64,000 nucleotides of DNA from Henriciella pelagia. GTDB lineage: Bacteria; Pseudomonadota; Alphaproteobacteria; Caulobacterales; Hyphomonadaceae. Position 1 is the first letter of the stretch, and the number at the start of each line of letters is the position of its first letter. The notes beneath the pieces were generated by a model that was not told the DNA's origin, did no database searches, and worked only from the letters and a program-made list of their open reading frames with translations. Positions 1-64,000 of this stretch are shown here, piece after piece. The stretch is taken from positions 992,001 to 1,056,000 of the forward strand of contig NZ_NCSU01000007.1 of NCBI RefSeq assembly GCF_002088945.1, given 5' to 3'. Made by a program: the position numbers and the translations under genes.

Positions 1-484
1 TCAACAGCTTGTAGGCGCGCTCACAGATCTCGTATTTGCGGTCTGCCGTGTCTGCCTGGCCGACCTCGTCGAAGGCCATCACGACCGTTGCCGCGCCGTA
101 GGAGAGGACTTTCCGCGCCTGCTCGAGGAATTGCGCTTCGCCTTCCTTGAGCGAGATGGAGTTGACGACGGCCTTGCCCTGCACGCATTTCAGGCCGGCT
201 TCGATAACCTCCCATTTGGAGCTGTCGACCATGACCGGCACGCGGGCAATATCTGGCTCAGCGGCAATAAGGTTGAGGAAGGTCGTCATCGCCTCGGCGC
301 CGTCGAGCATGCCTTCATCCATGTTCACATCGATGATCTGCGCGCCATTCTCGACTTGCTGGCGTGCGACCTCGACAGCGGCGGGATAATCGCCCGCCTT
401 GATGAGGTTCCGGAATCTGGCTGAGCCGGTGACGTTGGTGCGTTCACCGATATTGATGAAGTTCTGGGAGGCGTTGGAGGTCAT
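1..484 (-). CDS. metH: Methionine synthase, pterin-binding part (5' portion, runs off left edge)
   Basis: This is the start of the second polypeptide of a split cobalamin-dependent methionine synthase. It should carry the methyltetrahydrofolate-binding, B12-binding and SAM-activation modules. Only about 161 codons are in the window. They read as a pterin-binding (DHPS-like) TIM barrel: [12 protein letters not shown] near residues 10-21, [12 protein letters not shown] near 51-62, and [14 protein letters not shown] further on, as in MetH. ATG at 484 fits because the family motif begins eight residues later and the upstream ORF stops one base before it. The homocysteine-binding half is a separate gene at 2121-3185, so three other genes lie between the halves. 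Everything past residue 161 is outside the window, so its downstream modules are inferred. Confidence 0.9.
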
Positions 485-485
485 A

Positions 486-911
486 TTAGCTTTCTAGTCC
501 AGCTGATCGTCTGAGGTATTGCCAATCTTTCGCAAGAAGGCGGCGCTCCTTGTCGATCAGGGAGTGAGAAATTCGGAAGTCAGGTTTAGGGCGCAATTTT
601 CGTAAATAGGATGACGCTTTGCTACACATTCTGAAGACTTGGGATTGCTTCAGTGTGAACACATCTCCTGCCGCTTTTCGCACGGCAAAATGTTGGTTGA
701 GGCGGGCCTGCAAGGCAACAACTGCGCTCCTGTCGGCCTCCTGCAGTGTCGGGTCGAGTACCGCAGTCATGACCGGGTCGAAAATCCGAACGTGCGCACG
801 CCAGTCGCGGTTGTAGATGCCTTGGGCCTCAGACTGCTCGATCACCGTCATAAGGCGAACAGAGGGCAAGATATTGGTCTCAATAGTCATTTGAACATCG
901 GCTGGATTCAT
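486..911 (-). CDS. Hypothetical protein in the methionine operon
   Basis: A 141-residue protein I do not recognise. It has no signal peptide or membrane segment and is rich in Arg, Lys, Gln and Ser, with a basic C-terminal half ([12 protein letters not shown], then [15 protein letters not shown]) suggesting a helical, possibly nucleic-acid-contacting protein. That is only a composition argument. The stop lies one base before the start of the downstream metH half, consistent with translational coupling. ATG at 911 has no convincing Shine-Dalgarno sequence; an internal ATG at 890 is possible. Being tightly packed in the operon supports its being a real gene, but nothing in the sequence shows a function. 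Confidence 0.6.
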
Positions 912-934
912 CGGTAAGGCGAAACGTATCGGGA

Positions 935-1495
935 TTAGACGCTGCGGGTCATGCCCGGCAAGCCGTCGATGCTCTCCGCATTCGACTCGAAGAACTTTTC
1001 ATCGACGGCGTCGCCGTGCTTTTCGTAGGCGTGGTCCCAGGTGCGCTTGAGCTGGTCGCGTTCGCCCTTGAAGTCGTAGAAGGGTACGCCCCAGCCGCAG
1101 CTGTCGGAGACGCGGTCGAGTTTCACCGTCACGATGGCGCGGGCCTTCTCGAAAGCGGGGAAAAGCTTCAGGAGTTCCGGAAAGCGTGGATCGTCGAACT
1201 GCACCGCTTCGCCCTTTCCATAGAGGCGCACGATGTTCGCAGGCCCTTCAAAGGCGCAGAACATGATGGTGATCCGTCCGTTTTCCTTCAGATGGGCCAT
1301 TGTTTCGATGCCGGAGCCGCCAAGGTCCAGCCAGGCCACAGTTTCCTCATCGATGACGACCAGGCTGTCATAGCCCTTGGGGCTGACATTGACGTGACCG
1401 TCATCGGATCGCGGCGCGGTCGCCACGAAGAACATTTTCTGTGCCTTGATGAAATCGATCAGCTTGTCGGTCAGTTTATTGTAGGTCTTGCCCAT
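935..1495 (-). CDS. Pyridoxamine 5'-phosphate oxidase-family (FMN-binding split barrel) protein
   Basis: A 186-residue protein of the pyridoxamine-phosphate-oxidase-like FMN-binding split-barrel superfamily. The N-terminal stretch FFVATAPRSDDGHVNVSPKG, followed by AWLDLGGSGIETMAHL and FEGPANIVRLYGKGEA, is the usual pattern of this family. These proteins bind FMN, haem or F420 and act as small oxidoreductases; the substrate cannot be read from sequence. I chose ATG at 1495 over an upstream TTG at 1510 because GAGGAGA sits at the right distance before it. It follows the lysE-like gene by about 11 bases and belongs to the methionine operon by position only. Confidence 0.82.
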   Translation of the reverse strand: MGKTYNKLTDKLIDFIKAQKMFFVATAPRSDDGHVNVSPKGYDSLVVIDEETVAWLDLGGSGIETMAHLKENGRITIMFCAFEGPANIVRLYGKGEAVQFDDPRFPELLKLFPAFEKARAIVTVKLDRVSDSCGWGVPFYDFKGERDQLKRTWDHAYEKHGDAVDEKFFESNAESIDGLPGMTRSV

Positions 1496-1506
1496 TCGTC
1501 TTCTCC

Positions 1507-2124
1507 TCAAAGCGCCGTTTTCATCGCGACCCAGATGGCCACCCCGACCAGCAGCGCGGCGAATATACGGCCGAGTGCACGGCGTCGTTCCGGCTGCTGG
1601 ATAAATCCTGCGGCCGACCCCGCGCCGACCACGATGGCAAAATGCACCAGGGTTGCGATGCTGACATAGAGCAACGTCAAAAAAAGATTTGTCCGGATGC
1701 CGAAATCGTCCTGCGGAACGAAGGACGGTAGCACGGTCATATAGAACAGGAAGGCTTTCGGGTTGAGCACATTGACCACAACCCCGCGCCAGAAGCTCTC
1801 GATCAGCAGGCCGCGATCATGGCCGGAAACCTCATCGATTTCACTGTCGCGCCAGGTGTCCCATGCAAGCCAGAGAAGATAGGCAACGCCGGTCCAGCGA
1901 ATGATCTCATAGGCCGCCCGGTTCTCGGCCACCAGGGCAGACACGCCCAGAAGGGCGAGAATGCCAATGATCAGCAAGCCGAGCGCCACGCCGGCAATCG
2001 TTGCCACACCGACAAGGCGGCCATGTTGAGCGCTGAGCAAGGCGACGTAGAACATGTTCGGTCCAGGCGTAAGTTCGATGGCGAGGCTTGCGACCAGAAA
2101 CGGCACAAGCTCGGCGAAGGTCAT
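1507..2124 (-). CDS. LysE/RhtB-family amino-acid exporter
   Basis: A 205-residue inner-membrane protein of the LysE superfamily. It starts with MTFAELVPFLVASLAI, followed by the family hallmark ELTPGPN near residues 17-23, and has about six hydrophobic segments. The family exports amino acids and related compounds such as lysine, homoserine, homoserine lactone, threonine or methionine. The start codon overlaps the stop of the upstream homocysteine-methyltransferase gene by 4 bp, so it is probably translated with it. Sitting between the two methionine synthase halves suggests a methionine-cycle substrate, but that is inference from neighbourhood; substrate specificity is not readable. Confidence 0.9.
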   Translation of the reverse strand: MTFAELVPFLVASLAIELTPGPNMFYVALLSAQHGRLVGVATIAGVALGLLIIGILALLGVSALVAENRAAYEIIRWTGVAYLLWLAWDTWRDSEIDEVSGHDRGLLIESFWRGVVVNVLNPKAFLFYMTVLPSFVPQDDFGIRTNLFLTLLYVSIATLVHFAIVVGAGSAAGFIQQPERRRALGRIFAALLVGVAIWVAMKTAL

Positions 2125-3185
2125 GCTGCTTCGAAGGATTCAAGGCCGGCGAGGCGCATGCGGGTGCGGGGCTCTGCGGGCTGGCGCGGCTTCAGGCCTT
2201 CGACCGACTTCGCAATGGCCGCAATATGGTCTGGCGTGGTGCCACAGCAGCCACCGAGAATATTGACGATTCCGTCTTTCGCCCAGCCGTTCAGCGCCCC
2301 GGACGTCTGGCCCGGCGTCTCGTCATACTCACCCATCTCATTTGGCAGGCCGGCATTTGGATAGGCGGCGACCAGCGTGTTGGCGAGGCGCGAAAGCTCT
2401 GCAATGTGCGGGCGCATCAGATTCGCACCAAGCGCGCAATTGAGGCCAATGGCAAAAGGCTTGGCGTGGCGCACCGAGTTCCAGAACGCCTCGACGGTCT
2501 GGCCGGACAGTGTGCGGCCTGACCGGTCCGTAATCGTGCCGGAAATCCAGATCGGCAGCTTTTCCATGCCTTCGGCTTCAAGATCGAGGATCGCCTTGAT
2601 GCAGGCCTTGCAGTTGAGCGTGTCGGTGATCGTCTCAATGAGATAGAGATCAACACCGCCTTCATTCAGGGCCTGCACCTGCTGGCGATAGGCTTGGTAA
2701 ACCTCATCAAAGGTGACGGAGCGCGCGCCCGGATCGTTCACGTCGGCCGACATGGACAGCATCTTGTTGAGCGGGCCTATGGACCCTGCAAGAAAGCGCG
2801 GCTTGTCCGGTGTCTTCGCCGTCCAGGCATTGGCGGCTTCGCGTCCGATACGCGCGCCTTCCAGATTGAGCTGGCGGACGGTCTCTACGTCGAGCTTGTA
2901 GTCATCCTGCGCGATGGTGGTGGCGGAGAAGGTGTTTGTCTCGGAGATGTCGGCGCCGGCTTCGTAATAGGCGTCATGAAGTTCGCGCACGATGTCCGGA
3001 CGCGTCAGACAGAGGATGTCATTATTGCCCTTCTGTTCACCCGGAAGGCTGTATCTGTCTGACTGGAAGTCATCTTCCGTCAGCCCCTTGCGCTGGAACA
3101 TGGCGCCCCAGGAGCCGTCAAAGATCAGGATGCGGTCTTTTGCAGCGGCCTTGAGGGCGGCGATGCGGGTCTGGCGGTCGGTCAT
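2121..3185 (-). CDS. metH: Methionine synthase, homocysteine-binding subunit
   Basis: The 354-residue homocysteine S-methyltransferase barrel that forms the first module of MetH. The zinc ligands are visible: Cys250 in GLNCALGA and Cys313/Cys314 in GGCCGTTPDHI. The N-terminal ILIFDGSWGAMFQ and the DYKLDVETVRQLN region also match MetH module 1. The protein ends soon after the barrel, with none of the pterin or B12 modules; these start at position 484 on the same strand. Split metH genes are known in alphaproteobacteria, usually as adjacent genes. Here lysE, an FMN-binding protein gene and a hypothetical intervene. It overlaps the VOC gene upstream and lysE downstream by 4 bp each. Activity should depend on assembly with the downstream half. 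Confidence 0.95.
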   Translation of the reverse strand: MTDRQTRIAALKAAAKDRILIFDGSWGAMFQRKGLTEDDFQSDRYSLPGEQKGNNDILCLTRPDIVRELHDAYYEAGADISETNTFSATTIAQDDYKLDVETVRQLNLEGARIGREAANAWTAKTPDKPRFLAGSIGPLNKMLSMSADVNDPGARSVTFDEVYQAYRQQVQALNEGGVDLYLIETITDTLNCKACIKAILDLEAEGMEKLPIWISGTITDRSGRTLSGQTVEAFWNSVRHAKPFAIGLNCALGANLMRPHIAELSRLANTLVAAYPNAGLPNEMGEYDETPGQTSGALNGWAKDGIVNILGGCCGTTPDHIAAIAKSVEGLKPRQPAEPRTRMRLAGLESFEAA

Positions 3186-3616
3186 TCTGGCAGCTCCATG
3201 CTTCCATTCTCGCGAAGCGGTGAAAAGGGATTGTGGGCGACTTCCCAGAGGTGGCCATCCGGATCTGCGAAATAGCCGGAATAGCCGCCCCAGAAAACCT
3301 TTTCAGCGGCTTTCACGAGTGTCGCGCCTGCTTCGATAGCACGCTCAATTGCGGCGTCGACAGACGCGGTATCGGGCTGGTTCCAGGCGAGAGAGAAGCT
3401 GTTGAAGCCTGTGCCACCGGCCGGAACGCCAGCATCGAGCGCCAGGCTTTCGCGTCCGAACAGGCCAAAGGCGAGGCCGCCCATGTCAAAGAAGGCAACC
3501 TCTTCCTGCGAGGCTGAGGAGCGTTTCAGGCCGAGCCTTTCATAGAAGGCCGCCGAAGCCTGAACATCATCCACCCCCAGTGTGACAAGGGTGATGTGGA
3601 TCGGATTGTCGGTCAT
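3182..3616 (-). CDS. VOC (glyoxalase/bleomycin-resistance fold) protein
   Basis: A 144-residue single-domain vicinal-oxygen-chelate protein. ITLVTLGVDDVQASAAFYERLG at the N-terminus and GYFADPDGHLWEVAHNP near the C-terminus are the two paired beta-alpha-beta-beta-beta signatures. Family members are metal-dependent lyases, dioxygenases or resistance proteins; no substrate can be assigned. The gene overlaps metF by one base and the homocysteine-methyltransferase gene by 4 bp, so it is translated within the methionine operon. Its link to methionine metabolism is positional only. Confidence 0.85.
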   Translation of the reverse strand: MTDNPIHITLVTLGVDDVQASAAFYERLGLKRSSASQEEVAFFDMGGLAFGLFGRESLALDAGVPAGGTGFNSFSLAWNQPDTASVDAAIERAIEAGATLVKAAEKVFWGGYSGYFADPDGHLWEVAHNPFSPLRENGSMELPE

Positions 3617-4530
3617 CAGGCTGCCTCCGCCTTGGCCGGTTTCAGGCCGAGCAGGTGGCAGGTCGACAAGGCAAGATTGGCGCGGTTGAGCGTGTAGAAG
3701 TGGAATTGCGTCACGCCGCCATCTGCGAGCTTGTGACAGAGCTCTGCGGCAACGTTGGCGGTGATCAGGTCGCGCGTATCGGCATCATCATCGAGGCCCT
3801 CATAGAGCTGGTGCAGCCAGTCCGGCAGGGTGGCCTGGCAGAGGCCAGCGATTTTCCTGAGGCCGTTGAAGTTCGGCTGAAGCATGATGCCGGGGACAAT
3901 AGGCATCGTGATCCCGGCCGAGCGGGCGCGGTCCAGGAATTCGAAATAGATCTGCGGCTCGAAGAAGAACTGCGTGATGGCGCGGTCGGCACCGGCGTCC
4001 TGCTTGGCTTTCAGGTGGGCAAGATCGAAGTCCCAGCCGCGGCTGTCAGGATGGGGCTCGGGATAACAGGCCACCGACACTTCGAATACCTTGCCGAGGT
4101 CCGGCCGGTGAGCGCGAAGGTTCTCGATAAGCTCGATGACGGTCCTGAAGCCGCCGGGAGTCTCGACCCATTCTTCGCCCATGCCATTCGGGGAATCGCC
4201 GCGCAGTGCCACGATGTGGCGCACGCCCGCTTCCCAATAGTCTTCCGCCGTCTGCAGTACTTCTTCCCGGGTCGCGCTGACGCAGGTGAGGTGTGCGGCC
4301 GGCACGAGCGTTGTCTGGCTGGCAATCCGCGCAACTGTTGCCTGCGTGCGCTCACGCGTGGACCCTCCGGCGCCATAGGTAACGGAGACAAAATCCGGCT
4401 GCATCGGTTCGAGCCGGCGCACGCACTCCCAGAGTCGCTCGTCCATCGTCTCATTCTTTGGCGGGAAGAATTCGAACGAGACGCGCGGTCGTTTGCTCGA
4501 CTGGCGGGCGGCTATGGACAGATCGCTCAT
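3616..4530 (-). CDS. metF: 5,10-methylenetetrahydrofolate reductase
   Basis: A 304-residue FAD-dependent reductase that makes 5-methyltetrahydrofolate, the methyl donor for the methionine synthase encoded downstream. The N-terminal VSFEFFPPKNE carries the catalytic Glu; DFVSVTYGAGGSTRE, HLTCVSAT and HIVALRGDSP follow in the usual order, and DAGADRAITQFFFEP lies near the middle. Length matches the bacterial family (about 290-310). It overlaps the regulator upstream by 4 bp and the VOC gene by one base. Regulation is probably through the ArsR-type regulator at the head of the operon. Confidence 0.96.
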   Translation of the reverse strand: MSDLSIAARQSSKRPRVSFEFFPPKNETMDERLWECVRRLEPMQPDFVSVTYGAGGSTRERTQATVARIASQTTLVPAAHLTCVSATREEVLQTAEDYWEAGVRHIVALRGDSPNGMGEEWVETPGGFRTVIELIENLRAHRPDLGKVFEVSVACYPEPHPDSRGWDFDLAHLKAKQDAGADRAITQFFFEPQIYFEFLDRARSAGITMPIVPGIMLQPNFNGLRKIAGLCQATLPDWLHQLYEGLDDDADTRDLITANVAAELCHKLADGGVTQFHFYTLNRANLALSTCHLLGLKPAKAEAA

Positions 4531-5504
4531 GCGGCGACCTCCTTCTTGTCTACTGGCTTGGTCGCCGACCAGATCTGGACGGCAATCCCACGTTCAAGTT
4601 GTTTCGGTGGCTCGAAGCGCACCGGCTGGCTGAGGACGAGGCCGGCCCGTTCGGCCCAGCTCTCCATATTGTCATTGCGAATCCCAAGTCGGCGATGGCC
4701 GAACTCCTCGCGCATGAATTCGTGATCATGCTGGGCGAAATCAACGATGATGAGTCGGCCGCCGGGCATGAGGATGCGGCTGGCTTCGGCCAGGAGGCGT
4801 TCGGGATCTTCCAGGTAATGCAGCACCTGATGCACGATGACGATGTCGGCGCTGGCAGTGTCGAAAGGCGTTGCGGTCGCATCGCCCTGCCGTAGCCTCG
4901 CATGGCTGACGCCGGCTTCCGACAGCTTCGCGCGGGCGAGCTGCAACATCTGGTGGGACAGGTCGAGCCCTTCGACATCGCGGGCCCGGTCCCCCAGAAG
5001 GGCGAGCATCCTGCCGGTGCCGGTGCCGAGATCGACAATGCGGTTGAACGGGCCGGGGCCGGCCATTTTCAGGATGGCGGCCTCGATCAGGTCGTCGGGA
5101 TAGTGCATGGCGCGCAGCCGGTCCCAGTCCGGCGCGATCGAGCTGAAGAAATCGTCGGCCGATGACCGGCGCGCGTCGCGAACCGAATCCAGCCTTGCCC
5201 CGTCCTTGGGAAAATCGCCCTGTTCCAGGTCGATCTGTTCGAACAGGCTTTCGATCAGTGTTCTGGCCCAGCCTGAGGCGGGCAGGCGGTAGAAGACCCA
5301 GGCACCTTCAGGCTGGCGTTCGGTGAGCCCAGCTGCTGTAAGGGTTTTCAGATGGTGTGAGAGACGCGGCTGGCTCTGCCCGAGGACGGCCACGAGTTCG
5401 CCGACAGCGAGTTCACCATGGCGCAGCAAGGCCAGGATGCGCAGCCTGGTCGGCTCACCCGCGGCCCTCAATGCATCAACAATCTTGTCCGAACTCGTAC
5501 CCAT
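4527..5504 (-). CDS. ArsR-family regulator fused to a SAM-dependent methyltransferase (SahR-like)
   Basis: A 325-residue fusion protein. Residues 1-80 are an ArsR winged helix (PTRLRILALLRHGELAVGEL, then QSQPRLSHHLKTLTAAGL). From about residue 115 there is a class I methyltransferase with motif I VDLGTGTGRM (157-166) and VHQVLHYLEDPERLL. It heads the metF-metH operon. ArsR proteins of this architecture next to methionine-cycle genes include SahR, a regulator described as responding to S-adenosylhomocysteine; that assignment is by architecture and context. ATG at 5504 is chosen because an upstream extension would cover a perfect inverted repeat, the likely operator. It may be a true methyltransferase or use the domain as a ligand sensor. 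Confidence 0.88.
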   Translation of the reverse strand: MGTSSDKIVDALRAAGEPTRLRILALLRHGELAVGELVAVLGQSQPRLSHHLKTLTAAGLTERQPEGAWVFYRLPASGWARTLIESLFEQIDLEQGDFPKDGARLDSVRDARRSSADDFFSSIAPDWDRLRAMHYPDDLIEAAILKMAGPGPFNRIVDLGTGTGRMLALLGDRARDVEGLDLSHQMLQLARAKLSEAGVSHARLRQGDATATPFDTASADIVIVHQVLHYLEDPERLLAEASRILMPGGRLIIVDFAQHDHEFMREEFGHRRLGIRNDNMESWAERAGLVLSQPVRFEPPKQLERGIAVQIWSATKPVDKKEVAA

Positions 5505-5507
5505 ATA

Positions 5508-5533
5508 ATCATATAAACATTCATTTATATGAT
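5508..5533. promoter_or_regulatory. Perfect inverted repeat, likely operator of the met operon regulator
   Basis: ATCATATAAA (5508-5517) and TTTATATGAT (5524-5533) are perfect 10-bp inverted arms around a 6-base spacer. The site starts four bases upstream of the regulator's ATG, in a locally AT-rich stretch unlike the surrounding DNA. ArsR dimers bind imperfect palindromes of about this size, so autoregulation of the regulator-metF-metH operon is the simplest reading. Confidence 0.7.
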
Positions 5534-5663
5534 ATGCAAGGCGTTCGTCACCGAAGTGTTGCCCTGAATCCACTTGGTATCCGAATGAGTTTTATTCACC
5601 CGAAAGTAAGTTGAAAGCGGTCTGCTGCTTGCACATATCGAGCGGCTAGAAACGGAACAAAAA

Positions 5664-6461
5664 ATGAAGCTTGCAGCTACGGCCGCGCTTGCGGCGCTCA
5701 CATTGACGGCATGCGCGACCCCTGGTGAGGGCAGCAAGTCCGCTTCCGGCGTGTACGACCCGCTGGAAGGATGGAACCGCAATGTCTTCGCTTTTAATGA
5801 GGTCGTCGACAAGGCGGCAATCGAGCCCGTCGCGCGGGCCTACCGGGTCGCAACCCCTGGCCTGTTCCGCGATGGCGTCCATAATTTCCTGACCAATCTG
5901 CGCCAACCGGTCGTTTTCACCAATACTGTGCTGCAGGGCAACATCGATGCGTCCGGCGAAACCGTTGGCCGTTTCCTGATCAACTCGACGCTTGGCGTGG
6001 CGGGCATCTTTGATGTGGCCAGCAGCATGGGCGTGGCGAAACACCAGGAAGATTTCGGTCAGACGCTGGGTGTGTGGGGCGTGCAGGAAGGCCCCTTCCT
6101 GATGCTGCCCCTCCTTGGGCCGAGCAATCTTCGCGACGCTGTCGGCATGGGCGCTGACAGCGCCTTTGATCCACTCACATGGATTGAATTTTCGGGCGAT
6201 CCAGACCTCGATGACGACATTGCTGTTGGCAGGACGATTGCCGGCGCGATCTCTACGCGCGAGCGCCTGATCGAGACGATCGAGACGCTGCGTGAACAGC
6301 CGGAACCATATATTGCGCTGCGCCGGAACTATACGCAGCAGCGTCGAGCCGCGATCAGAAATGGCGAAATTGAGGACGATCCTTACAAAGATTTGCCCGA
6401 TTTCGATGCTTTTGGTTCGTTCGACGAAGAGGATTCAGAGCAGAATACTGAGCAGGAATAG
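5664..6461 (+). CDS. mlaA: MlaA (VacJ) outer-membrane lipoprotein
   Basis: A 265-residue lipoprotein of the Mla retrograde phospholipid transport system, which keeps the outer membrane asymmetric. The signal peptide ends in lipobox LTAC with Cys17. The family motif YDPLEGWNRNVFAFNEVVDK follows at about residues 30-49, with FRDGVHNFLTNLRQPV and GRFLINSTLGVAGIFD further on. Length matches MlaA. mlaC starts five bases after its stop, so the two are probably cotranscribed. The C-terminus after about residue 225 is acidic (DFDAFGSFDEEDSEQN), a common low-complexity tail. The MlaFEDB ABC components are not in the window. Confidence 0.95.
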   Translation: MKLAATAALAALTLTACATPGEGSKSASGVYDPLEGWNRNVFAFNEVVDKAAIEPVARAYRVATPGLFRDGVHNFLTNLRQPVVFTNTVLQGNIDASGETVGRFLINSTLGVAGIFDVASSMGVAKHQEDFGQTLGVWGVQEGPFLMLPLLGPSNLRDAVGMGADSAFDPLTWIEFSGDPDLDDDIAVGRTIAGAISTRERLIETIETLREQPEPYIALRRNYTQQRRAAIRNGEIEDDPYKDLPDFDAFGSFDEEDSEQNTEQE

Positions 6462-6466
6462 GATCA

Positions 6467-7090
6467 ATGAAACTTCGGAATGTTTTGATATCCACAGCCG
6501 CCCTCGTGGCTGTCGCCGCACCGGCACTGGCCGATGCGAAGACAGAAAGCTTTGTCAAGCAGAATGCCAATGAAGTGCTCAACTCGCTGAACAATCCAAA
6601 TCTCAGCCAGCGTGAGCGTACCGAGCTTTTCAGCGGTTACATGGAACAGTTCGCGGATTTCGACGCTGTGTCAAAATTCGTGATCGGGAAATATGCGCGC
6701 CGGTTTACGCCGGAAGAACTTCAGGCCTATCAGCAGGCTTTCCGCACCTATGCGCTGGCTGTGTATGAAAATGAGCTTGATGCCTATCGCGGCAATGAAG
6801 TGGTGATTGAAGGCTCGACGGATCGCACAGCAAATGACTCGATCGTCGATACGAGCATTGCCCGCGCTGACGGCAAGACGATGGATGTTCGCTGGCGTGT
6901 GCTGAACCGTGGTGGCAAGTACCAGGTGGTCGATGTCGCGCTGGATATAGATGGCAATCTGATCTGGCTGGCCATCGAACAGCAGGCGCAGTTCCTGGCT
7001 CTGCTGGACCGCACGAACGGGTCTGCAGATGCGCTGATCGACAAGATTTCCAGCATGACCGACAAGCTGAAGTCTACCCGCCGCGGATAA
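6467..7090 (+). CDS. mlaC: MlaC-type periplasmic phospholipid-binding protein
   Basis: A 207-residue periplasmic carrier that shuttles phospholipids between MlaA at the outer membrane and the MlaFEDB complex. It has a cleavable signal peptide (MKLRNVLISTAALVAVAAP, then ALA cleavage). The MlaC/Ttg2D fold signatures follow: FVIGKYARRFTPEELQAYQQ, the VRWRVLNRGGKYQVVDVALD strand pair and IEQQAQFLALLDRTNG. It is coupled to mlaA, and a strong terminator follows at 7119. A second, diverged MlaC-like gene lies at 36209-36808. Confidence 0.94.
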   Translation: MKLRNVLISTAALVAVAAPALADAKTESFVKQNANEVLNSLNNPNLSQRERTELFSGYMEQFADFDAVSKFVIGKYARRFTPEELQAYQQAFRTYALAVYENELDAYRGNEVVIEGSTDRTANDSIVDTSIARADGKTMDVRWRVLNRGGKYQVVDVALDIDGNLIWLAIEQQAQFLALLDRTNGSADALIDKISSMTDKLKSTRRG

Positions 7091-7118
7091 ATGGTGCCCA
7101 ACGCAACCTAATCAGGAC

Positions 7119-7148
7119 CCCCGGCAACCAGGCTTGCCGGGGTTTTTT
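7119..7148 (+). terminator. Rho-independent terminator of mlaA-mlaC
   Basis: Perfect 9-bp stem CCCCGGCAA (7119-7127) with TTGCCGGGG (7134-7142), a 6-base loop, then six T's (7143-7148). It lies 28 bases after the mlaC stop. Confidence 0.92.
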
Positions 7149-7164
7149 CTGGTCGCAACACATA

Positions 7165-7197
7165 TAAAACCGGCCCCACCAAATCTGGCGGGGCCGG
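7165..7197 (-). terminator. Probable terminator of the PRC-barrel gene
   Basis: An 11-bp stem (7170-7180 with 7187-7197, one mismatch) of GC-rich arms CCGGCCCC/GGGGCCGG. On the minus strand it is followed by TTTTATATG, fitting termination of the gene ending at 7241. A further small hairpin (GGACGC/GCGTCC) lies between. Confidence 0.7.
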
Positions 7198-7240
7198 CGG
7201 GACGCAGTGAGCGTCCTGTCCTCAAGGAACGGAACCTGGA

Positions 7241-8092
7241 TTAGTATTCGGTTTCCATCTCTTCGTCTTCAGTATCGATACCGAGATCCGCATCAAGCTC
7301 ACTCTCGCTATCGTAGAGATCGTTTGACGTCTCGACTTCGACGTCCTGCTCATACTTGAAGATCGGCATCATCTGGAGATCGTCATAGGACGCGTCGATG
7401 ATGATCGAGCCACCGTCGCCCTGCTCGATATTGATCTTGCTATAGGCGATCTGACGCTCGTCACCCATCATGTCGCCCACAATGGCATAGCTTGCCTTGC
7501 CGGCGTCGTTCAGGATGATGTCGTTGATACGGATGGACTCATCCGAATTTATGAATTCGGCGCTGGTGCCGATGATTTCGGAAGCCAGACGATAGTCGTT
7601 CAGGCCATCCTGCTCGAATTCGGCAACCTGCTCCATGGCTTCATCCGTCATGGCGACAGTGAAACGGGGCTCATTGTCGGCATCGACCGTAAATTGCAGC
7701 TGGTCATAAGGCAGGGCGCCTTTCTCACCAACGAGGTCATTGAGTTCGCCAGCCTTGAACACGATAGACTTGACCGTGCCGTCGGAGGCGAGGAGGAAGT
7801 CGTCAACGACAGCGACTTTCTCGCCGTCAGAGCCGATCACTTCGGCGCCGATAAGTTCGTCGGCGCTCATCTGAGCTGAGGTCAGATAGACCGTCTCGGC
7901 CTCGACCATATCGGCATCAGTATCTGTTTCGGCCATCAGGACTTCATCGTCCATCGTGGTCTCGTCCGCGAGTTCGGCCGTTCGCGTTTCATTGTACGAG
8001 GTCTCGCCATACTCGGTGCTCTCGCTTTGCGAACAGGCGGCAGCACCGAGGATCAGCGCAGACGCGGCGGCAGTCATCATGAGATTCTTCAT
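7241..8092 (-). CDS. PRC-barrel domain lipoprotein
   Basis: A 283-residue, very acidic envelope protein. The signal peptide ends in a lipobox-like GAAAC with Cys20, suggesting a lipoprotein. A PRC-barrel-like beta module sits near residues 74-115 (LIGAEVIGSDGEKVAVVDDF, then DGTVKSIVFKAG), with a second, weaker repeat at 190-240. The acidic linker after the signal is rich in Glu, Asp and Thr. PRC barrels occur in photosynthetic reaction centres, RimM and many envelope or stress proteins; no specific role can be read here. ATG at 8092 is preferred over the upstream extension because AAGGAG precedes it and the signal peptide begins there. It is monocistronic between two terminators and a divergent promoter region. 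Confidence 0.85.
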   Translation of the reverse strand: MKNLMMTAAASALILGAAACSQSESTEYGETSYNETRTAELADETTMDDEVLMAETDTDADMVEAETVYLTSAQMSADELIGAEVIGSDGEKVAVVDDFLLASDGTVKSIVFKAGELNDLVGEKGALPYDQLQFTVDADNEPRFTVAMTDEAMEQVAEFEQDGLNDYRLASEIIGTSAEFINSDESIRINDIILNDAGKASYAIVGDMMGDERQIAYSKINIEQGDGGSIIIDASYDDLQMMPIFKYEQDVEVETSNDLYDSESELDADLGIDTEDEEMETEY

Positions 8093-8280
8093 GTCAGTGT
8101 CTCCTTCTGGATTGGTGACTGTAAAACGGACGAGGCGAACGCGTGTTCCGTTTCGAGAGGTCACACTGCCTTACAAAATCGTCACCTGAGCCGGCGGAAA
8201 TTGTCACTCCCGGGCCACTTGCTCCGATGGGCATGACGATCCATGGTGCAGAAAATTCGAGCCATTACAGGAACTGACCG

Positions 8281-9387
8281 ATGAAAACGCGTGCCGCTGT
8301 CGCCTTCGAAGCCAAGACACCGCTAGAGATTGTGGAGCTTGACCTGGAGGGGCCGAAAGCGGGTGAAGTGCTGGTCGAAATCATGGCGACAGGCATCTGC
8401 CACACTGATGCCTACACGTTGGACGGGCTGGATTCAGAAGGGCTGTTCCCAAGCGTCCTTGGCCATGAGGGCGCAGGCATTGTGCGCGAGGTTGGTGCGG
8501 GCGTGACAAGCGTGAAGCCGGGCGACCATGTCATTCCGCTCTACACGCCGGAATGCCGCCAGTGCAAAAGCTGCCTGTCGGGCAAGACCAATCTGTGCAC
8601 CGCGATCCGCGCGACGCAGGGCAAGGGCGTGATGCCGGATGGCACTTCGCGTTTCTCTTACAAGGGCCAGACCATCTACCACTATATGGGCTGCTCGACC
8701 TTTTCGAACTTTACCGTTTTGCCGGAGATCGCGGTCGCGAAGATCCGTACCGACGCGCCTTTCGACAAGGCCTGCTATGTCGGCTGCGGCGTGACGACGG
8801 GCGTCGGCGCGGTGGTCAATACGGCGAAGGTGCAGGTGGGCGACAATGTTGTCGTCTTCGGGCTGGGCGGGATTGGTCTCAATGTCATCCAGGGCGCGAA
8901 GATGGCCGGCGCGGACATGATTGTTGGCGTAGACATCAACAATTCAAAGAAAGAGTGGGGCGAGAAGTTCGGGATGACGCATTTCGTCAATCCGAAGGAG
9001 ACGAAGGATGTCGTCGCCCACCTCGTGGAACTCACCGATGGCGGGGCGGATTATTCCTTCGACTGTACCGGCAATACGGATGTGATGCGGCAGGCGCTCG
9101 AATGCTGCCATCGCGGCTGGGGCACATCGGTGATCATCGGCGTGGCGGAAGCCGGGAAAGAGATCGCGACGCGGCCTTTCCAGTTGGTCACCGGCCGCAA
9201 CTGGCGCGGCACGGCCTTTGGCGGCGCCAAGGGCCGCACCGACGTGCCAAAGATCGTCGACTGGTACATGAACGGCAAGATCCAGATCGACCCGATGATC
9301 ACGCACGTCATGAAGCTCGACAAAATCAATGATGCGTTCGATCTGATGCATGCGGGCGAGAGCATCCGGAGTGTGGTGGTTTATTGA
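8281..9387 (+). CDS. adhC: S-(hydroxymethyl)glutathione dehydrogenase / class III alcohol dehydrogenase
   Basis: A 368-residue zinc- and NAD-dependent dehydrogenase that oxidises the glutathione adduct of formaldehyde to S-formylglutathione. Catalytic zinc ligands are Cys40 (TGICHTD) and His62 (GHEG); the structural zinc site is Cys92, Cys95, Cys98 and Cys106. [16 protein letters not shown] is the NAD-binding Rossmann loop. The length and the [18 protein letters not shown] region are typical of class III ADH. The partner S-formylglutathione hydrolase lies at 12058 on the same strand, 2.7 kb downstream rather than adjacent. The next gene starts inside its stop codon. Confidence 0.96.
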
Positions 9388-9884
9388 TCCGTTCAACTAC
9401 CACTCTGTTTTTGGCCGCAGGGCTGGTCGCGTGTTTGAGTGATCGTGCGCCTATGCGTTCTGAAAGGGAGTTTTGTGACGTGTTCGAGAGCTGGGTCGAT
9501 ACCGGTCCTCGAGGACCTGACCTGTCGCGCCAGATTACGTTTTTCAGGCCGAAAAGAGAGGAAAATCCGACGGTCGTGGTCCTTACCTCACTCGGCATTG
9601 ACGGCGGGTGTGGTGAAGGAGACTGCTTGGACATTGCCGATGACGCGCTCGTCGATGCGGCATTCACAATGGCACACGGTTACCGAATCGACGATTATTT
9701 TGGCCTCGGGGCGTACTGCATCGGAAGATCACCGCCGGATTTCGATTTTACGGAAACCACCGGTCCGGTCAGCGTGGAAAGCAGGTTCGCGGGTGCTCAA
9801 GTATCGGTTACTTGGCAGAAAGCGGATTGTCCGGAGGCAGCCGATTTGTTCGAAGGATGTACCACACTGGACGTGACCTACTAA
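9384..9884 (+). CDS. Hypothetical lipoprotein
   Basis: A 166-residue protein I do not recognise. It begins with a short signal ([17 protein letters not shown]) whose Cys17 sits in a plausible lipobox (LVAC). The mature part has several Cys residues ([33 protein letters not shown]), which could form disulfides in the periplasm. The start is TTG at 9384, overlapping the adhC stop by 4 bp, so it is probably coupled to it. Codon use looks less GC-biased than the neighbours. No function is assigned. Confidence 0.6.
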
Positions 9885-9978
9885 CCAACCGAAAATGTAT
9901 TTTGACCCACGATTTTCTCTGGCATCCCGCCCGACACTGATGCAGTTTGGCGCCGTCTGACAGGGAGGAATTCCAGAC

Positions 9979-10356
9979 ATGTACAGTCACATGATGGTCG
10001 GCTCGAACGATCTAGAAAAATCGAAGCAATTCTACGACGCGCTGTTTGGCGCGGTGGGCGGCAAGCCGGGGATCACCGACCCCAAGGGGCGCCTCATTTA
10101 CATGCACAATGGCGGGTTGTTCCTCGTTACCAAGCCGATTGATGGCCAGCCGGCGACCCACGCCAATGGCGGAACGATCGGCTTTGCGATGGAATCGCCA
10201 GAACAGGCCGATGCCTGGCACAAGGCCGGTGCGGCGGCTGGCGGCAAGGAAATCGAGGATCCGCCAGGCTGGCGCGAGAACAATGGCATGAAGCTCTATC
10301 TCGCCTATCTGCGTGACCCGGATGGCAACAAGATTTGCGGCATGTGCCGCGGCTAG
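9979..10356 (+). CDS. VOC-family protein
   Basis: A 125-residue vicinal-oxygen-chelate domain protein. It starts MYSHMMVGSNDLEKSKQFYD and ends with YLRDPDGNKICGMCRG, the two expected half-site signatures. A purine-rich GGGAGG precedes the ATG. Family members are glyoxalase-like metal enzymes; with the formaldehyde/glutathione genes nearby a detoxification role is possible but not shown. It converges with the GST gene, with four bases between stops. Confidence 0.85.
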   Translation: MYSHMMVGSNDLEKSKQFYDALFGAVGGKPGITDPKGRLIYMHNGGLFLVTKPIDGQPATHANGGTIGFAMESPEQADAWHKAGAAAGGKEIEDPPGWRENNGMKLYLAYLRDPDGNKICGMCRG

Positions 10357-10360
10357 GCCG

Positions 10361-11449
10361 TCAGGCCAACACGAGCTGGCTGTTTTCTCGCTTGAGGCGG
10401 GGATAATCGAGCGTTGAGAGATCCGCCCCGCCGATGGCTTCAAGCAGGCTGTCGGCGCGGGCGCGGGTCTCCTCATCCATGCCGTGATAGACGTCGAGCG
10501 CGCCCTGCAGCCGCCAGAGCGGGAAGCTGCGCGCCGCTGCCTTTGTCCGGCAGCCTTCAATCTCGATCATGATTTCGCCGAGGCCGCGCGGCACGCGCTG
10601 TCCGATCTCTGCCTTTGCCGCCCATTCGCGAAACTGGATGGTAGTAGCGAGGAGGGCAGGCAGCTGTTCGCGCATCTGCCGCTTCAGGATCGGGATGAGA
10701 GTGTCGTGAACAGTGTCTTCGTGCGGCACGGTCTCGTCGCCGCGTTCGCCGCCTTCAACGCGCTCAACCCAGTCGGCGACGCGTGGCGCGACGCGTTTCA
10801 TGAGCTCGCCGGATTTCGGGTCCCGGTAGAGGTGCGCGTAGAGCGGGCCGAAGAGGGCGAAGTCAGCCAGCGTGGTGCGATGGCCGAGAATGAAGGGGTG
10901 GGTGTCCAGATGAGCGGAAAACTCGTCGAGGAAAGCTTCGTAGCTTTTTTCGATGCCGGGAATGGTGGTCTCATTGACACCCAGCACAGGCAACGCGCCC
11001 TTGAAGCGGGCCCCGTTCTTCTTTCCGACCTCGTATTGTTCTTCCGGCGAAAGCTGCGGTGCCGATAGCGCGCCAAATTCCGCATAGGCCCAGTCTTCAT
11101 TATACGACCAGCGATAGTGCATGGCCGGGATGACCAGCCACTCATCGCCGTAGAGGTGCAGCAATTCGCTGACAAAGCGCAGCAGCGGCGTTTCCGGCCA
11201 GACCGATGGTTCACGGCCTTCAGTCGCCTCGATGTGGGAAATGATGTCGCCGGTATCCTGGATGATCTGGCCATCCGGGGTTTTCACGACCGGAATGACG
11301 GGCCAGCCGACATTTGGAAGGATGATGTCGCGGTAGACCTCCTGCGTGGCCAGCTGTTCAGTAAATTGAACGCCGCGCCATCTGAGATAGGCACGTGCCT
11401 TGCCCGTGTAGTAGCTGACTTCGGCACCGAAGAGAGTGTAAGCAGTCAT
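10361..11449 (-). CDS. Glutathione S-transferase-family protein
   Basis: A 362-residue protein with an N-terminal thioredoxin-like GST domain. YTLFGAEVSYYTGKARAYLR, PVIPVVKTPDGQIIQDTGDI (the cis-Pro and GSH-contact segment) and an alpha-helical C-terminal domain (TLADFALFGPLYAHLYRDP, near residue 200) are visible. It is longer than the usual 200-220 residues: about 130 extra C-terminal residues form a helical extension of unknown function. I chose ATG at 11449 because the GST fold begins directly after it; an ATG at 11473 is possible. Substrate unknown. It is divergent from the small gene at 11510. Confidence 0.85.
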   Translation of the reverse strand: MTAYTLFGAEVSYYTGKARAYLRWRGVQFTEQLATQEVYRDIILPNVGWPVIPVVKTPDGQIIQDTGDIISHIEATEGREPSVWPETPLLRFVSELLHLYGDEWLVIPAMHYRWSYNEDWAYAEFGALSAPQLSPEEQYEVGKKNGARFKGALPVLGVNETTIPGIEKSYEAFLDEFSAHLDTHPFILGHRTTLADFALFGPLYAHLYRDPKSGELMKRVAPRVADWVERVEGGERGDETVPHEDTVHDTLIPILKRQMREQLPALLATTIQFREWAAKAEIGQRVPRGLGEIMIEIEGCRTKAAARSFPLWRLQGALDVYHGMDEETRARADSLLEAIGGADLSTLDYPRLKRENSQLVLA

Positions 11450-11509
11450 GACGTTGGGAACCCTTTGCTTCATCCCTATGTTCCAATCTCGACATTCGAA
11501 AGGAAAATC

Positions 11510-11833
11510 ATGGCCGACTTCAAACATTTCTCCATCGTCGCAAGCGGCGACCTTGTTGAGGGCCACGAAGTGCCGGACGCTGAAGCTGGTCCAAAGGTCG
11601 TTTCGATGAAGGTCTGGGCGAGCGATGTCGAGCAGGCTGTCGATGTATATTGCGAGGTCGGCAACCGCATCGGTTTCAAGATCGACCAGAATGTCGAGGT
11701 TCACCGCACGCCGGCCCAGCAGCCCAAAGGCGATGACCCGACCGCCTATGATGTGCGCGTGCGCCACTGCACCGCCGAGAACCAGGCAGCGACGGTGAAG
11801 CAGGAATCGGAAATCCTGCGCGGCGAGCAATAG
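11510..11833 (+). CDS. Small conserved-looking hypothetical protein
   Basis: A 107-residue cytoplasmic protein beginning MADFKHFSIVASGDLVEGHE. AAAGGA sits a few bases before the ATG, and the gene is divergent from the GST gene with a 60-base gap. It contains no signal peptide or membrane segment. The alternating charged/hydrophobic pattern (VVSMKVWASDVEQAVDVYCEVG, and TAYDVRVRHCTAE) suggests a small alpha/beta fold. I do not recognise the family. A longer in-frame reading upstream runs back through the GST gene and is not credible. Confidence 0.6.
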   Translation: MADFKHFSIVASGDLVEGHEVPDAEAGPKVVSMKVWASDVEQAVDVYCEVGNRIGFKIDQNVEVHRTPAQQPKGDDPTAYDVRVRHCTAENQAATVKQESEILRGEQ

Positions 11834-11860
11834 GTCTCTTGTCGGCCGATTTTCACGTCA

Positions 11861-11944
11861 CCCCGACGTATCGGGGAACCGGCAGGCAGACGATCACGTT
11901 CCTGCCGGACGCATGAAAGAATATCGGTGTTCCTGATATTCTTT
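11861..11944. repeat. Three consecutive stem-loops in an intergenic region
   Basis: Three perfect hairpins follow one another: CCCCGA/TCGGGG (11861-11876, 4-base loop), CCGGCAGG/CCTGCCGG (11879-11886 with 11901-11908) and AAAGAATATC/GATATTCTTT (11916-11925 with 11935-11944). They lie between the small gene ending at 11833 and fghA. They may act as a terminator or a REP-like element. Confidence 0.6.
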
Positions 11945-12057
11945 CTGGCATGATGGTGAGTTTCGCGGGCGCTAGCTGGCTCGGGGCATTCTGGAAATGG
12001 CTTCGCGCTGTGTTAGGTACGGCGTAGCCACCCCAACACAGATGCGAGGTTATTATC

Positions 12058-12891
12058 TTGGAGACAGTTTCGGAATGGACAAGCTTTGGCGGGGATCTCA
12101 GCGTCCACGACCATGAAAGCGAAACCCTGGGCTGCACCATGCGGTTTGCTGTCTTCGATCCCCCGCAGACCTCGGACGACCCCGTTCCGGTACTCTATTA
12201 CCTGTCCGGCCTCACCTGTACCTGGGCGAATGTCATGGAGAAGGGCGGCCTGCAGAGAAAGGCAGCTGAACTCGGCGTGATGATCGTCGCGCCCGATACG
12301 AGCCCGCGCGGCAAGAGTGTGGCCGATGATGAGGCCTATGATCTCGGACAGGGTGCAGGCTTTTACCTGACCGCAACTCAGGACCCATGGGCCAGCCACT
12401 ACAGGATGGACCAGTATGTGATGGAGGAGCTGCCTTCCATCATCCGGTCCAATTTCGCCGCCGACATGAAACGCCAATCCATCTTCGGACATTCCATGGG
12501 CGGGCATGGCGCGCTGACGCTGGCGCTGCGCAATCCGGGCCATTTCCGCAGCGTGTCGGCTTTCTCCCCCATTGTGGCACCGAGCCAGGTGCCATGGGGC
12601 CAGAAGGCGTTCAAGGCCTATCTCGGCGACGATGAGGCCGCGTGGAAGGCTCATGATGCCTGTGAGCTGGTAAAGACGACGCAGCTCGACACGACCATCC
12701 TCATCGATCAGGGAGAGGACGACCAGTTCCTTGATGAGCAGCTGAAGCCACGCCTGTTCGAGGAAGCCTGCCGTGAAGCGGGCCAGAGCCTCGCGATCCG
12801 GATGCGACCGGGCTATGACCACTCCTACTACTTCATCTCGACCTTCATGGACGACCACATCATGCACCATGCCAAGGCGCTGTATGGGTGA
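12058..12891 (+). CDS. fghA: S-formylglutathione hydrolase
   Basis: A 277-residue esterase of the D-type family that hydrolyses S-formylglutathione to formate and glutathione, the second step after the class III alcohol dehydrogenase. The nucleophile elbow FGHSMGGHGAL carries Ser146. Asp221/222 in DQGEDDQFL and His255 in GYDHSYYFI complete the triad. GLTCTWANVMEKGG (51-64) is the family signature. The start is TTG at 12058, with GCGAGG upstream; the family N-terminus fits this start. The gene ends close to a hairpin and converges with the symporter gene. Confidence 0.95.
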   Translation: METVSEWTSFGGDLSVHDHESETLGCTMRFAVFDPPQTSDDPVPVLYYLSGLTCTWANVMEKGGLQRKAAELGVMIVAPDTSPRGKSVADDEAYDLGQGAGFYLTATQDPWASHYRMDQYVMEELPSIIRSNFAADMKRQSIFGHSMGGHGALTLALRNPGHFRSVSAFSPIVAPSQVPWGQKAFKAYLGDDEAAWKAHDACELVKTTQLDTTILIDQGEDDQFLDEQLKPRLFEEACREAGQSLAIRMRPGYDHSYYFISTFMDDHIMHHAKALYG

Positions 12892-12913
12892 GGGCTGACA
12901 GACCTTGTGCCAG

Positions 12914-12951
12914 CGCCCTTCGTGGTTCGACTTCGCTCACCATGAAGGGCG
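12914..12951. repeat. REP-like long hairpin / bidirectional terminator
   Basis: Arms CGCCCTTCGTGGT (12914-12926) and ACCATGAAGGGCG (12939-12951) pair over 13 bp with one mismatch around a 12-base loop. It sits between the convergent fghA and symporter genes. The form resembles extragenic palindromes; no second copy was noticed in this window. Confidence 0.6.
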
Positions 12952-13015
12952 GGTGCACCGTAGGCTTCATGGTCAGAAAAGTCGCACAACGAAGCCGTAT
13001 TGTGACCGGTTTCGG

Positions 13016-14461
13016 CTATTCTGCCGGTTGCTCGATGACACCGTTTGCGCGTTCAGCCCTGGTGGCAGGGCGCGATAGCAGCCAGCCGGCGACAAGCGGG
13101 ATGACGATGCCTGGCAGGCCTTCATAGATGCCGCCATGCCATTCCAGGACGTAGCGCCAGAAGAGCGCGATGGCGACGCCGCCTACCATCAGGCCGATCG
13201 CGACCATCTCGCTGACGCGGCGACCGAGCGCATAGAGCGTCAGCAGGGGAGCGAAGGCGACGGCAAGCGTCGACCAGGCGAGGATGACAAGCGTGAACAC
13301 GCTCTGGCTGCCAGCCAGGGCAATGCCGAGCGCGCCAAGCGTGACGGCAGCGGTCGCGCCCTTGAGCAGGTAGGGGTGTTCCAGCCTTTCCGGCGTGAGG
13401 TCGTGCGTAATCGCCGCCGAGCATGAGAGGACCACCGAGTCCGCGGTCGACATGGTCGCTGCGAAGATGCCTGCGAGAATGAGGCCGACGAACACGTCCG
13501 GCAGGAGCTGTAGCGCCATGCGGGGCAGGGCGAGTTCGGTGTCGCCGAGTTCGGGCAGGAAGAGGCGCGACAGCAGGCCAAGCCCGGCAGCGAGAATGTA
13601 GAAGAGAACGAAAAAGCTGTAATACCAGAAGCGCGTGCGCTGCATGTTCTTCTCATCATCCAGCGCCATGAAGCGCACCATGATGTGCGGCTGGCCGACG
13701 ACCGAGAAACCGGCAAAGAGCCAGCCCAGCACAAAAAAGACGATGGCAAGCCCGCCCGTGCCGACGAGTTCGCCCTGTTCCGGCCAGAGATTCATGTAGC
13801 GGCCATCGTCGAGCGGCATCATTGACGCGAAGGCGCCGCCAATACCGCCCTTGTCGGCGAAGGCAACGACGCAGAGGATGATAAGGGCAACCAGCATCGA
13901 GATCGACTGGACGGCGTCTGTCCAGATCGAGGCGCGGATGCCGCCGGCAATGGAATAAGCGATGATCATACCGGCGACAGCAATGGCGCCCAGGCGTGGA
14001 TCGATGTCGAGGACACCTTCCAGCGCCTTGCCGCCTGCCGATATCTGTGCGGCAGCGTATGCGCCCAGGAACAGCACCATCACAACGGCGGCAATGCGCC
14101 GCCAGGTCGCGAAGTCATCACCATGCCAGCGTGACAGGACCGCGGCAAAGGATGCTTCTTCGGTCACGCCGGTCGCCTTGCGCAGCTTTCGGTGAATGAA
14201 GGTTGAGCCGAGATAGTCGCCAACGATCCAGCCGAACATCAGCCAGATGGCCGAAAGACCCGTGGCATAGGCGTATCCGATCACGCCAATGAAAAGATAG
14301 CCGGAATTGTTGGTGGCAACGGCCGACAACCCCGTCAGCCAGGGCGAGACGCTCTGGCCGGCGAGGTAATAATCGGTTCGTTCTCCTGTCGCCTTCCGGG
14401 CCGATGCGAGGCCGACAATCAGGAAGATGGCGAGGATGACGAGAAAGCTTGCAATGATCAT
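13016..14461 (-). CDS. Sodium:solute symporter (SSS/PutP family)
   Basis: A 481-residue integral membrane protein with about 13 hydrophobic segments, of the sodium:solute symporter family (proline, pantothenate and similar substrates). TDYYLAGQSVSPWLTGLSAVATNNSGYLFIG at residues 29-59 is the TM1-TM2 pattern of PutP-like transporters; GFSVVGQPHIMVRFMALDD and AATMSTADSVVLSCSAAI follow. It is the last gene of the ectA-ectB-ectC-ask array, 12 bases after the aspartokinase stop. A role in recovering leaked ectoine or taking up proline is inferred from that context. Specificity cannot be read. Confidence 0.9.
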   Translation of the reverse strand: MIIASFLVILAIFLIVGLASARKATGERTDYYLAGQSVSPWLTGLSAVATNNSGYLFIGVIGYAYATGLSAIWLMFGWIVGDYLGSTFIHRKLRKATGVTEEASFAAVLSRWHGDDFATWRRIAAVVMVLFLGAYAAAQISAGGKALEGVLDIDPRLGAIAVAGMIIAYSIAGGIRASIWTDAVQSISMLVALIILCVVAFADKGGIGGAFASMMPLDDGRYMNLWPEQGELVGTGGLAIVFFVLGWLFAGFSVVGQPHIMVRFMALDDEKNMQRTRFWYYSFFVLFYILAAGLGLLSRLFLPELGDTELALPRMALQLLPDVFVGLILAGIFAATMSTADSVVLSCSAAITHDLTPERLEHPYLLKGATAAVTLGALGIALAGSQSVFTLVILAWSTLAVAFAPLLTLYALGRRVSEMVAIGLMVGGVAIALFWRYVLEWHGGIYEGLPGIVIPLVAGWLLSRPATRAERANGVIEQPAE

Positions 14462-14473
14462 GAGCCGGACGCC

Positions 14474-15922
14474 TTAAGCGGCTTCGCGTGGCTTGGGTGC
14501 GTCCACTGCCGATTCAACGTGGCCTTCGACAAGCGCCCGGTGGAGGACTTTCACCGCCTCGTCATAGTCTTCCTCGGCGACAATGGCCTGGAGGTCGACA
14601 TTGCGGGTGAGGTGGTGCAGGCCAAGCAGGCGAATGTTTGCGTCGAACAGGGCCTTGGTGGCGCGGGCCGTCAGCCCGTCCAGTTCAAGGTTGGAGCCGA
14701 TGACCGACACCATTGCAACCTTGCGGATGGAGACTTCGGCATTCGGGAATTGTTCTTCCAGATCCTCAGCCGCCTTTTTCAGGGCGTCGCGCGAACAGTT
14801 CACATAGTGGGTGATCGTGTTGGCGTTTGAGTTCTTGGTCACGATCCAGATATTGTGGCGCGTCAGGGCTTTCAGCGCTTCGGCGTCATAGCCTTTCACG
14901 CCGACCATGTCCTGCTCGAAGAGTTCGAAGCAATAAAGGCTTGGAATGCCTGTGACGATCTCTGCGCGCGGCTCTTCGGGACGGAAGCCGTCGGTGATGA
15001 TCGTGCCGGCATCATTCGGGTCAAACGTGTTCTTTACGCGAAGCGGAACGCCAGCCTGACGCAGGCCCTTGGCGGCTTTTGGGTGGACCGCTTCCATGCC
15101 CATATTGGAGAGCTGGTCGGCGACATCGTAATTGGTCTCGCCGATCTTGCGCACCTTGTCATCGCCAACCAGTTTCGGGTCGGCGCTGGAAAGGTGAAAC
15201 TCCTTGTGGATGATGGCTTCCTTCGCGCCCGTCAGCGCGCCGATGCGCGAGAAGGTCACTTCTGTGTAGCCTCGGTCGTATAGCTTCACCATGCCTTCCA
15301 GACACCCTGCATAGCCGGTGACGATCGGAAGTTCCGTTGAAAAGTCGATGCTCTCGAGCGCACCGCTGATGCGCTCGTCAAGCGTGCGCTTTTCGTCGTC
15401 GCGCCAGCCCGTGAGGTCGACGAAGACGGCATTGATGTCGCGCTGGCGAAGCAGCAGTGTGGTGTTGTGTGCGGAATGGGCTTCGCCCAGCGCCGCGAGC
15501 ATTTCGCGAACCGTCAGAAGGTGCTCGTCGAGACGGAACTGTCCGTATGAGCAGAGGCGGTGAAGGTCGATCAGGCAGTTGCGGACGCCTTCGACGCGCT
15601 CCAGCACGAAATTGTCGGCAATCTTGCGATCTGAATGGTCTCCGAAGACTTCGGCATTCTTCTCGCGCATCGCCTGCGACAGCTCGGTCAGGGCCTCGCT
15701 CCACTGCCACTTGTTTTCGGCGCTGGCAAAAAGCGCGTAGACGCCGGGCTTGCCGGACTTCTTGTGCTCCAGCAGCAGGTTGGTCATGCCGGCATAGGCC
15801 GAGACCACGAAAATGCGGTTGTAGAGCGCATCGCCCTCGCGCCCATTGATGAGGACGTTGTCGAGGATAACGGGCGTGTTTGCGATTGACGTGCCGCCAA
15901 TCTTTTCAACGGTGTGTGACAT
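14474..15922 (-). CDS. ask: Aspartate kinase of the ectoine type (Ask_Ect)
   Basis: A 482-residue aspartokinase that phosphorylates aspartate, the first step toward the aspartate semialdehyde used for ectoine. KIGGTSIAN at the start matches the KxGGTS nucleotide-binding motif; VTGYAGCLEGMVKLYDRGYTE and FSRIGALTGAKEAIIHKE are kinase core, and tandem ACT regions occupy the C-terminus (VAMVSVIGSNLELDG, NIRLLGLHHLTRNVD). ATG at 15922 is chosen over an upstream in-frame extension because the kinase motif starts there. A dedicated aspartokinase in an ect operon is established for many proteobacteria and is thought to escape the usual feedback control. Confidence 0.93.
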   Translation of the reverse strand: MSHTVEKIGGTSIANTPVILDNVLINGREGDALYNRIFVVSAYAGMTNLLLEHKKSGKPGVYALFASAENKWQWSEALTELSQAMREKNAEVFGDHSDRKIADNFVLERVEGVRNCLIDLHRLCSYGQFRLDEHLLTVREMLAALGEAHSAHNTTLLLRQRDINAVFVDLTGWRDDEKRTLDERISGALESIDFSTELPIVTGYAGCLEGMVKLYDRGYTEVTFSRIGALTGAKEAIIHKEFHLSSADPKLVGDDKVRKIGETNYDVADQLSNMGMEAVHPKAAKGLRQAGVPLRVKNTFDPNDAGTIITDGFRPEEPRAEIVTGIPSLYCFELFEQDMVGVKGYDAEALKALTRHNIWIVTKNSNANTITHYVNCSRDALKKAAEDLEEQFPNAEVSIRKVAMVSVIGSNLELDGLTARATKALFDANIRLLGLHHLTRNVDLQAIVAEEDYDEAVKVLHRALVEGHVESAVDAPKPREAA

Positions 15923-16004
15923 GAAATGTCTCTTCTGTTGGTTGCGTGTGGATGCCGGCCCACCCCTGTCGGGCGGGCGGCGTCCCACAGAAGCCAGGCT
16001 GGAC

Positions 16005-16406
16005 CTAGCCTGCGGTCTCGAGGTCTGAGGGTGCGGCGTAGGAGCCGTCTGCCTGGTGGACCTCATGGCCGGTTACTGGCGGATTGAAGCAGCAGGCCAT
16101 GTGCAGCTCTTCCTCCGCGCGCAGGATGTGCTTGTCGTGAAGGTTCAGTGCGTAGACAACGCCGGGCTTGATCTCATGCGTCTCGCCCGTGGCAATGTCG
16201 GTGATCGAGCCCTTGCCCTTCATGCAGTATACACTCTCGAAGTGGTTCTTGTAGTGAAAGGTATGCTCAGAGCCGGCTTCGAGCACAGTGATGTGGAAGC
16301 TGAAGCCCATGCCGTCATCTGCGAGCAGCAGGCGGTAGGACGTCCACTGCGCGTCGGAGACTGCGCGGTCTGTGCCTTTGATTTCGTTCAGGTCGCGTAC
16401 AATCAT
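16005..16406 (-). CDS. ectC: L-ectoine synthase
   Basis: A 133-residue cupin that cyclises N-gamma-acetyl-diaminobutyrate to ectoine. MIVRDLNEIKGTDRAV is the family N-terminus; GFSFHITVLEAGSEHTFHYKNH and ESVYCMKGKGSITD carry the metal-binding cupin motifs, and VYALNLHDKHILRAEE the second. The length is normal (about 130). GGAGT precedes ATG at 16406, and the ectB stop is four bases upstream. No ectD hydroxylase gene follows in the window, so only ectoine, not hydroxyectoine, synthesis is supported here. Confidence 0.96.
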   Translation of the reverse strand: MIVRDLNEIKGTDRAVSDAQWTSYRLLLADDGMGFSFHITVLEAGSEHTFHYKNHFESVYCMKGKGSITDIATGETHEIKPGVVYALNLHDKHILRAEEELHMACCFNPPVTGHEVHQADGSYAAPSDLETAG

Positions 16407-16410
16407 GGTG

Positions 16411-17718
16411 TTACTCCGCTGCAATCTTGGCGCTGGACGTTGCTTCCTCGGCGGCTTCCCGCAGGATGCCGAGGCCCTTCTGGAAGGTATCGACGGGGGT
16501 CGTGAGCGGCGCGAGGACCTTCACGACTTCGTCATTGGCGCCCGATGTTTCGATGATCAGGCCTTTCTCGAAGGCCCGGCTGCAAATGTCCGAGGCCAGG
16601 TCGCCGGTGCCGACGTCGACGCCCTGCATCATGCCGCGGCCCTTCAGCTTTGCGCCCGGGATCAGGTTCGCGATCTTCTTCAAGCCTTCCGTCAGGATTT
16701 CCGATTTTTCGCGGACCTCCTTCTGGAAGCTGTCATCGCTCCAGAATTTTTCGAGCGCGACGCGCGCCGTCACGAAGGCGTGGTTGTTGCCGCGGAACGT
16801 GCCATTGTGCTCGGCTGGCTTCCAGATGTCGTGCTCCTTCTTGAGAAGGACACAGGCAAAGGGAAGACCCATACCCGAAAGCGATTTGGCCTGGGTGATG
16901 ATGTCAGGCTGGATACCGGCAATCTCAAAGCCGAAATAGTCGCCCGAGCGGCCACAGCCGGCCTGGATGTCATCGACGATGAGCAGCGCACCATGCTTTT
17001 TGGCGAGGCGGGCAATGCCCTGCATCCACTCTTTCGAAGCAGCGTTGAGGCCGCCTTCGCCCTGAATGGGCTCGAAGATGAACGCGGCAGGCGCGTCGAG
17101 GCCGGAAGACGAGTTCTCAAGCATCATCTCGATCTGGTCGAGCGTGTCGACATCGTCGCCGAAAGCGCCGGCATAAGGAAGGTGGGTGGTGCCGTGCAGG
17201 CCGCTGCCACCCAGGCCAGCGCCTGCACGTTTGCCAGCATTACCGGTCAGCGCGAGGGCGCCGAGCGTCATGCCGTGGAAGCCGTTGGTGAAGGCGACAA
17301 CATTGCTGCGACCGGTGACCTTGCGGGCCAGCTTTACAGCCGCCTCGACGGCGTTCGTGCCGGTCGGGCCGGTCATCATGATCTTGTAGTCCTTCATGCC
17401 ACGCGGCGTGAGGATGTGCTTTTCGAACGCTGCGAGCCAGTCGGCCTTCGCGTCGGTGTACATGTCGAGGCCGTGGGCCACGCCGTCGCGCGTGATGTGC
17501 TCGATCAGGGCGGCTTTCATGTCCGGGTCGTTGTGGCCGTAATTCAGCGTCGAACAGCCGGCAAGAAAGTCGATATAGGTCTTGCCGGATGCGTCGGTCA
17601 TTTCCGAGCCGGAGGCCTTGACGAAGAGAGTGTCGAAGTTGCGGCAATAGCTGCGGACCTTCGATTCCCGTCGTTCGAAAATGTTGTCTTGGATGTCGGT
17701 GATATCTGTGAACGCCAT
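16411..17718 (-). CDS. ectB: Diaminobutyrate-2-oxoglutarate transaminase
   Basis: A 435-residue class III PLP aminotransferase making L-2,4-diaminobutyrate from aspartate semialdehyde. DFLAGCSTLNYGHNDP is the usual N-terminal signature, MMTGPTGTNAVEAAVKLARK and AFTNGFHGMTLGALALTGN contact PLP, LLIVDDIQAGCGRSGDYF precedes the PLP lysine in ITQAKSLSGMGLP. Length and order match EctB. AGGAG sits before ATG at 17718. It is the second gene of ectABC-ask. Confidence 0.97.
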   Translation of the reverse strand: MAFTDITDIQDNIFERRESKVRSYCRNFDTLFVKASGSEMTDASGKTYIDFLAGCSTLNYGHNDPDMKAALIEHITRDGVAHGLDMYTDAKADWLAAFEKHILTPRGMKDYKIMMTGPTGTNAVEAAVKLARKVTGRSNVVAFTNGFHGMTLGALALTGNAGKRAGAGLGGSGLHGTTHLPYAGAFGDDVDTLDQIEMMLENSSSGLDAPAAFIFEPIQGEGGLNAASKEWMQGIARLAKKHGALLIVDDIQAGCGRSGDYFGFEIAGIQPDIITQAKSLSGMGLPFACVLLKKEHDIWKPAEHNGTFRGNNHAFVTARVALEKFWSDDSFQKEVREKSEILTEGLKKIANLIPGAKLKGRGMMQGVDVGTGDLASDICSRAFEKGLIIETSGANDEVVKVLAPLTTPVDTFQKGLGILREAAEEATSSAKIAAE

Positions 17719-17772
17719 ACGTTCGGCTCCTGTGTGGTCTGGTGTGATGATGAGCGGCGGCCGGGATTGATG

Positions 17773-18321
17773 TCAGGTGCCGGCCGGCAGCTCGAATGGG
17801 CCAATGGTCACGAGGATCTCACTGTCGTGACGGCCTTTGAAGTGGCGGTCCTTGTCAAAGAACGCGCCCTCTTTGAGTGGAGCATCCAGCCAGCGGGCGA
17901 TGCTCCGGAACAGGCCCCAGGAGGCCTCATTATCCGGCGTGATCGTCGTCTTCAGGTATTTGACGGACGAGCAGGCCGGTCTTGAAAAAATGTCTGCGAC
18001 AAGGCGCTTTGCGATGCGCTGGCCGCGCGCCTTTTCGCCCACCGCAACCTGCCAGAGAAAGTAAACGTCTGGCTCCTCCGGTGGGATATGACCCGAAACC
18101 CAGGCAACAACTTCGCCGTCAGCGCGGGCGAGCGCGCAGGTCTGCGCGAAGTGGGTGGTCTGGATCAGGTTCATGTACAGCGAGTTGGTATCCAGCGGGG
18201 GGCATGCGGCGACCAGATCGTGCACAGCCGCGCCGTCTTCGCTGCGCGGCGCGGAAATTTCGATATGTGCGGCGCTCGACTGTTGGGCAGCGCCAGATAT
18301 TTCGACTGTGTCGGTGCTCAT
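17773..18321 (-). CDS. ectA: Diaminobutyrate acetyltransferase
   Basis: A 182-residue GNAT acetyltransferase producing N-gamma-acetyl-L-2,4-diaminobutyrate. DTNSLYMNLIQTTHFAQTC is the EctA substrate-side signature; VWQVAVGEKARGQRIAKRL and TTITPDNEASWGLFRSIA carry the acetyl-CoA motif A and B. ATG at 18321 is preferred; a TTG at 18336 would add five residues. It is the first gene of the ectoine operon, divergent from the MarR-type regulator at 18520, with 198 bases between them holding two matching boxes. Confidence 0.94.
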   Translation of the reverse strand: MSTDTVEISGAAQQSSAAHIEISAPRSEDGAAVHDLVAACPPLDTNSLYMNLIQTTHFAQTCALARADGEVVAWVSGHIPPEEPDVYFLWQVAVGEKARGQRIAKRLVADIFSRPACSSVKYLKTTITPDNEASWGLFRSIARWLDAPLKEGAFFDKDRHFKGRHDSEILVTIGPFELPAGT

Positions 18322-18519
18322 ATCTTGCTCATTCAATTGCCTGGCAAAGGGACCATAATTTGTTTGACAAACTATCTAATGATCTCTTTTGGAGGTTCAA
18401 CCCCCTTCGTCAGAACTGTGAAATTTCATTTCATACACTTACGAAACCAATCTGCCCGCCTATATGTTCCATAGATAATTAGATGATAAAATATATTTGC
18501 GCTAAAAGGAATATTCTGT
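18322..18519. promoter_or_regulatory. ectA-ectR divergent control region with two inverted boxes
   Basis: A 198-base AT-rich gap between the divergent ectA and marR-type gene. ATCTAATGATCT (18374-18385) and AGATAATTAGAT (18473-18484, reverse complement ATCTAATTATCT) match at 11 of 12 positions and face opposite ways. The second overlaps the region where the regulator's own promoter should lie. A palindrome GTTTG-A-CAAAC is also present near 18362-18372. MarR proteins bind such sites. Confidence 0.65.
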
Positions 18520-19098
18520 ATGCCCCAATTATCCGAAGGATTTGAAGCCGCCAGATTGTCTGCGGTGAATGCGGATATCTGGAGCGAGGGGATGACCGAA
18601 CAGAGCGAAGTGGCGCTCGTGGCGCTGCGTCGGATCATGAAGGCAACAGCCGTCAATGTTCGCACTGTTGCCCACCAGACGGGGCTGACCGCGTCGCAGC
18701 TGCTTGTCCTGCAGGTGCTGCGTACACGTGGCGAAATGCTGACCGGCGATCTTGCCCGCGCTGTCGACCTGAAGCAGGCGACCATCTCCATTCTGCTCGA
18801 CAAATTGCAGGACCGCGGCCTGATCGAACGTCGACGTGGTGAGAGCGACAGACGCCGTGTGTGGGTGCACATCACCGAACAGGGAAAGAGTACGCTGCAA
18901 AGCGCGCCGGACCTCCTCCAGTCGTCTTTCCGGACGCGGTTTTCCAGGCTGGAAGACTGGGAACAGGCAACGCTTGTCGCCGCCCTGCTGCGTGTCGTGA
19001 GCCTGCTTGATGCCGACAAGATCGAAGCCAGCCCGCTGCTCGACGTCGGTGATGTCAACGACCTTCCCGCGAATGACACAACGCCGCCCATTCGCTGA
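18520..19098 (+). CDS. ectR: MarR-family regulator (EctR-like)
   Basis: A 192-residue MarR winged-helix protein. TGLTASQLLVLQVLRTRGEM and TGDLARAVDLKQATISILLDKLQDRGLIERR make the helix-turn-helix and wing (residues about 50-105), followed by GESDRRRVWVHITEQGK. It is divergent from ectA, the arrangement of EctR, a known repressor of ectoine genes in methylotrophs. The name EctR is by context and family; binding is not shown. AAAAGGA lies before the ATG. The C-terminal 60 residues are less conserved-looking. Confidence 0.85.
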   Translation: MPQLSEGFEAARLSAVNADIWSEGMTEQSEVALVALRRIMKATAVNVRTVAHQTGLTASQLLVLQVLRTRGEMLTGDLARAVDLKQATISILLDKLQDRGLIERRRGESDRRRVWVHITEQGKSTLQSAPDLLQSSFRTRFSRLEDWEQATLVAALLRVVSLLDADKIEASPLLDVGDVNDLPANDTTPPIR

Positions 19099-19280
19099 CA
19101 GGCGGGAATTCTCCCGTTTGCGTTCGCTGGTCGAAGAAGCAAGCGAGGAAGCCGGGGGCTAGTGTCCTGTCTTAGGGCATCTGCTTGTTCTTTACGCCGT
19201 GCTTTTCCCTTTCCATTTGCTGAATGCGAGCGGGGCTGTAAGTTCCCGCTCAAGCGACCATCGAATCGGGAGTATGCGAG

Positions 19281-19823
19281 ATGAAGAAAAGCATTACGGC
19301 AATGGCACTGGTAATCGGCATGGGGCTGGTGACCGCGTGCGGCGGCTCAGGCGACGAGCCCGGCGAAGCTGCTCCGCCACCACCTGTAGAAACCGAAACG
19401 CCAGACGCCGACCCGGCGGAACCGGCGGAGGCCGAGACGCCTGAGACAACGCAAGCCGCCGGCAGCTCGGAATTTGCCGCCCTGCCGGAACCCTACGCAT
19501 CGGCTGACTTTGACCGCGGCAAGCGCGTCTTCCTGCAGTGCCAGTCCTGTCACACGCTGACCGATGGTGGAGCCGTCGTCCTTGGCCCGAACCTCTACGG
19601 AATGTTCGGCCGGGAAGTCGGCACGTCGGATGGGTTCGAATATTCAGCTGCGCTTCAGGAAGCTGACTTCATCTGGACCCCAGAGCTGCTCGACCAGTGG
19701 CTGGCACGGCCGCGAGATTTCCTGCCCGGCAACAATATGAGCTTTGCCGGTGTGCAGCGCCCCGACGACCGTACGGCTGTTATCGCCTATGTGATGTCAC
19801 AGACCGGGTATGAGGCGCCGTAA
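19281..19823 (+). CDS. Monohaem c-type cytochrome, lipoprotein
   Basis: A 180-residue class I cytochrome c. The signal ends in lipobox VTAC (Cys20), giving a membrane-anchored periplasmic protein; a Pro/Glu/Ala-rich linker runs to about residue 72. The haem motif is CQSCH (near residues 90-94), and a Met ligand is plausible in NNMSFAGVQRPDD. Cytochromes of this shape are related to cytochrome c2/c550-like carriers used between cytochrome bc1 and oxidases. It converges with moeA with only eight bases between stops. The role is general electron transfer; nothing ties it to a specific partner. Confidence 0.9.
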   Translation: MKKSITAMALVIGMGLVTACGGSGDEPGEAAPPPPVETETPDADPAEPAEAETPETTQAAGSSEFAALPEPYASADFDRGKRVFLQCQSCHTLTDGGAVVLGPNLYGMFGREVGTSDGFEYSAALQEADFIWTPELLDQWLARPRDFLPGNNMSFAGVQRPDDRTAVIAYVMSQTGYEAP

Positions 19824-19831
19824 GCGGCCGC

Positions 19832-21037
19832 TCAGGAAGACAGCCCCAGCGGCTTCATCAGCAAGACATCCACACATTCGCCCGCCACAAGTGCGGGCGA
19901 ATTCGATTTGCGCATCAAAAGCGCATTGCCGCTGACAAAGGGTGAAATGAGCGAGCTGTCCTGACTGCCGGCAGGCTTCACCTCAACCATGCCTTCGTCG
20001 GTAATGCGGGCATTGGCGCGCATGAAATGCGTGCGCGGTCCGTTCGATGGCAGGTCGCAGCAGAGCCGGGCGGGCACGAAACTGTGTTCCTGCCCGGTAA
20101 TGAGGGGCTTCAGGAACAGCCAGGCACAGACAAAGGCCGATGCCGGATTGCCGGGCAGGCCGAGTGTGACGGCGTCGTCCTTCGTGGAGAACCAGGTTGG
20201 CTTGCCGGGCCGCACGGCGATCTTCTCGAACACTGACTGAAAGCCTGCACCCGCAAAGGCCGGCCGCATCAGATCATGATCGCCGACCGATGCTCCGCCG
20301 ACAGGCAGGAAGATATCGATCCGCTTTGCTGTCTCAATACGCTCCGAGATGGCGTCGAGATCGTCCGGTGCGACCCCGAGATCGACAGCTTCGCCGCCCC
20401 AGCTCGAGATCAGGGCTGAGAGGCCAATCGGGTTCGAATTCACGATCTGGCCGGGCTGAAGGTCTGAGCCGGGTGGGCGCAGCTCATCGCCATTGGCAAG
20501 GATGCCCACGCGGGGACGCCGGTATACTGAGAGGGTCGCAAGGTTTGCTGCAGCGATCAGGGAAAGCTCAGCCGCACCGAGCACTGTGCCTTCGCGGAGC
20601 AGTGTGGCCCCTGCTTCAAAGTCCACGCCGGCTGCGCGGATGTGTTCGGCCGTGTCATAGGCGCGGTGACAGGTAAGGGTATCACCGTCGCGGGTGGCAT
20701 CTTCCTGTATGACGATATGGTCTGCCCCCGCCGGCAGGACGCCGCCGGTAAAGATGCGAACCGCTTGTCCGGGGCCGAGCGTTCCTTCAAACGGCGCGCC
20801 AGCAGGCGCTTCGCCGATGACATCGAGGGTCGAACCGGTGGCCGCGACATCGGCGATACGGACGGCATAGCCATCCATTGCCGAGACGGCGGCAGGCGGA
20901 CGCGACACCTGCGCAACGACATCGCTCGCCAGTCGCAGGCCAAGCGCGTCGGCGAGGGCGACGTTTTCCATGGTGGGGGTCGGTGCGTGTTCGGCGAGGA
21001 GGCGCAGGGCCTCGTCGACGCTTGTCAGGTCGTTCAA
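19832..21037 (-). CDS. moeA: Molybdopterin molybdotransferase MoeA
   Basis: A 401-residue MoeA that inserts molybdate into adenylated molybdopterin. The start is TTG at 21037, overlapping the moaC stop as [18 protein letters not shown] (about 46-59), [19 protein letters not shown], and the GDELRPPG plus [11 protein letters not shown] signature are present, and the MPT-binding [14 protein letters not shown] follows. It lacks an additional fused domain. It is the last gene of the Moco block of the operon. Confidence 0.95.
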
Positions 21038-21516
21038 GGCTCGCCCTTCCGGTAGTCTCCGGACTTTCCGCCCGTTTTCTCGACCAGTTCGATCCCGCCA
21101 ATCACCATCGCCTTGTCGACGGCTTTCAGCATGTCGTAGAGCGTGAGGCAGGCGACTGACACGGCAGTCAGCGCTTCCATCTCGACGCCGGTCTGGCCGC
21201 TTGTCTTTGCCCGCGCGGTGACGGAAACGGCGCTCTCGCCAGCAATCGGCTCAATGTCGACCTTCACGCTTGTCAGCGGAAGCGGGTGACAGAGCGGGAT
21301 GAGGTCGGCCGTTTTCTTTGCGGCCATGATGCCCGCCAGCTCGGCGATCGCGATCGGGTCGCCTTTCCTGGTGTCACGGCTGGTCGCGAGCGTCAGCGTA
21401 TCGGCCGCCATGTCGACCCGGCCACGCGCAATGGCGGTGCGCTGCGTGACGGCCTTGTCGCCGACATCGACCATACGGGCGCGCCCGTCCGGCCCGATAT
21501 GGGTCAGGTCACTCAA
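21034..21516 (-). CDS. moaC: Cyclic pyranopterin monophosphate synthase MoaC
   Basis: A 160-residue MoaC converting 3',8-cyclo-GTP to cyclic pyranopterin monophosphate. [19 protein letters not shown] is the family N-terminus, and [20 protein letters not shown] and [28 protein letters not shown] carry active-site residues. The start is TTG at 21516, overlapping the moaB stop by 4 bp (TTGA). The gene order moaA-D-E-B-C-moeA holds a full set for molybdopterin synthesis. Confidence 0.97.
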
Positions 21517-22058
21517 TGTGCGTGCTCCAGATGCTCCATCAGGCGGGGCATCAGTTCCACCAGGTTACAGGGTTTGTGACGGCTATCGAGCTGAAGCGAG
21601 ATGACCTTGTCCCAGCCATCTTTCACCGCGCCGGTGGAGCCGGGCAGGCAGAAGATGAAGGTTCCGCTGGCGAGGCCGGCAATGGCGCGCGACTGCAGGG
21701 TCGAGAGGCCGACACTCTGGAAGCTCACCTGGTGGAAGATTACCGAAAAGCCTTCGATCACCTTGTCGAAGAGCGGCGTGAGCGCCTCCGGGGTCACGTC
21801 CCGGCCGGTCAGGCCCGTTCCGCCGCTCGTGATCACGACGTCGATATCCGGGTCTGCGATCCATGTTGAGACCTGGGCGCGGATCGCAGCCTTGTCGTCG
21901 GTCACGATCTTCCTGTCGGCGACGACGTGTCCTGCGCCTTCGATGCGCTGGGCGAGCGTGGTGCCGGACGTATCGGTGTCGAAGGTGCGCGTGTCGCTGA
22001 TCACCAGGATGGCGATGCGGACCGGGATGAATTCGAGGCTTTCATTGATGCCGTGCAT
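21513..22058 (-). CDS. moaB: Molybdopterin adenylyltransferase / MoaB
   Basis: A 181-residue MogA/MoaB-type protein. [18 protein letters not shown] and [21 protein letters not shown] are the MPT-binding motifs; the C-terminus has [18 protein letters not shown]. MogA adenylates molybdopterin; MoaB of this length can substitute for it. The start is ATG at 22058. It overlaps moaC by 4 bp at the 3' end and follows moaE by 12 bases. Confidence 0.95.
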
Positions 22059-22070
22059 GGTGTGTGTCCT

Positions 22071-22523
22071 TCAGCTTCGCGTCCAGCGGGCGCGATCCTT
22101 ATAGTCTTCGGCGCGGGGTTCAATCCATTGCGTTCCCGAGGCGGTCGTTTCCTTTTTCCAGAAAATCGCTTCGGTCTTGAGATAGTCCATCAGGAAGTCG
22201 GCGGCCTCGAACGCCGCGCGCCGGTGCGCGGACGCTGTGGCGACAAAGACGATGGCATCGCCGGGAGACATGTCGCCCGTGCGATGGATGATGTGACTGT
22301 CAATCAGGGGCCAGCGCTCATGTGCCGCCTTGCGGGCCTCTGCGATGCCGGTCTCGGTCATGGGTGAGTAAGCCTGAAGGTGCAGGGTCTCGACCTTGCT
22401 GGAGGAGGCCTGATCGCGCACCAGCCCCGTGAAGCTCACCACCGCGCCTGCGCCGGTGGCGCGAGCCGTGAATTCGCTGAGGGCTTCGGCAGCATCGAAG
22501 GGCTGGTCGGAAATCCTGATCAT
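22071..22523 (-). CDS. moaE: Molybdopterin synthase catalytic subunit MoaE
   Basis: A 150-residue MoaE. GAVVSFTGLVRDQASSS is the N-terminal signature; HRTGDMSPGDAIVFVATASAHRRAAFEA holds the conserved loop and active-site segment, and IFWKKETTASGTQWIEP is the C-terminal Lys-rich catalytic region. It pairs with MoaD to add the dithiolene sulfurs. It follows moaD directly, two bases after its stop. Confidence 0.96.
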   Translation of the reverse strand: MIRISDQPFDAAEALSEFTARATGAGAVVSFTGLVRDQASSSKVETLHLQAYSPMTETGIAEARKAAHERWPLIDSHIIHRTGDMSPGDAIVFVATASAHRRAAFEAADFLMDYLKTEAIFWKKETTASGTQWIEPRAEDYKDRARWTRS

Positions 22524-22525
22524 GG

Positions 22526-22774
22526 TCAGCCGCCTCCGACAGGGGGCAGGAAGGCTATTTCGTCCCCGTCAGTGACCGGATAGGGATCAGTGACGATCTC
22601 GCCATTGACTGCGAGGCGGACGGAGGCCTCAAGCAGCGCGCCGTCGAGCGCGTTCTCCTGGTCCAGCCAGGACCGGACCGCAGACGTGTCGGAAACGGAC
22701 GCCGGCAGGCTGACCTGCTCGCAGAAGGTACCCGTCACATCGCTGAGACGTCCGAAATAGAGGATTTCTGCCAT
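22526..22774 (-). CDS. moaD: Molybdopterin synthase sulfur-carrier subunit MoaD
   Basis: An 82-residue ubiquitin-fold sulfur carrier ending in a Gly-Gly tail (PPVGGG), where the thiocarboxylate forms. It begins MAEILYFGRLSDVTG, as MoaD does. The length is typical (about 80). The gene lies three bases after moaA and two before moaE, so all are probably cotranslated. The E1-like MoeB that would activate the tail is not in the window. Confidence 0.95.
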   Translation of the reverse strand: MAEILYFGRLSDVTGTFCEQVSLPASVSDTSAVRSWLDQENALDGALLEASVRLAVNGEIVTDPYPVTDGDEIAFLPPVGGG

Positions 22775-22777
22775 TGA

Positions 22778-23809
22778 TCAGCCTCCGGTCACCGACATGT
22801 GGCGGGGTAGGGCAGGGGTCTCGGCGCGGTCACGAATAGCAAAGTCATGCTTTTCGGGCTTCCTGAGCAGCGCCCGGTCAAGCGCGGCATCGAGCGCCTG
22901 TTCAGGACTGTCGCTTTTGCGCAGGGCGCTTCTGAGATCAACATGGTCATCCTGGCCGAGACACATATAGATGCGCCCGGTACAGGTTACGCGGACGCGG
23001 TTGCATCCGGCGCAGAAATTGTTGGTGAGCGGCGTAATGAAGCCGAGTTTCCCGCCGGTTTCACGGATGCGGACATAGCGCGAAGGGCCTGCCATCCTCG
23101 TGTCCGTAGCTTCGTCCTCCAGCGTCCAGAGCTGGTCGAGCCGGTCGCGGATCTCGAAGAGCGGAACGTACTGGTCGATGCGGTCTTCGCCAGTGTCGCC
23201 GAGCGGCATGACTTCGATCAGGGTCATGTCGAAGCCGCGACCATGCGCCCATTCCACCATGTGCGGAATCTCGGCCGCGTTCTGATGCCTGAGCGCGACC
23301 GTGTTGATCTTGATCTTGAGGCCGGCCTCCTGCGCGGCATTGATCCCACGAATGACCTTGTCGAAGTCTCCGCGGCGGGTGATTTCGCGGAACATGTCCG
23401 GGTCGAGCGTGTCGAGGGAGATATTCACACGGCGCACGCCGGCGGCATGCAGGCGTTCGGCATCGCGCTCCAGCAGGGTGGCATTGGTGGTCAGTGTCAG
23501 CTCATCGAGGCCTGCGCCGAGATGGGTGCCGAGGCGGTCAAACAGCTGGCCGATATCCTTGCGAACCAGAGGCTCCCCACCCGTGATGCGGATCTTGCGG
23601 ACGCCGCGGCGAATGAAGGCAGTGGCAACGGTTTCAAGCTCTTCCAGCGTCAGCAGGTCCTTCTTCGGCAGGAATGTCATGTGCTCGGCCATGCAATAGG
23701 CGCAGCGAAGGTCGCACCGGTCCGTCACGGACAGGCGAAGATAGGTCACCGTCCGACCGAAGGCGTCCCGCAGGGGCGGCGGAGTGATCGGCGCGAGACT
23801 GTCAGGCAT
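22778..23809 (-). CDS. moaA: GTP 3',8-cyclase MoaA (radical SAM)
   Basis: A 343-residue radical SAM enzyme that starts molybdopterin synthesis from GTP. Cys32, Cys36 and Cys39 (RCDLRCAYC) bind the SAM cluster; the C-terminal second cluster site is FCAGCNRVR followed by MC after 13 residues. The protein ends in Gly-Gly, needed for function in the family. ATG at 23809 is chosen; a longer reading would extend through the XdhC-MocA gene. It overlaps that gene's 3' end by 8 bp. Confidence 0.97.
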
Positions 23810-25307
23810 ATCGGGTCTCCAGGCTGGCCATGAGATCGGCCAGCGTATCCACATCTCGGGCTTCTTCAGCCCGGAGCGCAATGGCGGCGGTATCGCTGAG
23901 CTTGGCGAAGACCGATTTTGCGCCCGTGTCGCCGGTCAGGCCACAAAGCGCGTCAAAAGTCTCGTCTGAAAACATGGCGGGTGGAAGAAAGATGCCGTCT
24001 GCCTCACTCATGACCGCGCTGTAGCCCTCTGCGTGTCTGGTGGCGACCTCGAAGAGGTGCGCGTCGCTGAGACCCGGCATGTCGGCGAGGAGGATCATGA
24101 CGGATGCGGCCCCAACGGTTTGGCGGGCCGCCTCGACACCGGTGCGAAGGGATGTGGACTGGCCGTCCTTCGCCACCGGGTTTTCGACGATCGTCCAGCC
24201 ATGCCTTGCAAGGATCGACGCGCGTTCGGCCTGGCCCGGAGCGGTGACGGCGATGCGCGCTGCGCAAGGGACGGTCTGGAGCAGCCGCGCCGATCTTTCC
24301 AGCAGGGGCGCGCCGTCCAGGTCAGCGAGCAGCTTGTCGCCATTCTCGAACCGCGTCGATTGTCCTGCCGCCAGCAGGATGACCGCCGTGGAAGCGAGCA
24401 CATTGGACTTCTGGATGTGGTAGGCCTCGACAATTTCGGCCATGGCCGACACCGCCAGCATCGATGCATCGCGCATGGATCCAATGAGGCCGATGGGGCC
24501 GCGAATCCGGTTGACCGCAGGCTGGGCTACCCCGCTCGCCAGCAATTGCTGGGTCCGGCGCTGATGTGTTCTGGCGCTGCCGACGGCGCCGACATAAAAG
24601 GCGGCTCCATCCAGCGCCTGCTGTAGCAGCGGCACTTCCCAGTCCGTGTCGTGGAACATCAGGACGAAAGCCGTGAAAGGATCATCGCAATTGGCAGGAA
24701 GTGCGCTGGGCGTGTCCAGCGCCTCCGCGTCCTCAAAGCCTTCTTGCCTGGCGTGTGAGATGTCTTCGCCATCGCGAAGCTGGAGGACAGTTTCAATCCC
24801 GCTCGCGCTGGCGAGACGCGCAAGGGCGAGGCAGTCTGCGCCGCGCCCCGCAATGCGGAGCCTTAGCTTCGGCGTGTAGCGCGCCTTGAACCCGTTGGCG
24901 GCGCTGAGGCAAAGATGTGCAGGCTTTCGGGCCTGCAGGCGCTCGCGGCAGGCCGTGACGGCGGCAATGTCCGGGGCGGGGTCTATGATGAGGTCTATGG
25001 CACCGCCGCAGGGCAAAGGCAGGTCCGTGAAAGGAGAGCCGGCACCATAGCGCAAGCTGCGCGATTGTCCGATCTCCAGTGCTCGCATGGCCTGAAGGGC
25101 GACATCGGCGTCTATGCATCCGCCGGAAATATAGCCCGCAACAGCGCCGGTCGCGCTGACGGCCATCAGGGCCCCCACATCGCGAACAGCCCCGCCATGC
25201 GTGCCCGTGATCATGACGAGGGCAGCGCCATCGCTCGCATGCCACGCCAGAAACTGGCTGAGCACGTCTTCGGCGTGTTCAAGGTATCGAGCGTTCGGCG
25301 GTGGCAT
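23802..25307 (-). CDS. XdhC-MocA fusion: Moco sulfuration/insertion factor plus cytidylyltransferase
   Basis: A 501-residue two-domain protein. Residues 1 to about 300 are XdhC/CoxI-like ([32 protein letters not shown], then [14 protein letters not shown] and the [14 protein letters not shown]-type stretch). Residues about 310-501 are a MobA/MocA NTP transferase ([50 protein letters not shown]). XdhC factors deliver sulfurated Moco to xanthine-oxidase-family enzymes, and MocA makes the CMP form they use. A fusion of both fits the molybdoenzymes at 29.4-34.5 kb. The direction of travel, mocA then moaA, places it within the Moco operon. The domain boundary is approximate. Confidence 0.9.
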
Positions 25308-25346
25308 GAATGCCGTTGTAAACGCTCATTTAGATCGAGGCCAGTG

Positions 25347-25700
25347 CTAATCGTCGCGCTCAAGAGCCATCAGCTTCTTCAGCGCCGTCATGCTGCTGGA
25401 AAGCGAGGCTTCATTCACCGAATGATAGAGGGCGAGCACCTGGTGGCCGGTCTCGGTTACCTCCGAGCCGCCGCGCTCTGTGCCGCCATGTGTTGATTTG
25501 ACAAGCGGTTCGGCGAAGTCGCGGTTCATGTCTTCGATCAGTTTCAACGCGCGGGGATAGGACATACCGAGGCCGCTCGCTGCCTTCGAGATCGAGCCGG
25601 CCTCGTCTATGGCAGCCAAAAGGGATGCCTTGCCGGGGCCGAAGCGACCGCCATGGCCGAGATTGATCCGGATGCTGAGGGAGAGGTCCTGTCTGGTCAT
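25347..25700 (-). CDS. Short ModE-like winged-helix regulator
   Basis: A 117-residue protein matching only the N-terminal DNA-binding domain of ModE. GRFGPGKASLLAAIDEAGSI and SKAASGLGMSYPRALKLIEDMNR form the helix-turn-helix; VKSTHGGTERGGSEVTETGHQVL is the wing. The molybdate-binding Mop/TOBE domains of full ModE (about 260 residues) are absent, so it cannot sense molybdate by that route. Its start overlaps the soxA stop by 4 bp, tying it to the sulfur genes. It may regulate this operon, by analogy with other short LysR-type ModE proteins. Confidence 0.88.
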   Translation of the reverse strand: MTRQDLSLSIRINLGHGGRFGPGKASLLAAIDEAGSISKAASGLGMSYPRALKLIEDMNRDFAEPLVKSTHGGTERGGSEVTETGHQVLALYHSVNEASLSSSMTALKKLMALERDD

Positions 25701-26491
25701 CTGCGCACTCCGGGCACTTCGATGGGCAGGCCTTCGGCGCGTTTCGCGAGGTAGAGTTCGACGGCGAGATAGTCGTCTGAACCGTAGGCCAGGGGCTCTG
25801 CCCGCACGCCGGCATCACAATCTCGAAGGCGGCGCTGCAGCGATCCGAGTGACTGCCATTCAAACCGGTAGCCGGGAAACGCGGTGCCATGCCCCTGACT
25901 GATCGTGTCGCCGCGCAGCTGCCTTCCCCAATTGTCGTTGTGGCACTGATTACAGGCAAGATTATATTGCCCTCGGCGCGTGAAAAAATAGTCTTCACCG
26001 CGCCGGTACCAGACCTCGGCGGGGCCGGACACATCAACCTTCACCGGCTCACCCCTGGAGAGATGCGAGACAAAGGCGGTCAGCGAGAGCAGATCGTCGG
26101 TCTCATAATCGAGAGGCTCCAGCCCCTGATGGCGCGTGCGGCAGAGATTGATGCGCCCTTCGATATTGGTGAGCTTGCCGGTGGTTTCGTCCACGGAAGG
26201 GTAGTGCGCAGCAGCGCCTTTCAGTTCAGCACCGTCCTCGCCGTGGCAGGCCGCGCAGGCTTTCGACTGCTGGGGGGCGGCTGCAAAGAGGGCGCGCCCC
26301 CGATCGACCCAGAGAAAACCGGGATTGGCGAAATCGTCATCCTGAAGGGCCTGGGTGTCTGCCTGCAGGAATTTATAGCCGGAAGTCAGGTCTGAAGCAG
26401 GGAGTTTTTCTCGCGTCTCATCGGCTGTCGGGGCCGGCGCGCATGCGGCCGCGAGAGTGAAGACTGTGATGACCGGGGCCAGCCACTTCAT
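25697..26491 (-). CDS. soxA: SoxA, dihaem c-type cytochrome of thiosulfate oxidation
   Basis: A 264-residue SoxA. It pairs with SoxX to join thiosulfate to the SoxY cysteine. Two haem motifs are visible, CAACH (near residue 79) and CNQCH (near 183). The active-site Cys ligand is RLRDCDAGVRAEP near residue 226. Signal peptide: MKWLAPVITVFTLAAAC, with a Cys placed so that lipoprotein processing is possible. GINLCRTRHQG-like (here INLCRTRHQG) is a SoxA motif. It overlaps soxZ by 4 bp at its start and the ModE-like gene by 4 bp at its end. Confidence 0.93.
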   Translation of the reverse strand: MKWLAPVITVFTLAAACAPAPTADETREKLPASDLTSGYKFLQADTQALQDDDFANPGFLWVDRGRALFAAAPQQSKACAACHGEDGAELKGAAAHYPSVDETTGKLTNIEGRINLCRTRHQGLEPLDYETDDLLSLTAFVSHLSRGEPVKVDVSGPAEVWYRRGEDYFFTRRGQYNLACNQCHNDNWGRQLRGDTISQGHGTAFPGYRFEWQSLGSLQRRLRDCDAGVRAEPLAYGSDDYLAVELYLAKRAEGLPIEVPGVRR

Positions 26492-26805
26492 TTGACGGTG
26501 AGCGAATGGGTTTCAGCCCAGGATTGGCCGTTCTGGTCCGTCCAGCGAAACTCCAGCGTGCCAGACTTGGTCGCGCGGGTGTAGAAGGTCAGGAAGGGAT
26601 TTGCGGCAATGCCCGGATGAAACCTCGCCTGGAACACCGTGTCGCCGTCATAGGTGCACTCGAATGTAGTGATGATGTCGCGTTCGATGATCTCGCCGCG
26701 ATTGTTGCGGCGGTAGCCTGTTTCCATCGGGTGCTGGATCAGCGCCTTGAGCTCGATGACCTCGTTCTTGCTGGCGGTATCGGGAGCGGAAATGCGAATG
26801 GACAT
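26488..26805 (-). CDS. soxZ: SoxZ, sulfur carrier partner of SoxY
   Basis: A 105-residue SoxZ, an Ig-like beta-sandwich that forms the SoxYZ heterodimer. It begins MSIRISAPDTASKNEVIELK, followed by LIQHPMETGYRRNNRGEIIE, the SoxZ hallmark, and ends ETHSLTVK. ATG at 26805 is chosen because the family N-terminus starts here; a longer reading would extend into soxY. It has no signal peptide, as usual for SoxZ, which is exported with the Tat-signal-bearing SoxY. It follows soxY by eight bases. Confidence 0.95.
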   Translation of the reverse strand: MSIRISAPDTASKNEVIELKALIQHPMETGYRRNNRGEIIERDIITTFECTYDGDTVFQARFHPGIAANPFLTFYTRATKSGTLEFRWTDQNGQSWAETHSLTVK

Positions 26806-26813
26806 GCTGTCTC

Positions 26814-27293
26814 CTATCCGATGATGCAGGCGGCGAGCGTGACGACCGTGCTCGCCTTGCCGAGCCACAGGCTGCCGTCGCTCATTTCGGCGACAGCACG
26901 GATTGTCTGCGTGCCGGCCATGCGAATACGGGTGGCGACCTCGGCCTTGCCGGCGCGTGGTCCGAGCTGGAATTCGGCCACTTCAGCGAGCGGGTTGCGC
27001 GGCGAGATGATGGCGATCCGTCTGACGTGATCGTTCTCGGTCATCGGACTATCGACCGTGACCTTGATGGCGACCGAATTTCCGTTCTCCGCGATAGGTG
27101 GGAGGTCAACCGTCACGCGGCCTTCGTTCAGCTCTCCGTCGCCAAAAAGGTCCCTGATGGCCTTGTCAGCGTCTGCAGCTTCTGCGGAGGTCGACATTGG
27201 AAAGGCTGCGCACACCAGGCCGGCCGTGCCAAGCGTGAGAAGCCGCCTGCGGTCGAGCATGAAATTGAACTTGTCCTGTTTCATCATTTCCAT
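26814..27293 (-). CDS. soxY: SoxY, sulfur-carrying protein with an atypical C-terminus
   Basis: A 159-residue SoxY. The N-terminus carries a Tat signal (DRRRLLTLG near residues 14-22, then AFPMSTSAEA). The core (VTVDLPPIAENGNSVAIKVTV, DHVRRIAIISPRNPLAEVAEF) matches SoxY. Sulfur substrates are normally carried on the Cys of a flexible C-terminal GGCGG arm. Here the tail is TLAACIIG: the Cys is kept but the glycines that make the arm flexible are replaced. Other frames do not give GGCGG, so a simple frameshift does not explain it. Whether this is a recognised subclass I cannot say. It precedes soxZ and follows soxX. Confidence 0.9.
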   Translation of the reverse strand: MEMMKQDKFNFMLDRRRLLTLGTAGLVCAAFPMSTSAEAADADKAIRDLFGDGELNEGRVTVDLPPIAENGNSVAIKVTVDSPMTENDHVRRIAIISPRNPLAEVAEFQLGPRAGKAEVATRIRMAGTQTIRAVAEMSDGSLWLGKASTVVTLAACIIG

Positions 27294-27294
27294 T

Positions 27295-27744
27295 TCAGGC
27301 CTTCGGACTTGAAAGATAGGCCACGAGGTCTTCGATCTGCTGCGCGCTGAGCGCAGGTTCTCCGAGATATTCGCGTCCGACCCGGTTTAGACCGTGCTTG
27401 CGGTAATATGAGGGCATAACGGTTTCTGGCCAAATTTTCTGTGCGCCCGCAATGCGCATCCGTATCTGGCCTTCGGTCAGACGATCGCCCAAATGGGTGA
27501 GCGGTGGACCGACATCGCCCTGAAATTCCACATCGAGGCCTTCGATGGCGTGGCAGAGCACGCAATGGCCCTGGTCGCGGTCTGTGAAGACGGTGAGGCC
27601 GCGTTCGGCATTGCCGGCCTTGCCTTCGAGGCTGCGCACGATGGCGTCTCCCTCGACCTCGACATCGCTGGCAAATTGATAGGCGTCATCCGGCTGGCAC
27701 GCTGCGAGCCATATCGACATGGCGCAGCCAAGGACAACTCTCAC
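27295..27744 (-). CDS. soxX: SoxX, monohaem c-type cytochrome of thiosulfate oxidation
   Basis: A 149-residue SoxX. The haem motif is CVLCH (near residues 61-65), in ERGLTVFTDRDQGHCVLCH, and the Met ligand is in ETVMPSYYR. GDVGPPLTHLGDRLTEGQIRMR is a SoxX signature. The N-terminal signal ends IWLAAC, so a lipid-anchored form is possible. The start is GTG at 27744, overlapping the flavocytochrome gene by 4 bp. It should form the SoxXA dimer with the product of soxA, which lies after soxY and soxZ. Confidence 0.92.
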   Translation of the reverse strand: MRVVLGCAMSIWLAACQPDDAYQFASDVEVEGDAIVRSLEGKAGNAERGLTVFTDRDQGHCVLCHAIEGLDVEFQGDVGPPLTHLGDRLTEGQIRMRIAGAQKIWPETVMPSYYRKHGLNRVGREYLGEPALSAQQIEDLVAYLSSPKA

Positions 27745-29024
27745 CCAAACGCCTCTTGCGTAATGGTGCGGAACCAGGTGTCGGCCTGCGCGGCTTCGGC
27801 GGTCCGAACGCTGTCATCGGCGTTTTCGGGGGAAAGGCCGCCCGCGCCGTCGATACTGGCAAGCTGGCCATCGGCATTCGAATAGACACCGGTGATAGAG
27901 ATCGCCTGATCGGGCGAAATATAGGAGTAGCAAGTATTGGCGAGCACGGTCGGTTCAAGGTCGAGTCCGGCAACCTGACGCGCGATCTGCATGGCGCAGA
28001 ACTTGGCCTGCAGGTTCGCGGAGAATGCTGATTTCGGCATTGGCGCGGCGATGGTTGCGTCGCCGATGACATGAATGTCCGGCTGCAGGGTTGATGAGAA
28101 GTCGAGAGGATTGATCGGGCACCAGCCTGTCTCGTCGGCGACGCCGGCCCGCTCAGCGATCTCGCCTGCCTTTTGCGGCGGGATGACGTTGGCGACGCTG
28201 GCGGCGATGTCTTCAAAGTCAGTCGACAGCGTCATGGTCGGGGCATCGACGGACACCACTCGCCCGAAATCAGCTGCGCCGCGCCATTCAAGATGATCCG
28301 GGTAGAGCTTTGCCCAGGCTTCGAGGAAGAGCGGCTTCTTTGAGAAGCTGTCCTTGGCGTCGAGGATAAGGAGTTTTGATGCCGGCTTCTGCGTCTTCAG
28401 ATAGTGCGCAATGAGGCTCGCACGCTCATAGGGCCCGGGCGGGCAACGAAAAGGGGCGAGCGGGGCGGACATGACGACCAGGCCACCATCCTCCATCGCT
28501 TCGAGCTGCTGGCGAAGGAGCGAGGTCTGAGCGCCCGCCTTCCATGCGTGCGGCATGACTTCCGCGGCAGCTTCGTCATAGCCTTCGAGCGCGCCCCAGC
28601 GGATATCCACGCCGGGCGACATGATGAGCTTGTCGTAGGCAACCGACCCGCCGCCTTCCAGAAGGGAGACGGTGTGGGCATCGACATCCACATCCCCTGC
28701 GGTCTGGTGGACCACGTCGATCCCGAGCGCGCGCAGACCGTCATAGGTAAAAGCCTGCTGGCTGATCTCTCTCTGTCCGCCAATCACGAGATTGCTGAAG
28801 GGACAGGCGACGAAGGTCTCATTCGGCTCGATCAGGGTGACAGAGGTATTGGGCAGGAAGTGCTTGAGGAATTTCGCAGCTGTCGCGCCGCCAAAGCCGC
28901 CGCCGATGACAACGAGGCGGGCATTTGTCTGCGCAATCGCACGGGGTGCGAGTACGGGCAGCGCTGCCGTTCCCGCGAGGCCAGCGAGCAAGTGCCTGCG
29001 AGAGAGGGTGACACGCTTGCTCAT
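27741..29024 (-). CDS. fccB: Flavocytochrome c sulfide dehydrogenase, flavoprotein subunit (FccB/SoxF)
   Basis: A 427-residue FAD protein with a Tat signal (LSRRHLLAGLAGTAALP) followed by the Rossmann motif VVIGGGFGGATAAKFLK. Sulfide dehydrogenase landmarks are visible: FVACPFSN (the FAD-linked Cys region), RCPPGPYERAS and GWCPINP, which hold the two Cys of the redox-active disulfide. It should oxidise sulfide in the periplasm and pass electrons to the cytochrome encoded upstream. Its start overlaps the cytochrome gene by 4 bp. SoxF is the name used when the gene sits in a sox cluster. Confidence 0.93.
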   Translation of the reverse strand: MSKRVTLSRRHLLAGLAGTAALPVLAPRAIAQTNARLVVIGGGFGGATAAKFLKHFLPNTSVTLIEPNETFVACPFSNLVIGGQREISQQAFTYDGLRALGIDVVHQTAGDVDVDAHTVSLLEGGGSVAYDKLIMSPGVDIRWGALEGYDEAAAEVMPHAWKAGAQTSLLRQQLEAMEDGGLVVMSAPLAPFRCPPGPYERASLIAHYLKTQKPASKLLILDAKDSFSKKPLFLEAWAKLYPDHLEWRGAADFGRVVSVDAPTMTLSTDFEDIAASVANVIPPQKAGEIAERAGVADETGWCPINPLDFSSTLQPDIHVIGDATIAAPMPKSAFSANLQAKFCAMQIARQVAGLDLEPTVLANTCYSYISPDQAISITGVYSNADGQLASIDGAGGLSPENADDSVRTAEAAQADTWFRTITQEAFG

Positions 29025-29365
29025 TCGTCTTGCCCCGCACCGAGATAGTCGCTGATGGCCTGAAGCTGGTCTTCGCTATAGCCGCGGGTCAGACGGTGCA
29101 TGACCGTCGTGCCGTCGACTTCGAGACGATATCGGTCCAGCGCCGTCATGATGGCCTCGCTCGTATAGTCGCTGATGTCGGCGATGCCACCACCCATACT
29201 TGAGTGGCAGCCTGAGCAGGTCAGGGCGAGGCCAGCCACAGGGCTGAGCCCTGCATTGGCCTGCGCCCCTACGCTCTCATCGGGCGTTGCCGCTGGCGAG
29301 CAGGCAGCCAGACCAGCCCCTGCGAGGAGGCCCGCAAGGATGAGGCCCCGGACCTTTCGGATCAT
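29021..29365 (-). CDS. Small c-type cytochrome, probable FccA/SoxE partner
   Basis: A 114-residue monohaem cytochrome c with a lipoprotein-type signal (LAGAGLAACSP). The haem site is CSGCH (near residue 51), with Met in TVMHRLTRGYS as the likely distal ligand. It overlaps both neighbours by 4 bp (the molybdoenzyme subunit before it, fccB after it), so it could accept electrons from either. The position next to fccB is the usual one for the FccA subunit, but XO-family enzymes of this type also use cytochromes. Confidence 0.88.
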   Translation of the reverse strand: MIRKVRGLILAGLLAGAGLAACSPAATPDESVGAQANAGLSPVAGLALTCSGCHSSMGGGIADISDYTSEAIMTALDRYRLEVDGTTVMHRLTRGYSEDQLQAISDYLGAGQDE

Positions 29366-31572
29366 GCGTCCCTCAGTGACTGGTCCTTGAGCGGGAGCTG
29401 GCGGATGCGTTTGCCGGTCGCCGCATAGATGGCATTGAGGACGGCAGGCGCCGCGACCGCGATGGTCGGCTCACCCACGCCGCCCCAGAAGCCGCCGGAC
29501 GGCATGACAATCGTCTCGACTTCGGGCATCGCGGCGATGCGCATCGAGGGGTAGGTGTTGAAGTTCTTTTGCTGAACTTCGCCGTCCTCAAAGGTCACTT
29601 CCTCATAGAGCGCAGCCGAGAGGCCGTACACGAAGGAGCCGGCGACCTGCGCGTCGATCTGCTGCGGGTTCACGGCATAACCGGGATCGGTGGCGGCAAC
29701 GATGCGATGGATTTTCAGCTCGCCCTCTTCGCTGACGGTCACTTCCGCGCAGGCGGCGGTGTAGCTGCCGAAGGAGTAGAAGGCGCACAGGCCGCGGGAA
29801 AGCCCATCCTCCGCACCCCAGCCGGACTTGTCAGCCACGGCTTGCAGGACGGCGGCGAGCTGCGGGCTGTCCTGTGTATGGGCGAGACGGAACTCCAGCG
29901 GGTCCCGGCCGGCCGCATGGGCAAGTTCGTCCATGAAGCATTCGAGATAGATCGCATTCTGGTTCGCGTTCACGCCGCGCCAGAAGCCGGGGCGAACGGG
30001 CGGGTTCCGCATCGCGTGATCGAAGAGGACAGCCGGGAAGGTGTATTTCAGCGTCTGGTCTTCAGCGCGCGCATCCACACCGCTTGGGAGCAGGCCCTGG
30101 AAGGCAAAGGCGTCCATGCCGTCATTCAGGGCCTGTGGCATCAGGCCGGACAGGATGGACTGTCCGGAAATGCGGATCTTCAGCCCTGTCAGATTACCGT
30201 CAGCATCGAGCGCGCCCTGGCACCGGGCCTTGGTGATCGGGTGATAGAAGCCATGCTCCATGTCTTCTTCACGGGTCCATAGCAGTTTGACAGGCGTGCC
30301 CGGCATCTGCTTGGCGATCTTCACGACCTGGGTGACATAGTCGTTCATGCCGCGCCGACCGAAGCCGCCGCCGAGCAGGAGCTTGTGCACATCGCACTGC
30401 GCGATCGGTATCTCGGCAGCCTCGGCGGCAGCGGCCAGCGCCGCCTCGCCGTTCTGCGTCGGGCACCAGACTTCGCATTTATCCTCGGTCCAGATGGCGG
30501 TCGCGTTCATGGGTTCCATGCAGGCATGGTTCTGGAGCGGCGCATTATAGCGTGCCTCGACGATCTGTGCGGCGCTGTCGAACGCAGCATCGACATCGCC
30601 GATCTTGTTGCCGACAAAGGCCTCTTCGGCCTCAAGCCCTTCGTCCAGCTCGGCTTCGAAGGCACTGCTGGAGAAGTCAGAGCCTTCTCCCGGAGTCCAC
30701 TCGATCGGCAGGGCATCGAGCGCAGTCTTTGCCTGCCACCAATAGTCAGCGACAACAGCAACGCCGGGAAACTGCCCGTCAATCTCAACGACCTTGCGAA
30801 CGCCCGGCATGTCGGCAATGGCGGACTCATCGAAGGAGGCGAGCGTTGCGCCGCGTTTCGGCGGCTGCTTGATGGCCGCGTTCAGCATGCCGTCAAGCAT
30901 GATGTCGGAGCCGTATTTCTGCGCGCCTGTGGTCTTGTCGACCGTATCGAGACGCTGCTTCGGCTGGCCGATGATCGTCCACTCGGAGGGGTCCTTGAGG
31001 GTGATGTCCGTCGGCGGGGTGATCTTGCTGGCATCGTCCGCCACGGCACCATAGGTGAGCGTGTCGCCCGATGGGCCGTGCGTGATGACGCCTTTGGCAA
31101 CCGAGCATTCGCTGACAGGAACACCCCAGCGGGTGGCGGCGGCCTGGATGAGCATGAGGCGTGCCGCAGCGCCGCCTTCGCGAACATAGTCATGGCTGCC
31201 GCGAATGCCGCGCGAGCCGCCAGTCGAGAAATCACGCCAGACGCGGTCACGCGCGAGGTTTTCACCGGGCGTCGGATACTCGGTCGTCACCTTCTCCCAG
31301 TCACATTCGAGCTCCTCGGCGACGAGCTGGGCGAGACCCGTGAGCGTGCCCTGACCCATTTCCGAGCGGGCGATACGGATCGTTACTGTGTCATCGGGCT
31401 TGATGTGGACCCAGGCATTGACCTCGGGAACCGGTTCGGCGTCCGCCATGGGCGGGGTTGGCGTATCCGCGCTTTCGCCCGGCGAGCAGGATGCCAGAAT
31501 GCCGATGGTCAGCCCGGTGGCACCAGTGCCGATGATGAAATTGCGGCGGGAAAGTTTGATTGTATCACCCAT
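29362..31572 (-). CDS. Xanthine-oxidase-family molybdoenzyme, Mo-binding subunit (IorB-like)
   Basis: A 736-residue molybdopterin subunit of the isoquinoline-1-oxidoreductase/aldehyde-dehydrogenase branch. A Tat motif (LSRRNFIIG) is followed by lipobox LASC, so it is a folded protein exported to the periplasm and lipid-anchored. RIARSEMGQGTLTGLAQLVAEEL, GGSRGIRGSHDYVREGGAAAR, GGGFGRRGMNDYVTQ and the Glu-bearing GVGEPTIAVAAP near the C-terminus are family motifs. The FeS subunit is encoded directly upstream. Substrate is probably an aldehyde or N-heterocycle, which sequence cannot settle. Cofactor supply is encoded in the same array (xdhC-mocA, moa genes). Confidence 0.9.
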   Translation of the reverse strand: MGDTIKLSRRNFIIGTGATGLTIGILASCSPGESADTPTPPMADAEPVPEVNAWVHIKPDDTVTIRIARSEMGQGTLTGLAQLVAEELECDWEKVTTEYPTPGENLARDRVWRDFSTGGSRGIRGSHDYVREGGAAARLMLIQAAATRWGVPVSECSVAKGVITHGPSGDTLTYGAVADDASKITPPTDITLKDPSEWTIIGQPKQRLDTVDKTTGAQKYGSDIMLDGMLNAAIKQPPKRGATLASFDESAIADMPGVRKVVEIDGQFPGVAVVADYWWQAKTALDALPIEWTPGEGSDFSSSAFEAELDEGLEAEEAFVGNKIGDVDAAFDSAAQIVEARYNAPLQNHACMEPMNATAIWTEDKCEVWCPTQNGEAALAAAAEAAEIPIAQCDVHKLLLGGGFGRRGMNDYVTQVVKIAKQMPGTPVKLLWTREEDMEHGFYHPITKARCQGALDADGNLTGLKIRISGQSILSGLMPQALNDGMDAFAFQGLLPSGVDARAEDQTLKYTFPAVLFDHAMRNPPVRPGFWRGVNANQNAIYLECFMDELAHAAGRDPLEFRLAHTQDSPQLAAVLQAVADKSGWGAEDGLSRGLCAFYSFGSYTAACAEVTVSEEGELKIHRIVAATDPGYAVNPQQIDAQVAGSFVYGLSAALYEEVTFEDGEVQQKNFNTYPSMRIAAMPEVETIVMPSGGFWGGVGEPTIAVAAPAVLNAIYAATGKRIRQLPLKDQSLRDA

Positions 31573-31587
31573 GTCCGTCGTCTCCCC

Positions 31588-32043
31588 TTAAGCCTTTTTC
31601 GTCTTGGCGAGGTGGATGCCCTTGCGCACGCGAGCAAAGGTCCCGCACCGGCAGATATTGGTGATCTGCTGGTCGATGTCCTCATCGGTGGCGTCCGGCT
31701 TGTTGTTGAGCAGGCCCGCAACCGCCATGATCATGCCGGGCTGACAGAAGCCGCATTGCGGAATGTCCATTTCGACCCAGGCCTGCTGGACAGGGTGGCT
31801 GCCATCTTCGGAGAGCCCCTCAATGGTCGTGATCTCTTCTTCCCCCGAAAGGGCTCCGACAGGATAGGTGCAGGAGCGGACCGGTTGGCCGTCGACATGG
31901 ATGGTGCAGGCTCCGCATTGGGCAATGCCGCAGCCATATTTCGTGCCGGTAAGGCCGAGATGTTCGCGGAGCACCCAGAGCAGGGGCGTAGAATCCTCTG
32001 CGTCCACACTTACCGTTTCACCATTTACCTTGATGTTTGCCAT
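31588..32043 (-). CDS. XO-family [2Fe-2S] subunit (IorA-like)
   Basis: A 151-residue two-cluster iron-sulfur protein. The plant-type ferredoxin cluster is CGIAQCGACTIHVDGQPVRSC; the second is CGFCQPGMIMAVAGLL with ICRCGTF. It transfers electrons from the Mo subunit to a cytochrome. ATG at 32043 is chosen because MANIKVNGETVSVDAED is the family start; an upstream reading adds 26 unconserved-looking residues. It has no export signal, so it presumably travels with the Tat-bearing partner. It heads the long minus-strand array. Confidence 0.93.
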   Translation of the reverse strand: MANIKVNGETVSVDAEDSTPLLWVLREHLGLTGTKYGCGIAQCGACTIHVDGQPVRSCTYPVGALSGEEEITTIEGLSEDGSHPVQQAWVEMDIPQCGFCQPGMIMAVAGLLNNKPDATDEDIDQQITNICRCGTFARVRKGIHLAKTKKA

Positions 32044-32185
32044 GAAGTCAGCCTCCTCGTGCCGGGGGTGGCGGATGATCGAATCCGGGTGCGCAGCACG
32101 TCGAAAATCCCGTCCGTTCATTTTCAGACTAATGCGCTCTCTCGAGAAGGGCCAGAGCCACTCGAAAATTCTCTTGTCATGCGAA

Positions 32186-32217
32186 TAAAAATCAGCCGCC
32201 GAACTGGCCGGCGGCTG
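32186..32217 (-). terminator. Terminator after the upstream XO-family pair
   Basis: A perfect 9-bp stem CAGCCGCCG (32193-32201) and CGGCGGCTG (32209-32217) with a 7-base loop, followed on the minus strand by ATTTTTATT. It separates the 32242-34998 pair from the long operon beginning at 32043. Confidence 0.85.
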
Positions 32218-32241
32218 TCTGTCAGAGTTTTACCGGGGCGC

Positions 32242-34533
32242 TCAGGCGTCGAGCGCCGCCTTCACCGCTTGCGGCGTGATCGGGATATGACGCAGGCGTG
32301 CGCCAACTGCCTGATAGATCGCATTGCCAATGGCAGGACCGACAATCGTGGTTGCCGGCTCGCCAAGGCCGACGGGCACTTCCGGGCTCTCCACGAAGGT
32401 TATGTCGAGCTCTGGCGTGTTCTGAAGGCGGAGCGGTGTGTAGGTGTTGAGGTTACGGTCCTTCACTTCACCCTTCTCGAAAGCCGTGCCTTCGTGCAAC
32501 GCCATGGAGAGGCCCCAGAGCGAGGCGCCTTCCATCTGGGCGAGCGCACCATCAGGATCAACGATCGTGCCGGCATCGGCGACGAGTGTCAGCTTCTCCG
32601 CCGTGACTTTCCCGGTCGACCGGTCGACATGGACCTGCGCGGCGCAGGCAACCCAGGTCGGCATGTCGCGCTCCTGTCCGAAGCTGGTCGCGATGCCGAT
32701 GCCGGTATCTGCCGGCAGCGACTTGCCCCACCCGGCTTTCTCGGCGCAGAGGCGCAAGACTTCATGTTGGCGCCTCGCGCCACCGACGGCGTTCGGGGCA
32801 GAGCCAGACTGGCGGCCTTCACCGGTCAGGTGGGCAAGGCGGAACTCGACCGGGTCCTTGCCAAGGGCAATGGCCGCTTCGTCCATGAAACTTTCGAGCG
32901 CCCAGTTGGTGAAACCCGGACCGACCGAGCGGAGCCAGCCAGGCCGGAAGGTCTCATTCGCAAGATCATTCTCGATCGCGCGAACGCGGTGTGCACCGAC
33001 CGAATACCAGTGATTGGCACCGCTTATGGCAAACGGGTCGAATTTCTCTCCATTCACGCCGGCAGGCATGAAGAAGGGGGCCATGGCCTTGGTCGGCCAG
33101 CCGGCGGCAACATGCTGCTCCATGCCGGTCACGTTGCCATCGGCATCCGCAGCAAGGCGCACGCGCTGCACGCTGGGCGAGCGCACGGAGTCGAACCGTG
33201 AGTCATCTTCGCGGGTCAGGACGAGCTTGACCGGCTTGCCGAGCTGCTTTGCAGCGATGGCTGCAGGGACGGCATAGTCGCCATTCAGCCGGCGTCCGAA
33301 GCCGCCACCGAGCCGATAGGTCTTCAGCACGATTTTTTCCGCCGGCATGGAGAGGGCGCTGGCGAGCCATGGCAGGACAAGGCTCTGCCACTGATTGCCG
33401 GTATGGATTTCCATGACATCGCCATTCATCGCGGCAAGGGCGTTCACCGGCTCCATCTGGAAGTGAAGGACAGTGCTCGTCGTATAGGTCTCATCGACGA
33501 TGGTTTCGGCACTATCGAATGCTGCGGCTGTCTCGACATCGCCAGTGTCGAGGATTGCGCCGACGCTGGTGTCAGCGAGGCGTTCGCGGGCGCGGGCCTG
33601 CAGGTCTTCTTCAGACACGTCTGCGCCGGGGCCGGGTGTCCAGTCCACCTGGATCGCGTCGGCGGCCTTGATGGCGGCAGGGTAGGTGTCTGCGATTGCC
33701 AGCACCCAGCCGGAGGTCGTGCCCGACGGATCATCGATGGCGATGGCCTGCTGATAGCCGCGAATGGACTGGGCGGCGCTGTCATCAATGGAATTGACGG
33801 TCGAGCCATACCGTGTCGGCGGCAGTACCGGGCGGGCATAGACCATGCCGTCGAGCTTGGCATCGATGCCGAAGATGGCGGTGCCATCTGTCTTTTCCTT
33901 GATGTCGAGGCTCTTGACGGGCTTGCCGATCAGCTTTCGCTCACTGACGGGTTTCAGCTCGATGGCGGCGAGTTCGGAGTCGGAGAAAGTCTTCTCCATT
34001 CCAGCGGCGACGATGTCGCCATAGCTCATGGACTGCTCGCCGCAGATAACCGAGCCGTTCTCAGCGCGGCAATCGCCTGCTGCCACGCCCATGGAGGTCG
34101 CCGCCGCAGCGATCAGGGCCTCACGGCCTGCCGCACCTGCCTGTGAATAGAGCGGATAGGTCTGCCAGACCGACCAGCTGCCGCCAGTGACCATCAGGCC
34201 CCATTTTGGATCGGAATCGACGTGATTGATGCGGACCTTTTCCCAGTCGACTTCAAGCTCGTCGGCGAGGATGCGGGCCAAGGCGGTGCCGACATGCTGG
34301 CCCATTTCTGCGCGGATGATGTTGACGGTAACGATGCCATTATTGTCGATCGTGTACCACTTGACCGGCTCATAGGTGACTTCCGGTTCCGGGTCGCCGG
34401 CTGGCATCGCTGGTTCGGTAACGGTTTCACCGCTTGGCGAGCAGGCGGCGAGGAAGCTGAATGCGACGCCGGCGCCGGCTGTCGAGACCAGAAAGCCACG
34501 GCGCGAGAATTGTGGGGTCTTCAGGTTTTTCAT
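32242..34533 (-). CDS. XO-family molybdoenzyme, Mo-binding subunit, second copy
   Basis: A 763-residue molybdopterin subunit, similar in architecture to the one at 29362 but clearly diverged. It has a Tat motif (FSRRGFLVSTAG) with lipobox LAAC. RAEMGQHVGTALARILADELEV, GGGFGRRLNGDYAVPAAIAA and VPVGLGEPATTIVGPAI (with the conserved Glu) match IorB-type enzymes. The tightly linked FeS gene lies upstream (34537). Being a separate operon, it may differ in substrate. The predicted function is periplasmic oxidation of an aldehyde or heterocycle. Confidence 0.9.
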   Translation of the reverse strand: MKNLKTPQFSRRGFLVSTAGAGVAFSFLAACSPSGETVTEPAMPAGDPEPEVTYEPVKWYTIDNNGIVTVNIIRAEMGQHVGTALARILADELEVDWEKVRINHVDSDPKWGLMVTGGSWSVWQTYPLYSQAGAAGREALIAAAATSMGVAAGDCRAENGSVICGEQSMSYGDIVAAGMEKTFSDSELAAIELKPVSERKLIGKPVKSLDIKEKTDGTAIFGIDAKLDGMVYARPVLPPTRYGSTVNSIDDSAAQSIRGYQQAIAIDDPSGTTSGWVLAIADTYPAAIKAADAIQVDWTPGPGADVSEEDLQARARERLADTSVGAILDTGDVETAAAFDSAETIVDETYTTSTVLHFQMEPVNALAAMNGDVMEIHTGNQWQSLVLPWLASALSMPAEKIVLKTYRLGGGFGRRLNGDYAVPAAIAAKQLGKPVKLVLTREDDSRFDSVRSPSVQRVRLAADADGNVTGMEQHVAAGWPTKAMAPFFMPAGVNGEKFDPFAISGANHWYSVGAHRVRAIENDLANETFRPGWLRSVGPGFTNWALESFMDEAAIALGKDPVEFRLAHLTGEGRQSGSAPNAVGGARRQHEVLRLCAEKAGWGKSLPADTGIGIATSFGQERDMPTWVACAAQVHVDRSTGKVTAEKLTLVADAGTIVDPDGALAQMEGASLWGLSMALHEGTAFEKGEVKDRNLNTYTPLRLQNTPELDITFVESPEVPVGLGEPATTIVGPAIGNAIYQAVGARLRHIPITPQAVKAALDA

Positions 34534-34536
34534 CGC

Positions 34537-34998
34537 TTAGCCCTCCCGCATCGTATTGGCCGCTTCGCGCACAGCAGCACGAATGCGATTATAGGTCATG
34601 CAGCGGCAGAGATTGCCGGTCATTATGGCGTCGATATCGTCATCGCTCATGTCGGGGTTCTGCTTGAGGGCGGCTGCTGCCGTCATGATCTGGCCAGACT
34701 GGCAATAGCCGCACTGAGGAACCTGCAGGTTCTGCCACGCCTTCTGGACGGGGTGCTCGCCGGCGGGATCGAGGCCTTCAATCGTGGTGATCTCGGCACC
34801 CTCTGCCGCCGCTAGCGGTGTGATGCAGGAGCGCCGCGCCTCTCCGTTGATATGGATCGTGCACGCGCCGCACTGGCCGATGCCGCAGCCATACTTCGTG
34901 CCGGTGAGATTGGCTTCGTCGCGGATGACCCACAAGAGCGGGGTATCATCCTCCGCATCGATTGTGACATCGCGACCATTGAGTTTGAACGTTGTCAT
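34537..34998 (-). CDS. XO-family [2Fe-2S] subunit, second copy
   Basis: A 153-residue two-cluster protein: CGIGQCGACTIHINGEARRSC for the first cluster and CGYCQSGQIMTAAAALKQ with LCRCMTYNR for the second. ATG at 34998 follows GGGGAGGAAAT, a clear ribosome site. Three bases separate its stop from the Mo subunit. Divergent from the TetR-like gene at 35208. It is a paralogue of the protein at 31588. Confidence 0.94.
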   Translation of the reverse strand: MTTFKLNGRDVTIDAEDDTPLLWVIRDEANLTGTKYGCGIGQCGACTIHINGEARRSCITPLAAAEGAEITTIEGLDPAGEHPVQKAWQNLQVPQCGYCQSGQIMTAAAALKQNPDMSDDDIDAIMTGNLCRCMTYNRIRAAVREAANTMREG

Positions 34999-35154
34999 AT
35001 TTCCTCCCCGTGCATCGATTGATCGATCCTGACGGTCTCGCCAGAGTGGCCGGATCTTGTCGTCCGTTTGATCAATACCTACCACAAAACCTTTGCCTGC
35101 AAACGCTGCTCTCGAAAATGTTTAACCGAATGCTTGCATAGGTCCCGCATGCAT

Positions 35155-35170
35155 GGCGGCTTCAGCCGCC
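35155..35170. repeat. Short hairpin in the divergent XO/regulator promoter region
   Basis: GGCGGC (35155-35160) and GCCGCC (35165-35170) flank TTCA. It lies between the divergent genes at 34998 and 35208; the rest of that 209-base gap shows no clear operator. Confidence 0.45.
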
Positions 35171-35207
35171 CGATTGTCTTTGCGGGTATTGGGATTAGAC
35201 ACGAAAT

Positions 35208-35780
35208 ATGGCCGCACCCACCAAGCTGAAGCGTTGCGAACTGCTCGACCTTGTCTGGGCGAAGCCGGTATCTGTCCTCGCCGAGGAGTTCGGTGTGTCG
35301 CCCAACGGGCTTGCCAAGATATGTGACCGGCTGGATATCGAGCGCCCGCCTAAGGGCTACTGGCAAGGGCGTCATCGCGGCGGGGAGGTTGAGCGGCCCG
35401 CTTCGATCAGTGATCCGGACGGTATTGTCACGATCGGCGGAAGCTCAGGGCGTGACCGTTGCCAGCGATCGAGGCTGTCAGCTGATGAGCGCCGCCGCCT
35501 GATGCTTGAGTGCGCGCGCAAGATGGCGCTGGAAGACGGGTTGCATCACGTCACGCTGAAAGCTGTCGCAAAGAAGCTCGCCATGAGTGAGGCGCAGGCC
35601 CACAATATCTTTCCGACGCGGGAAGACCTGCTCGTCGACCTGGCCTTCGAAGAGGTTCAGGCATTGGAGACCTCGCGCCTGAATGCGGTGGAGCGTGGCG
35701 GCAGCCGGATGGCAAAAGTGGTCCTGTCATCGATGAACTATCTGCGGGAAGTTTCGAAACGGGGCCCGCTGGCTCCGTAA
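35208..35780 (+). pseudogene. TetR-like regulator, probably truncated by a stop codon
   Basis: A 190-residue reading frame with an unusual N-terminal helix-turn-helix stretch (CELLDLVWAKPVSVLAEEFG, then GLAKICDRLDIERPPKGYW), followed from about residue 95 by a TetR DNA-binding domain (LMLECARKMALEDGLHHVTLKAVAKKLAMSEAQA split as HTH). TetR ligand domains should continue another 100 residues. Here TAA interrupts after GPLAP, but the same frame resumes with LLRDSHVRVRVDELRKGLQA, which reads like a TetR continuation, to a TGA at about 35900. Another frame (HDRWDVLNEEEALSIREYI) carries more plausible protein. This suggests a decaying gene, though a genuinely short protein is not excluded. Confidence 0.6.
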
Positions 35781-36208
35781 CTGCTTCGAGATTCGCATGT
35801 GAGGGTGCGCGTGGATGAGCTGCGCAAGGGGCTTCAGGCGCAGGCGTCCAGACGGCATGTCAGTGCTGTGATGAGCGACAGAAGAGCCTGTCCGGACTAC
35901 TGACACGATTGACGCTGAAGGCCCCTACACGATCGCTGGGATGTCCTCAACGAGGAGGAAGCCCTGTCGATCCGCGAATACATCATTTGCCGGACACAGG
36001 AGAAGGCCGCGCGATTGGGTGTGCTGAACAGGAACAGCTTTGGTCACCGTGCTGCGGTTCGGCACTCGCACCATGGTCATGCGGTGCAACCCTTCCGGTG
36101 TGTCTGCGTTTGAATTCTCGCATGCCATCATGGCTGCGGGGGATCAGAACGATCTTCGGTCACGCCGCGGGCGCTTCGCCACGCGCCCAATCACAGGGAA
36201 CAGACAGA
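35781..36208. other. Intergenic stretch with remnants of the TetR-like C-terminus
   Basis: 428 bases without an intact gene. In-frame remnants of the broken regulator run to about 35900, and another frame near 35925-36020 has protein-like residues (WDVLNEEEALSIREYI). After that I see nothing but a ribosome site (AGGGA) before the MlaC-like gene. A long in-frame extension from 35909 into that gene is not credible. Confidence 0.5.
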
Positions 36209-36808
36209 ATGCCTGCATCAATCCAAAGCCGAACCGGAAAACTCTTATCGGCCTGCCTGCTCGGCATGATCACTTTCGCTTCGACGTCAGCCTTGGCCCA
36301 TGCCAGCGAAGAAAACTCCGGCGCCGTTCAGGTGGTCGATGAGGCCGCTGACCGCACGATCAGCGCCCTCGACGACAAGACCGTGTCCGATGCCGAAGCT
36401 GACAGCATCCTTGAACTTGTTGCCCTTGACCGCGTCGCGCAGTTCGCACTCGGCAACACCTGGGCCGAATTGAATGACGCCCAGAAAACGGGCTATGTCG
36501 AGGCTTTCCAGGTTTACGCGAAAAACCAGCTCAAAGCCCACCTTGGCGGATTTTCGGGCGGCGAATTGAACGTTACCGATATTGCCAAGCGCGGCGGCAG
36601 TGATGTCATCGTCTCGACCCAGGTCACGCCTGAGGGTGAGATGCCCCAGACGATCAGCTGGCGCGTCATCCAGGACGGGCCATGGAAGGTGGTCGATATC
36701 CAGGTCCAGGATGTGTGGTTTGCGATCGAGCAGCGCGCACAGTTCAAGGCTATTCTTGACCAGAACAATGGCGACATTGACGATCTGATTGCGCAGCTGA
36801 AGAGCTGA
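36209..36808 (+). CDS. MlaC-like periplasmic phospholipid-binding protein, orphan paralogue
   Basis: A 199-residue MlaC/Ttg2D-fold protein with a signal peptide (LLSACLLGMITFASTSALA). VALDRVAQFALGNTWAELND, ISWRVIQDGPWKVVDIQVQD and IEQRAQFKAILDQNNGD line up with the copy at 6467, though overall identity looks low. No mla genes are adjacent, so its partner is unknown. ATG at 36209 is chosen since the signal begins there; a longer in-frame reading from 35909 has no signal and crosses the broken regulator. A strong terminator follows. Confidence 0.85.
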   Translation: MPASIQSRTGKLLSACLLGMITFASTSALAHASEENSGAVQVVDEAADRTISALDDKTVSDAEADSILELVALDRVAQFALGNTWAELNDAQKTGYVEAFQVYAKNQLKAHLGGFSGGELNVTDIAKRGGSDVIVSTQVTPEGEMPQTISWRVIQDGPWKVVDIQVQDVWFAIEQRAQFKAILDQNNGDIDDLIAQLKS

Positions 36809-36818
36809 TATCAAATAC

Positions 36819-36855
36819 AACGCCCGGCCTCTGCGAGTCGGGCGTTTTCTTTTTG
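36819..36855 (+). terminator. Rho-independent terminator of the MlaC-like gene
   Basis: Perfect 8-bp stem AACGCCCG (36819-36826) and CGGGCGTT (36839-36846), then TTTCTTTTT. It lies just before the 3' end of galE, which is transcribed toward it. Confidence 0.88.
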
Positions 36856-36869
36856 GGGCCTCGTCTCAA

Positions 36870-37928
36870 TTACTGTGCGGCGACGGTTGTTTGCTCTTGC
36901 TCCATGGGCGTGCCCGAAGCGTCGACTGTGGGCTTCGCATCAAGTCCAAAAATCCTCGGTTCTGTATCGGCGTGCCACTTCCAGGCGCTCTCGATAATAT
37001 CCGCGAATGAACAGGTCGGCTCCCAGCCGAGAATGTCTTTTGCCTTGGAATTGTCGGCGACGAGGCGGGCTGGATCACCGGGGCGGCGGTCCGTGGTGCC
37101 GACGATGAACGGTTGCGGCGAAAGATCCTGCACGGCTGTGACCAGCTCCTTCACCGAATGACCGTGCCCGGTTCCGAGGTTGAAGATGTCGCTTTGTCCT
37201 CCATCCAGCAGGTGACGAATGGAGCGGACATGCGCATCGGCAAGATCCAGGACGTGAATGTAGTCGCGCACAGCCGTGCCGTCTGGCGTGTCATAATCGG
37301 TGCCAAAAATCCTGAAGCCTTCCCGGCGACCTAGGGCGGTCTGGATTGCGAGTGGGATCGCATGGGTCTCCGGCGTGTGGCGCTCTCCGATCCCGTCCTG
37401 CCAGGATGCGCCCGCCGCATTGAAGTAGCGCAGCGATATGGCTGGGAAATTCTTGAACTGGCGCATGTCCGCCAGAACGCCTTCAACCATCGCCTTGGTG
37501 CGGCCGTAAGGGCTGATCGGTTGGATGGGGAAGTGCTCGCGAAGGGGTTGTTCTGCCGGCTCGCCGTAGACGGCGCAGGTCGACGAGAACACGAAGGCCC
37601 GCACGCCATGGCGTTCGGACGCGCCAATGACATTGATCGCGCCGGAGACATTGTTGTCATAGTAGAGCGCCGTCTCGACCTGCGAGTCCTTGACCTCGAT
37701 CAGTGCGGCGCACAGCACGACTGCTGCCGGCTTGTGTCTGGCGAAGACAGCGTCGAGCCGCTCCGCATCGCGAATGTCGGCGTGTTCAAACTCGCCCCAT
37801 TTCAGGAACTGTTCGTGACCATTGGACAGATTGTCGACCACCACCGGCCTGTATCCGGCTTCTGCAATGGCCTTGGTGCAGTGGCTTCCGACATAGCCGG
37901 CGCCTCCAACAATGAACACAGTTTCCAT
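36870..37928 (-). CDS. galE: UDP-glucose 4-epimerase
   Basis: A 352-residue short-chain dehydrogenase-type epimerase interconverting UDP-glucose and UDP-galactose. The NAD-binding GGAGYVGSHCTKAIAEAGY (8-26), VYGEPAEQPL, the catalytic YGRTKAMVEG (Tyr/Lys) and RYFNAAGASWQDGIGE are all present. It lies upstream of the polysaccharide locus and could supply UDP-galactose to it, in keeping with the ExoY-type initiating transferase, but the genes are not adjacent. A C-terminal extension (about 15 residues, PTVDASGTPMEQEQTT) is not part of the core fold. Confidence 0.94.
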   Translation of the reverse strand: METVFIVGGAGYVGSHCTKAIAEAGYRPVVVDNLSNGHEQFLKWGEFEHADIRDAERLDAVFARHKPAAVVLCAALIEVKDSQVETALYYDNNVSGAINVIGASERHGVRAFVFSSTCAVYGEPAEQPLREHFPIQPISPYGRTKAMVEGVLADMRQFKNFPAISLRYFNAAGASWQDGIGERHTPETHAIPLAIQTALGRREGFRIFGTDYDTPDGTAVRDYIHVLDLADAHVRSIRHLLDGGQSDIFNLGTGHGHSVKELVTAVQDLSPQPFIVGTTDRRPGDPARLVADNSKAKDILGWEPTCSFADIIESAWKWHADTEPRIFGLDAKPTVDASGTPMEQEQTTVAAQ

Positions 37929-37971
37929 GGGTTTACCTTTCCTTTGTCGAGAGGAGTTCGCTGCCGGTCTC

Positions 37972-39489
37972 TTATTCTGCGGACGCCTGGATCGGCGCGT
38001 CGATATTCACCGTTTCGAACTCGAGAGGCGCTTCCGAGAGGAGTGCCGTGCGCAGCCCCTCCTCCTTGCGCATCAGGTCCTTGATCTCGGCGGCCGGACT
38101 GGACAGGGCGACGATGGAGTCTGCCGATGCCGTCGAGGCCTGGTCCCCCTCGATGACGATGGTGCGAACACAGACATTAAAGTCCGCGGCCCCATCGAGG
38201 GAGAAGTATCCAACTGAACCGGAGAGAATGCCCCGGGGGGCGGATTCAATTTCGTCGATGATATCGAGCGCGGGCTGTTTTGGCGGGCCGACCACGGAGC
38301 CAGCCGGAAACAGCGCGCGAACCCCTGTCACGGCCGTTTCGTCACCGCGCAGCTTGCCCGATATGCGGCTGACCATATGGTGGTTTGCAGAAAGCGATTC
38401 CACGACGCACAGGGTTTCCGCCCGAATTGTGCCCATGCGGCACACTTTGCGAAGGTCGCTGGCGACGAGTTCCGCAACATTCAGGTTTCGGGCGCGGCTC
38501 TGCTGATTGTTCTGCAGCCTGGATTTGAGATCCTCGTCATGCGCCGGGCTTGCGCCCCTTGGAACAGACCCTCTGGCAGGTTCACTCCTGACCTTGCCGT
38601 CGCGCGTGATGATGGCCATCCTTTCGGGCGAGAAGCTCAGAACCTTGAGATCGCTGAACCTCAGGAAAGCGCCAAAGGGTACGCTCTGGCTGCCCCGGAG
38701 CTTCTGGTAGATACCGAGGGCGGGGCCGTCATAGGTGGCTGACCAGCTGCTGGAGAGGGTCACTTCGCGAAGGACTTCGCGGCCGGCCGTGTCGCGCACA
38801 CGATCAACGGCCCGCACCAGGTCAGCTTCGGACTGACGTGGTTGCCAGCGAGGCGGATTGTTCGGATCGCTTTCGTTCAGCGCTGAAAACTTCGGCTTGG
38901 CGACGAGATAGTTGTTCTTCAGGGCAGATTCGACGGCGCTGAACCAGGCTTCGGCGACCTGTTCGGTGCCCGGCTCTATGACGCAGATCATCCAGGCCGT
39001 CCGGGTCTGGTGATCGAAGGCGACGATGCGGTCAGCGAATACGAACTGGGCATCTGGCTGGCCCGAAACGTGTGTCCTGCGTCCGCCGCAATCGGCTTTC
39101 AGTTCATAGCCAAGATAACCGACATACCCGCCCTTGAAGGGGACGGGTGCCGGACACTGGTCTACAAAGCCAATGGCTTCGATACGGCGATTGATGAAGT
39201 CGAAGATGGTGTCGCGCGAGATGGACGTTCCGGCTACGGAGTGGGTGCGGACAAGTCCGGTTTCCACATTGTAGCTGATCGTCTCGGACAACGGACCACT
39301 GGCATCGCCCATGAAAGAATACCGGCCCTGCCCGTCCGTATGCGAACTGCTATCGAGCCAGAATGCCGTCTCGGAGCGACCATACAGAATTTCGAAGCAC
39401 GCTTCGGATGGAATTTCAGTGTCGAGCTTGCGGCAGAGCGTTCGCAGGCGTGCAGGGTGTCCCCCATCTGCAACCAATAGTGCGATCAT
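37972..39489 (-). CDS. Chorismate-binding enzyme (PabB/TrpE type)
   Basis: A 505-residue protein of the anthranilate/aminodeoxychorismate synthase component I family. The C-terminal chorismate-binding domain has FLRFSDLKVLSFSPERM, KVRSEPARGSVPRG, LNVAELVASDLRKVCRMGTI and GALFP-type RALFPAGSVVGPPKQPALDIIDEIE. The N-terminal domain contains KGGYVGYLGYELKADCG, suggesting aminodeoxychorismate synthase PabB over TrpE. The ending with a hydrophobic tail is odd but not diagnostic. ATG at 39489 follows GGGGGACG; TTG at 39495 is an alternative. It converges with nothing and is head-to-head with the PP-loop gene. Confidence 0.88.
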   Translation of the reverse strand: MIALLVADGGHPARLRTLCRKLDTEIPSEACFEILYGRSETAFWLDSSSHTDGQGRYSFMGDASGPLSETISYNVETGLVRTHSVAGTSISRDTIFDFINRRIEAIGFVDQCPAPVPFKGGYVGYLGYELKADCGGRRTHVSGQPDAQFVFADRIVAFDHQTRTAWMICVIEPGTEQVAEAWFSAVESALKNNYLVAKPKFSALNESDPNNPPRWQPRQSEADLVRAVDRVRDTAGREVLREVTLSSSWSATYDGPALGIYQKLRGSQSVPFGAFLRFSDLKVLSFSPERMAIITRDGKVRSEPARGSVPRGASPAHDEDLKSRLQNNQQSRARNLNVAELVASDLRKVCRMGTIRAETLCVVESLSANHHMVSRISGKLRGDETAVTGVRALFPAGSVVGPPKQPALDIIDEIESAPRGILSGSVGYFSLDGAADFNVCVRTIVIEGDQASTASADSIVALSSPAAEIKDLMRKEEGLRTALLSEAPLEFETVNIDAPIQASAE

Positions 39490-39882
39490 AGCCAAACGTC
39501 CCCCTCTTTGGCTTCATTCTGTCGGGGCCGGGCCGCCTGGGCGCCCCAACGTCCGCGAAAATTGGCAGCGCAAAGGCCTTTGGCCAGATCCCGTTTTTTC
39601 AGAGGATACCCAGACCCGGCTTTCAAATTCGAAGCCTGCGCCAGACTGGCCGGTGCAAACCCCCGACTGGTCGCTTCAGGTCTGGATAGTCCTGATCCAC
39701 CCCACGTGAATCAGGCTCAAGTCACCTTGTCCCCAATTTTGTCCCACCTTCACATTAGGCCATTCATTAACAAAAATACAGACTTTTTGCCAAATGCGTC
39801 TGGCCATGCTTTAGGCAGGAAACGTGGTGCAAATCTTGCGCCAGAGTGGAGGCATGGCATTCGAGCGCCGTCGGGGACAGGC
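39490..39882. other. 393-base divergent control region
   Basis: No gene is supported here. The left part carries the minus-strand ribosome site of the chorismate gene. From about 39745 the composition turns AT-rich (runs such as CATTAACAAAAATACAG), a likely promoter region for the polysaccharide locus. A 6-bp inverted repeat CCTGAT/ATCAGG is present near 39690-39715. A ribosome-site-like GGGGACA (39873-39879) ends it. Confidence 0.5.
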
Positions 39883-41097
39883 ATGAAACTCTTATCGACT
39901 GAACTGGTTCGAGGGCGCTTCCTGAAGCAGGTGGCAGTCTATCAGCCGCGCCGCCGCAAGCCGTTTTCGGTGCATATGACCGCGCCTGGCTGGGTGCCTG
40001 ACCCGGTGTCGAGTGACCAGTTCTTCCTGCTGGGGGCAGCAATCGCTTTCGTGCTCGCGGAGGACTATTCCCAGGATATTCCCGTCTCTGAAACGGTCTT
40101 TGAAAATTTTGCGAAGCTTCAGACGATCTGGACAGGCTGGTATCCAAATAGGCGCATGATCAAGACGGCTGCTCCATCGGCGCCGCGGGATGGGCCAGCG
40201 TCTACGGGCACTACGGACGAAGCCTGTTTCTTTACAGCCGGTGTCGATTCTCTTTTCACCGTGCACCAGCTTCAGGACGCCATCACGGCGCTCCTGCATG
40301 TGGTTCATGTCGGTGATGACGAGGCTGACATCGCGGCAGCGTTTGAGACGCTGACCGCCTACCAGTCCTTCGCAGACCTGACCGGTCGCAAATTCATTCC
40401 CGTCGCGAGCAATCTCATGTCGGCGGTTCCCGAATTCATGGATGCCTGGGCCTATCTTTCACACGGGATTGCTTATGCGGCGGCGGCCCATTCGCTATCG
40501 GGACAGCTGCACAAGATCCACATTTCATCCTCTATGCCGGCATTCGCGCAGATGCCCTGGGGCTCTCATCCGGATACGGACAGGCTGTTCGGGTCTGACA
40601 CGCTTGAGGTGAACCACTATGGCACCGAATGGGAGCGATGGGACAAGACGCTGACACTTGCCGACGACAAGCGGTCCCTTTCGATCATGAATGTCTGCGC
40701 CCACGGACACCAGGAGGGGGCATTCTCCAATTGCTCGACCTGCCAGAAGTGTGCGCGCACCATGCTGATGCTGGACCTTGCCGGTGTGAACAGGGCGGAC
40801 GCACCGAGCTTTGACTGGTCAGTGTATGACATGTCCCGGATATCCCGGCTCCATCTTCGCTCCCGAAATGAAGTCGATTCCATGCATGATGTGCGAAACA
40901 GGGCCGTGCGGCTTGGCCGCGACGACATTGCAAGTGCGGTGGAGACAATGTTGCGACGGTCAAATCGCTATCTTTTCCTCACCGAGTGGGAGTATTTTGT
41001 TCGCAAGCGTCTGGGTGTGGCGGCCCGGCTCAAACGGCCGCTGAAGGCCATGCGGGAAGGCGTGTATCGCCTCTTCCGCCTTCGGCGAACGCTGTGA
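39883..41097 (+). CDS. PP-loop-like ATP-binding protein of the polysaccharide locus
   Basis: A 404-residue cytoplasmic protein. FFTAGVDSLFTVHQLQ at about residue 113 resembles the SGGxDS PP-loop of adenine-nucleotide alpha-hydrolases (tRNA sulfurtransferases, NAD synthetases, QueC), but with Ala in place of one Gly. A Cys-rich NCSTCQKCARTM near residue 283 is a second family-like motif. Proteins of this kind occur in polysaccharide loci; their reaction is not known to me. ATG at 39883 follows GGGGACA at 39873-39879. I found no usable membrane segment. Likely a nucleotide-dependent ligase or thiolase-type activation; this is inference. Confidence 0.75.
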   Translation: MKLLSTELVRGRFLKQVAVYQPRRRKPFSVHMTAPGWVPDPVSSDQFFLLGAAIAFVLAEDYSQDIPVSETVFENFAKLQTIWTGWYPNRRMIKTAAPSAPRDGPASTGTTDEACFFTAGVDSLFTVHQLQDAITALLHVVHVGDDEADIAAAFETLTAYQSFADLTGRKFIPVASNLMSAVPEFMDAWAYLSHGIAYAAAAHSLSGQLHKIHISSSMPAFAQMPWGSHPDTDRLFGSDTLEVNHYGTEWERWDKTLTLADDKRSLSIMNVCAHGHQEGAFSNCSTCQKCARTMLMLDLAGVNRADAPSFDWSVYDMSRISRLHLRSRNEVDSMHDVRNRAVRLGRDDIASAVETMLRRSNRYLFLTEWEYFVRKRLGVAARLKRPLKAMREGVYRLFRLRRTL

Positions 41098-41220
41098 GCG
41101 GGACGTGCAGATAACGCTGCGCAGCAAGCAAGATTTTGCCGCACTTTCAGCGATAGAAACAGGAATGAAAATTGCTGTCGTCTATCGCGAGCGGGTGCAG
41201 CAGGGTGGCCAGGGGACAGT

Positions 41221-42699
41221 ATGAGCGATGAAATGCAGGACAATTCGCAGCGCCAGGTTGGCGTGCTCGCTGTCGTGGGCGTTGTCGTGCGTGCGATTTC
41301 GCAGTCCATGTCGCTCATCCTGCTGCTGCTGGCTGGACGGTTCCTGACGGTTGAGCTGTTCGGTATCTTTGTCCTTGCCTCGATCCTGATGAATTTTGCG
41401 GTGATGCAGATGTATTCGGGCATCTACAATTACGTCCTGAAAGAGCCGAACTTCGATACGACACAGCGCACCGCTTTCGGCTTGCAGATCATTTTCTCAA
41501 TTTTCTTCGCTCTCGCGATCCTTCTGGTGGCCGGGGTCGTCAAGCTGGCTGGCTGGGGTGGACTGCTGGCGGCCCTGATTGCCGCGACCGCTCTGGTGCC
41601 CATGCTCGCCATGATGGCGAGCTGGCAGGAAGCCATGCTGCTGCGGAAGGGCGACGTGAAATATTACTACGCATCTCTGCTGACATCCGAAGTCTGCGGT
41701 TTTGTGCTCGGTGTGGTCATGCTTGTGAATGGCGGGGGTGTCTGGGCGCTGATTGCCAACAGGTACTGTGCTGCGGCCGTCATGGCAGCGATGCTGACCG
41801 TGAAGGTGCGGGCCATTCCCCTGCCGGCGCTCGATCGCGAGCACGCCCGGTCGATCATCGATTTCTCGATGGGCCTCTACGGGGCCGCCGCGATGTCCTT
41901 TGTCTCGGCCTATGGCGCGGCGATCATCCTGGGCGGCTTTCTGAGTGCCACGGCGGTCGGCCTGTTCAGGATGGGGGCACGGACCGCGACGGCCGCATTC
42001 GACCTCTTCGCGCAGACATTCAGGGTGCTGACCTGGCAGGCGGTCGGGCGCATGTCGCGGGAGGAGAGGTTGCCCCCGGAACTATGGACCCGGCTCGTCG
42101 CAGTCACGGTCAGCATCATGATCCTCGTTCTTGGCGCGCTCAGCATTCTGGCGCGGCCGGTCACGCTGTTCCTTCTCGGTGAACAATGGGTGGACATGGT
42201 GCCGGTGCTGCAGATCATGTGCTGGATAAAGATCCTCCACACGGTCGACCTGGTCTGCACAGCGCAGCTGGCTGCGGTCGGACAGTCGAAATTCCTGTTC
42301 CGGGCACGCGTGATGGAGATTGCACTGATGCTGGTCGCCCTTCTTGCGACGGTGCAGTTCGGCACGGTTGCGGTGACGATGGCCCTTGTGCCCTCGACGC
42401 TGCTCTATGTCGTGCTGCTGCTGCGCAAGCTCGCACACATGACAGAGCTTTCCTTTGCCCATGTCGCAAGGTCGATCCTGCCCGGCGTATTGCTCTCGCT
42501 GCTGGCCCTTGTGGCTGTTTACGCTGTCTCGCGTGCCATGGCGGGCCAGCCGGTCCCGCTGCTCATCATTGCGACGGCGATCGCCGGATGTGCAGCCTAT
42601 CTGGCGCTGGCATTCATCGCCCTTCGGCAATGGACAATCGCATCCCTGCAAAGCGTGAGTGTGGCGATCCTGCCGGCACGGGAAAAAGATCCCGTCTGA
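41221..42699 (+). CDS. Wzx-type polysaccharide flippase
   Basis: A 492-residue protein with about 12-14 hydrophobic segments, of the MOP/polysaccharide transporter family that flips lipid-linked repeat units across the inner membrane. It starts in a soluble stretch, then VVGVVVRAISQSMSLILLLLAGR (TM1) and QMYSGIYNYVLKEP, as in Wzx/RfbX proteins. ATG at 41221 follows GGGGACA at 41212. It is followed convergently by the ParA-like gene. Confidence 0.88.
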   Translation: MSDEMQDNSQRQVGVLAVVGVVVRAISQSMSLILLLLAGRFLTVELFGIFVLASILMNFAVMQMYSGIYNYVLKEPNFDTTQRTAFGLQIIFSIFFALAILLVAGVVKLAGWGGLLAALIAATALVPMLAMMASWQEAMLLRKGDVKYYYASLLTSEVCGFVLGVVMLVNGGGVWALIANRYCAAAVMAAMLTVKVRAIPLPALDREHARSIIDFSMGLYGAAAMSFVSAYGAAIILGGFLSATAVGLFRMGARTATAAFDLFAQTFRVLTWQAVGRMSREERLPPELWTRLVAVTVSIMILVLGALSILARPVTLFLLGEQWVDMVPVLQIMCWIKILHTVDLVCTAQLAAVGQSKFLFRARVMEIALMLVALLATVQFGTVAVTMALVPSTLLYVVLLLRKLAHMTELSFAHVARSILPGVLLSLLALVAVYAVSRAMAGQPVPLLIIATAIAGCAAYLALAFIALRQWTIASLQSVSVAILPAREKDPV

Positions 42700-42716
42700 G
42701 CACGCGACGCCAGCGA

Positions 42717-43640
42717 CTAGCTGCGGATGAGTTCAGGGAGCCGTGAGCCGGTATTCGTTGCGAGAAAATTCGTGAAGCTTTCCGACAGCCGCTTCACGTC
42801 ATTGCGCAAATTGCCGTACTTGCCCCGCATCGTGTTGTAGCTGTCCACATCGGCGCGATCCATGGCCTGAAGGACCTGCACGGACTCCGGAATGGTTGGG
42901 CCAAACATGCGATCAGCCAGATAGATTTCGCGCAATTCCTGCTCGGCCGAGCGAGCATAGCGCGTATTCTTGAAGCGTGTGACGACGACATAATTCTTCA
43001 TCGCAATATCGGTGCAGACATTTTCCGACACCCAGTCGGAGAATTGTTTTGTGCCCCAGATCGATACCGGGTCGGCCAGCGTTGGCGTCACATAGAAATC
43101 GGCCAGCATCAGGGCCGCGCGCGCCAGCGGCGAGAGGTAGGGCGGCGTGTCGATGAGGATGAGATCATAAAGGCCTTCGACAGGCTCCAGTGCTTCGGCA
43201 AGGTGGTTCTTCAGCCTTGTCGCCAGTTGGCTCGGCCGCATGCCGGAGGAGTAGAGTCGTTCCTCGACATGCATTTCCGTAAAGCGGAGGCTGGGATGGG
43301 CCGGCAGCGTGGAGATCCAGCCACGGCGTTCGTCGCGGTCCTCATCCTTGCGCAGTTCAACCAGGCTGACGGCGTTCGGCAGGATGAGGTCGGCAAGGTT
43401 TGGTGGTCGGTCCTGTGCAAACTGGTCCAGCAGCTTGATGACACCCTTGCCCTGGTCATAGGCCATCTGTACGCCGCGCTCGGACAACATCATCTGGCTG
43501 GAATTGGCCTGCGGGTCGAAGTCGACAACCAGGACGTTCGCGCCGTAATAGTATGCCATCCCATCGGCCAGCATCAGTGTTGTCGTAGATTTGCCGACGC
43601 CGCCTTTAAGATTGGCGACGGCAATGAATGATGCTGACAA
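42717..43640 (-). CDS. Orphan ParA-family ATPase
   Basis: A 307-residue ParA/MinD-type ATPase. The deviant Walker A KGGVGKSTTT (about 11-20) has the signature Lys, and VLVVDFDPQANSS (A' with Asp) and DLILIDTPPYLSPL (Walker B) follow. No parB, parS-like repeats or replication genes are adjacent, and it lies inside the polysaccharide locus on the opposite strand to the flippase. ParA-like proteins that place a protein complex at a cell pole are known (for example in chemotaxis or carboxysome positioning). A role in positioning the export machinery is inference. The start is TTG at 43640. Confidence 0.85.
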   Translation of the reverse strand: MSASFIAVANLKGGVGKSTTTLMLADGMAYYYGANVLVVDFDPQANSSQMMLSERGVQMAYDQGKGVIKLLDQFAQDRPPNLADLILPNAVSLVELRKDEDRDERRGWISTLPAHPSLRFTEMHVEERLYSSGMRPSQLATRLKNHLAEALEPVEGLYDLILIDTPPYLSPLARAALMLADFYVTPTLADPVSIWGTKQFSDWVSENVCTDIAMKNYVVVTRFKNTRYARSAEQELREIYLADRMFGPTIPESVQVLQAMDRADVDSYNTMRGKYGNLRNDVKRLSESFTNFLATNTGSRLPELIRS

Positions 43641-43697
43641 TGTTGCGCCCCTTACTTTCTGTAGAGCTGAAGCATCAGAAGATCAGGCTCGAAGCTG

Positions 43698-45002
43698 CTA
43701 TGATGCCTGGCTCACTTCGGTACTTTTAGTATCAGAGGTGGCAATGCCACAAGCCAGCCCCAAAAGAAAACTGTACACCCACATGATGCCCGGGAGCTCG
43801 AGTGGGAAGTCGATCATACTGTGAAGGCTGAGATAAACGGACACAGCCAGCACCGCAATGACAAAACCCAAATTTGCGCCTTCAACCGGTTTGAGCAGTG
43901 CACGGACTATTCTGCAGTGAATGGCCAGCCAGATGAGGGCCATGATGAGCGTGCCCACGAACCCTGTCTGTAGCAGCCATTGCAAACCGACATTGTGAGC
44001 AGCCCCCAGGGTAACGAGCTGCGGCGCATTCTCGATCGTGGTGAGCTGTTCATTTACCTGGTTGAAGCTGCCAAGACCGTGGCCGAACACCGGATGATGC
44101 TGCCAGGCCTTCCAGTATTCGTGATAGGCCAGCCAGCGATCCTGGGCGTCAACCTGCAGATCGACGGCGCGCGAACCGAGCTGGGTTTCAGTGGCGAGAA
44201 GCAGCGCGATCCCGAACAGGGATACGGCGACTGCCGATGTCGATGCGATCGGGTGTTGCCGTACCGACCTGTTCCAGAAGCGTCTCAGGTCGCGGGCCGA
44301 CAGGACTGAAGCAATGGCCACGACCATCAGGGCGAGCGCGGTCAGGATAAGGCTCGCCCGTGACAGGGAGAGCAGAACACAGCTGGCGCAGACGACAAGA
44401 GCGGAAAGGGAAAGAATGGTTTTGCCGGGCAGCTGGCCGATACGGGACCAGATCGAGATGTCGTGCGATGTGTGGTGGGCGAGCTTGTACGCGATGTGGC
44501 CGGCACTCAATATGACGCCGATGGCCATGAGCGCGGCAAAGCTGTTGGCCGACCCGAAGGTGAATTTCATACGGGACACGCCGGGCGCATCGCCGAAGCT
44601 CAGCCCGTAGACGATCATGGCGAACACCCCGACTGTCATCGCAGTCGCCATGGAGGCATACCAGGCGAGCTTGATGATGTAGCGGTCGCGCCCGAGGATG
44701 CGGCCGGTGCTCCAGATCGCGGCTGCGCCGCAGAGCTGCAGCCATTCGGTGCGCGCGACATCCCAGTTTCCGGCTGCGCCCGATAGCGCCATGGCCGCCA
44801 GCAAGCCTCCGAGAATGAGGGGTTCGGCGGGCGGGGACTTCGCAAGAAACAGCGCGAAGGCGCCAATCAGGAGAAGTCCGAGAACGCAAATGGAGGTGGC
44901 GTAAGCATGATCGGCGCCGCCCATGAAAATGCTCGCCAGCAGCACGCTCAGAACGGCGCCTATGCAGGCTGAACTCGCTGGTTGAATCCAACTTTCCGGC
45001 AT
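43698..45002 (-). CDS. O-antigen ligase/polymerase family membrane protein (Wzy-like)
   Basis: A 434-residue protein with about ten hydrophobic segments and a long periplasmic loop containing the ligase/polymerase signature RWLAYHEYWKAWQHHPVFGHGLGSF near residues 285-310. Proteins of the Wzy_C/O-antigen ligase family polymerise repeat units or attach polysaccharide. It is divergent from the ExoY-type transferase gene with 310 bases between. GGGGGACG lies upstream of the ATG on the minus strand. Polymerase rather than ligase is a guess. Confidence 0.85.
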   Translation of the reverse strand: MPESWIQPASSACIGAVLSVLLASIFMGGADHAYATSICVLGLLLIGAFALFLAKSPPAEPLILGGLLAAMALSGAAGNWDVARTEWLQLCGAAAIWSTGRILGRDRYIIKLAWYASMATAMTVGVFAMIVYGLSFGDAPGVSRMKFTFGSANSFAALMAIGVILSAGHIAYKLAHHTSHDISIWSRIGQLPGKTILSLSALVVCASCVLLSLSRASLILTALALMVVAIASVLSARDLRRFWNRSVRQHPIASTSAVAVSLFGIALLLATETQLGSRAVDLQVDAQDRWLAYHEYWKAWQHHPVFGHGLGSFNQVNEQLTTIENAPQLVTLGAAHNVGLQWLLQTGFVGTLIMALIWLAIHCRIVRALLKPVEGANLGFVIAVLAVSVYLSLHSMIDFPLELPGIMWVYSFLLGLACGIATSDTKSTEVSQAS

Positions 45003-45312
45003 TTATCCGTCCCCCGACTGGACTGGTACAATCGAGGGCCGCGCGCGAGTCAATCGGATTCTTCCGGGCCGCGAAATCATGACGGCTGCGTCACAAGATA
45101 TCTGTGGACGGAGATCAGGAAATCCATACCGCACGAGTTAACCATAAATCTGAATTTTGTTGCCAGATTCTCGAAAATTAACATTGTGTTAATGTATAAA
45201 CTGGTGCAGGATGCAATCAGGCGACGGGACATCGCCTAACAGTACACGGTTCGTCTGGCGCAAGGGACAATTCGCGCTGGGGAGCTTTAATGGGTGGGGG
45301 ACACTTTTTACG
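45003..45312. promoter_or_regulatory. Divergent promoter region with a perfect CtrA-type box
   Basis: 310 bases without a gene between the divergent Wzy-like and ExoY-type genes. An AT-rich part (45130-45205) contains TTAACATTGTGTTAA at 45179-45193, an exact TTAA-N7-TTAA match and a palindrome with arms TTAACA/TGTTAA. The C. crescentus CtrA consensus is TTAA-N7-TTAAC. The right end has a ribosome site GGGGACA (45297-45303). Confidence 0.65.
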
Positions 45313-46020
45313 ATGCGTGGGAATCATATGGAAGGTGCGGTCGGATCGCAGCCGATCGCCACCAGTGCTCGAAAACAGAACAATGGCACGACGGTGGCAT
45401 CGAGATGCGGCACAAGTGTGTACAAACGAGCGTTTGATATTCTCGTTTCAGGATCTTTATTGGTGTTCGGAGCGCCGCTCCTCATCCTCATCGCGCTTGG
45501 CATCAAGCTGCAGGATGGCGGACCGGTGCTGTACTCCCACAAGCGCATTGGTCGTAACAATCGCGAATTCGGCTGCCTGAAGTTCCGCTCGATGGTTACG
45601 GATGCCAATGTGAGACTGGCGGAATACCTACAGAACAATCCGGAGGCGCGCGAAGAGTGGGCGCGCACGCAGAAGCTCAGCAATGATCCCCGCATCACGA
45701 CGCTGGGCAAATTTCTTCGCAAGTCATCCCTGGATGAAATTCCACAGCTATGGAACATCCTGCGCGGGGACATGTCCCTCGTAGGGCCGCGGCCGATCGT
45801 GCATGATGAAGTGCCGCGCTATGGCGACCATATTCGCTATTATCTCAGCGCGCGTCCTGGCCTCACCGGTCTCTGGCAGGTCAGCGGGCGCAGCGACACG
45901 TCCTATGATTACAGGGTCAATCTCGACGTGAACTATGTGGAGAACTGGCATCTCGGGAAAGACATCATGATCATGGTGAAGACGATCCCGGCCGTGCTGG
46001 AAGCACGCGGCGCTCGCTAA
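45313..46020 (+). CDS. ExoY/WbaP-type initiating sugar transferase
   Basis: A 235-residue bacterial sugar transferase that puts the first sugar-phosphate on undecaprenyl phosphate, starting repeat-unit assembly. It has one N-terminal membrane segment (FDILVSGSLLVFGAPLLILIALG), then GPVLYSHKRIGRNNREFGCLKFRSM, LRKSSLDEIPQLWNILRGDMSLVGPRP and RPGLTGLWQVSGRSD, all hallmarks. ATG at 45313 follows GGGGACA with a spacing of nine; an ATG at 45328 is possible. The preferred sugar is often galactose or glucose, and galE upstream would fit galactose. Only the family is certain. Confidence 0.93.
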   Translation: MRGNHMEGAVGSQPIATSARKQNNGTTVASRCGTSVYKRAFDILVSGSLLVFGAPLLILIALGIKLQDGGPVLYSHKRIGRNNREFGCLKFRSMVTDANVRLAEYLQNNPEAREEWARTQKLSNDPRITTLGKFLRKSSLDEIPQLWNILRGDMSLVGPRPIVHDEVPRYGDHIRYYLSARPGLTGLWQVSGRSDTSYDYRVNLDVNYVENWHLGKDIMIMVKTIPAVLEARGAR

Positions 46021-46076
46021 GCCCACGCGGCCCGGAGCTTGCACCGGTCCCCTTCAGGTAGACTGAAAGGACTGAC

Positions 46077-47225
46077 ATGCGTGTCGCCCTTGTACATTAC
46101 TGGCTGAACGGGATGCGAGGCGGTGAGCGGGTGCTCGAAACCTTCGCGGAAATGTTTCCGGATGCCGACATCTTCACACACGTTGTTGACCGGTCGAAAC
46201 TGTCCGAGACGCTGAACCGTCACACGATCCACACCAGCTTTATTTCCAGGCTCCCGTTCGCCAACAGGCACTATCAGAAATACCTGCCATTCATGCCGCG
46301 AGCGCTGGAAGAGCTGGACCTGTCGGAATACGATCTCGTCATCTCCTCCGAATCCGGGCCGGCAAAGGGTGTGATCACCAAGCCGGGGTCTTTCCATCTT
46401 TGTTATTGCCACTCCCCGATGCGTTATATCTGGGACCAGTATCACCACTATCACGCATCTGCCGGCTGGCCCGCCAAAATCCTGTTTCCGGGTATCGCGC
46501 ATCGCCTGCGCACCTGGGATGTGGCAAGTGCCGCCCGCGTGGACCGGTTTGTCGCCAACTCGAACTTTGTCGCCAAGCGGATCGAGAAATTCTACCGCCG
46601 GGAGTCCGATGTGATTTTTCCGCCGGTGGCGGTTGATGAGTTTTCCGCGGTCACGCCGGACGAGGGCGCGGACTACTTCCTCGCTGCGGGCGAACTGGTC
46701 GGATACAAGCGCTTCGACCTCGTTGTCGATGCCTTTAACGAACTCGGCCTGAAACTCATCATTGTCGGAGATGGTGAGGAGCGTGCAGCGCTGGAAAAGA
46801 AGGCGCGCGACAACATCACATTCCTCGGCCGCGTCCCGTTTGCAGAACTGAAGCGCCACTTTGCGAGCTGCAAGGCGCTGATTTTCCCGGGCGAGGAAGA
46901 CTTCGGCATGATTCCGGTGGAAGTCATGGCGGCGGGAAAGCCGGTCATTGCTTATGGTCGGGGTGGCGCTCTGGACACGGTCGTGCCCGGCGTTTCGGGC
47001 ATCCTGGTCAACGAGCAGAGTGTTGCGGCCTTCGTCTCGGCGATCGAGCGATTTGATCCGAAAGACTTCTCGCGCGAGCAGCTCATCGAGCATGCGCAGA
47101 CGTTCAGCAAGGCGGTGTTCAAGTCAAAGATCCGGACCCTACTCAGCGAGCAGGGAATCGAGCTCAATCGTCTGGAAGTTCATGAGGGCGGACCTGCGAC
47201 CCCACGGCTCTCTGGTACTGGTTGA
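46077..47225 (+). CDS. Glycosyltransferase family 4 (GT-B)
   Basis: A 382-residue glycosyltransferase. MRVALVHYWLNGMRGGERVLE is a GT4 donor-side loop; SPMRYIWDQYHHY and GEEDFGMIPVEVMAAGKPVIAYGRGGA (the E(x7)E motif of the C-terminal domain) are present. It should add a sugar to the lipid-linked repeat, probably a GDP-mannose or UDP-sugar, but the donor is not readable. Its 3' end overlaps the convergent hypothetical gene by 62 bases. AAAGGA precedes the ATG. Confidence 0.92.
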   Translation: MRVALVHYWLNGMRGGERVLETFAEMFPDADIFTHVVDRSKLSETLNRHTIHTSFISRLPFANRHYQKYLPFMPRALEELDLSEYDLVISSESGPAKGVITKPGSFHLCYCHSPMRYIWDQYHHYHASAGWPAKILFPGIAHRLRTWDVASAARVDRFVANSNFVAKRIEKFYRRESDVIFPPVAVDEFSAVTPDEGADYFLAAGELVGYKRFDLVVDAFNELGLKLIIVGDGEERAALEKKARDNITFLGRVPFAELKRHFASCKALIFPGEEDFGMIPVEVMAAGKPVIAYGRGGALDTVVPGVSGILVNEQSVAAFVSAIERFDPKDFSREQLIEHAQTFSKAVFKSKIRTLLSEQGIELNRLEVHEGGPATPRLSGTG

Positions 47226-47766
47226 ACGGAATAAGTTCTGACTGTGCGTAGCGGCGGGCATCGGCCAGGAATTCGTGGTCCGAGTGCCACCAGCGCAGGA
47301 AATCGGCGCCCTGGAAGACGGACCGCCTGATCTGTTCTGGCACATCCTGCCAGTAGAGCAGCACGTATTGCAGGCGCCAGCGCAGCAGGTCCTTGCTGCA
47401 ATATCCGCACTGCTTGATTGACAGGTTCAGGCTTTCGGCCGCGTCGCGCGAGAACCGGCCGGCATCCAGCGACTGCAGATAAGACAGCCTCGCCAGCGCA
47501 TCCGCATTATGCGGCGATCGCTCAAGTCCTGCGTTCAGGAGCTGCATGCCGAGTTCGCGCCCGGAGTGGTCGCCGGCATCCATCCTGTCGGCTGCCGCAA
47601 AAAGCAGGGCCGCAGGTCTGCCGTCTTCAATGAGGTCTCGAGCACTGGCGGCGGAAATTCCGTCGCGGGCGATTGATGCGGCTGTCAGTTCGTCCCGGAA
47701 TGAGACAACCGAGACGATCACGCCTGCGATCAGAAGTGCCAAAGTGGCGAGGAGGCGTATGGGCAT
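47164..47766 (-). CDS. Hypothetical membrane-anchored protein
   Basis: A 200-residue protein I do not recognise. It begins MPIRLLATLALLIAGVIVSVV, one N-terminal membrane segment, after which the chain is helical and periplasmic-looking (AADRMDAGDHSGRELGMQLLNAGLERSP, then a tetratricopeptide-like NADALARLSYLQ). A Cys pair sits in QCGYCSKDLL, short of a haem-binding CXXCH. The 3' end overlaps the GT4 gene by 62 bases in convergent orientation. A GTG at 47781 could extend it by five residues. Placement in the polysaccharide locus suggests a related role; none is shown. Confidence 0.7.
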   Translation of the reverse strand: MPIRLLATLALLIAGVIVSVVSFRDELTAASIARDGISAASARDLIEDGRPAALLFAAADRMDAGDHSGRELGMQLLNAGLERSPHNADALARLSYLQSLDAGRFSRDAAESLNLSIKQCGYCSKDLLRWRLQYVLLYWQDVPEQIRRSVFQGADFLRWWHSDHEFLADARRYAQSELIPFNQYQRAVGSQVRPHELPDD

Positions 47767-47973
47767 GGAAGGATAGGTCACGGGGCCGTTTTCGCTCCTC
47801 GCTTAACACTTTGTTTTCGACTTGATCTCACATTCGCTTTGTAAATTGAAGGCGTCTGTAATCAATACAGCCAGACTCAATGCATGCGAAGTATTCAGAG
47901 AAACTCTGATTTATTTTGAACCATGCTTGTAATGGCGCGTTCGATTTTCAGAGCACTGCGTAGAGAGTTGGCC

Positions 47974-48129
47974 ATGAACCAGAATACAACGTTTCCGGAA
48001 CTCTTGATGTCAGACGAAAGAGATGATTCAGAAGCGAAGTGGCCTCTATGGAGAACTTTCGTTTTCTTCATTGTTTTCTGCAGTCTCGCCTGGACCGGAA
48101 TATTCATGCTCATTTCCCGAGCATTCTGA
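47974..48129 (+). CDS. Small single-pass membrane protein
   Basis: A 51-residue protein with an acidic N-terminus (MNQNTTFPELLMSDERDD) and one hydrophobic segment (TFVFFIVFCSLAWTGIFML). An upstream ATG at 47923 would add 17 residues rich in Arg; I prefer the shorter form but the choice is uncertain. It lies between the hypothetical and the phosphoesterase gene in the polysaccharide locus. Small size and single TM are compatible with a regulatory or accessory peptide; function unknown. Confidence 0.5.
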   Translation: MNQNTTFPELLMSDERDDSEAKWPLWRTFVFFIVFCSLAWTGIFMLISRAF

Positions 48130-48234
48130 CCACCTCAATAATTCCACAATCCTCCGTAATGGTGCTGGCCAGATAATTGCTTTATAGTAATTTTGCGTCA
48201 GTAATACAGGTTGGCGTCGTCCAGGGGGACACGA

Positions 48235-49176
48235 TTGACTCGCCAGGCGATAGGAAAATCCATTGCAGCGACTTGGCGTGCCTTAAGGGCACGCGCGAGT
48301 AACGCAGCCGCTTGGACGAAATCCAGGCTTGTGGGTTGGGCTGGCAGTGTTCAGAAGCTCCTGGCGCGCTGGTCGCTGTCCGGGCCCGCCAGACGGGTGG
48401 CCAAGCTTGCCGAGCCAGAAGAGGCGAGCGCTCCCCAGCTGGCGGCGGTTTCCACGGCGCCGGAGGCCAGTGTCCCGGACGGCGTTGTCGTTTACGCGAT
48501 TGGGGACATTCATGGCCGGTGCGACCTGTTGGAAAACCTGCTTGAGCGGCTTGAGGAGGATGCACAGTCCACCGAAGAGCCGCACCTTGTCTTTCTTGGG
48601 GATTATATTGATCGTGGCCTGCAATCGCGTCAGGTCATCGAGATGTTGCTAGCGCTGAATGAGCGCTGGCCGACCGCGACGTTCCTGAAAGGCAACCATG
48701 AAGAGGCCCTGCTGAAATTCCTCGATCGGCCCGAATACGGGCCAAACTGGGCGACCTATGGCGGACGGGAGACGCTTGTTTCCTATGGCGTCCGGCCGCC
48801 GCGCAGTTTCACAATGAACGAGGAATGGCGGATCGCCCATGACGACTTCATTGCAAAGTTTCCGCAGGACCATCTCCATTTTCTCAGGACGCTGGACGTC
48901 AGCAAGCGCATTGGCGGATATGGATTTGTGCATGCCGGCGTGAAGCCTGGCCGTCCGTTCGAGGAGCAGTCCGAAAATGACATGCTGTGGATCCGGGACG
49001 AGTTCCTGACAGCAACCGGCCGGGAAGACCTTGTGGTCGTCCATGGCCACACGCCCGTGGATCACGCCTATAGTGACAACCGGCGTATCAACATAGATAC
49101 AGGCGCGTATTTTTCTGGCCGGCTGACTGCTGTGCGGTTAGAAGGCGATACAATGCGTTACATTTCAACCCGTTAG
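48235..49176 (+). CDS. Metallophosphoesterase (Ser/Thr protein phosphatase-type)
   Basis: A 313-residue phosphoesterase. The metal-binding signatures are present in order: GDIHGRCD (about residue 88), GDYIDRG (about 122) and GNHEEA (about 157), with HGHTPVDHAYSDNRRINIDTG near the C-terminus. These are typical of PPP-type protein phosphatases and Ap4A hydrolases. Residues 1 to about 80 are basic and look unstructured. The start is TTG at 48235 after GGGGACA. It lies just before wza; the window has no Wzb-type tyrosine phosphatase, so it could dephosphorylate the Wzc-like kinase, but this is inference. Confidence 0.87.
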   Translation: MTRQAIGKSIAATWRALRARASNAAAWTKSRLVGWAGSVQKLLARWSLSGPARRVAKLAEPEEASAPQLAAVSTAPEASVPDGVVVYAIGDIHGRCDLLENLLERLEEDAQSTEEPHLVFLGDYIDRGLQSRQVIEMLLALNERWPTATFLKGNHEEALLKFLDRPEYGPNWATYGGRETLVSYGVRPPRSFTMNEEWRIAHDDFIAKFPQDHLHFLRTLDVSKRIGGYGFVHAGVKPGRPFEEQSENDMLWIRDEFLTATGREDLVVVHGHTPVDHAYSDNRRINIDTGAYFSGRLTAVRLEGDTMRYISTR

Positions 49177-49188
49177 GGAGGGCAATAC

Positions 49189-49776
49189 ATGCCGAAGTAT
49201 TCAATTCACGCTTTTCTCGGCGTTCTGCTCTGCTGGCTGCTTGCCGCGTGCGAATCCGTGCCGATCGTTTCGCCGCAGGCGGGCGCAGGGGACACGGCCA
49301 TCTCCGAGCGCGTTGCGACTGAATACACGCTCGGCCCGGCCGACAAGATGCGGGTCACAGTATTCAATGAGCCGGAACTGTCTGGTGAGTTTGTGGTCGA
49401 CGGACAGGGCTATGTGTCCATGCCTCTTATCGGTGAGATTGATGTCGACGGCCTGACGGTCCGGCAGTTCCAGCGTCTGGCTGAGGAAAAATTCGCCGCC
49501 GGCTTCCTGCGCGAACCGCGTGTGAACGCAGAGGTCACGAATTACCGGCCCTATTATATCCTGGGCGAAATCGCGCGACCGGGAGAATATCCTTACACGA
49601 ATGGCCTCACAGTGATGAATGCGATTGCGACAGCCGAGGGGTTTACCTACCGCGCCAACCGCAAAATCGTAATGATCAAGGGCGTGGACGATGATCAGGA
49701 ATACCGGATTGAGCTGAAACCAACCACCAAGGTGCAACCTGGTGACACGATCCGGGTGGTTGAAAGATTTTTCTGA
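49189..49776 (+). CDS. Polysaccharide export outer-membrane lipoprotein (Wza/OPX family)
   Basis: A 195-residue OPX lipoprotein. The signal ends WLLAAC (lipobox). YTLGPADKMRVTVFNEPELSGEFVVDGQGYVSMPLIGEIDVDGLT is the Poly_export domain split as usual, followed by the SLBB-like YYILGEIARPGEYPYTNGLTVMNAIA. It is shorter than E. coli Wza (about 380), as in other OPX proteins with fewer domains; such proteins often rely on a separate beta-barrel, and one is encoded at 50427. It follows the phosphoesterase gene by 12 bases. Confidence 0.93.
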   Translation: MPKYSIHAFLGVLLCWLLAACESVPIVSPQAGAGDTAISERVATEYTLGPADKMRVTVFNEPELSGEFVVDGQGYVSMPLIGEIDVDGLTVRQFQRLAEEKFAAGFLREPRVNAEVTNYRPYYILGEIARPGEYPYTNGLTVMNAIATAEGFTYRANRKIVMIKGVDDDQEYRIELKPTTKVQPGDTIRVVERFF

Positions 49777-49855
49777 GGATTCTCCAAAAATCTCGTGCAA
49801 TTGTCGTATCGTTAAGGTACCGTAATGTTAGCTTGAACGCTACGGGGACAATACA

Positions 49856-50329
49856 ATGAAGATCCACTTTGCCGTGGCTGGTGTGCTCGCAGGCGCACTC
49901 GCCGCTCCAGGGGCCATCGCCGCCAATAATGACGTATCGAACGCGCAACTCTATGCGTCGCTGATCAAGAACAATTTCCAGTGTGACGCGCTCATTCCAG
50001 CCGCGGAGCAGATTGAAGCCTCATTTGCCAATTGGGACGCCATCGATCGAGCCGAGATCGTGGACGCCTTCACCTTGCTTGCTCAGCCCGAACAGGAAGC
50101 GTGCGGGTCCTTGCGGTCCTATGCGGCATTCATGTCCGGGCTGGCTGGCTCCAGCCCTGCGGTGTTTGATGCCGAGCTTCATCTGTCGAAGCGGTCAGTG
50201 TCCACAGGAACGAGGTCGTCGCGCGGCGATCGCTTCAAGGCGGCAAAGTCTGACTTCAGCCTGTTTTCGCAATCGTCTGAAATGCCGTCTTCGTACTCGC
50301 CAGAGAAGACATCGGACTATCGGAACTAG
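49856..50329 (+). CDS. Secreted hypothetical protein
   Basis: A 157-residue protein with a clear signal peptide (MKIHFAVAGVLAGALAAPGAIA). The first half of the mature part is helical with two Cys (QCDALIPAAEQ, EACGSLRS) that could form a disulfide; the second half is Ser/Arg/Lys-rich and likely disordered (SVSTGTRSSRGDRFKAAKSD, SSYSPEKTSDYRN). I do not recognise it. A GGGGACA lies before the ATG. Its place between the OPX gene and the beta-barrel gene suggests a periplasmic helper in export. Confidence 0.7.
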   Translation: MKIHFAVAGVLAGALAAPGAIAANNDVSNAQLYASLIKNNFQCDALIPAAEQIEASFANWDAIDRAEIVDAFTLLAQPEQEACGSLRSYAAFMSGLAGSSPAVFDAELHLSKRSVSTGTRSSRGDRFKAAKSDFSLFSQSSEMPSSYSPEKTSDYRN

Positions 50330-50426
50330 GCCGCAGACGGCCGCGCAGAAGATTTAATCCGGTGTTGCGGCATTTCGGCATCGTCCTTGCTTGAGCACGG
50401 TAAGGACTCTCCAAGGGGACATTGCA

Positions 50427-51686
50427 GTGGCAAGTATAGTATCAACCCGGATCGCACTTCTGGCCGGCGTAACAGCAGTGGCAGCAGGTTCTGCGACCGC
50501 ACAGTCGAGTTTTTACGAGCGCAATAGGTACGTTTCGGTGACCGAAAGGGCACAACCGGAATATGATCCTGTGCCAATTCGGCTCGGTGCCTTCGAGGCT
50601 CAGCCCGCCCTCCGTATCGGTGCGGGCTACCGTTCGAACCTTTTCGCATCGACGACCAATGAGACCGAAGACAGCTATCTGCAGTTCCGACCGTCTGTTG
50701 ACGTCCAGTCGACCTGGTCACGCCATTCACTGGCCGTTTCCCTGTCATCGGAGTCGACCGAGTATCAGGACACCAGTTCTGAATCGAATACGGACTTTCG
50801 CGGCCGTCTTGCGGGTCGCCTCGACGCCAGCTCTGCCGTGAGCCTTGTCGGAAACGTCATCGCCGAACAGACCTATGAGCCGCGCTCGTCGGTCGCCAGC
50901 AACCCGGCGGCTGTTGAGCCCGTCGAGCAGAACCGGCTTGGCGGCGAGATCGGTGCAGATTACGAGGCAGGGCGGATCAAGGTCCGCGGCCGTGTGTCCT
51001 CCGAAACGATCGATTACCAGGATGTGCGCCTGAATGCCGGCCCGGTGCTGGACCAGGACTTCCGCGACCGTGACGAAACTTCGGCGAGCGTGCGCGTCTC
51101 CTACGCGCCGCAACGCGACTGGGCTGTATTCGCAGAAGGCGTCGTCACCGAGCGTGACTATGATGCGCCGAATGCCTTCAACAATTTCAACCGGGACTCG
51201 CAGGGCACGGTGTTCCGTGTCGGTTCTGACTTCGAGCTGCCTTTCCTTGTCCGCGGAGATGTCGCGGTGGGCTACCATCAGTTCGAATATGACGACCCAG
51301 CATTCGCTGACGTTGACGGCCTTTCTGTGGAAGGCAATGCAAGCTGGTTCGTCACGCAACTGACAACCGTTACCGGTTCTGCGTCACGCCGGGTTGTCGA
51401 TCCGGGCCTGCTCGCCGCAGCTGGCGCAACCCAGACAGATGTGACCCTGCGGATCGACCATGAACTGCGCCGCAACTGGCTGGTCAATGCCTCGGTCGGC
51501 CTGTCCGACTTCGAATATGAGAACATCAACCGGACGGATGAGCGCACGCGCCTGACGCTCGGAACCGAGTGGAAACTCAATCGCAATGCGTCGCTGAACG
51601 GAGCCTTCGAATACGTCGACCAGGACTCCAACCAGCAGCCATTCAGCGAAAACCGCATCATGGTTGGCATCACGGTTCGTCCGTAA
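50427..51686 (+). CDS. Outer-membrane beta-barrel protein of the export system
   Basis: A 419-residue protein with a signal (LLAGVTAVAAGSATAQ) and many short amphipathic strands ending in an aromatic or Arg-rich turn (ALRIGAGYRSNLFAST, FRVGSDFELPFLVRG, HQFEYDDPAF, and RIDHELRRNWLVNASVGLSDFEYEN), closing with ENRIMVGITVRP. This is the pattern of a roughly 16-18-strand barrel of the BBP2 type found next to OPX/Wzc genes. The start is GTG at 50427 after GGGGACA. It could be the outer-membrane pore for the polymer; the smaller OPX protein supports that. Confidence 0.87.
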   Translation: MASIVSTRIALLAGVTAVAAGSATAQSSFYERNRYVSVTERAQPEYDPVPIRLGAFEAQPALRIGAGYRSNLFASTTNETEDSYLQFRPSVDVQSTWSRHSLAVSLSSESTEYQDTSSESNTDFRGRLAGRLDASSAVSLVGNVIAEQTYEPRSSVASNPAAVEPVEQNRLGGEIGADYEAGRIKVRGRVSSETIDYQDVRLNAGPVLDQDFRDRDETSASVRVSYAPQRDWAVFAEGVVTERDYDAPNAFNNFNRDSQGTVFRVGSDFELPFLVRGDVAVGYHQFEYDDPAFADVDGLSVEGNASWFVTQLTTVTGSASRRVVDPGLLAAAGATQTDVTLRIDHELRRNWLVNASVGLSDFEYENINRTDERTRLTLGTEWKLNRNASLNGAFEYVDQDSNQQPFSENRIMVGITVRP

Positions 51687-51733
51687 CGCCCGCAAAATGC
51701 GGTACTTGACGGCGACCTAGAGGGACAAAGAAA

Positions 51734-53968
51734 TTGAACAGCCAGGCACCGATAGATCAGCGAAACGCCAAGATGGTCCCGTATACACAGGGCTATGGTC
51801 AGGTCGACGACAGGATTTCTGATCCGAAGCAGGCGCTTCGCGCGCTTCGGCGTCGGTTGATGCTGTTCCTTTTCGTGGTTCTGACCACGTTTATCTCGGT
51901 CGCCGTGTTCACCTTCCAGGCGACACCTGTCTATTCGACCAGCGCCTCCGTCATAATGGACTCGCGTGACAAGACCGTGATCGATATCGGTTCAGTCCTT
52001 TCCGGCCTGCCGCCGGAATCCTCCGTCGTTGATACCGAAGTCCAGATCATCCGCTCGCGCTCGCTCGCCGAGAAGGTCGTGCGCCAGTTGAACCTCAGAG
52101 AGGTGCCAGAGTTCAACCCGCTGCTTCAGGAAGCAAGCTTCACTGACAAGGCAAAGGCCTGGTTGAAAGGCCTTGTCGGGTCTTCTCCTGCGTCTTCCAC
52201 GGCCACACAGGACGATCAGGATGTCGTTGAAATGGAGCTGGTTGTCTCCTCACTGCTGAACAAGACCGGTGCGCGTCGGATTGCGACCACTTACGGCATC
52301 GAGATTTATGCAAGCAGCCAGGACCCGGAACTTGCCGCGCAGATCGCGAACAAGATTGTCGATCAGTATCTGGTCGAGCAGCTTGATGCGAAGTTCGACG
52401 CGACACGCCGCGCCAATGCCTGGCTTGAGGAGCGCCTTTCCGAGCTGCGCGCAGAAGTGAATGCAGCTGAGAATGCGGTTGAGGAGTATCGTGCCTCGTC
52501 CGGGCTCATGTCGGCCGGCACCACAACGCTCAACCAGCAGCAGATGGGCGACCTCAACGGTCAGCTGATCCTGCGCCGTGCAGAGCTTGCAGATGCCGAG
52601 GCACGCCTCTCGACCGTGCGCGATCTTGCAGCGCGTGGTGTATCAGCCGAAGTCAGCGGCGAAGCCCTGAACTCGCCCGTCATTTCGGAACTGCGCCGCC
52701 AGCAGGCGGAAATCCTGCGTGAACGTGCGGACCTGCAGAACCGTTATGGCCCTCTGCACCCGGATATCCAGCGCATCAACAATGAAGAGGCGAACATCCA
52801 GTCGCAAATCTCGACGGAGCTTCAGCGCATTGTCACCAGCCTTGAAAGCGATGTATCGATTGCCCGTCAGCGCGTCGCCAGCCTGCAATCCAATCTCGGC
52901 CAGATCCGTAACACTGTGAACCAGAACAACCAGGCGAGCGTGCGGCTTCGCGAACTGGAAAGATCGGCCGAAGCATCGCGCTCGATCTATGAAGCCTTTC
53001 TTGCCCGCTTCAAGCAGACCAATGAATCCGAGGGGCTCGCCGAGGCAGATGCGCGCTTGCTGTCTGCCGCGCCGGTCCCGCGTGCGCCTTCCTTCCCGAA
53101 AACCGGTCTGAACCTGATGATCGGTCTTGCACTTGGGCTGATGCTGGGCGTCGGCGCCGTGGTCGCGGCTGAAGCGCTCAACAGCCAGATCAGCACAGGC
53201 GAAGAGATCGAAGAGAGCTTCCATGTGCCATTCCTGGGCAATTTCCCGAGACTGGTCGGCAATGAGAAAAAGGATCCGCGCCGTTACCTGATCAACAATC
53301 CGACCTCCGCTTATGCCGAAAGCTTCCGGAATCTTCGTGCGTCGATCATGTTCGCGGACCTCGACAATGACATGAAGACCGTCGCGATCACCTCGTCCCA
53401 GCCGGATGAAGGCAAGACGACGCTGACGCATGGCCTTGGCATCATGTCGGCCATGTCTGGTACGAAGACCCTGATCGTGGATGGTGACTTCCGCCGCAAG
53501 CGCCTGTCTGAGACGGTGCTCAAGGAGCCGGCGGAAAAGGGCTTCCTGGAATGTCTGTTCGGTGAATGCACGATTGAAGAAGCGATCACGACCGATGAAG
53601 AGACGGGTCTTGATATCCTGCCGCTTACACCAGACCGGCATACGCCGCGCGACGTATTCGGATCGCGGACATTCGATAATCTGATGGAGCAGCTCGAGGA
53701 GCGCTACGATCTCATCCTGATCGATACCGGCCCGCTTCTGCTGCTGGCAGAAACCCGCATCATCACCAGCAAGGTCGACCAGGTCGTTGTCGTGTCACGC
53801 TGGCTGAAGACCAACCGGGCGGCCCTGAAGCAGGCGCTCTCATTGCTGCGCGATTTCCGCGCACAAGTGGCGGGTGTTGCGATCAACCGGGTGGATACAA
53901 ACCGGTACCACCGTCAAGGCTACGGACACTCGGGCTACAAGTCCTACGCGAAATATTACACGAACTAG
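51734..53968 (+). CDS. Wzc-type polysaccharide co-polymerase with tyrosine autokinase
   Basis: A 744-residue inner-membrane protein. N-terminal Wzz domain with a TM (LMLFLFVVLTTFISVAVFTF) and the periplasmic coiled coil (residues 200-450); a second TM near 465-485 (LNLMIGLALGLMLGVGAVVA). The cytoplasmic kinase has Walker A SSQPDEGKTT (about 552-561), A' IVDGDFRRKR and B LILIDTGPLLLL. The C-terminus has a Tyr cluster (YHRQGYGHSGYKSYAKYYTN), the autophosphorylated tail of BY-kinases. The start is TTG at 51734 after AGGGACA. It should control chain length and export together with the OPX protein. Confidence 0.95.
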   Translation: MNSQAPIDQRNAKMVPYTQGYGQVDDRISDPKQALRALRRRLMLFLFVVLTTFISVAVFTFQATPVYSTSASVIMDSRDKTVIDIGSVLSGLPPESSVVDTEVQIIRSRSLAEKVVRQLNLREVPEFNPLLQEASFTDKAKAWLKGLVGSSPASSTATQDDQDVVEMELVVSSLLNKTGARRIATTYGIEIYASSQDPELAAQIANKIVDQYLVEQLDAKFDATRRANAWLEERLSELRAEVNAAENAVEEYRASSGLMSAGTTTLNQQQMGDLNGQLILRRAELADAEARLSTVRDLAARGVSAEVSGEALNSPVISELRRQQAEILRERADLQNRYGPLHPDIQRINNEEANIQSQISTELQRIVTSLESDVSIARQRVASLQSNLGQIRNTVNQNNQASVRLRELERSAEASRSIYEAFLARFKQTNESEGLAEADARLLSAAPVPRAPSFPKTGLNLMIGLALGLMLGVGAVVAAEALNSQISTGEEIEESFHVPFLGNFPRLVGNEKKDPRRYLINNPTSAYAESFRNLRASIMFADLDNDMKTVAITSSQPDEGKTTLTHGLGIMSAMSGTKTLIVDGDFRRKRLSETVLKEPAEKGFLECLFGECTIEEAITTDEETGLDILPLTPDRHTPRDVFGSRTFDNLMEQLEERYDLILIDTGPLLLLAETRIITSKVDQVVVVSRWLKTNRAALKQALSLLRDFRAQVAGVAINRVDTNRYHRQGYGHSGYKSYAKYYTN

Positions 53969-54004
53969 AATTGCCGCTGCGGACCGGCCACCACCGGTTC
54001 GCGG

Positions 54005-54229
54005 TCAGGCGGTTGGGCGTCTCGAGGCGAGCCGCAGTTCAGCGCGCTGCTGCACCAGTTCGACCACTTCGTCATGGCTCTTGCCGCGCATGTCATTCGA
54101 CGTGGCAAGGCGGGAGCTGGTTGCGAGTTTCTTCAGTTCGGCGAGTTCGACACTGCGCAACACTTCACGGACCTTTTCGGGGGTTTCCCTGGCAACGAGG
54201 ACAACGGGATTGATCGGCTGTTCAGTCAT
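54005..54229 (-). CDS. Hypothetical small protein coupled to a glycosyltransferase
   Basis: A 74-residue, helical, charged cytoplasmic protein: ETPEKVREVLRSVELAELKKLA, then NDMRGKSHDEVVELVQQRAELR. It does not match a family I know. Its ATG overlaps the stop of the upstream glycosyltransferase by 4 bp, so it is translationally coupled. It may be a regulator or chaperone of that enzyme, but no function is shown. Confidence 0.65.
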   Translation of the reverse strand: MTEQPINPVVLVARETPEKVREVLRSVELAELKKLATSSRLATSNDMRGKSHDEVVELVQQRAELRLASRRPTA

Positions 54230-55467
54230 TCTGGGTCCGTCACGCTTGTCTGAAGCTTGGCTTCCATCAGTTCAATGAACTGTTCTGCCCATCCTTCAGG
54301 AGAAGTGCAAATCTGATTGGCCCTGGGCGCGGCGTTGCGGCTCATCCTGCGCACGGTTTCATCATCGCCCGCCCAGACTTGCAGACGTTGCGCAAGTCCG
54401 GATTTGAGGTGCGGGTCGAAGACGGCGCCGATCTGCAATTCCTCGACTTTCGCTGCGAGCGTGCTGGGCCGGGAGATCAATACGGGAAGGCCACTCAGCG
54501 CGGCTTCGGCGACAACCAGTCCATAAGGTTCCCGCCACCGACCCGGCACAACCAGCGCGCGGGCCGTGCGCACATGCTCGCCGATCTGTTCGCGGCTGCA
54601 GAAACCGGCAAAGGTGATGGCGGGAAACCTTTCCGCCAGTTCACTGCCGAGTGGTCCTTCGCCGATCATCGTGAGCGGTACGCCCGCCTCCATGGCGGCT
54701 TCTGCAACAATATCAGCGCCTTTTTCACGGCTCAGCCGGCCAATGAACAGGAAGGTCCGGTTCTCTGCGGCCTCGACGGGGATGTCGAGATAGGCGGTTG
54801 CGGGGTTTGCGATACTGGTAAGATGGGGCGGGTTGAACCCGGCGTCCTGCATCACCGATTTCATGCCATCGTGAAGGCAGACAAAGGTCATGTCACTCGT
54901 GCGAAAGTCTGCCACGCGATTGAGATTGAGATGCCGCGCCATGCGCCAGTATTTGTGCAAACTGCTGCGCCGGTCGCACTGGCTGATCCAGCAGGCGCCG
55001 GACATGGGTTTTAGCTCGCAGGGCGTTCCGCTCGGATAGTGCAGGAGACCGCCATTCGGGCAGGCATTGAAAAAGTCATGGCAGGACACGACCGTGCGAG
55101 CGGCGACAGGACGGAGCGCGCCGAAAATGCTGGGTGACAGGATATGAGCCCAGTTGTGCAGGTGGTAGGCGGTCGAAGGCGTGTCGTTTCGGCTGACCCA
55201 ATCTGATACAAGTTTTGCGGCCTCGCTATTGTGCAGGCCAGACCTCAAGGCGGAAAGGCGTGACTGTTCGAGGACCCGGCTCTGGCCGAGACCGATCGTC
55301 TCGATCCCGAATTGTGACAGGCTGCTGTCATCCTCTGCGCCTGTCAGATAAGTGACATCCAGGCCAAGCTTGCGATACTGAATCGCAGACAGGCGTGCGA
55401 GACCCGTCGCGCCTCCGCGAGCCTCGATACTGTCATGTATGACGACGACGTGTTCAAGTCTGGCCAC
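54226..55467 (-). CDS. Glycosyltransferase family 4
   Basis: A 413-residue GT-B glycosyltransferase. HVVVIHDSIEARGGATGLAR is the N-terminal donor loop; the C-terminal half has FLFIGRLSREKGADIVAEAAMEAG and the E(x7)E-type WREPYGLVVAEAALSGLPVLISR. GTG at 55467 follows GGGAGAAATA, and an upstream in-frame extension is unconserved-looking. It is on the minus strand, opposite its neighbours at both sides. The sugar is unknown. Confidence 0.9.
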   Translation of the reverse strand: MARLEHVVVIHDSIEARGGATGLARLSAIQYRKLGLDVTYLTGAEDDSSLSQFGIETIGLGQSRVLEQSRLSALRSGLHNSEAAKLVSDWVSRNDTPSTAYHLHNWAHILSPSIFGALRPVAARTVVSCHDFFNACPNGGLLHYPSGTPCELKPMSGACWISQCDRRSSLHKYWRMARHLNLNRVADFRTSDMTFVCLHDGMKSVMQDAGFNPPHLTSIANPATAYLDIPVEAAENRTFLFIGRLSREKGADIVAEAAMEAGVPLTMIGEGPLGSELAERFPAITFAGFCSREQIGEHVRTARALVVPGRWREPYGLVVAEAALSGLPVLISRPSTLAAKVEELQIGAVFDPHLKSGLAQRLQVWAGDDETVRRMSRNAAPRANQICTSPEGWAEQFIELMEAKLQTSVTDPE

Positions 55468-55604
55468 TATTTCTCCCACATGGTCTGCAGGCCTGTTACT
55501 GCAATGTCTGCACCAGATTGTTGCTATGGCAAGCGGATTGCATGGGCTGGTGCCTCTTCGCTTCTGATTGTAGTTTCCCCGACGGGAACAACAGGGAAAT
55601 CTCG

Positions 55605-56489
55605 ATGGCAGGAAAAACCAGATTAGCGGTAGCGATTGCAACACTTGGCCGTCCGGACACGGTCGCTGAAAATATCGAGATTCTGCGTCGTCAGTCCCGC
55701 CCGGCTGACCGGATCCTGCTGTCTGTAACCGGCCCGGAAGACCTGCCGGACAATATCGACATGACCGGGATCGAGACGGTGTTTGGTTCGAAAGGGCTCT
55801 GCGCCCAGCGAAATCGCGCGCTCGACGCCCTTCAGGAGGATGTCGATTACATCATTTTCTTTGATGACGATTATGTCGCCTCGAAATTCGCACTCGAGCG
55901 GATTGAAGCCTACTTCAATGACAATCCGGACATCGTCGGCATTATGGGTCATGTGCTGGCCGACGGTATCAAGGGGCCGGGCATCAAATATGCCGAAGCC
56001 TGCCGCATTGTGGAGGCATATGATGCCAAACCGCGCCCGCCCGTGCGGGAATTTGGCGAGTCCGACGGCCTGTACGGTTGCAATATGGCTTATCGCGCGT
56101 CGGCCATCGGCGAAACGCGCTTTGACGAAAATCTGCTCTATTATGGCTGGCTTGAAGATAATGACTTCTCGAACCAGCTTCTGGGGCGCGGTCGGCTCGT
56201 GCACACGAACGCGTTTGCCGGCGTACATTGCGGTGTGAAGACTTCGCGGTCTCCAGGCCTGCGCCTCGGCTATTCACAGATCGCAAACCCGGTCTACCTG
56301 ATGAAGAAGGGCACTCTGCCAAAGCACAAGGCATGGACCATGATGAGCCGGAATATGCTCGCCAATCACGCACGTACCGTGGCGCCCGAACCGTGGGTAG
56401 ACCGCTGGGGCCGTGCCAAGGGGAACTGGCTCGCCATTCGGCATGCCCTCACAGGGAAGATCTCACCGACCTACATCCAGCACCTCTAG
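55605..56489 (+). CDS. Glycosyltransferase family 2
   Basis: A 294-residue GT-A glycosyltransferase. LAVAIATLGRPDTVAENIEILRR is the nucleotide-sugar-binding start; YIIFFDDDYVASKFALER holds the DXD-type metal site, and FDENLLYYGWLEDNDFSNQL carries the acidic catalytic motif. ATG at 55605 follows AGGGA. It starts a plus-strand run with the pyruvyltransferase gene, which begins 41 bases later. Confidence 0.9.
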   Translation: MAGKTRLAVAIATLGRPDTVAENIEILRRQSRPADRILLSVTGPEDLPDNIDMTGIETVFGSKGLCAQRNRALDALQEDVDYIIFFDDDYVASKFALERIEAYFNDNPDIVGIMGHVLADGIKGPGIKYAEACRIVEAYDAKPRPPVREFGESDGLYGCNMAYRASAIGETRFDENLLYYGWLEDNDFSNQLLGRGRLVHTNAFAGVHCGVKTSRSPGLRLGYSQIANPVYLMKKGTLPKHKAWTMMSRNMLANHARTVAPEPWVDRWGRAKGNWLAIRHALTGKISPTYIQHL

Positions 56490-56529
56490 AACAGGGGGTG
56501 GCAATCGTAGCAACTTGGAAAGGGCCGAC

Positions 56530-57750
56530 ATGAAAGTCGTGCTGCTGAACGTCAAATATTCTCCAAATCTCGGCGACGGGATCATCGCGGAGTGCTTCGA
56601 ACATGCGCTTCGCGCAGCAGTCCCACGCCTTGATGTGTCGAGCTGTGATCTGGCGGGACGCACAGACTTTCAAAGCCGGAATCCAGGCCTGCGCAGTCTG
56701 GTCCTCGGCGTCATGGGGATGCTGCCGTCGTCCTTACGCAGTCCGGCGCTCGCCAGCCTTGTTCGCTATCAACTGAAGTCGCATGCGCTCGACCATTATC
56801 GTTGGCACCTGCGCGATGCCGACATTGCCGTCATTGGCGGTGGCCAGCTGATTGCCGATGCGGGCCTGAATTTTCCATTGAAGATCTCGTCCGCTGTCGA
56901 GATTGCCCGACAAAACGGAGCGAGAGTCGCGATATTCGGGGCGGGCGTCGGACAGCATGTCAGTGGCAAGGGGAAGGCACTGTTCCGTGCCGCCTTTGAC
57001 CCCGGTCTCGAGGCCGTGGGCTTGCGGGATGAGCTTTCGCTTGAGAGGTGGAACGCCATGTTCGATACACCGCGCGCAAGCCTGGTTCATGACCCTGGCA
57101 TGCTTGCCAGCGATCTTTATCCGGCGGAAAAGCGGCGCGCCGACCGCGTGAAGCCGAGGGTGGGGCTTGGCATCACCGACCCGAACATTCTGCGTCTCCA
57201 CGCCGATACCGGTGAAGGGGCGCATGATACCGACTGGATAAGCCGGTATGCTGACCTTGCCTGCACGCTGACGGGCGAGGGCTTTGCGGTGAGCCTCTTC
57301 ACGAATGGAGCGACCAACGATCAGTCTTGTGCCGCAAAAGTTTATCGGCGCATTCAATCCCGGCTCGCTGATGCTGGTGATGTGTCTCTCCGGGCCCGGC
57401 CAGAACGGCCCGATCAACTGGCTTCGATGATCGCCGGGTTTGACGCGGTCATCGCCCACCGCCTTCACGCAAATATTGTCGCGTTCTCATACGGCGTGCC
57501 GCATATCGGATTGCACTGGGACTCCAAGATGACAGGCTTTTTCGATGGCAAGGGACGGTCCAGATATCTGATCGGTTGCGACACACTGAGTCAGGAAGAG
57601 AAGATTGTGCCCTTGCTTCGAAGCGCCCTGTCGGAAGGGATTTCACCCTTCCAGCTGGCCGTGGCAAAGCGCTCGACGCGGGAGGCTATCGTCCGCTTCG
57701 CCAACGCATTGCTTGGTGATGAACACGTCGCTCAGGCGCGTGCAGGGTGA
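56530..57750 (+). CDS. Polysaccharide pyruvyltransferase-family protein
   Basis: A 406-residue protein of the polysaccharide pyruvyl transferase family. VVLLNVKYSPNLGDGIIAECF is the N-terminal signature (NxGDG-type), and IAVIGGGQLIADAGLNFPLKIS, GARVAIFGAGVGQHVSGKG and IAGFDAVIAHRLHANIVAFSYG follow. These enzymes add pyruvate ketals or related groups to sugars, giving the polymer negative charge. Substrate unknown. It is 41 bases after the GT2 gene. Confidence 0.9.
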   Translation: MKVVLLNVKYSPNLGDGIIAECFEHALRAAVPRLDVSSCDLAGRTDFQSRNPGLRSLVLGVMGMLPSSLRSPALASLVRYQLKSHALDHYRWHLRDADIAVIGGGQLIADAGLNFPLKISSAVEIARQNGARVAIFGAGVGQHVSGKGKALFRAAFDPGLEAVGLRDELSLERWNAMFDTPRASLVHDPGMLASDLYPAEKRRADRVKPRVGLGITDPNILRLHADTGEGAHDTDWISRYADLACTLTGEGFAVSLFTNGATNDQSCAAKVYRRIQSRLADAGDVSLRARPERPDQLASMIAGFDAVIAHRLHANIVAFSYGVPHIGLHWDSKMTGFFDGKGRSRYLIGCDTLSQEEKIVPLLRSALSEGISPFQLAVAKRSTREAIVRFANALLGDEHVAQARAG

Positions 57751-57891
57751 GCGTCTGAACGGGACGCGGCCCTCGGGCTAAATGTCAGTTTCCGGGACTC
57801 GAAATCATGGCTGTCGTGCAGCGATCACGCCAGTTGGCCAGAGGTTTGCATAAGCATTAATCCCATGTGATGTGAAGTCAGGGACATGCTT

Positions 57892-59031
57892 ATGAGTATA
57901 GTAGCAACCGAGGCGACACGCATCGGTAAATCGCCGCGCGCACGCGCCGGTAGCCGTCTGGCACCTCTCGACGCCCTGCGGGGCATCGCAATCGCTTGGG
58001 TCGCTATCTTCCATTTTTGTTCGTTCTGGGCGCCCTCAGGGGCTGGGGACCCATTGCTGCCCTATGGTGACCTGCTTGCCTGGGTGCCTTTTGCCAGCGT
58101 CGGGTATCTCGGCGTCACCCTGTTCTTCATGATTTCGGGTTTCGTCATCCTCATGACCCTTGAGAGAACGGCGTCGCTGATTGATTTCGCAGTGCGCAGG
58201 TCGGCGCGCATCTGGCCAACGCTGGTTTTGTGCGGGTGTCTGACATGGCTCATCGCTCTCGCGATCGGTCCAGAGCAGTTCAAGGCCAGCCCGGCCGAGT
58301 TCCTGCTCAGCATCTTTGCGTTTCCCCCTCAATATATCGGCGACCTCACTGGCCAGTCGGACTGGGGCTGGCTCGACGGGGCATACTGGTCGCTGTGGGT
58401 GGAAGTGCGGTTCTATGCGATGATCGGTGTCTGCTACTATCTTCTGAAGTCTCGCTGGATGACTGGCTGGTTCGCATTCCAGGGGATTTGTGCGCTGCTG
58501 TTGCTCGGCTTTTCCTTCACGAATCTTGGCGTGCTCGACAAGATCGGATCACTGCTCTTCTATCAGGATGTGGTCTATTTTTCCTTCGGAATGATTGCCT
58601 TCAAAGTGTATTCTGAACGCCGGTTCTCGACCGGAATGAGGGTGGCTTTCGGTCTGAGCGCACTCCACGCACTTGTGCTGGTCCTGCACCTGACGGGTGG
58701 AAAACCGTTCAGTGCTGAATTTGTCTTCGGCTATGCGACCATCTTTATCCTTTTCTGGGCGGCGCTGTGGCACGAACCGTTCAAGAACCTGCTCGCATGG
58801 CAGCCTCTGGTCCAGATTGGACGAGCGTCATACTCCTTCTACCTGCTCCATCAGGTGATCGGGCTCAGCATTATGTACTGGGCAAGCCAGATGATGCCGG
58901 GATGGGCCGTCGCCGCGTTCGTGTTGCCGGCGGTGATAATCCTTCTCCTTGCCCTTTCGAGGGCGGTATTCCTGAACTACGAACAGCCGCTCAATCGCAA
59001 GATCGTGGAGTTGCAGGCCCAGACCGCCTGA
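57892..59031 (+). CDS. Acyltransferase 3 family membrane protein
   Basis: A 379-residue protein with about ten hydrophobic segments of the acyltransferase 3 family. LAPLDALRGIAIAWVAIFHFCSFW is the N-terminal motif with its catalytic His; FFMISGFVILMTLERT is the family R/F box. These enzymes O-acetylate (or succinylate) sugars of surface polymers. ATG at 57892 is favoured because AGGGACA lies seven bases before it; ATG at 57886 is too close. About 35 N-terminal residues precede the first membrane segment. Confidence 0.9.
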   Translation: MSIVATEATRIGKSPRARAGSRLAPLDALRGIAIAWVAIFHFCSFWAPSGAGDPLLPYGDLLAWVPFASVGYLGVTLFFMISGFVILMTLERTASLIDFAVRRSARIWPTLVLCGCLTWLIALAIGPEQFKASPAEFLLSIFAFPPQYIGDLTGQSDWGWLDGAYWSLWVEVRFYAMIGVCYYLLKSRWMTGWFAFQGICALLLLGFSFTNLGVLDKIGSLLFYQDVVYFSFGMIAFKVYSERRFSTGMRVAFGLSALHALVLVLHLTGGKPFSAEFVFGYATIFILFWAALWHEPFKNLLAWQPLVQIGRASYSFYLLHQVIGLSIMYWASQMMPGWAVAAFVLPAVIILLLALSRAVFLNYEQPLNRKIVELQAQTA

Positions 59032-59226
59032 TCTGCCCGAACAGGATCTGCGGAGCGGCAAGTTTCTTGCGTGTCCGAGCGGAAGCCGTAACGTTTCGGT
59101 TCAGTTCATTCAGCCTGAGGAAAAGGTTGCCTTGCAAAGTCGTGATCAGAATGTCGGCAGTGCAGACCACCGGGCCGTTTTACCTGTCATCGGGTGCTTC
59201 GGCACCTTTGCGCCAGGAGTGATCTC

Positions 59227-60702
59227 TTGGGCATAGAACTTATCGGACTGATTACGGTCGCATTGGGTGGCTTTGCGATGTTGCGGTCGTCCGCCATGGC
59301 GCTGACGGTGCTCTGCTGTATGGGCCTGCTCGGTGCAGCGTCAGCCATGGCCTTTGGCGGGGCCAATATCACGCCTGGTCATCTGAGCCTTGGCTTTTTC
59401 GTTCTGGCGGTGATCGTCCGCCGCGATGGTATCGGTTATGCGACCCTTCCCATGCAGCGCGGCGGACCGGGCTTCGTGCTCTTGCTGCTTTGCCTCTGGG
59501 GCCTGGTGTCGGGCATGTTCCTGCCAAGGCTGTTTGCGGGCGAGCTGATGGTGTTCCCGATGACGCCGGATTTCAAGTTCATCATCGAGGAGCCGCTCTA
59601 TCCTTCCGGCTCGAATTTCAATCACGCTGTCTACTTCATGAGTGGACTGTTCGTCTTCTCCTTCGTGGCCTCCATGGCGCGCACGAACGAGATGATGAAG
59701 AAGGCAGGCGGGGCGCTGATCATTGCCGGGGTCGTGAACCTGGTGATCGTGCTGGTGGATACAGTGACGTTCGCGGTTGGGGCGTCCGCGATGCTCGATT
59801 TCATTCGCAACGCTGATTATTCGCAGATCTTCTATCACAAGTTCATGGGCGTGAAACGCGTGACCGGCTCGTTTCCAGAGGCATCTGCCTTCGCGGCAGT
59901 TGCCGTCGGTTTGTTTGCCTATAATTTCAGGCTGTGGCGGGGCGGTGTCCGGACCCGGATGACAGGCTGGGTCACAATCGGAACGCTGGCAGCCATCCTC
60001 TTCTCGTTTTCGACGACGGGTTATATTGCCCTGATCGTCTATTTGACCATCGCCTATTCAAGCCTGCTCATCCGCTCGGACCGGAATACGCCCTATGCGA
60101 TGCGGTCTTCGACCAATCGCGCCATATTCCTGTCGCTCGGGCCGCTTCTTGTCCTGGCCGGAGCAACGGCGGTCGCCATCAAGCCCGACCTGATTTCACC
60201 CATCGTCGATACGTTCGATGCATCGATCACCAACAAGCTTGGCAGCGCCAGTGGTGTCGAACGGACATCCTGGAACATGGTCGGCTTGCGGGCCTTCTTT
60301 GAAACGTTCGGCCTTGGCGCAGGGATCGGAAGTGTTCGCACGTCGAGCTTCCTTGTTGGCGTGCTGGCCAATCTCGGCATCATTGGAGCGGTATTCTTCA
60401 CCGTATTTCTCGCGCGCCTGTTCCTGGTCGACCGCTCGGCGCGATCAGGGCTCGCCGACAATGAGTCACGCCAGTATGCGGCGGCCGCCCGCGCCGGATG
60501 CTTCACCATCTTTGTCGCATCTGCGGTGTCATCATCTTCGGTGGATCTCGGCATACATTTCTTCGTCATGGCCGGTCTGGCCTGCGCGTCCCTCTTTTAT
60601 CGCCGGGTGCCTGCCGACGTGGTCGCTCCAAATGTCGAGCAAGACGCTGTGCCGCCGGCTAGTGGCACCATCTCTGCTCGAATGCGGGGCCATTTCTCCT
60701 AG
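59227..60702 (+). CDS. O-antigen polymerase-like membrane protein
   Basis: A 491-residue protein with about twelve hydrophobic segments. GSFPEASAFAAVAVGLFAYNF, SFSTTGYIALIVYLTIAYSSLL and LRAFFETFGLGAGIGSVRTSSFLVGVLA are the pattern of O-antigen polymerase/ligase proteins, with conserved Arg and Gly in the last loop. The start is TTG at 59227 after AGGAG. This is the second such protein in the locus (the other is at 43698), so one may polymerise and the other ligate. Confidence 0.8.
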   Translation: MGIELIGLITVALGGFAMLRSSAMALTVLCCMGLLGAASAMAFGGANITPGHLSLGFFVLAVIVRRDGIGYATLPMQRGGPGFVLLLLCLWGLVSGMFLPRLFAGELMVFPMTPDFKFIIEEPLYPSGSNFNHAVYFMSGLFVFSFVASMARTNEMMKKAGGALIIAGVVNLVIVLVDTVTFAVGASAMLDFIRNADYSQIFYHKFMGVKRVTGSFPEASAFAAVAVGLFAYNFRLWRGGVRTRMTGWVTIGTLAAILFSFSTTGYIALIVYLTIAYSSLLIRSDRNTPYAMRSSTNRAIFLSLGPLLVLAGATAVAIKPDLISPIVDTFDASITNKLGSASGVERTSWNMVGLRAFFETFGLGAGIGSVRTSSFLVGVLANLGIIGAVFFTVFLARLFLVDRSARSGLADNESRQYAAAARAGCFTIFVASAVSSSSVDLGIHFFVMAGLACASLFYRRVPADVVAPNVEQDAVPPASGTISARMRGHFS

Positions 60703-60992
60703 TCTGGCGCGATACATGCATACCGGGCCGTCCAGCGGGAGTGTTCAATACCGAAACGCTTCTTGCTCAATTTGAGAGCAGAATGACCCAGTGTCTCGGC
60801 ACCACGAATGAAGATGGATTTTTTGTAAGGAAAATCCTGCTTGGCTATTGCGCTCGCAGTGAAGAGCGAGCACAATGCAGTCGACCAGTTTGCGGATCGC
60901 AGTCTGGCAAAATGGGTCATGGGGACAGTCGACAACGGGCCAGTACGGTGTCGGCTCAATTTTGTTTTTTCTGAGCATGGAAAGGGGACGCC
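60703..60992. other. 290-base intergenic leader
   Basis: No gene is supported. It contains a weak hairpin GCTCGC/GCGAGC (60852-60857 with 60866-60871), an extra copy of GGGGACA at 60921-60927, a T-rich stretch (TTTTGTTTTTTC) and a ribosome-site GGGGACG at 60984-60990. It may hold the promoter of the ATP-grasp module. Confidence 0.45.
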
Positions 60993-61670
60993 ATGTTGTT
61001 CAAGTATGAGCCTGGCTCAGCGCACAAGCAGTTCAAAGAGCAAGGCTACGTGCATCTGAAAGATGTGCTTGCCGACGACTTCGTCGACTACATGACGGCG
61101 TTCTATGAAGAGACCCAGAAGACGGCTTCCGGTGAGGCCGAGGACTGGAAAGTCTATGGCAAGAAGCGGCAATACGTTTTCGAGTTTCCGTCGCAGGCTG
61201 TCGCTGAGGAATTTCGCGACGGACTGGCGGCGTTGACAGGCATCAGCCCTGACGGGTTCACGATTTCCGAGCGCCACCTCAAAGTCTATGACGAAGCTGC
61301 CAATCCATGGCCGGCACCGCACAAGGACCGCGCCGCATCCGAGGTATCGATCGGCCTGCCTGTGAAGCTTCCGGAAGGCTCTACCGTCTGCGTCTTCCCG
61401 GAGCTGCAATTTGGCCCGAACCCGGAAGAAAAAGCGGTCTTCATGACTGATCGTGACCATCCGGATCTCGAACACATCTACCAGAAAGAGACCTGCGTCA
61501 TGCTCAATGAGAGTATTGGTGACCTCGTCGTCTTTCTCGGCTCATCCATCTTCCACGAGCGTGTGAAGGCCGCGGGTGCAGCCATCCTTTATATCAAGGT
61601 GAACGGCGACGGCCGTGACCCTCTTGGCGAGAATATTTTCGGAGACAAATCCGTCGCCGAAGCGCTCTAG
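60993..61670 (+). CDS. Iron/2-oxoglutarate oxygenase-like protein
   Basis: A 225-residue cupin-fold protein resembling phytanoyl-CoA-type dioxygenases. It has HxD (His110-Lys-Asp112 in PAPHKDRAA) and a distal His188 followed by Arg190 (IFHERVKAAG), the pattern of an Fe(II)-His2-Asp site plus a 2-oxoglutarate-binding Arg. It has no signal peptide. Substrate is unknown; it starts a run with an RraA-fold protein and two ATP-grasp enzymes. GGGGACG precedes the ATG. Confidence 0.8.
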   Translation: MLFKYEPGSAHKQFKEQGYVHLKDVLADDFVDYMTAFYEETQKTASGEAEDWKVYGKKRQYVFEFPSQAVAEEFRDGLAALTGISPDGFTISERHLKVYDEAANPWPAPHKDRAASEVSIGLPVKLPEGSTVCVFPELQFGPNPEEKAVFMTDRDHPDLEHIYQKETCVMLNESIGDLVVFLGSSIFHERVKAAGAAILYIKVNGDGRDPLGENIFGDKSVAEAL

Positions 61671-61715
61671 GGCGCTTTCCTTAACCCATTGGCTTCAGCG
61701 TAGAGGGGACAACGC

Positions 61716-62426
61716 ATGGCAGAGAAACTCAAATCAGCGGAGATGACTCCCGGACCAGGCTTCATGATCCGGAACAATTTCCCGCGGCCACCCAAGGAAA
61801 TCATCGAAGGGTTCGCCGAATTCGAAACGGCGGATGTCTCTGACAGCCTGAACCGGCTCTACGCGATGAATGGCGAAATCCGGAACCTGTCGAATGACAA
61901 GGAACTTCTCGGCCCGGCGCTGACCGTCAAGCTTTACCCCGGCGACAATCTGATGATCCACAAGACGCTGGACATCGCAAAGCCGGGTGACGTTGTCGTT
62001 GTCGACTGCAGCGGCGCCATGACCAATGCCGTCTTCGGCGACCTCGTTGCAAACAAGGCGACCTATCGTGGCATTGCCGGTTTCATCATTGATGGCCTCA
62101 TTCGCGACCTTCCGGGTGTTCAGGAAACCGGTATGCCGGTCTATGCGCGCGGCACGACGCCGTTCGGCCCGCTGCATCGCGGTCCAGGTGAGATCAACAC
62201 GCCAATCAGCTGCGGCGGTGTCGTTGTCCATCCCGGCGATATCATCAAGGCCGACCTGACCGGCATCGCCGTCGTTCCACGCGACTATGGTGCGGAAATC
62301 CTTGAGCGCCTTCGCGCCAGCAAGGCACGTCAGGCCGCTTATGTGGAAGACGTCAAGCGCGGCGTGTTCTCCAATGCCTGGGTCGAGGAGCAACTGCGCT
62401 CCACCGGGTGCGCGTTCAACGACTAG
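61716..62426 (+). CDS. RraA-like / HMG-aldolase-fold protein
   Basis: A 236-residue protein of the RraA-like family (4-hydroxy-4-methyl-2-oxoglutarate aldolase fold). DVVVVDCSGAMTNAVFGDLVANKATYRG and IIDGLIRDLPGVQETGMPVYAR, with the DGxxRD metal site, are family motifs; GGVVVHPGDIIKADLTGIAVVPR is typical too. Such proteins cleave branched oxo acids or regulate RNase E. Next to an oxygenase and ATP-grasp enzymes, a role in a small-molecule pathway is more likely, but the reaction is open. GGGGACA lies before the ATG. Confidence 0.85.
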   Translation: MAEKLKSAEMTPGPGFMIRNNFPRPPKEIIEGFAEFETADVSDSLNRLYAMNGEIRNLSNDKELLGPALTVKLYPGDNLMIHKTLDIAKPGDVVVVDCSGAMTNAVFGDLVANKATYRGIAGFIIDGLIRDLPGVQETGMPVYARGTTPFGPLHRGPGEINTPISCGGVVVHPGDIIKADLTGIAVVPRDYGAEILERLRASKARQAAYVEDVKRGVFSNAWVEEQLRSTGCAFND

Positions 62427-62463
62427 ACCCCGCAGCCAAGCTTTCCTCGAGAGGCTTAGACCC

Positions 62464-63543
62464 ATGTCGGTTCAACCAGTTACACGCGTCTGGCTGCGCA
62501 ACAAGCGGCGCCTGCTCGACGTGCAGGCTGGACTGGCACGGCGTCGTTTCCGCAGAATCCGGAACACCTTCTATAACAGTCTCTGGTCGGATGCGGCTGA
62601 AGCGGTTGGGGCAGAGCTTTCGCGCTGTCCCAACGGTCTCGTCCGGATCCGCAAGGGACAGGCATCCACCTTTGTCGATCACTCGGACCTGATGCTCGAC
62701 AGCGCCATCACGCTGAGACTGATGGCGAACAAGGCCATGACGTTCGATTTCATGGCAGAGACCGATCTGCGGACGCCGGCCTTTGCGAAGTTCATGCTGT
62801 CCACGATCGAGAAGGCAGAGGCGTTTCTCGCAGGCCAGAATGGGCCAGTTGTCGTCAAGCCGGCTGACGGTACAGGCGGCGGCCGCGGCGTCACGACAGG
62901 CATCAGGACCGTGCAGGCCCTGCACGCCGCCGCGCGCCATGCGGCAGGCTTCAATCAGGCCCTGATGGTGGAAGAACAACTCGTCGGAGCGTCTTTCCGT
63001 CTTGTCTATTTCGATGGCGAATTCATCGATGCGGTGCGGCGCGATTCCCCGATTGTTGTCGGCGATGGCACGTCATCGGTATCCGCACTGGTGAAAGCAG
63101 AAAATGAGCGTCGGCTGGAAGGCGAGGAGATTACAGCTCTTTCGCCTCTCATCCTGGACCAGGAAAGCCGCAATACGCTTGCCGCCTCCGGCCTGACCGC
63201 AAGCCACGTCCCGGCGGCCGACGAAGAGGTGCGCGTGAAGCTTGCCGTGAATGAGAATGGCGCTGCGCAAAACCATGTCGTGCGCGATGATGTTCACCCA
63301 AGCATTATCGACGCTGGCGCCAGGCTGGTGAAATCGTTCGGAATAAGATTTGCAGGGCTCGATGTCACAGCAAGCGATATTTCGGCGCCGCTGGGGCAGG
63401 GGGACACGATCTTCAACGAGGTCAATGTCAATCCGGGAATCCACCACCACTACCTGGTCGCCAATCGCGACCGGACGGTCGATCTCGCTCCGCTCCTTCT
63501 GAACCGGATGTTCGAAACCGGAGCCGGCACGATTACCCTATGA
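62464..63543 (+). CDS. ATP-grasp ligase, cyanophycin-synthetase/D-Ala-D-Ala-ligase-like
   Basis: A 359-residue ATP-grasp protein. VVVKPADGTGGGRGVTTGIRT (about 128-148) is the phosphate-binding loop; EEQLVGASFRLVYFDGEFIDAVRRDSP is the ATP-grasp middle, and the C-terminal DTIFNEVNVNPGIHHHYLVA holds the metal-binding Asn/Glu. These enzymes join a carboxyl to an amine using an acyl-phosphate. ATG at 62464 is chosen; an upstream in-frame reading overlaps the RraA gene. Its stop overlaps the next ATP-grasp gene by 4 bp (ATGA). Confidence 0.85.
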   Translation: MSVQPVTRVWLRNKRRLLDVQAGLARRRFRRIRNTFYNSLWSDAAEAVGAELSRCPNGLVRIRKGQASTFVDHSDLMLDSAITLRLMANKAMTFDFMAETDLRTPAFAKFMLSTIEKAEAFLAGQNGPVVVKPADGTGGGRGVTTGIRTVQALHAAARHAAGFNQALMVEEQLVGASFRLVYFDGEFIDAVRRDSPIVVGDGTSSVSALVKAENERRLEGEEITALSPLILDQESRNTLAASGLTASHVPAADEEVRVKLAVNENGAAQNHVVRDDVHPSIIDAGARLVKSFGIRFAGLDVTASDISAPLGQGDTIFNEVNVNPGIHHHYLVANRDRTVDLAPLLLNRMFETGAGTITL

Positions 63544-64000
63544 CCCAGTTCGACCCAGGCACCCCCGTCATCCTCCTTGGAGGACGCGAAAACGCAGTAT
63601 CCGTGACCCGCAATTTCGGCCGCAAGGGCATACGCATCATCGCGAGCGGCCTGCCGGGCTGCCGTTCGATGAATTCACGCTACACCAGGGAGTCCTATCC
63701 GGTCCCTGAAGGCATGACGGCCAGCCATTACTGGCGTGAGCTGCTGTTGGTGAGCGATGTGGACCGCCTGAAGGGCGCGATCATATTCCCGTTCTGCGAT
63801 GAGTCACTGGCCTTTGTAGAGGCGCACAGGGATGCCCTGGCCGAGCATTATCTGCTTGAAGAGTTCGTGCCGGAGCTGCGCCGCATCATGCTGGACAAGC
63901 AGGCGACCTTGAAGCTTGCCCGCGAAGTGGATGTCCCCGCGCCAAAATACTGGGAAATCACGTCCAGTCTGGATGTCCAGAACATTCGCGATGAGATCAC
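63540..64000 (+). CDS. ATP-grasp family protein, N-terminal part (runs off right edge)
   Basis: The start of a second ATP-grasp gene, about 153 codons in the window. TPVILLGGRENAVSVTRNFGRKGIRIIASG is the Rossmann-like N-terminal domain of carboxylate-amine ligases; IFPFCDESLAFVEAHRD and MLDKQATLKLAREVDVPAPKYWEI lead into the ATP-grasp domain. It overlaps the previous gene by 4 bp, so the two are likely cotranslated. The reaction is not readable from the fragment. Confidence 0.85.
   Translation, partial: MTQFDPGTPVILLGGRENAVSVTRNFGRKGIRIIASGLPGCRSMNSRYTRESYPVPEGMTASHYWRELLLVSDVDRLKGAIIFPFCDESLAFVEAHRDALAEHYLLEEFVPELRRIMLDKQATLKLAREVDVPAPKYWEITSSLDVQNIRDEI

Follow-up and report, generated by a model that had tools for sequence, protein, structure and literature searches.

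A molybdenum hydroxylase within a sox gene array

What would a molybdenum hydroxylase do in the company of Sox proteins and of the enzymes that make its cofactor? The question is posed by 16 genes that run on the reverse strand of Henriciella pelagia from position 32043 to 19832 of the window, the 64,000-nucleotide stretch of DNA analysed here. The open reading frames and their translations, compared with NCBIfam and Pfam models, gave the assignments in Table 1, which agree with the gene families and the order proposed in the initial annotation. The frequent 4-bp overlaps described there were also found, at seven of the 15 junctions; one further junction (XdhC-MocA/MoaA) overlaps by 8 bp, and the other seven are gaps of 1 to 39 bp, 39 bp being the largest intergenic gap in the array. 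Its right edge is the ATG of FeS_a at 32043 (MANIK...), a frame that the ORF caller extends to 32121.

Table 1. Features of the array and of its upstream border (window positions).
Feature	Position	Strand	Evidence
FeS_a, small [2Fe-2S]x2 subunit of Mo hydroxylase	31588..32043	-	Pfam Fer2 (PF00111), Fer2_2 (PF01799)
Mo_a, molybdenum subunit, xanthine-oxidase family	29362..31572	-	Pfam MoCoBD_1 (PF02738), MoCoBD_2 (PF20256); alignment
Small c-type cytochrome (CSGCH), FccA-like	29021..29365	-	Best solved relative 5n1t_B, E 2e-6
FccB, flavocytochrome c sulfide dehydrogenase flavoprotein	27741..29024	-	Pfam FCSD_central, FCSD-flav_bind; 5n1t_A E 2e-129, 1fcd_A E 6e-112
SoxX, c-type cytochrome	27295..27744	-	TIGR04485 74.2 bits, cut-off 61
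SoxY, AACIE-arm kind, C-terminus TLAACIIG	26814..27293	-	TIGR04487 182.9 bits, cut-off 172; translation
SoxZ	26488..26805	-	TIGR04490 97.2 bits, cut-off 76
SoxA, two CxxCH motifs	25697..26491	-	TIGR04484 229 bits, cut-off 110; 1h31_A E 1.3e-52
ModE-like DNA-binding domain, without molybdate-binding part	25347..25700	-	TIGR00637 66.5 bits, below cut-off 98.5; HTH_1
XdhC-MocA fusion (Mo-cofactor chaperone and cytidylyltransferase)	23802..25307	-	Pfam XdhC_CoxI, XdhC_C, NTP_transf_3
MoaA	22778..23809	-	Pfam Radical_SAM, Mob_synth_C
MoaD, C-terminal GG	22526..22774	-	Pfam ThiS; translation
MoaE	22071..22523	-	Pfam MoaE
MoaB (MogA-type)	21513..22058	-	Pfam MoCF_biosynth
MoaC	21034..21516	-	Pfam MoaC; only copy found in genome
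MoeA	19832..21037	-	Pfam MoeA_N, MoCF_biosynth, MoeA_C
Terminator-like hairpin and T-run	32193..32217	-	Pattern scan; lies between Mo_b pair and array

Directly upstream, on the same strand, Pfam identifies a second and distant Mo hydroxylase pair, Mo_b (34537-35085 and 32242-34533). Terminator-like matches across the region did not exceed those in shuffles overall (7 versus 9.9), promoter-like matches stood at chance level (2 found, 2.6 expected) and are uninformative in an alphaproteobacterium, and Rfam gave no match in the window.

Mo_a and FeS_a belong to the xanthine-oxidase (XO) family, the former having both MoCo-binding domains and the latter being a two-cluster FeS subunit. The leader of Mo_a is of the twin-arginine type (SRRNF). 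Glu701 lies in the motif GGVGEP near the C-terminus and is presumably the catalytic Glu with which this family hydroxylates carbon; of 88 Sox-linked rows, 87 have Glu at its alignment position and one has a gap, and Glu is also there in 16 of 16 others. The nearest solved relative, over nearly the whole length, is the aldehyde dehydrogenase large subunit 8gy3_C (E 6e-109), and the predicted structure of Mo_a is poor, with a mean pLDDT of 67. FccB and the small cytochrome, whose best solved relatives are 5n1t A and B, together form the flavoprotein and cytochrome of a flavocytochrome c sulfide dehydrogenase; FccB also matches 3vrd. SoxX, SoxA and SoxZ all exceed their NCBIfam cut-offs, and the SoxXA and SoxYZ set of the Sox pathway is present. 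The cysteine region of SoxA (RRLRDC) aligns with that of solved SoxA 1h31_A, i.e. it is retained. The cytochromes of the array are the FccA-like protein, SoxX and SoxA.

An altered SoxY arm, and no SoxB or SoxCD

The initial annotation had listed SoxY among the Sox proteins and had overlooked what we regard as the main point, namely that the arm of this SoxY is changed and that SoxB and SoxCD are missing. A Sox-family carrier is indeed encoded, but it belongs to a paralogue family and is not the SoxY of thiosulfate oxidation: it passes the NCBIfam model 'SoxY-related AACIE arm' (TIGR04487, Table 1), which names the protein only, and misses that for true SoxY (TIGR04488, 109.2 bits against a cut-off of 125). 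Its arm ends in AACIIG instead of GGCGG, with I after AACI and not E as in the family name. The TIGR04487 cut-off is missed by neighbourhood relatives such as G323 (170.6 bits) and G382 (158.1 bits), despite their AAC-type arm and Mo enzyme, and there are records named AACIE arm protein beside the Mo enzyme, e.g. in Methylobacterium NMS14P and Neorhizobium galegae.

SoxB (TIGR04486) had no match in the genome of Henriciella or in four other Hyphomonadaceae genomes, while the other 16 genomes searched were all above the cut-off. SoxC (TIGR04555) and the PF00174 fold were likewise without a match in these five Hyphomonadaceae genomes. The canonical thiosulfate Sox pathway is rejected for the array because SoxB and SoxC are absent.

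We compared 40 SoxY neighbourhoods, in which the 20 control loci had been hand-picked from the SoxY matches (mostly next in rank, some skipped, G202 from far down), Mo_a was scored with a model built from 16 Sox-linked enzymes and SoxB with a single-sequence model: SoxY with an AAC or SAC arm had Mo_a nearby in 19/19 and SoxB in 0/19, versus 0/21 and 17/21, respectively, for SoxY with a GGC or NGC arm. Five genomes of this set carry one SoxY of each arm type. In the SoxY tree, one branch with a support of 93 splits Mo_a-adjacent SoxY from GGC/NGC SoxY. When 398 genomes of the phylum are ranked by TIGR04487 score, the top 20 (at least 158 bits) are also the top 20 by Mo_a score (at least 1356 bits), the Mo_a model in this case having been built from 11 Sox-linked enzymes among those found.

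The sequences themselves show the gene content, the conserved pairing and the altered arm, and that five Hyphomonadaceae genomes have neither SoxB nor SoxC. We propose that the array would encode a periplasmic Sox module that works without SoxB and SoxCD, and in which oxidation falls to the Mo hydroxylase, with an organic sulfur compound as the probable substrate; we put the probability of this reading at about 45%.

Distribution of the pairing and the aldehyde dehydrogenase explanation

The same 11-enzyme model yielded 80 named Mo-enzyme loci, the best 80 of at least 376 confirmed candidates; 18 of the 80 are Bradyrhizobium. Scored with the 16-enzyme Mo_a and single-sequence SoxB models, these best 80 have SoxY within 6 kb in 68 cases and SoxB in none, and 64 of the 68 carry all of SoxX, Y, Z and A. 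For four more of the 80, AAC-arm Sox modules were found on other contigs. The pairing occurs in alpha-, beta- and gammaproteobacteria, in intact and similarly arranged clusters, which is why we do not take the gene order for a local accident. FccB is near in only 40 of the 68 SoxY-positive loci, and the suggestion that the small cytochrome at 29021, which is FccA-like, is shared with the Mo enzyme finds no particular support.

Sox proteins do not follow the enzyme everywhere. Mo_a was found in 36 plasmid records (23 from Sinorhizobium); nine neighbourhoods were examined, with the single-sequence SoxB model, and three have Sox while six, on plasmids of Sinorhizobium, Rhizobium, Agrobacterium and Methylosinus (L201, L202, L203, L207, L211, L212), have the enzyme without adjacent Sox. 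Several gammaproteobacterial MAGs retain the Mo enzyme without an AAC-arm SoxY. In the Mo_a tree, from which L211 was left out owing to a split frame, the Sox-less MAG rows and five of the six Sox-less plasmid rows fall inside the Sox-linked clade, so the enzyme can do without this carrier. An invariable association of the Mo enzyme with Sox was rejected as an unqualified claim. The coordinated use of Mo hydroxylase and Sox put forward in the initial annotation gains from a pairing that extends far beyond this genome, but some lineages with the enzyme lack it. The conservation of neighbourhoods, proposed there as a check, likewise holds for one part only: Mo enzyme and Sox are widely adjacent, while among the loci seen the moa block is joined to them in Hyphomonadaceae only.

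The Sox-less relatives bear on another explanation, in which the Mo enzyme would be a periplasmic aldehyde dehydrogenase with SoxXA or FccA as its cytochrome, and SoxYZ a bystander or engaged in separate sulfide handling. The match to 8gy3_C is in line with it, as are the cytochrome c gene that adjoins FeS-Mo in four annotated Sox-less plasmid relatives and the genome G139, which has FeS-Mo-SoxX-SoxA, no SoxYZ and no TIGR04487 match. The Mo subunits are homologous over 725 profile columns, and the array has a small FeS subunit and no FAD subunit. It differs from 8gy3 in the coupling of its Mo enzyme to Sox and in that no array gene was recognised as the cytochrome subunit, which in 8gy3 we take to be a multi-heme cytochrome c. 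The arm argues against this explanation, being of the AAC type in 67 of the 80 Mo loci (the best 80 of at least 376) and in 0 of 21 SoxY loci without the Mo enzyme; one would not expect a mere bystander to alter its arm just where the enzyme occurs. Further, Mo_a has 32 positions that hardly vary across 88 Sox-linked enzymes and seldom occur in 16 more distant members of the family, although this signature is not tied to Sox, because Sox-less members of the clade lie outside the 88-versus-16 comparison. On balance we hold an aldehyde dehydrogenase to be rather unlikely. The correlation between Mo_a and SoxY distances (r 0.85, 63 loci) is given no weight, as the shared descent of the organisms also explains such a value.

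A count of neighbouring ORFs of at least 90 aa covered 64 of the named 80 loci, all but 16 of the 18 from Bradyrhizobium; no gene family outside the module recurs throughout, and nothing there names the substrate. There are partial recurrences, with names read from sequence: in five or six loci of Rhizobiales and Roseomonas-like bacteria a solute-binding protein and two transport permeases lie 4-10 kb downstream, and L070, L071, L091, L106 and L123 have a sensor-kinase-like pair close to the module.

Cofactor genes

The initial annotation had called the molybdopterin pathway of the array complete. Genes moaA, D, E, B, C, moeA and the XdhC-MocA fusion are all in place, but the one gene of ThiF/MoeB type that the genome search gave is outside it (C14:87157). 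The ModE-like gene of the array is present as a helix-turn-helix part only. MoaC gave a single match in each of the five Hyphomonadaceae genomes. In two of them, G075 and G220, this single MoaC is inside the array, MoCoBD_2 occurs only in Mo_a, PF00384 only in NuoG and PF00174 not at all, which leaves Mo_a as the sole Mo enzyme from the three families covered. The cofactor pathway may therefore serve Mo_a alone in these genomes, and the enzyme would then be open to a clean genetic test. That the whole pathway serves this enzyme was rejected for Henriciella, where the Mo_b pair and an 897-aa nitrate-reductase/formate-dehydrogenase-like protein are also present, and for G309 and G323, with two further XO-family genes each.

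Relation to known systems

One cluster of this kind is already known, from Starkeya novella. Ancylobacter is a close relative of Starkeya, and the Ancylobacter locus L091 has the gene set of the Starkeya cluster together with an AAC-arm SoxY. The Starkeya cluster was described in 2013 as a second sox cluster, soxX2Y2Z2A2F2, with an XO-family Mo enzyme (Snov_1975/1976), and in the literature examined, insofar as its accessible parts go, the combination is described in that paper only (PMC3797975). Like the array, it unites SoxX, Y, Z, A, flavocytochrome c and the Mo enzyme in one operon without SoxB or SoxCD; unlike the array, it is not accompanied by a moa block in the accessible parts of the paper, and Starkeya has in addition a complete Sox system and SorAB, whereas the five Hyphomonadaceae genomes are without SoxB, SoxC and PF00174 (PMC3797975). 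According to those same parts, its expression was very low on the substrates tried, thiosulfate included, its SoxAX and SoxYZ went undetected in the proteome, and one flavocytochrome subunit was detected at low levels, glucose excepted; the authors suggested that the cluster is functionally unimportant in Starkeya or acts under conditions other than those used (PMC3797975). Were such a cluster a nearly silent Sox duplicate with no function of its own, these low transcripts and undetected proteins would be accounted for. For the array we judge this very improbable, given the intact, similar arrangement in alpha-, beta- and gammaproteobacteria, the lack of SoxB in the five Hyphomonadaceae genomes searched and the joining of the module to the only MoaC.

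The array shares with the complete Sox system (SoxXYZABCD) the SoxXA cytochromes, a SoxYZ carrier with a C-terminal cysteine and a Mo enzyme passing electrons to c-type cytochromes. It differs in having no SoxB or SoxCD, an AAC and not a GGC arm, and a Mo enzyme of the xanthine oxidase and not the sulfite oxidase family. A SoxYZ relative tied to a dehydrogenase of a non-sulfur family has a parallel in the carrier of PQQ alcohol dehydrogenases (TIGR04557), which, in the accessible part of its description, is a fused protein that goes with PQQ enzymes (PMC12997753); SoxY and SoxZ of the window score 68.9 and 52.3 against its cut-off of 140.

A possible role for the module

We infer the periplasmic location, the order of the steps and the role of the Mo enzyme as follows. 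SoxXA would attach a sulfur substrate to the cysteine of the altered SoxYZ arm (AAC for GGC). FeS_a-Mo_a, in the periplasm, would then take the oxidising step of SoxCD, the molybdenum enzyme of the corresponding step in the complete pathway, its target being the compound either still on the carrier or free. In loci that have it, FccAB may oxidise leftover sulfide or persulfide, and electrons would leave through c-type cytochromes. In Hyphomonadaceae the cofactor genes (XdhC-MocA, moaADEBC, moeA) have joined the same array. The substrate class is our guess: XO-family enzymes normally hydroxylate carbon, and a small organic sulfur compound is for that reason most likely, rather than thiosulfate. 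The very low expression of the Starkeya cluster on thiosulfate counts in favour of this reading (PMC3797975, as far as the accessible parts go). Several observations weigh against it: the Sox-less Mo enzymes in plasmids and gammaproteobacterial MAGs, which speak against an obligate coupling, the SoxY-free set of G139, an aldehyde dehydrogenase as the nearest solved structure, the lack of neighbours that name a substrate, and the view of the Starkeya authors on their cluster.

Alternatively, the Mo hydroxylase could truly stand in for SoxCD and oxidise inorganic sulfane sulfur on SoxYZ (from sulfide, polysulfide or thiosulfate). The layout, a Sox system minus SoxB and SoxCD and often with FccB, is compatible with this, as is the lack of a carbon-handling gene recurring throughout the 64 of 80 named loci. 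We nevertheless think it improbable: the carbon-hydroxylation Glu is kept in 87 of 88 rows with one gap, and in Hyphomonadaceae, which have no SoxB, we know of nothing that would release sulfate from the carrier. The weak expression of the Starkeya cluster on thiosulfate tells in the same direction (PMC3797975, same parts).

The organosulfur reading could be widened to a second kind of Sox pathway across Proteobacteria, independent of SoxB and SoxCD, in which an XO-family hydroxylase would apply its carbon-hydroxylating molybdenum chemistry to an organosulfur intermediate bound to the AAC arm of SoxYZ. We regard this wider form as doubtful.

A comparison of sulfur oxidisers counts SoxXYZAB in all three core pathways in the portion available (PMC6397845), and a recent SoxY phylogeny, by its accessible text, removed sequences without the GGC motif (PMC11237559). 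An AAC-arm SoxY would fail that filter, because GGC is required. If our reading is true, genomes like that of Henriciella may be wrongly taken for thiosulfate oxidisers, and a Mo enzyme without a known substrate would gain a testable partner.

Organization of the gene array

The initial annotation had described a molybdenum hydroxylase, Sox proteins and molybdopterin genes as one array, and this proved right: ORF calls, NCBIfam, Pfam and translations place 16 consecutive genes on the same strand of a 3.44 Mb genome. It starts with FeS_a and Mo_a, the small FeS and molybdenum subunits of an XO-family Mo hydroxylase. Seven junctions are 4-bp overlaps, one is an 8-bp overlap and the remaining seven leave 1 to 39 bp between the genes. 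A pattern scan found a terminator-like hairpin ahead of FeS_a and, beyond it, directly upstream of the array, lies a second XO-family FeS/Mo pair, whose Mo subunit (Mo_b) shares no more than 35% identity with any row in the Mo_a tree. Henriciella mobilis (L056) likewise has a second pair upstream, while none was found within 9 kb upstream in H. algicola (L057). A c-type cytochrome gene is convergent with the array end. Both Mo genes overlap an open frame on the opposite strand that has no Pfam match and most likely is a mere shadow of high-GC coding sequence. One 2-kb step of the window has a strong AT skew (-0.278), all others lying within 0.14 of zero.

Features of the window and of the compared loci
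Sequence	Feature	Position	Strand	Remark
Window	Array	32043-19832	-	FeS_a, Mo_a, FccA-like cytochrome, FccB, SoxX, SoxY, SoxZ, SoxA, ModE-like, XdhC-MocA fusion, MoaA, MoaD, MoaE, MoaB, MoaC, MoeA
Window	Terminator-like hairpin	32217-32193
Window	Second FeS/Mo pair	32242-35085	-
Window	c-type cytochrome gene	19281-19823	+
Window	Open frame, probable shadow	30385-33201	+	938 aa
Window	AT-skewed step	58001-60000
L104	Mo enzyme and SoxYZ	4057-7051
L137 (G139)	FeS-Mo-SoxX-SoxA	8383-12516
L208	SoxY with ATNGC or ATDGC tail	8.9-9.9 kb
L213	SoxY with ATNGC or ATDGC tail	8.8-10 kb

An altered SoxY accompanies the Mo enzyme

The SoxY of the window passes TIGR04487, the NCBIfam exception model for a 'SoxY-related AACIE arm protein', with 182.9 bits against a cut-off of 172, and falls below the cut-off of the true-SoxY model (109.2 bits against 125). 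Its C-terminal arm reads TLAACIIG, whereas the aligned solved SoxY has VTIGGC. SoxA keeps two CxxCH motifs and, by alignment to solved SoxA 1h31, its cysteine region.

Across the phylum (398 genomes), the best TIGR04487 matches and the best Mo_a matches fall in one and the same set of 20 genomes. We examined the surroundings, at most 20 kb, of 40 SoxY genes taken from 19 of these genomes (the window's own excluded), G016 and 20 controls. FeS_a-Mo_a lay beside all 19 SoxY with AAC or SAC arms and SoxB beside none, while the 21 with GGC (20) or NGC (1) arms had Mo_a in no case and SoxB in 17. Five genomes (G289, G335, G382, G202 and G217) carry one SoxY of each kind. In a quick SoxY tree, one branch (support 93) parts 69 Mo_a-adjacent SoxY from 21 others. 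Since PAC and GAC (L209, L210) and LAC (L198) arms also adjoin the Mo enzyme, the constant part of the arm is xAC. A possible third arm type, ATNGC or ATDGC, is seen in rhizobia and a Bradyrhizobium-like genome (L208, L213, L179, L190); SoxZ and FccB-like genes accompany it, and neither Mo_a nor SoxB lies in the stretch examined.

A profile search gave no SoxB match in the window's genome or four other Hyphomonadaceae genomes, whereas all 16 other genomes searched have SoxB. The same five genomes gave no match to SoxC or to the PF00174 fold.

The pairing seen from the Mo enzyme

Mo_a has as its best solved relative 8gy3_C, an aldehyde dehydrogenase large subunit; the closest named relatives among the matches listed are from Henriciella mobilis (83% identical) and Henriciella algicola (80%), which makes the host a member of the Hyphomonadaceae and most likely a Henriciella. 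Scanning named genomes with an alignment of Mo_a yielded 376 confirmed candidates, the best 80 of which were taken as named loci. Of these 80, 68 have SoxY no more than 6 kb away, 64 have all of SoxX, Y, Z and A, and none has SoxB within the extent of its flanks. The arms of the 68 are AAC (63), SAC (3) and GAC (1), with one frame lacking a tail.

The 12 loci without SoxY have less than 1 kb of downstream sequence (five) or more than 4 kb (seven). A genome-wide search placed AAC-arm Sox modules on separate contigs in the genomes of L060, L061, L108 and L120, and found none for the gammaproteobacterial MAGs L062, L063, L065, L077 and L083 or for L092, L123 and L128; the best SoxY match in these eight genomes has a GGC arm, except for DGC in L123 and no match in L062. 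L104 and L132 have SoxYZ beside the Mo enzyme and no SoxXA there (the sequence of L132 stops 1.7 kb downstream), and each of the two genomes has another xAC-arm SoxY accompanied by SoxX, SoxZ and SoxA (L198; L199, whose match contains an inside stop). L104 is labelled Chitinophaga pinensis, yet the tree groups it with a Burkholderiales row, which casts doubt on the MAG label or binning. A solute-binding protein and transport permeases follow 4-10 kb downstream of Mo_a in five or six loci (L066, L072, L074, L094, L103, L116), which may reflect chance, kinship or a substrate importer.

A comparison of 88 Sox-linked rows with 16 more distant family members gave 32 positions that are near-invariant in the former and rare in the latter. 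Several flank Mo-domain motifs (H444, N535, W696, T703), and these positions may contact the substrate.

The Mo enzyme without Sox genes

The Mo enzyme (56-62% identical) occurs without an adjoining Sox gene on plasmids of Sinorhizobium, Rhizobium, Agrobacterium and Methylosinus. A cytochrome c gene adjoins it in Agrobacterium and in both annotated Sinorhizobium loci, and a multiheme one in Methylosinus, where a GGC-arm SoxY with SoxB lies ~94 kb away on the plasmid. The gammaproteobacterial rows and five of the six Sox-less plasmid rows fall inside the Sox-linked clade in trees, which suggests that the Sox part was lost repeatedly and that the enzyme would still be useful without it. In G139, SoxX and SoxA follow the Mo enzyme with no SoxYZ beside them and the genome has no TIGR04487 match; here SoxXA may be the direct cytochrome partner of the Mo enzyme.

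The moa block

The window, four family genomes and five of the best 80 named loci (Henriciella, Hyphomonas, Ponticaulis) have moa genes next to the module, the Mo_a of H. algicola and of family genome G323 being near-identical. MoaA was absent from the other 75, within the extent of their flanks. Ponticaulis (L069) has the block upstream of FeS_a, not downstream, so the order was altered while the neighbourhood was kept. MoaC has one copy in each of the five family genomes, located in this array. Among three Mo-enzyme families searched (MoCoBD_2, PF00384, PF00174), Mo_a is the sole Mo enzyme in G075 and G220, and others accompany it in G000 (the window's genome), G309 and G323.

Discussion

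According to the consulted part of a Starkeya novella study, this bacterium has a second sox cluster that combines SoxX, Y, Z, A and F with an XO-family Mo enzyme and lacks both SoxB and SoxCD (PMC3797975). Whether cells grew on glucose, methanol or thiosulfate, its expression was very low; the SoxAX and SoxYZ proteins that it encodes were undetected and one flavocytochrome subunit was found at low levels. The authors suggested that the cluster is functionally unimportant in this organism or is used under different conditions (PMC3797975). SoxY sequences without GGC were removed from another dataset, according to the portion consulted (PMC11237559). For SAR324, the sections consulted report SoxYZ adjoining a flavocytochrome c and, separately, isoquinoline 1-oxidoreductase genes (PMC4782131). 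The consulted portions of this literature contain no link between arm type, Mo enzyme and SoxB absence, and our searches returned no paper with 'SoxY' and 'AACIE' together. The Sox variant had been seen in passing before, yet, judging from these searches, not worked out. Its coupling to the Mo enzyme is a conserved but not universal trait.
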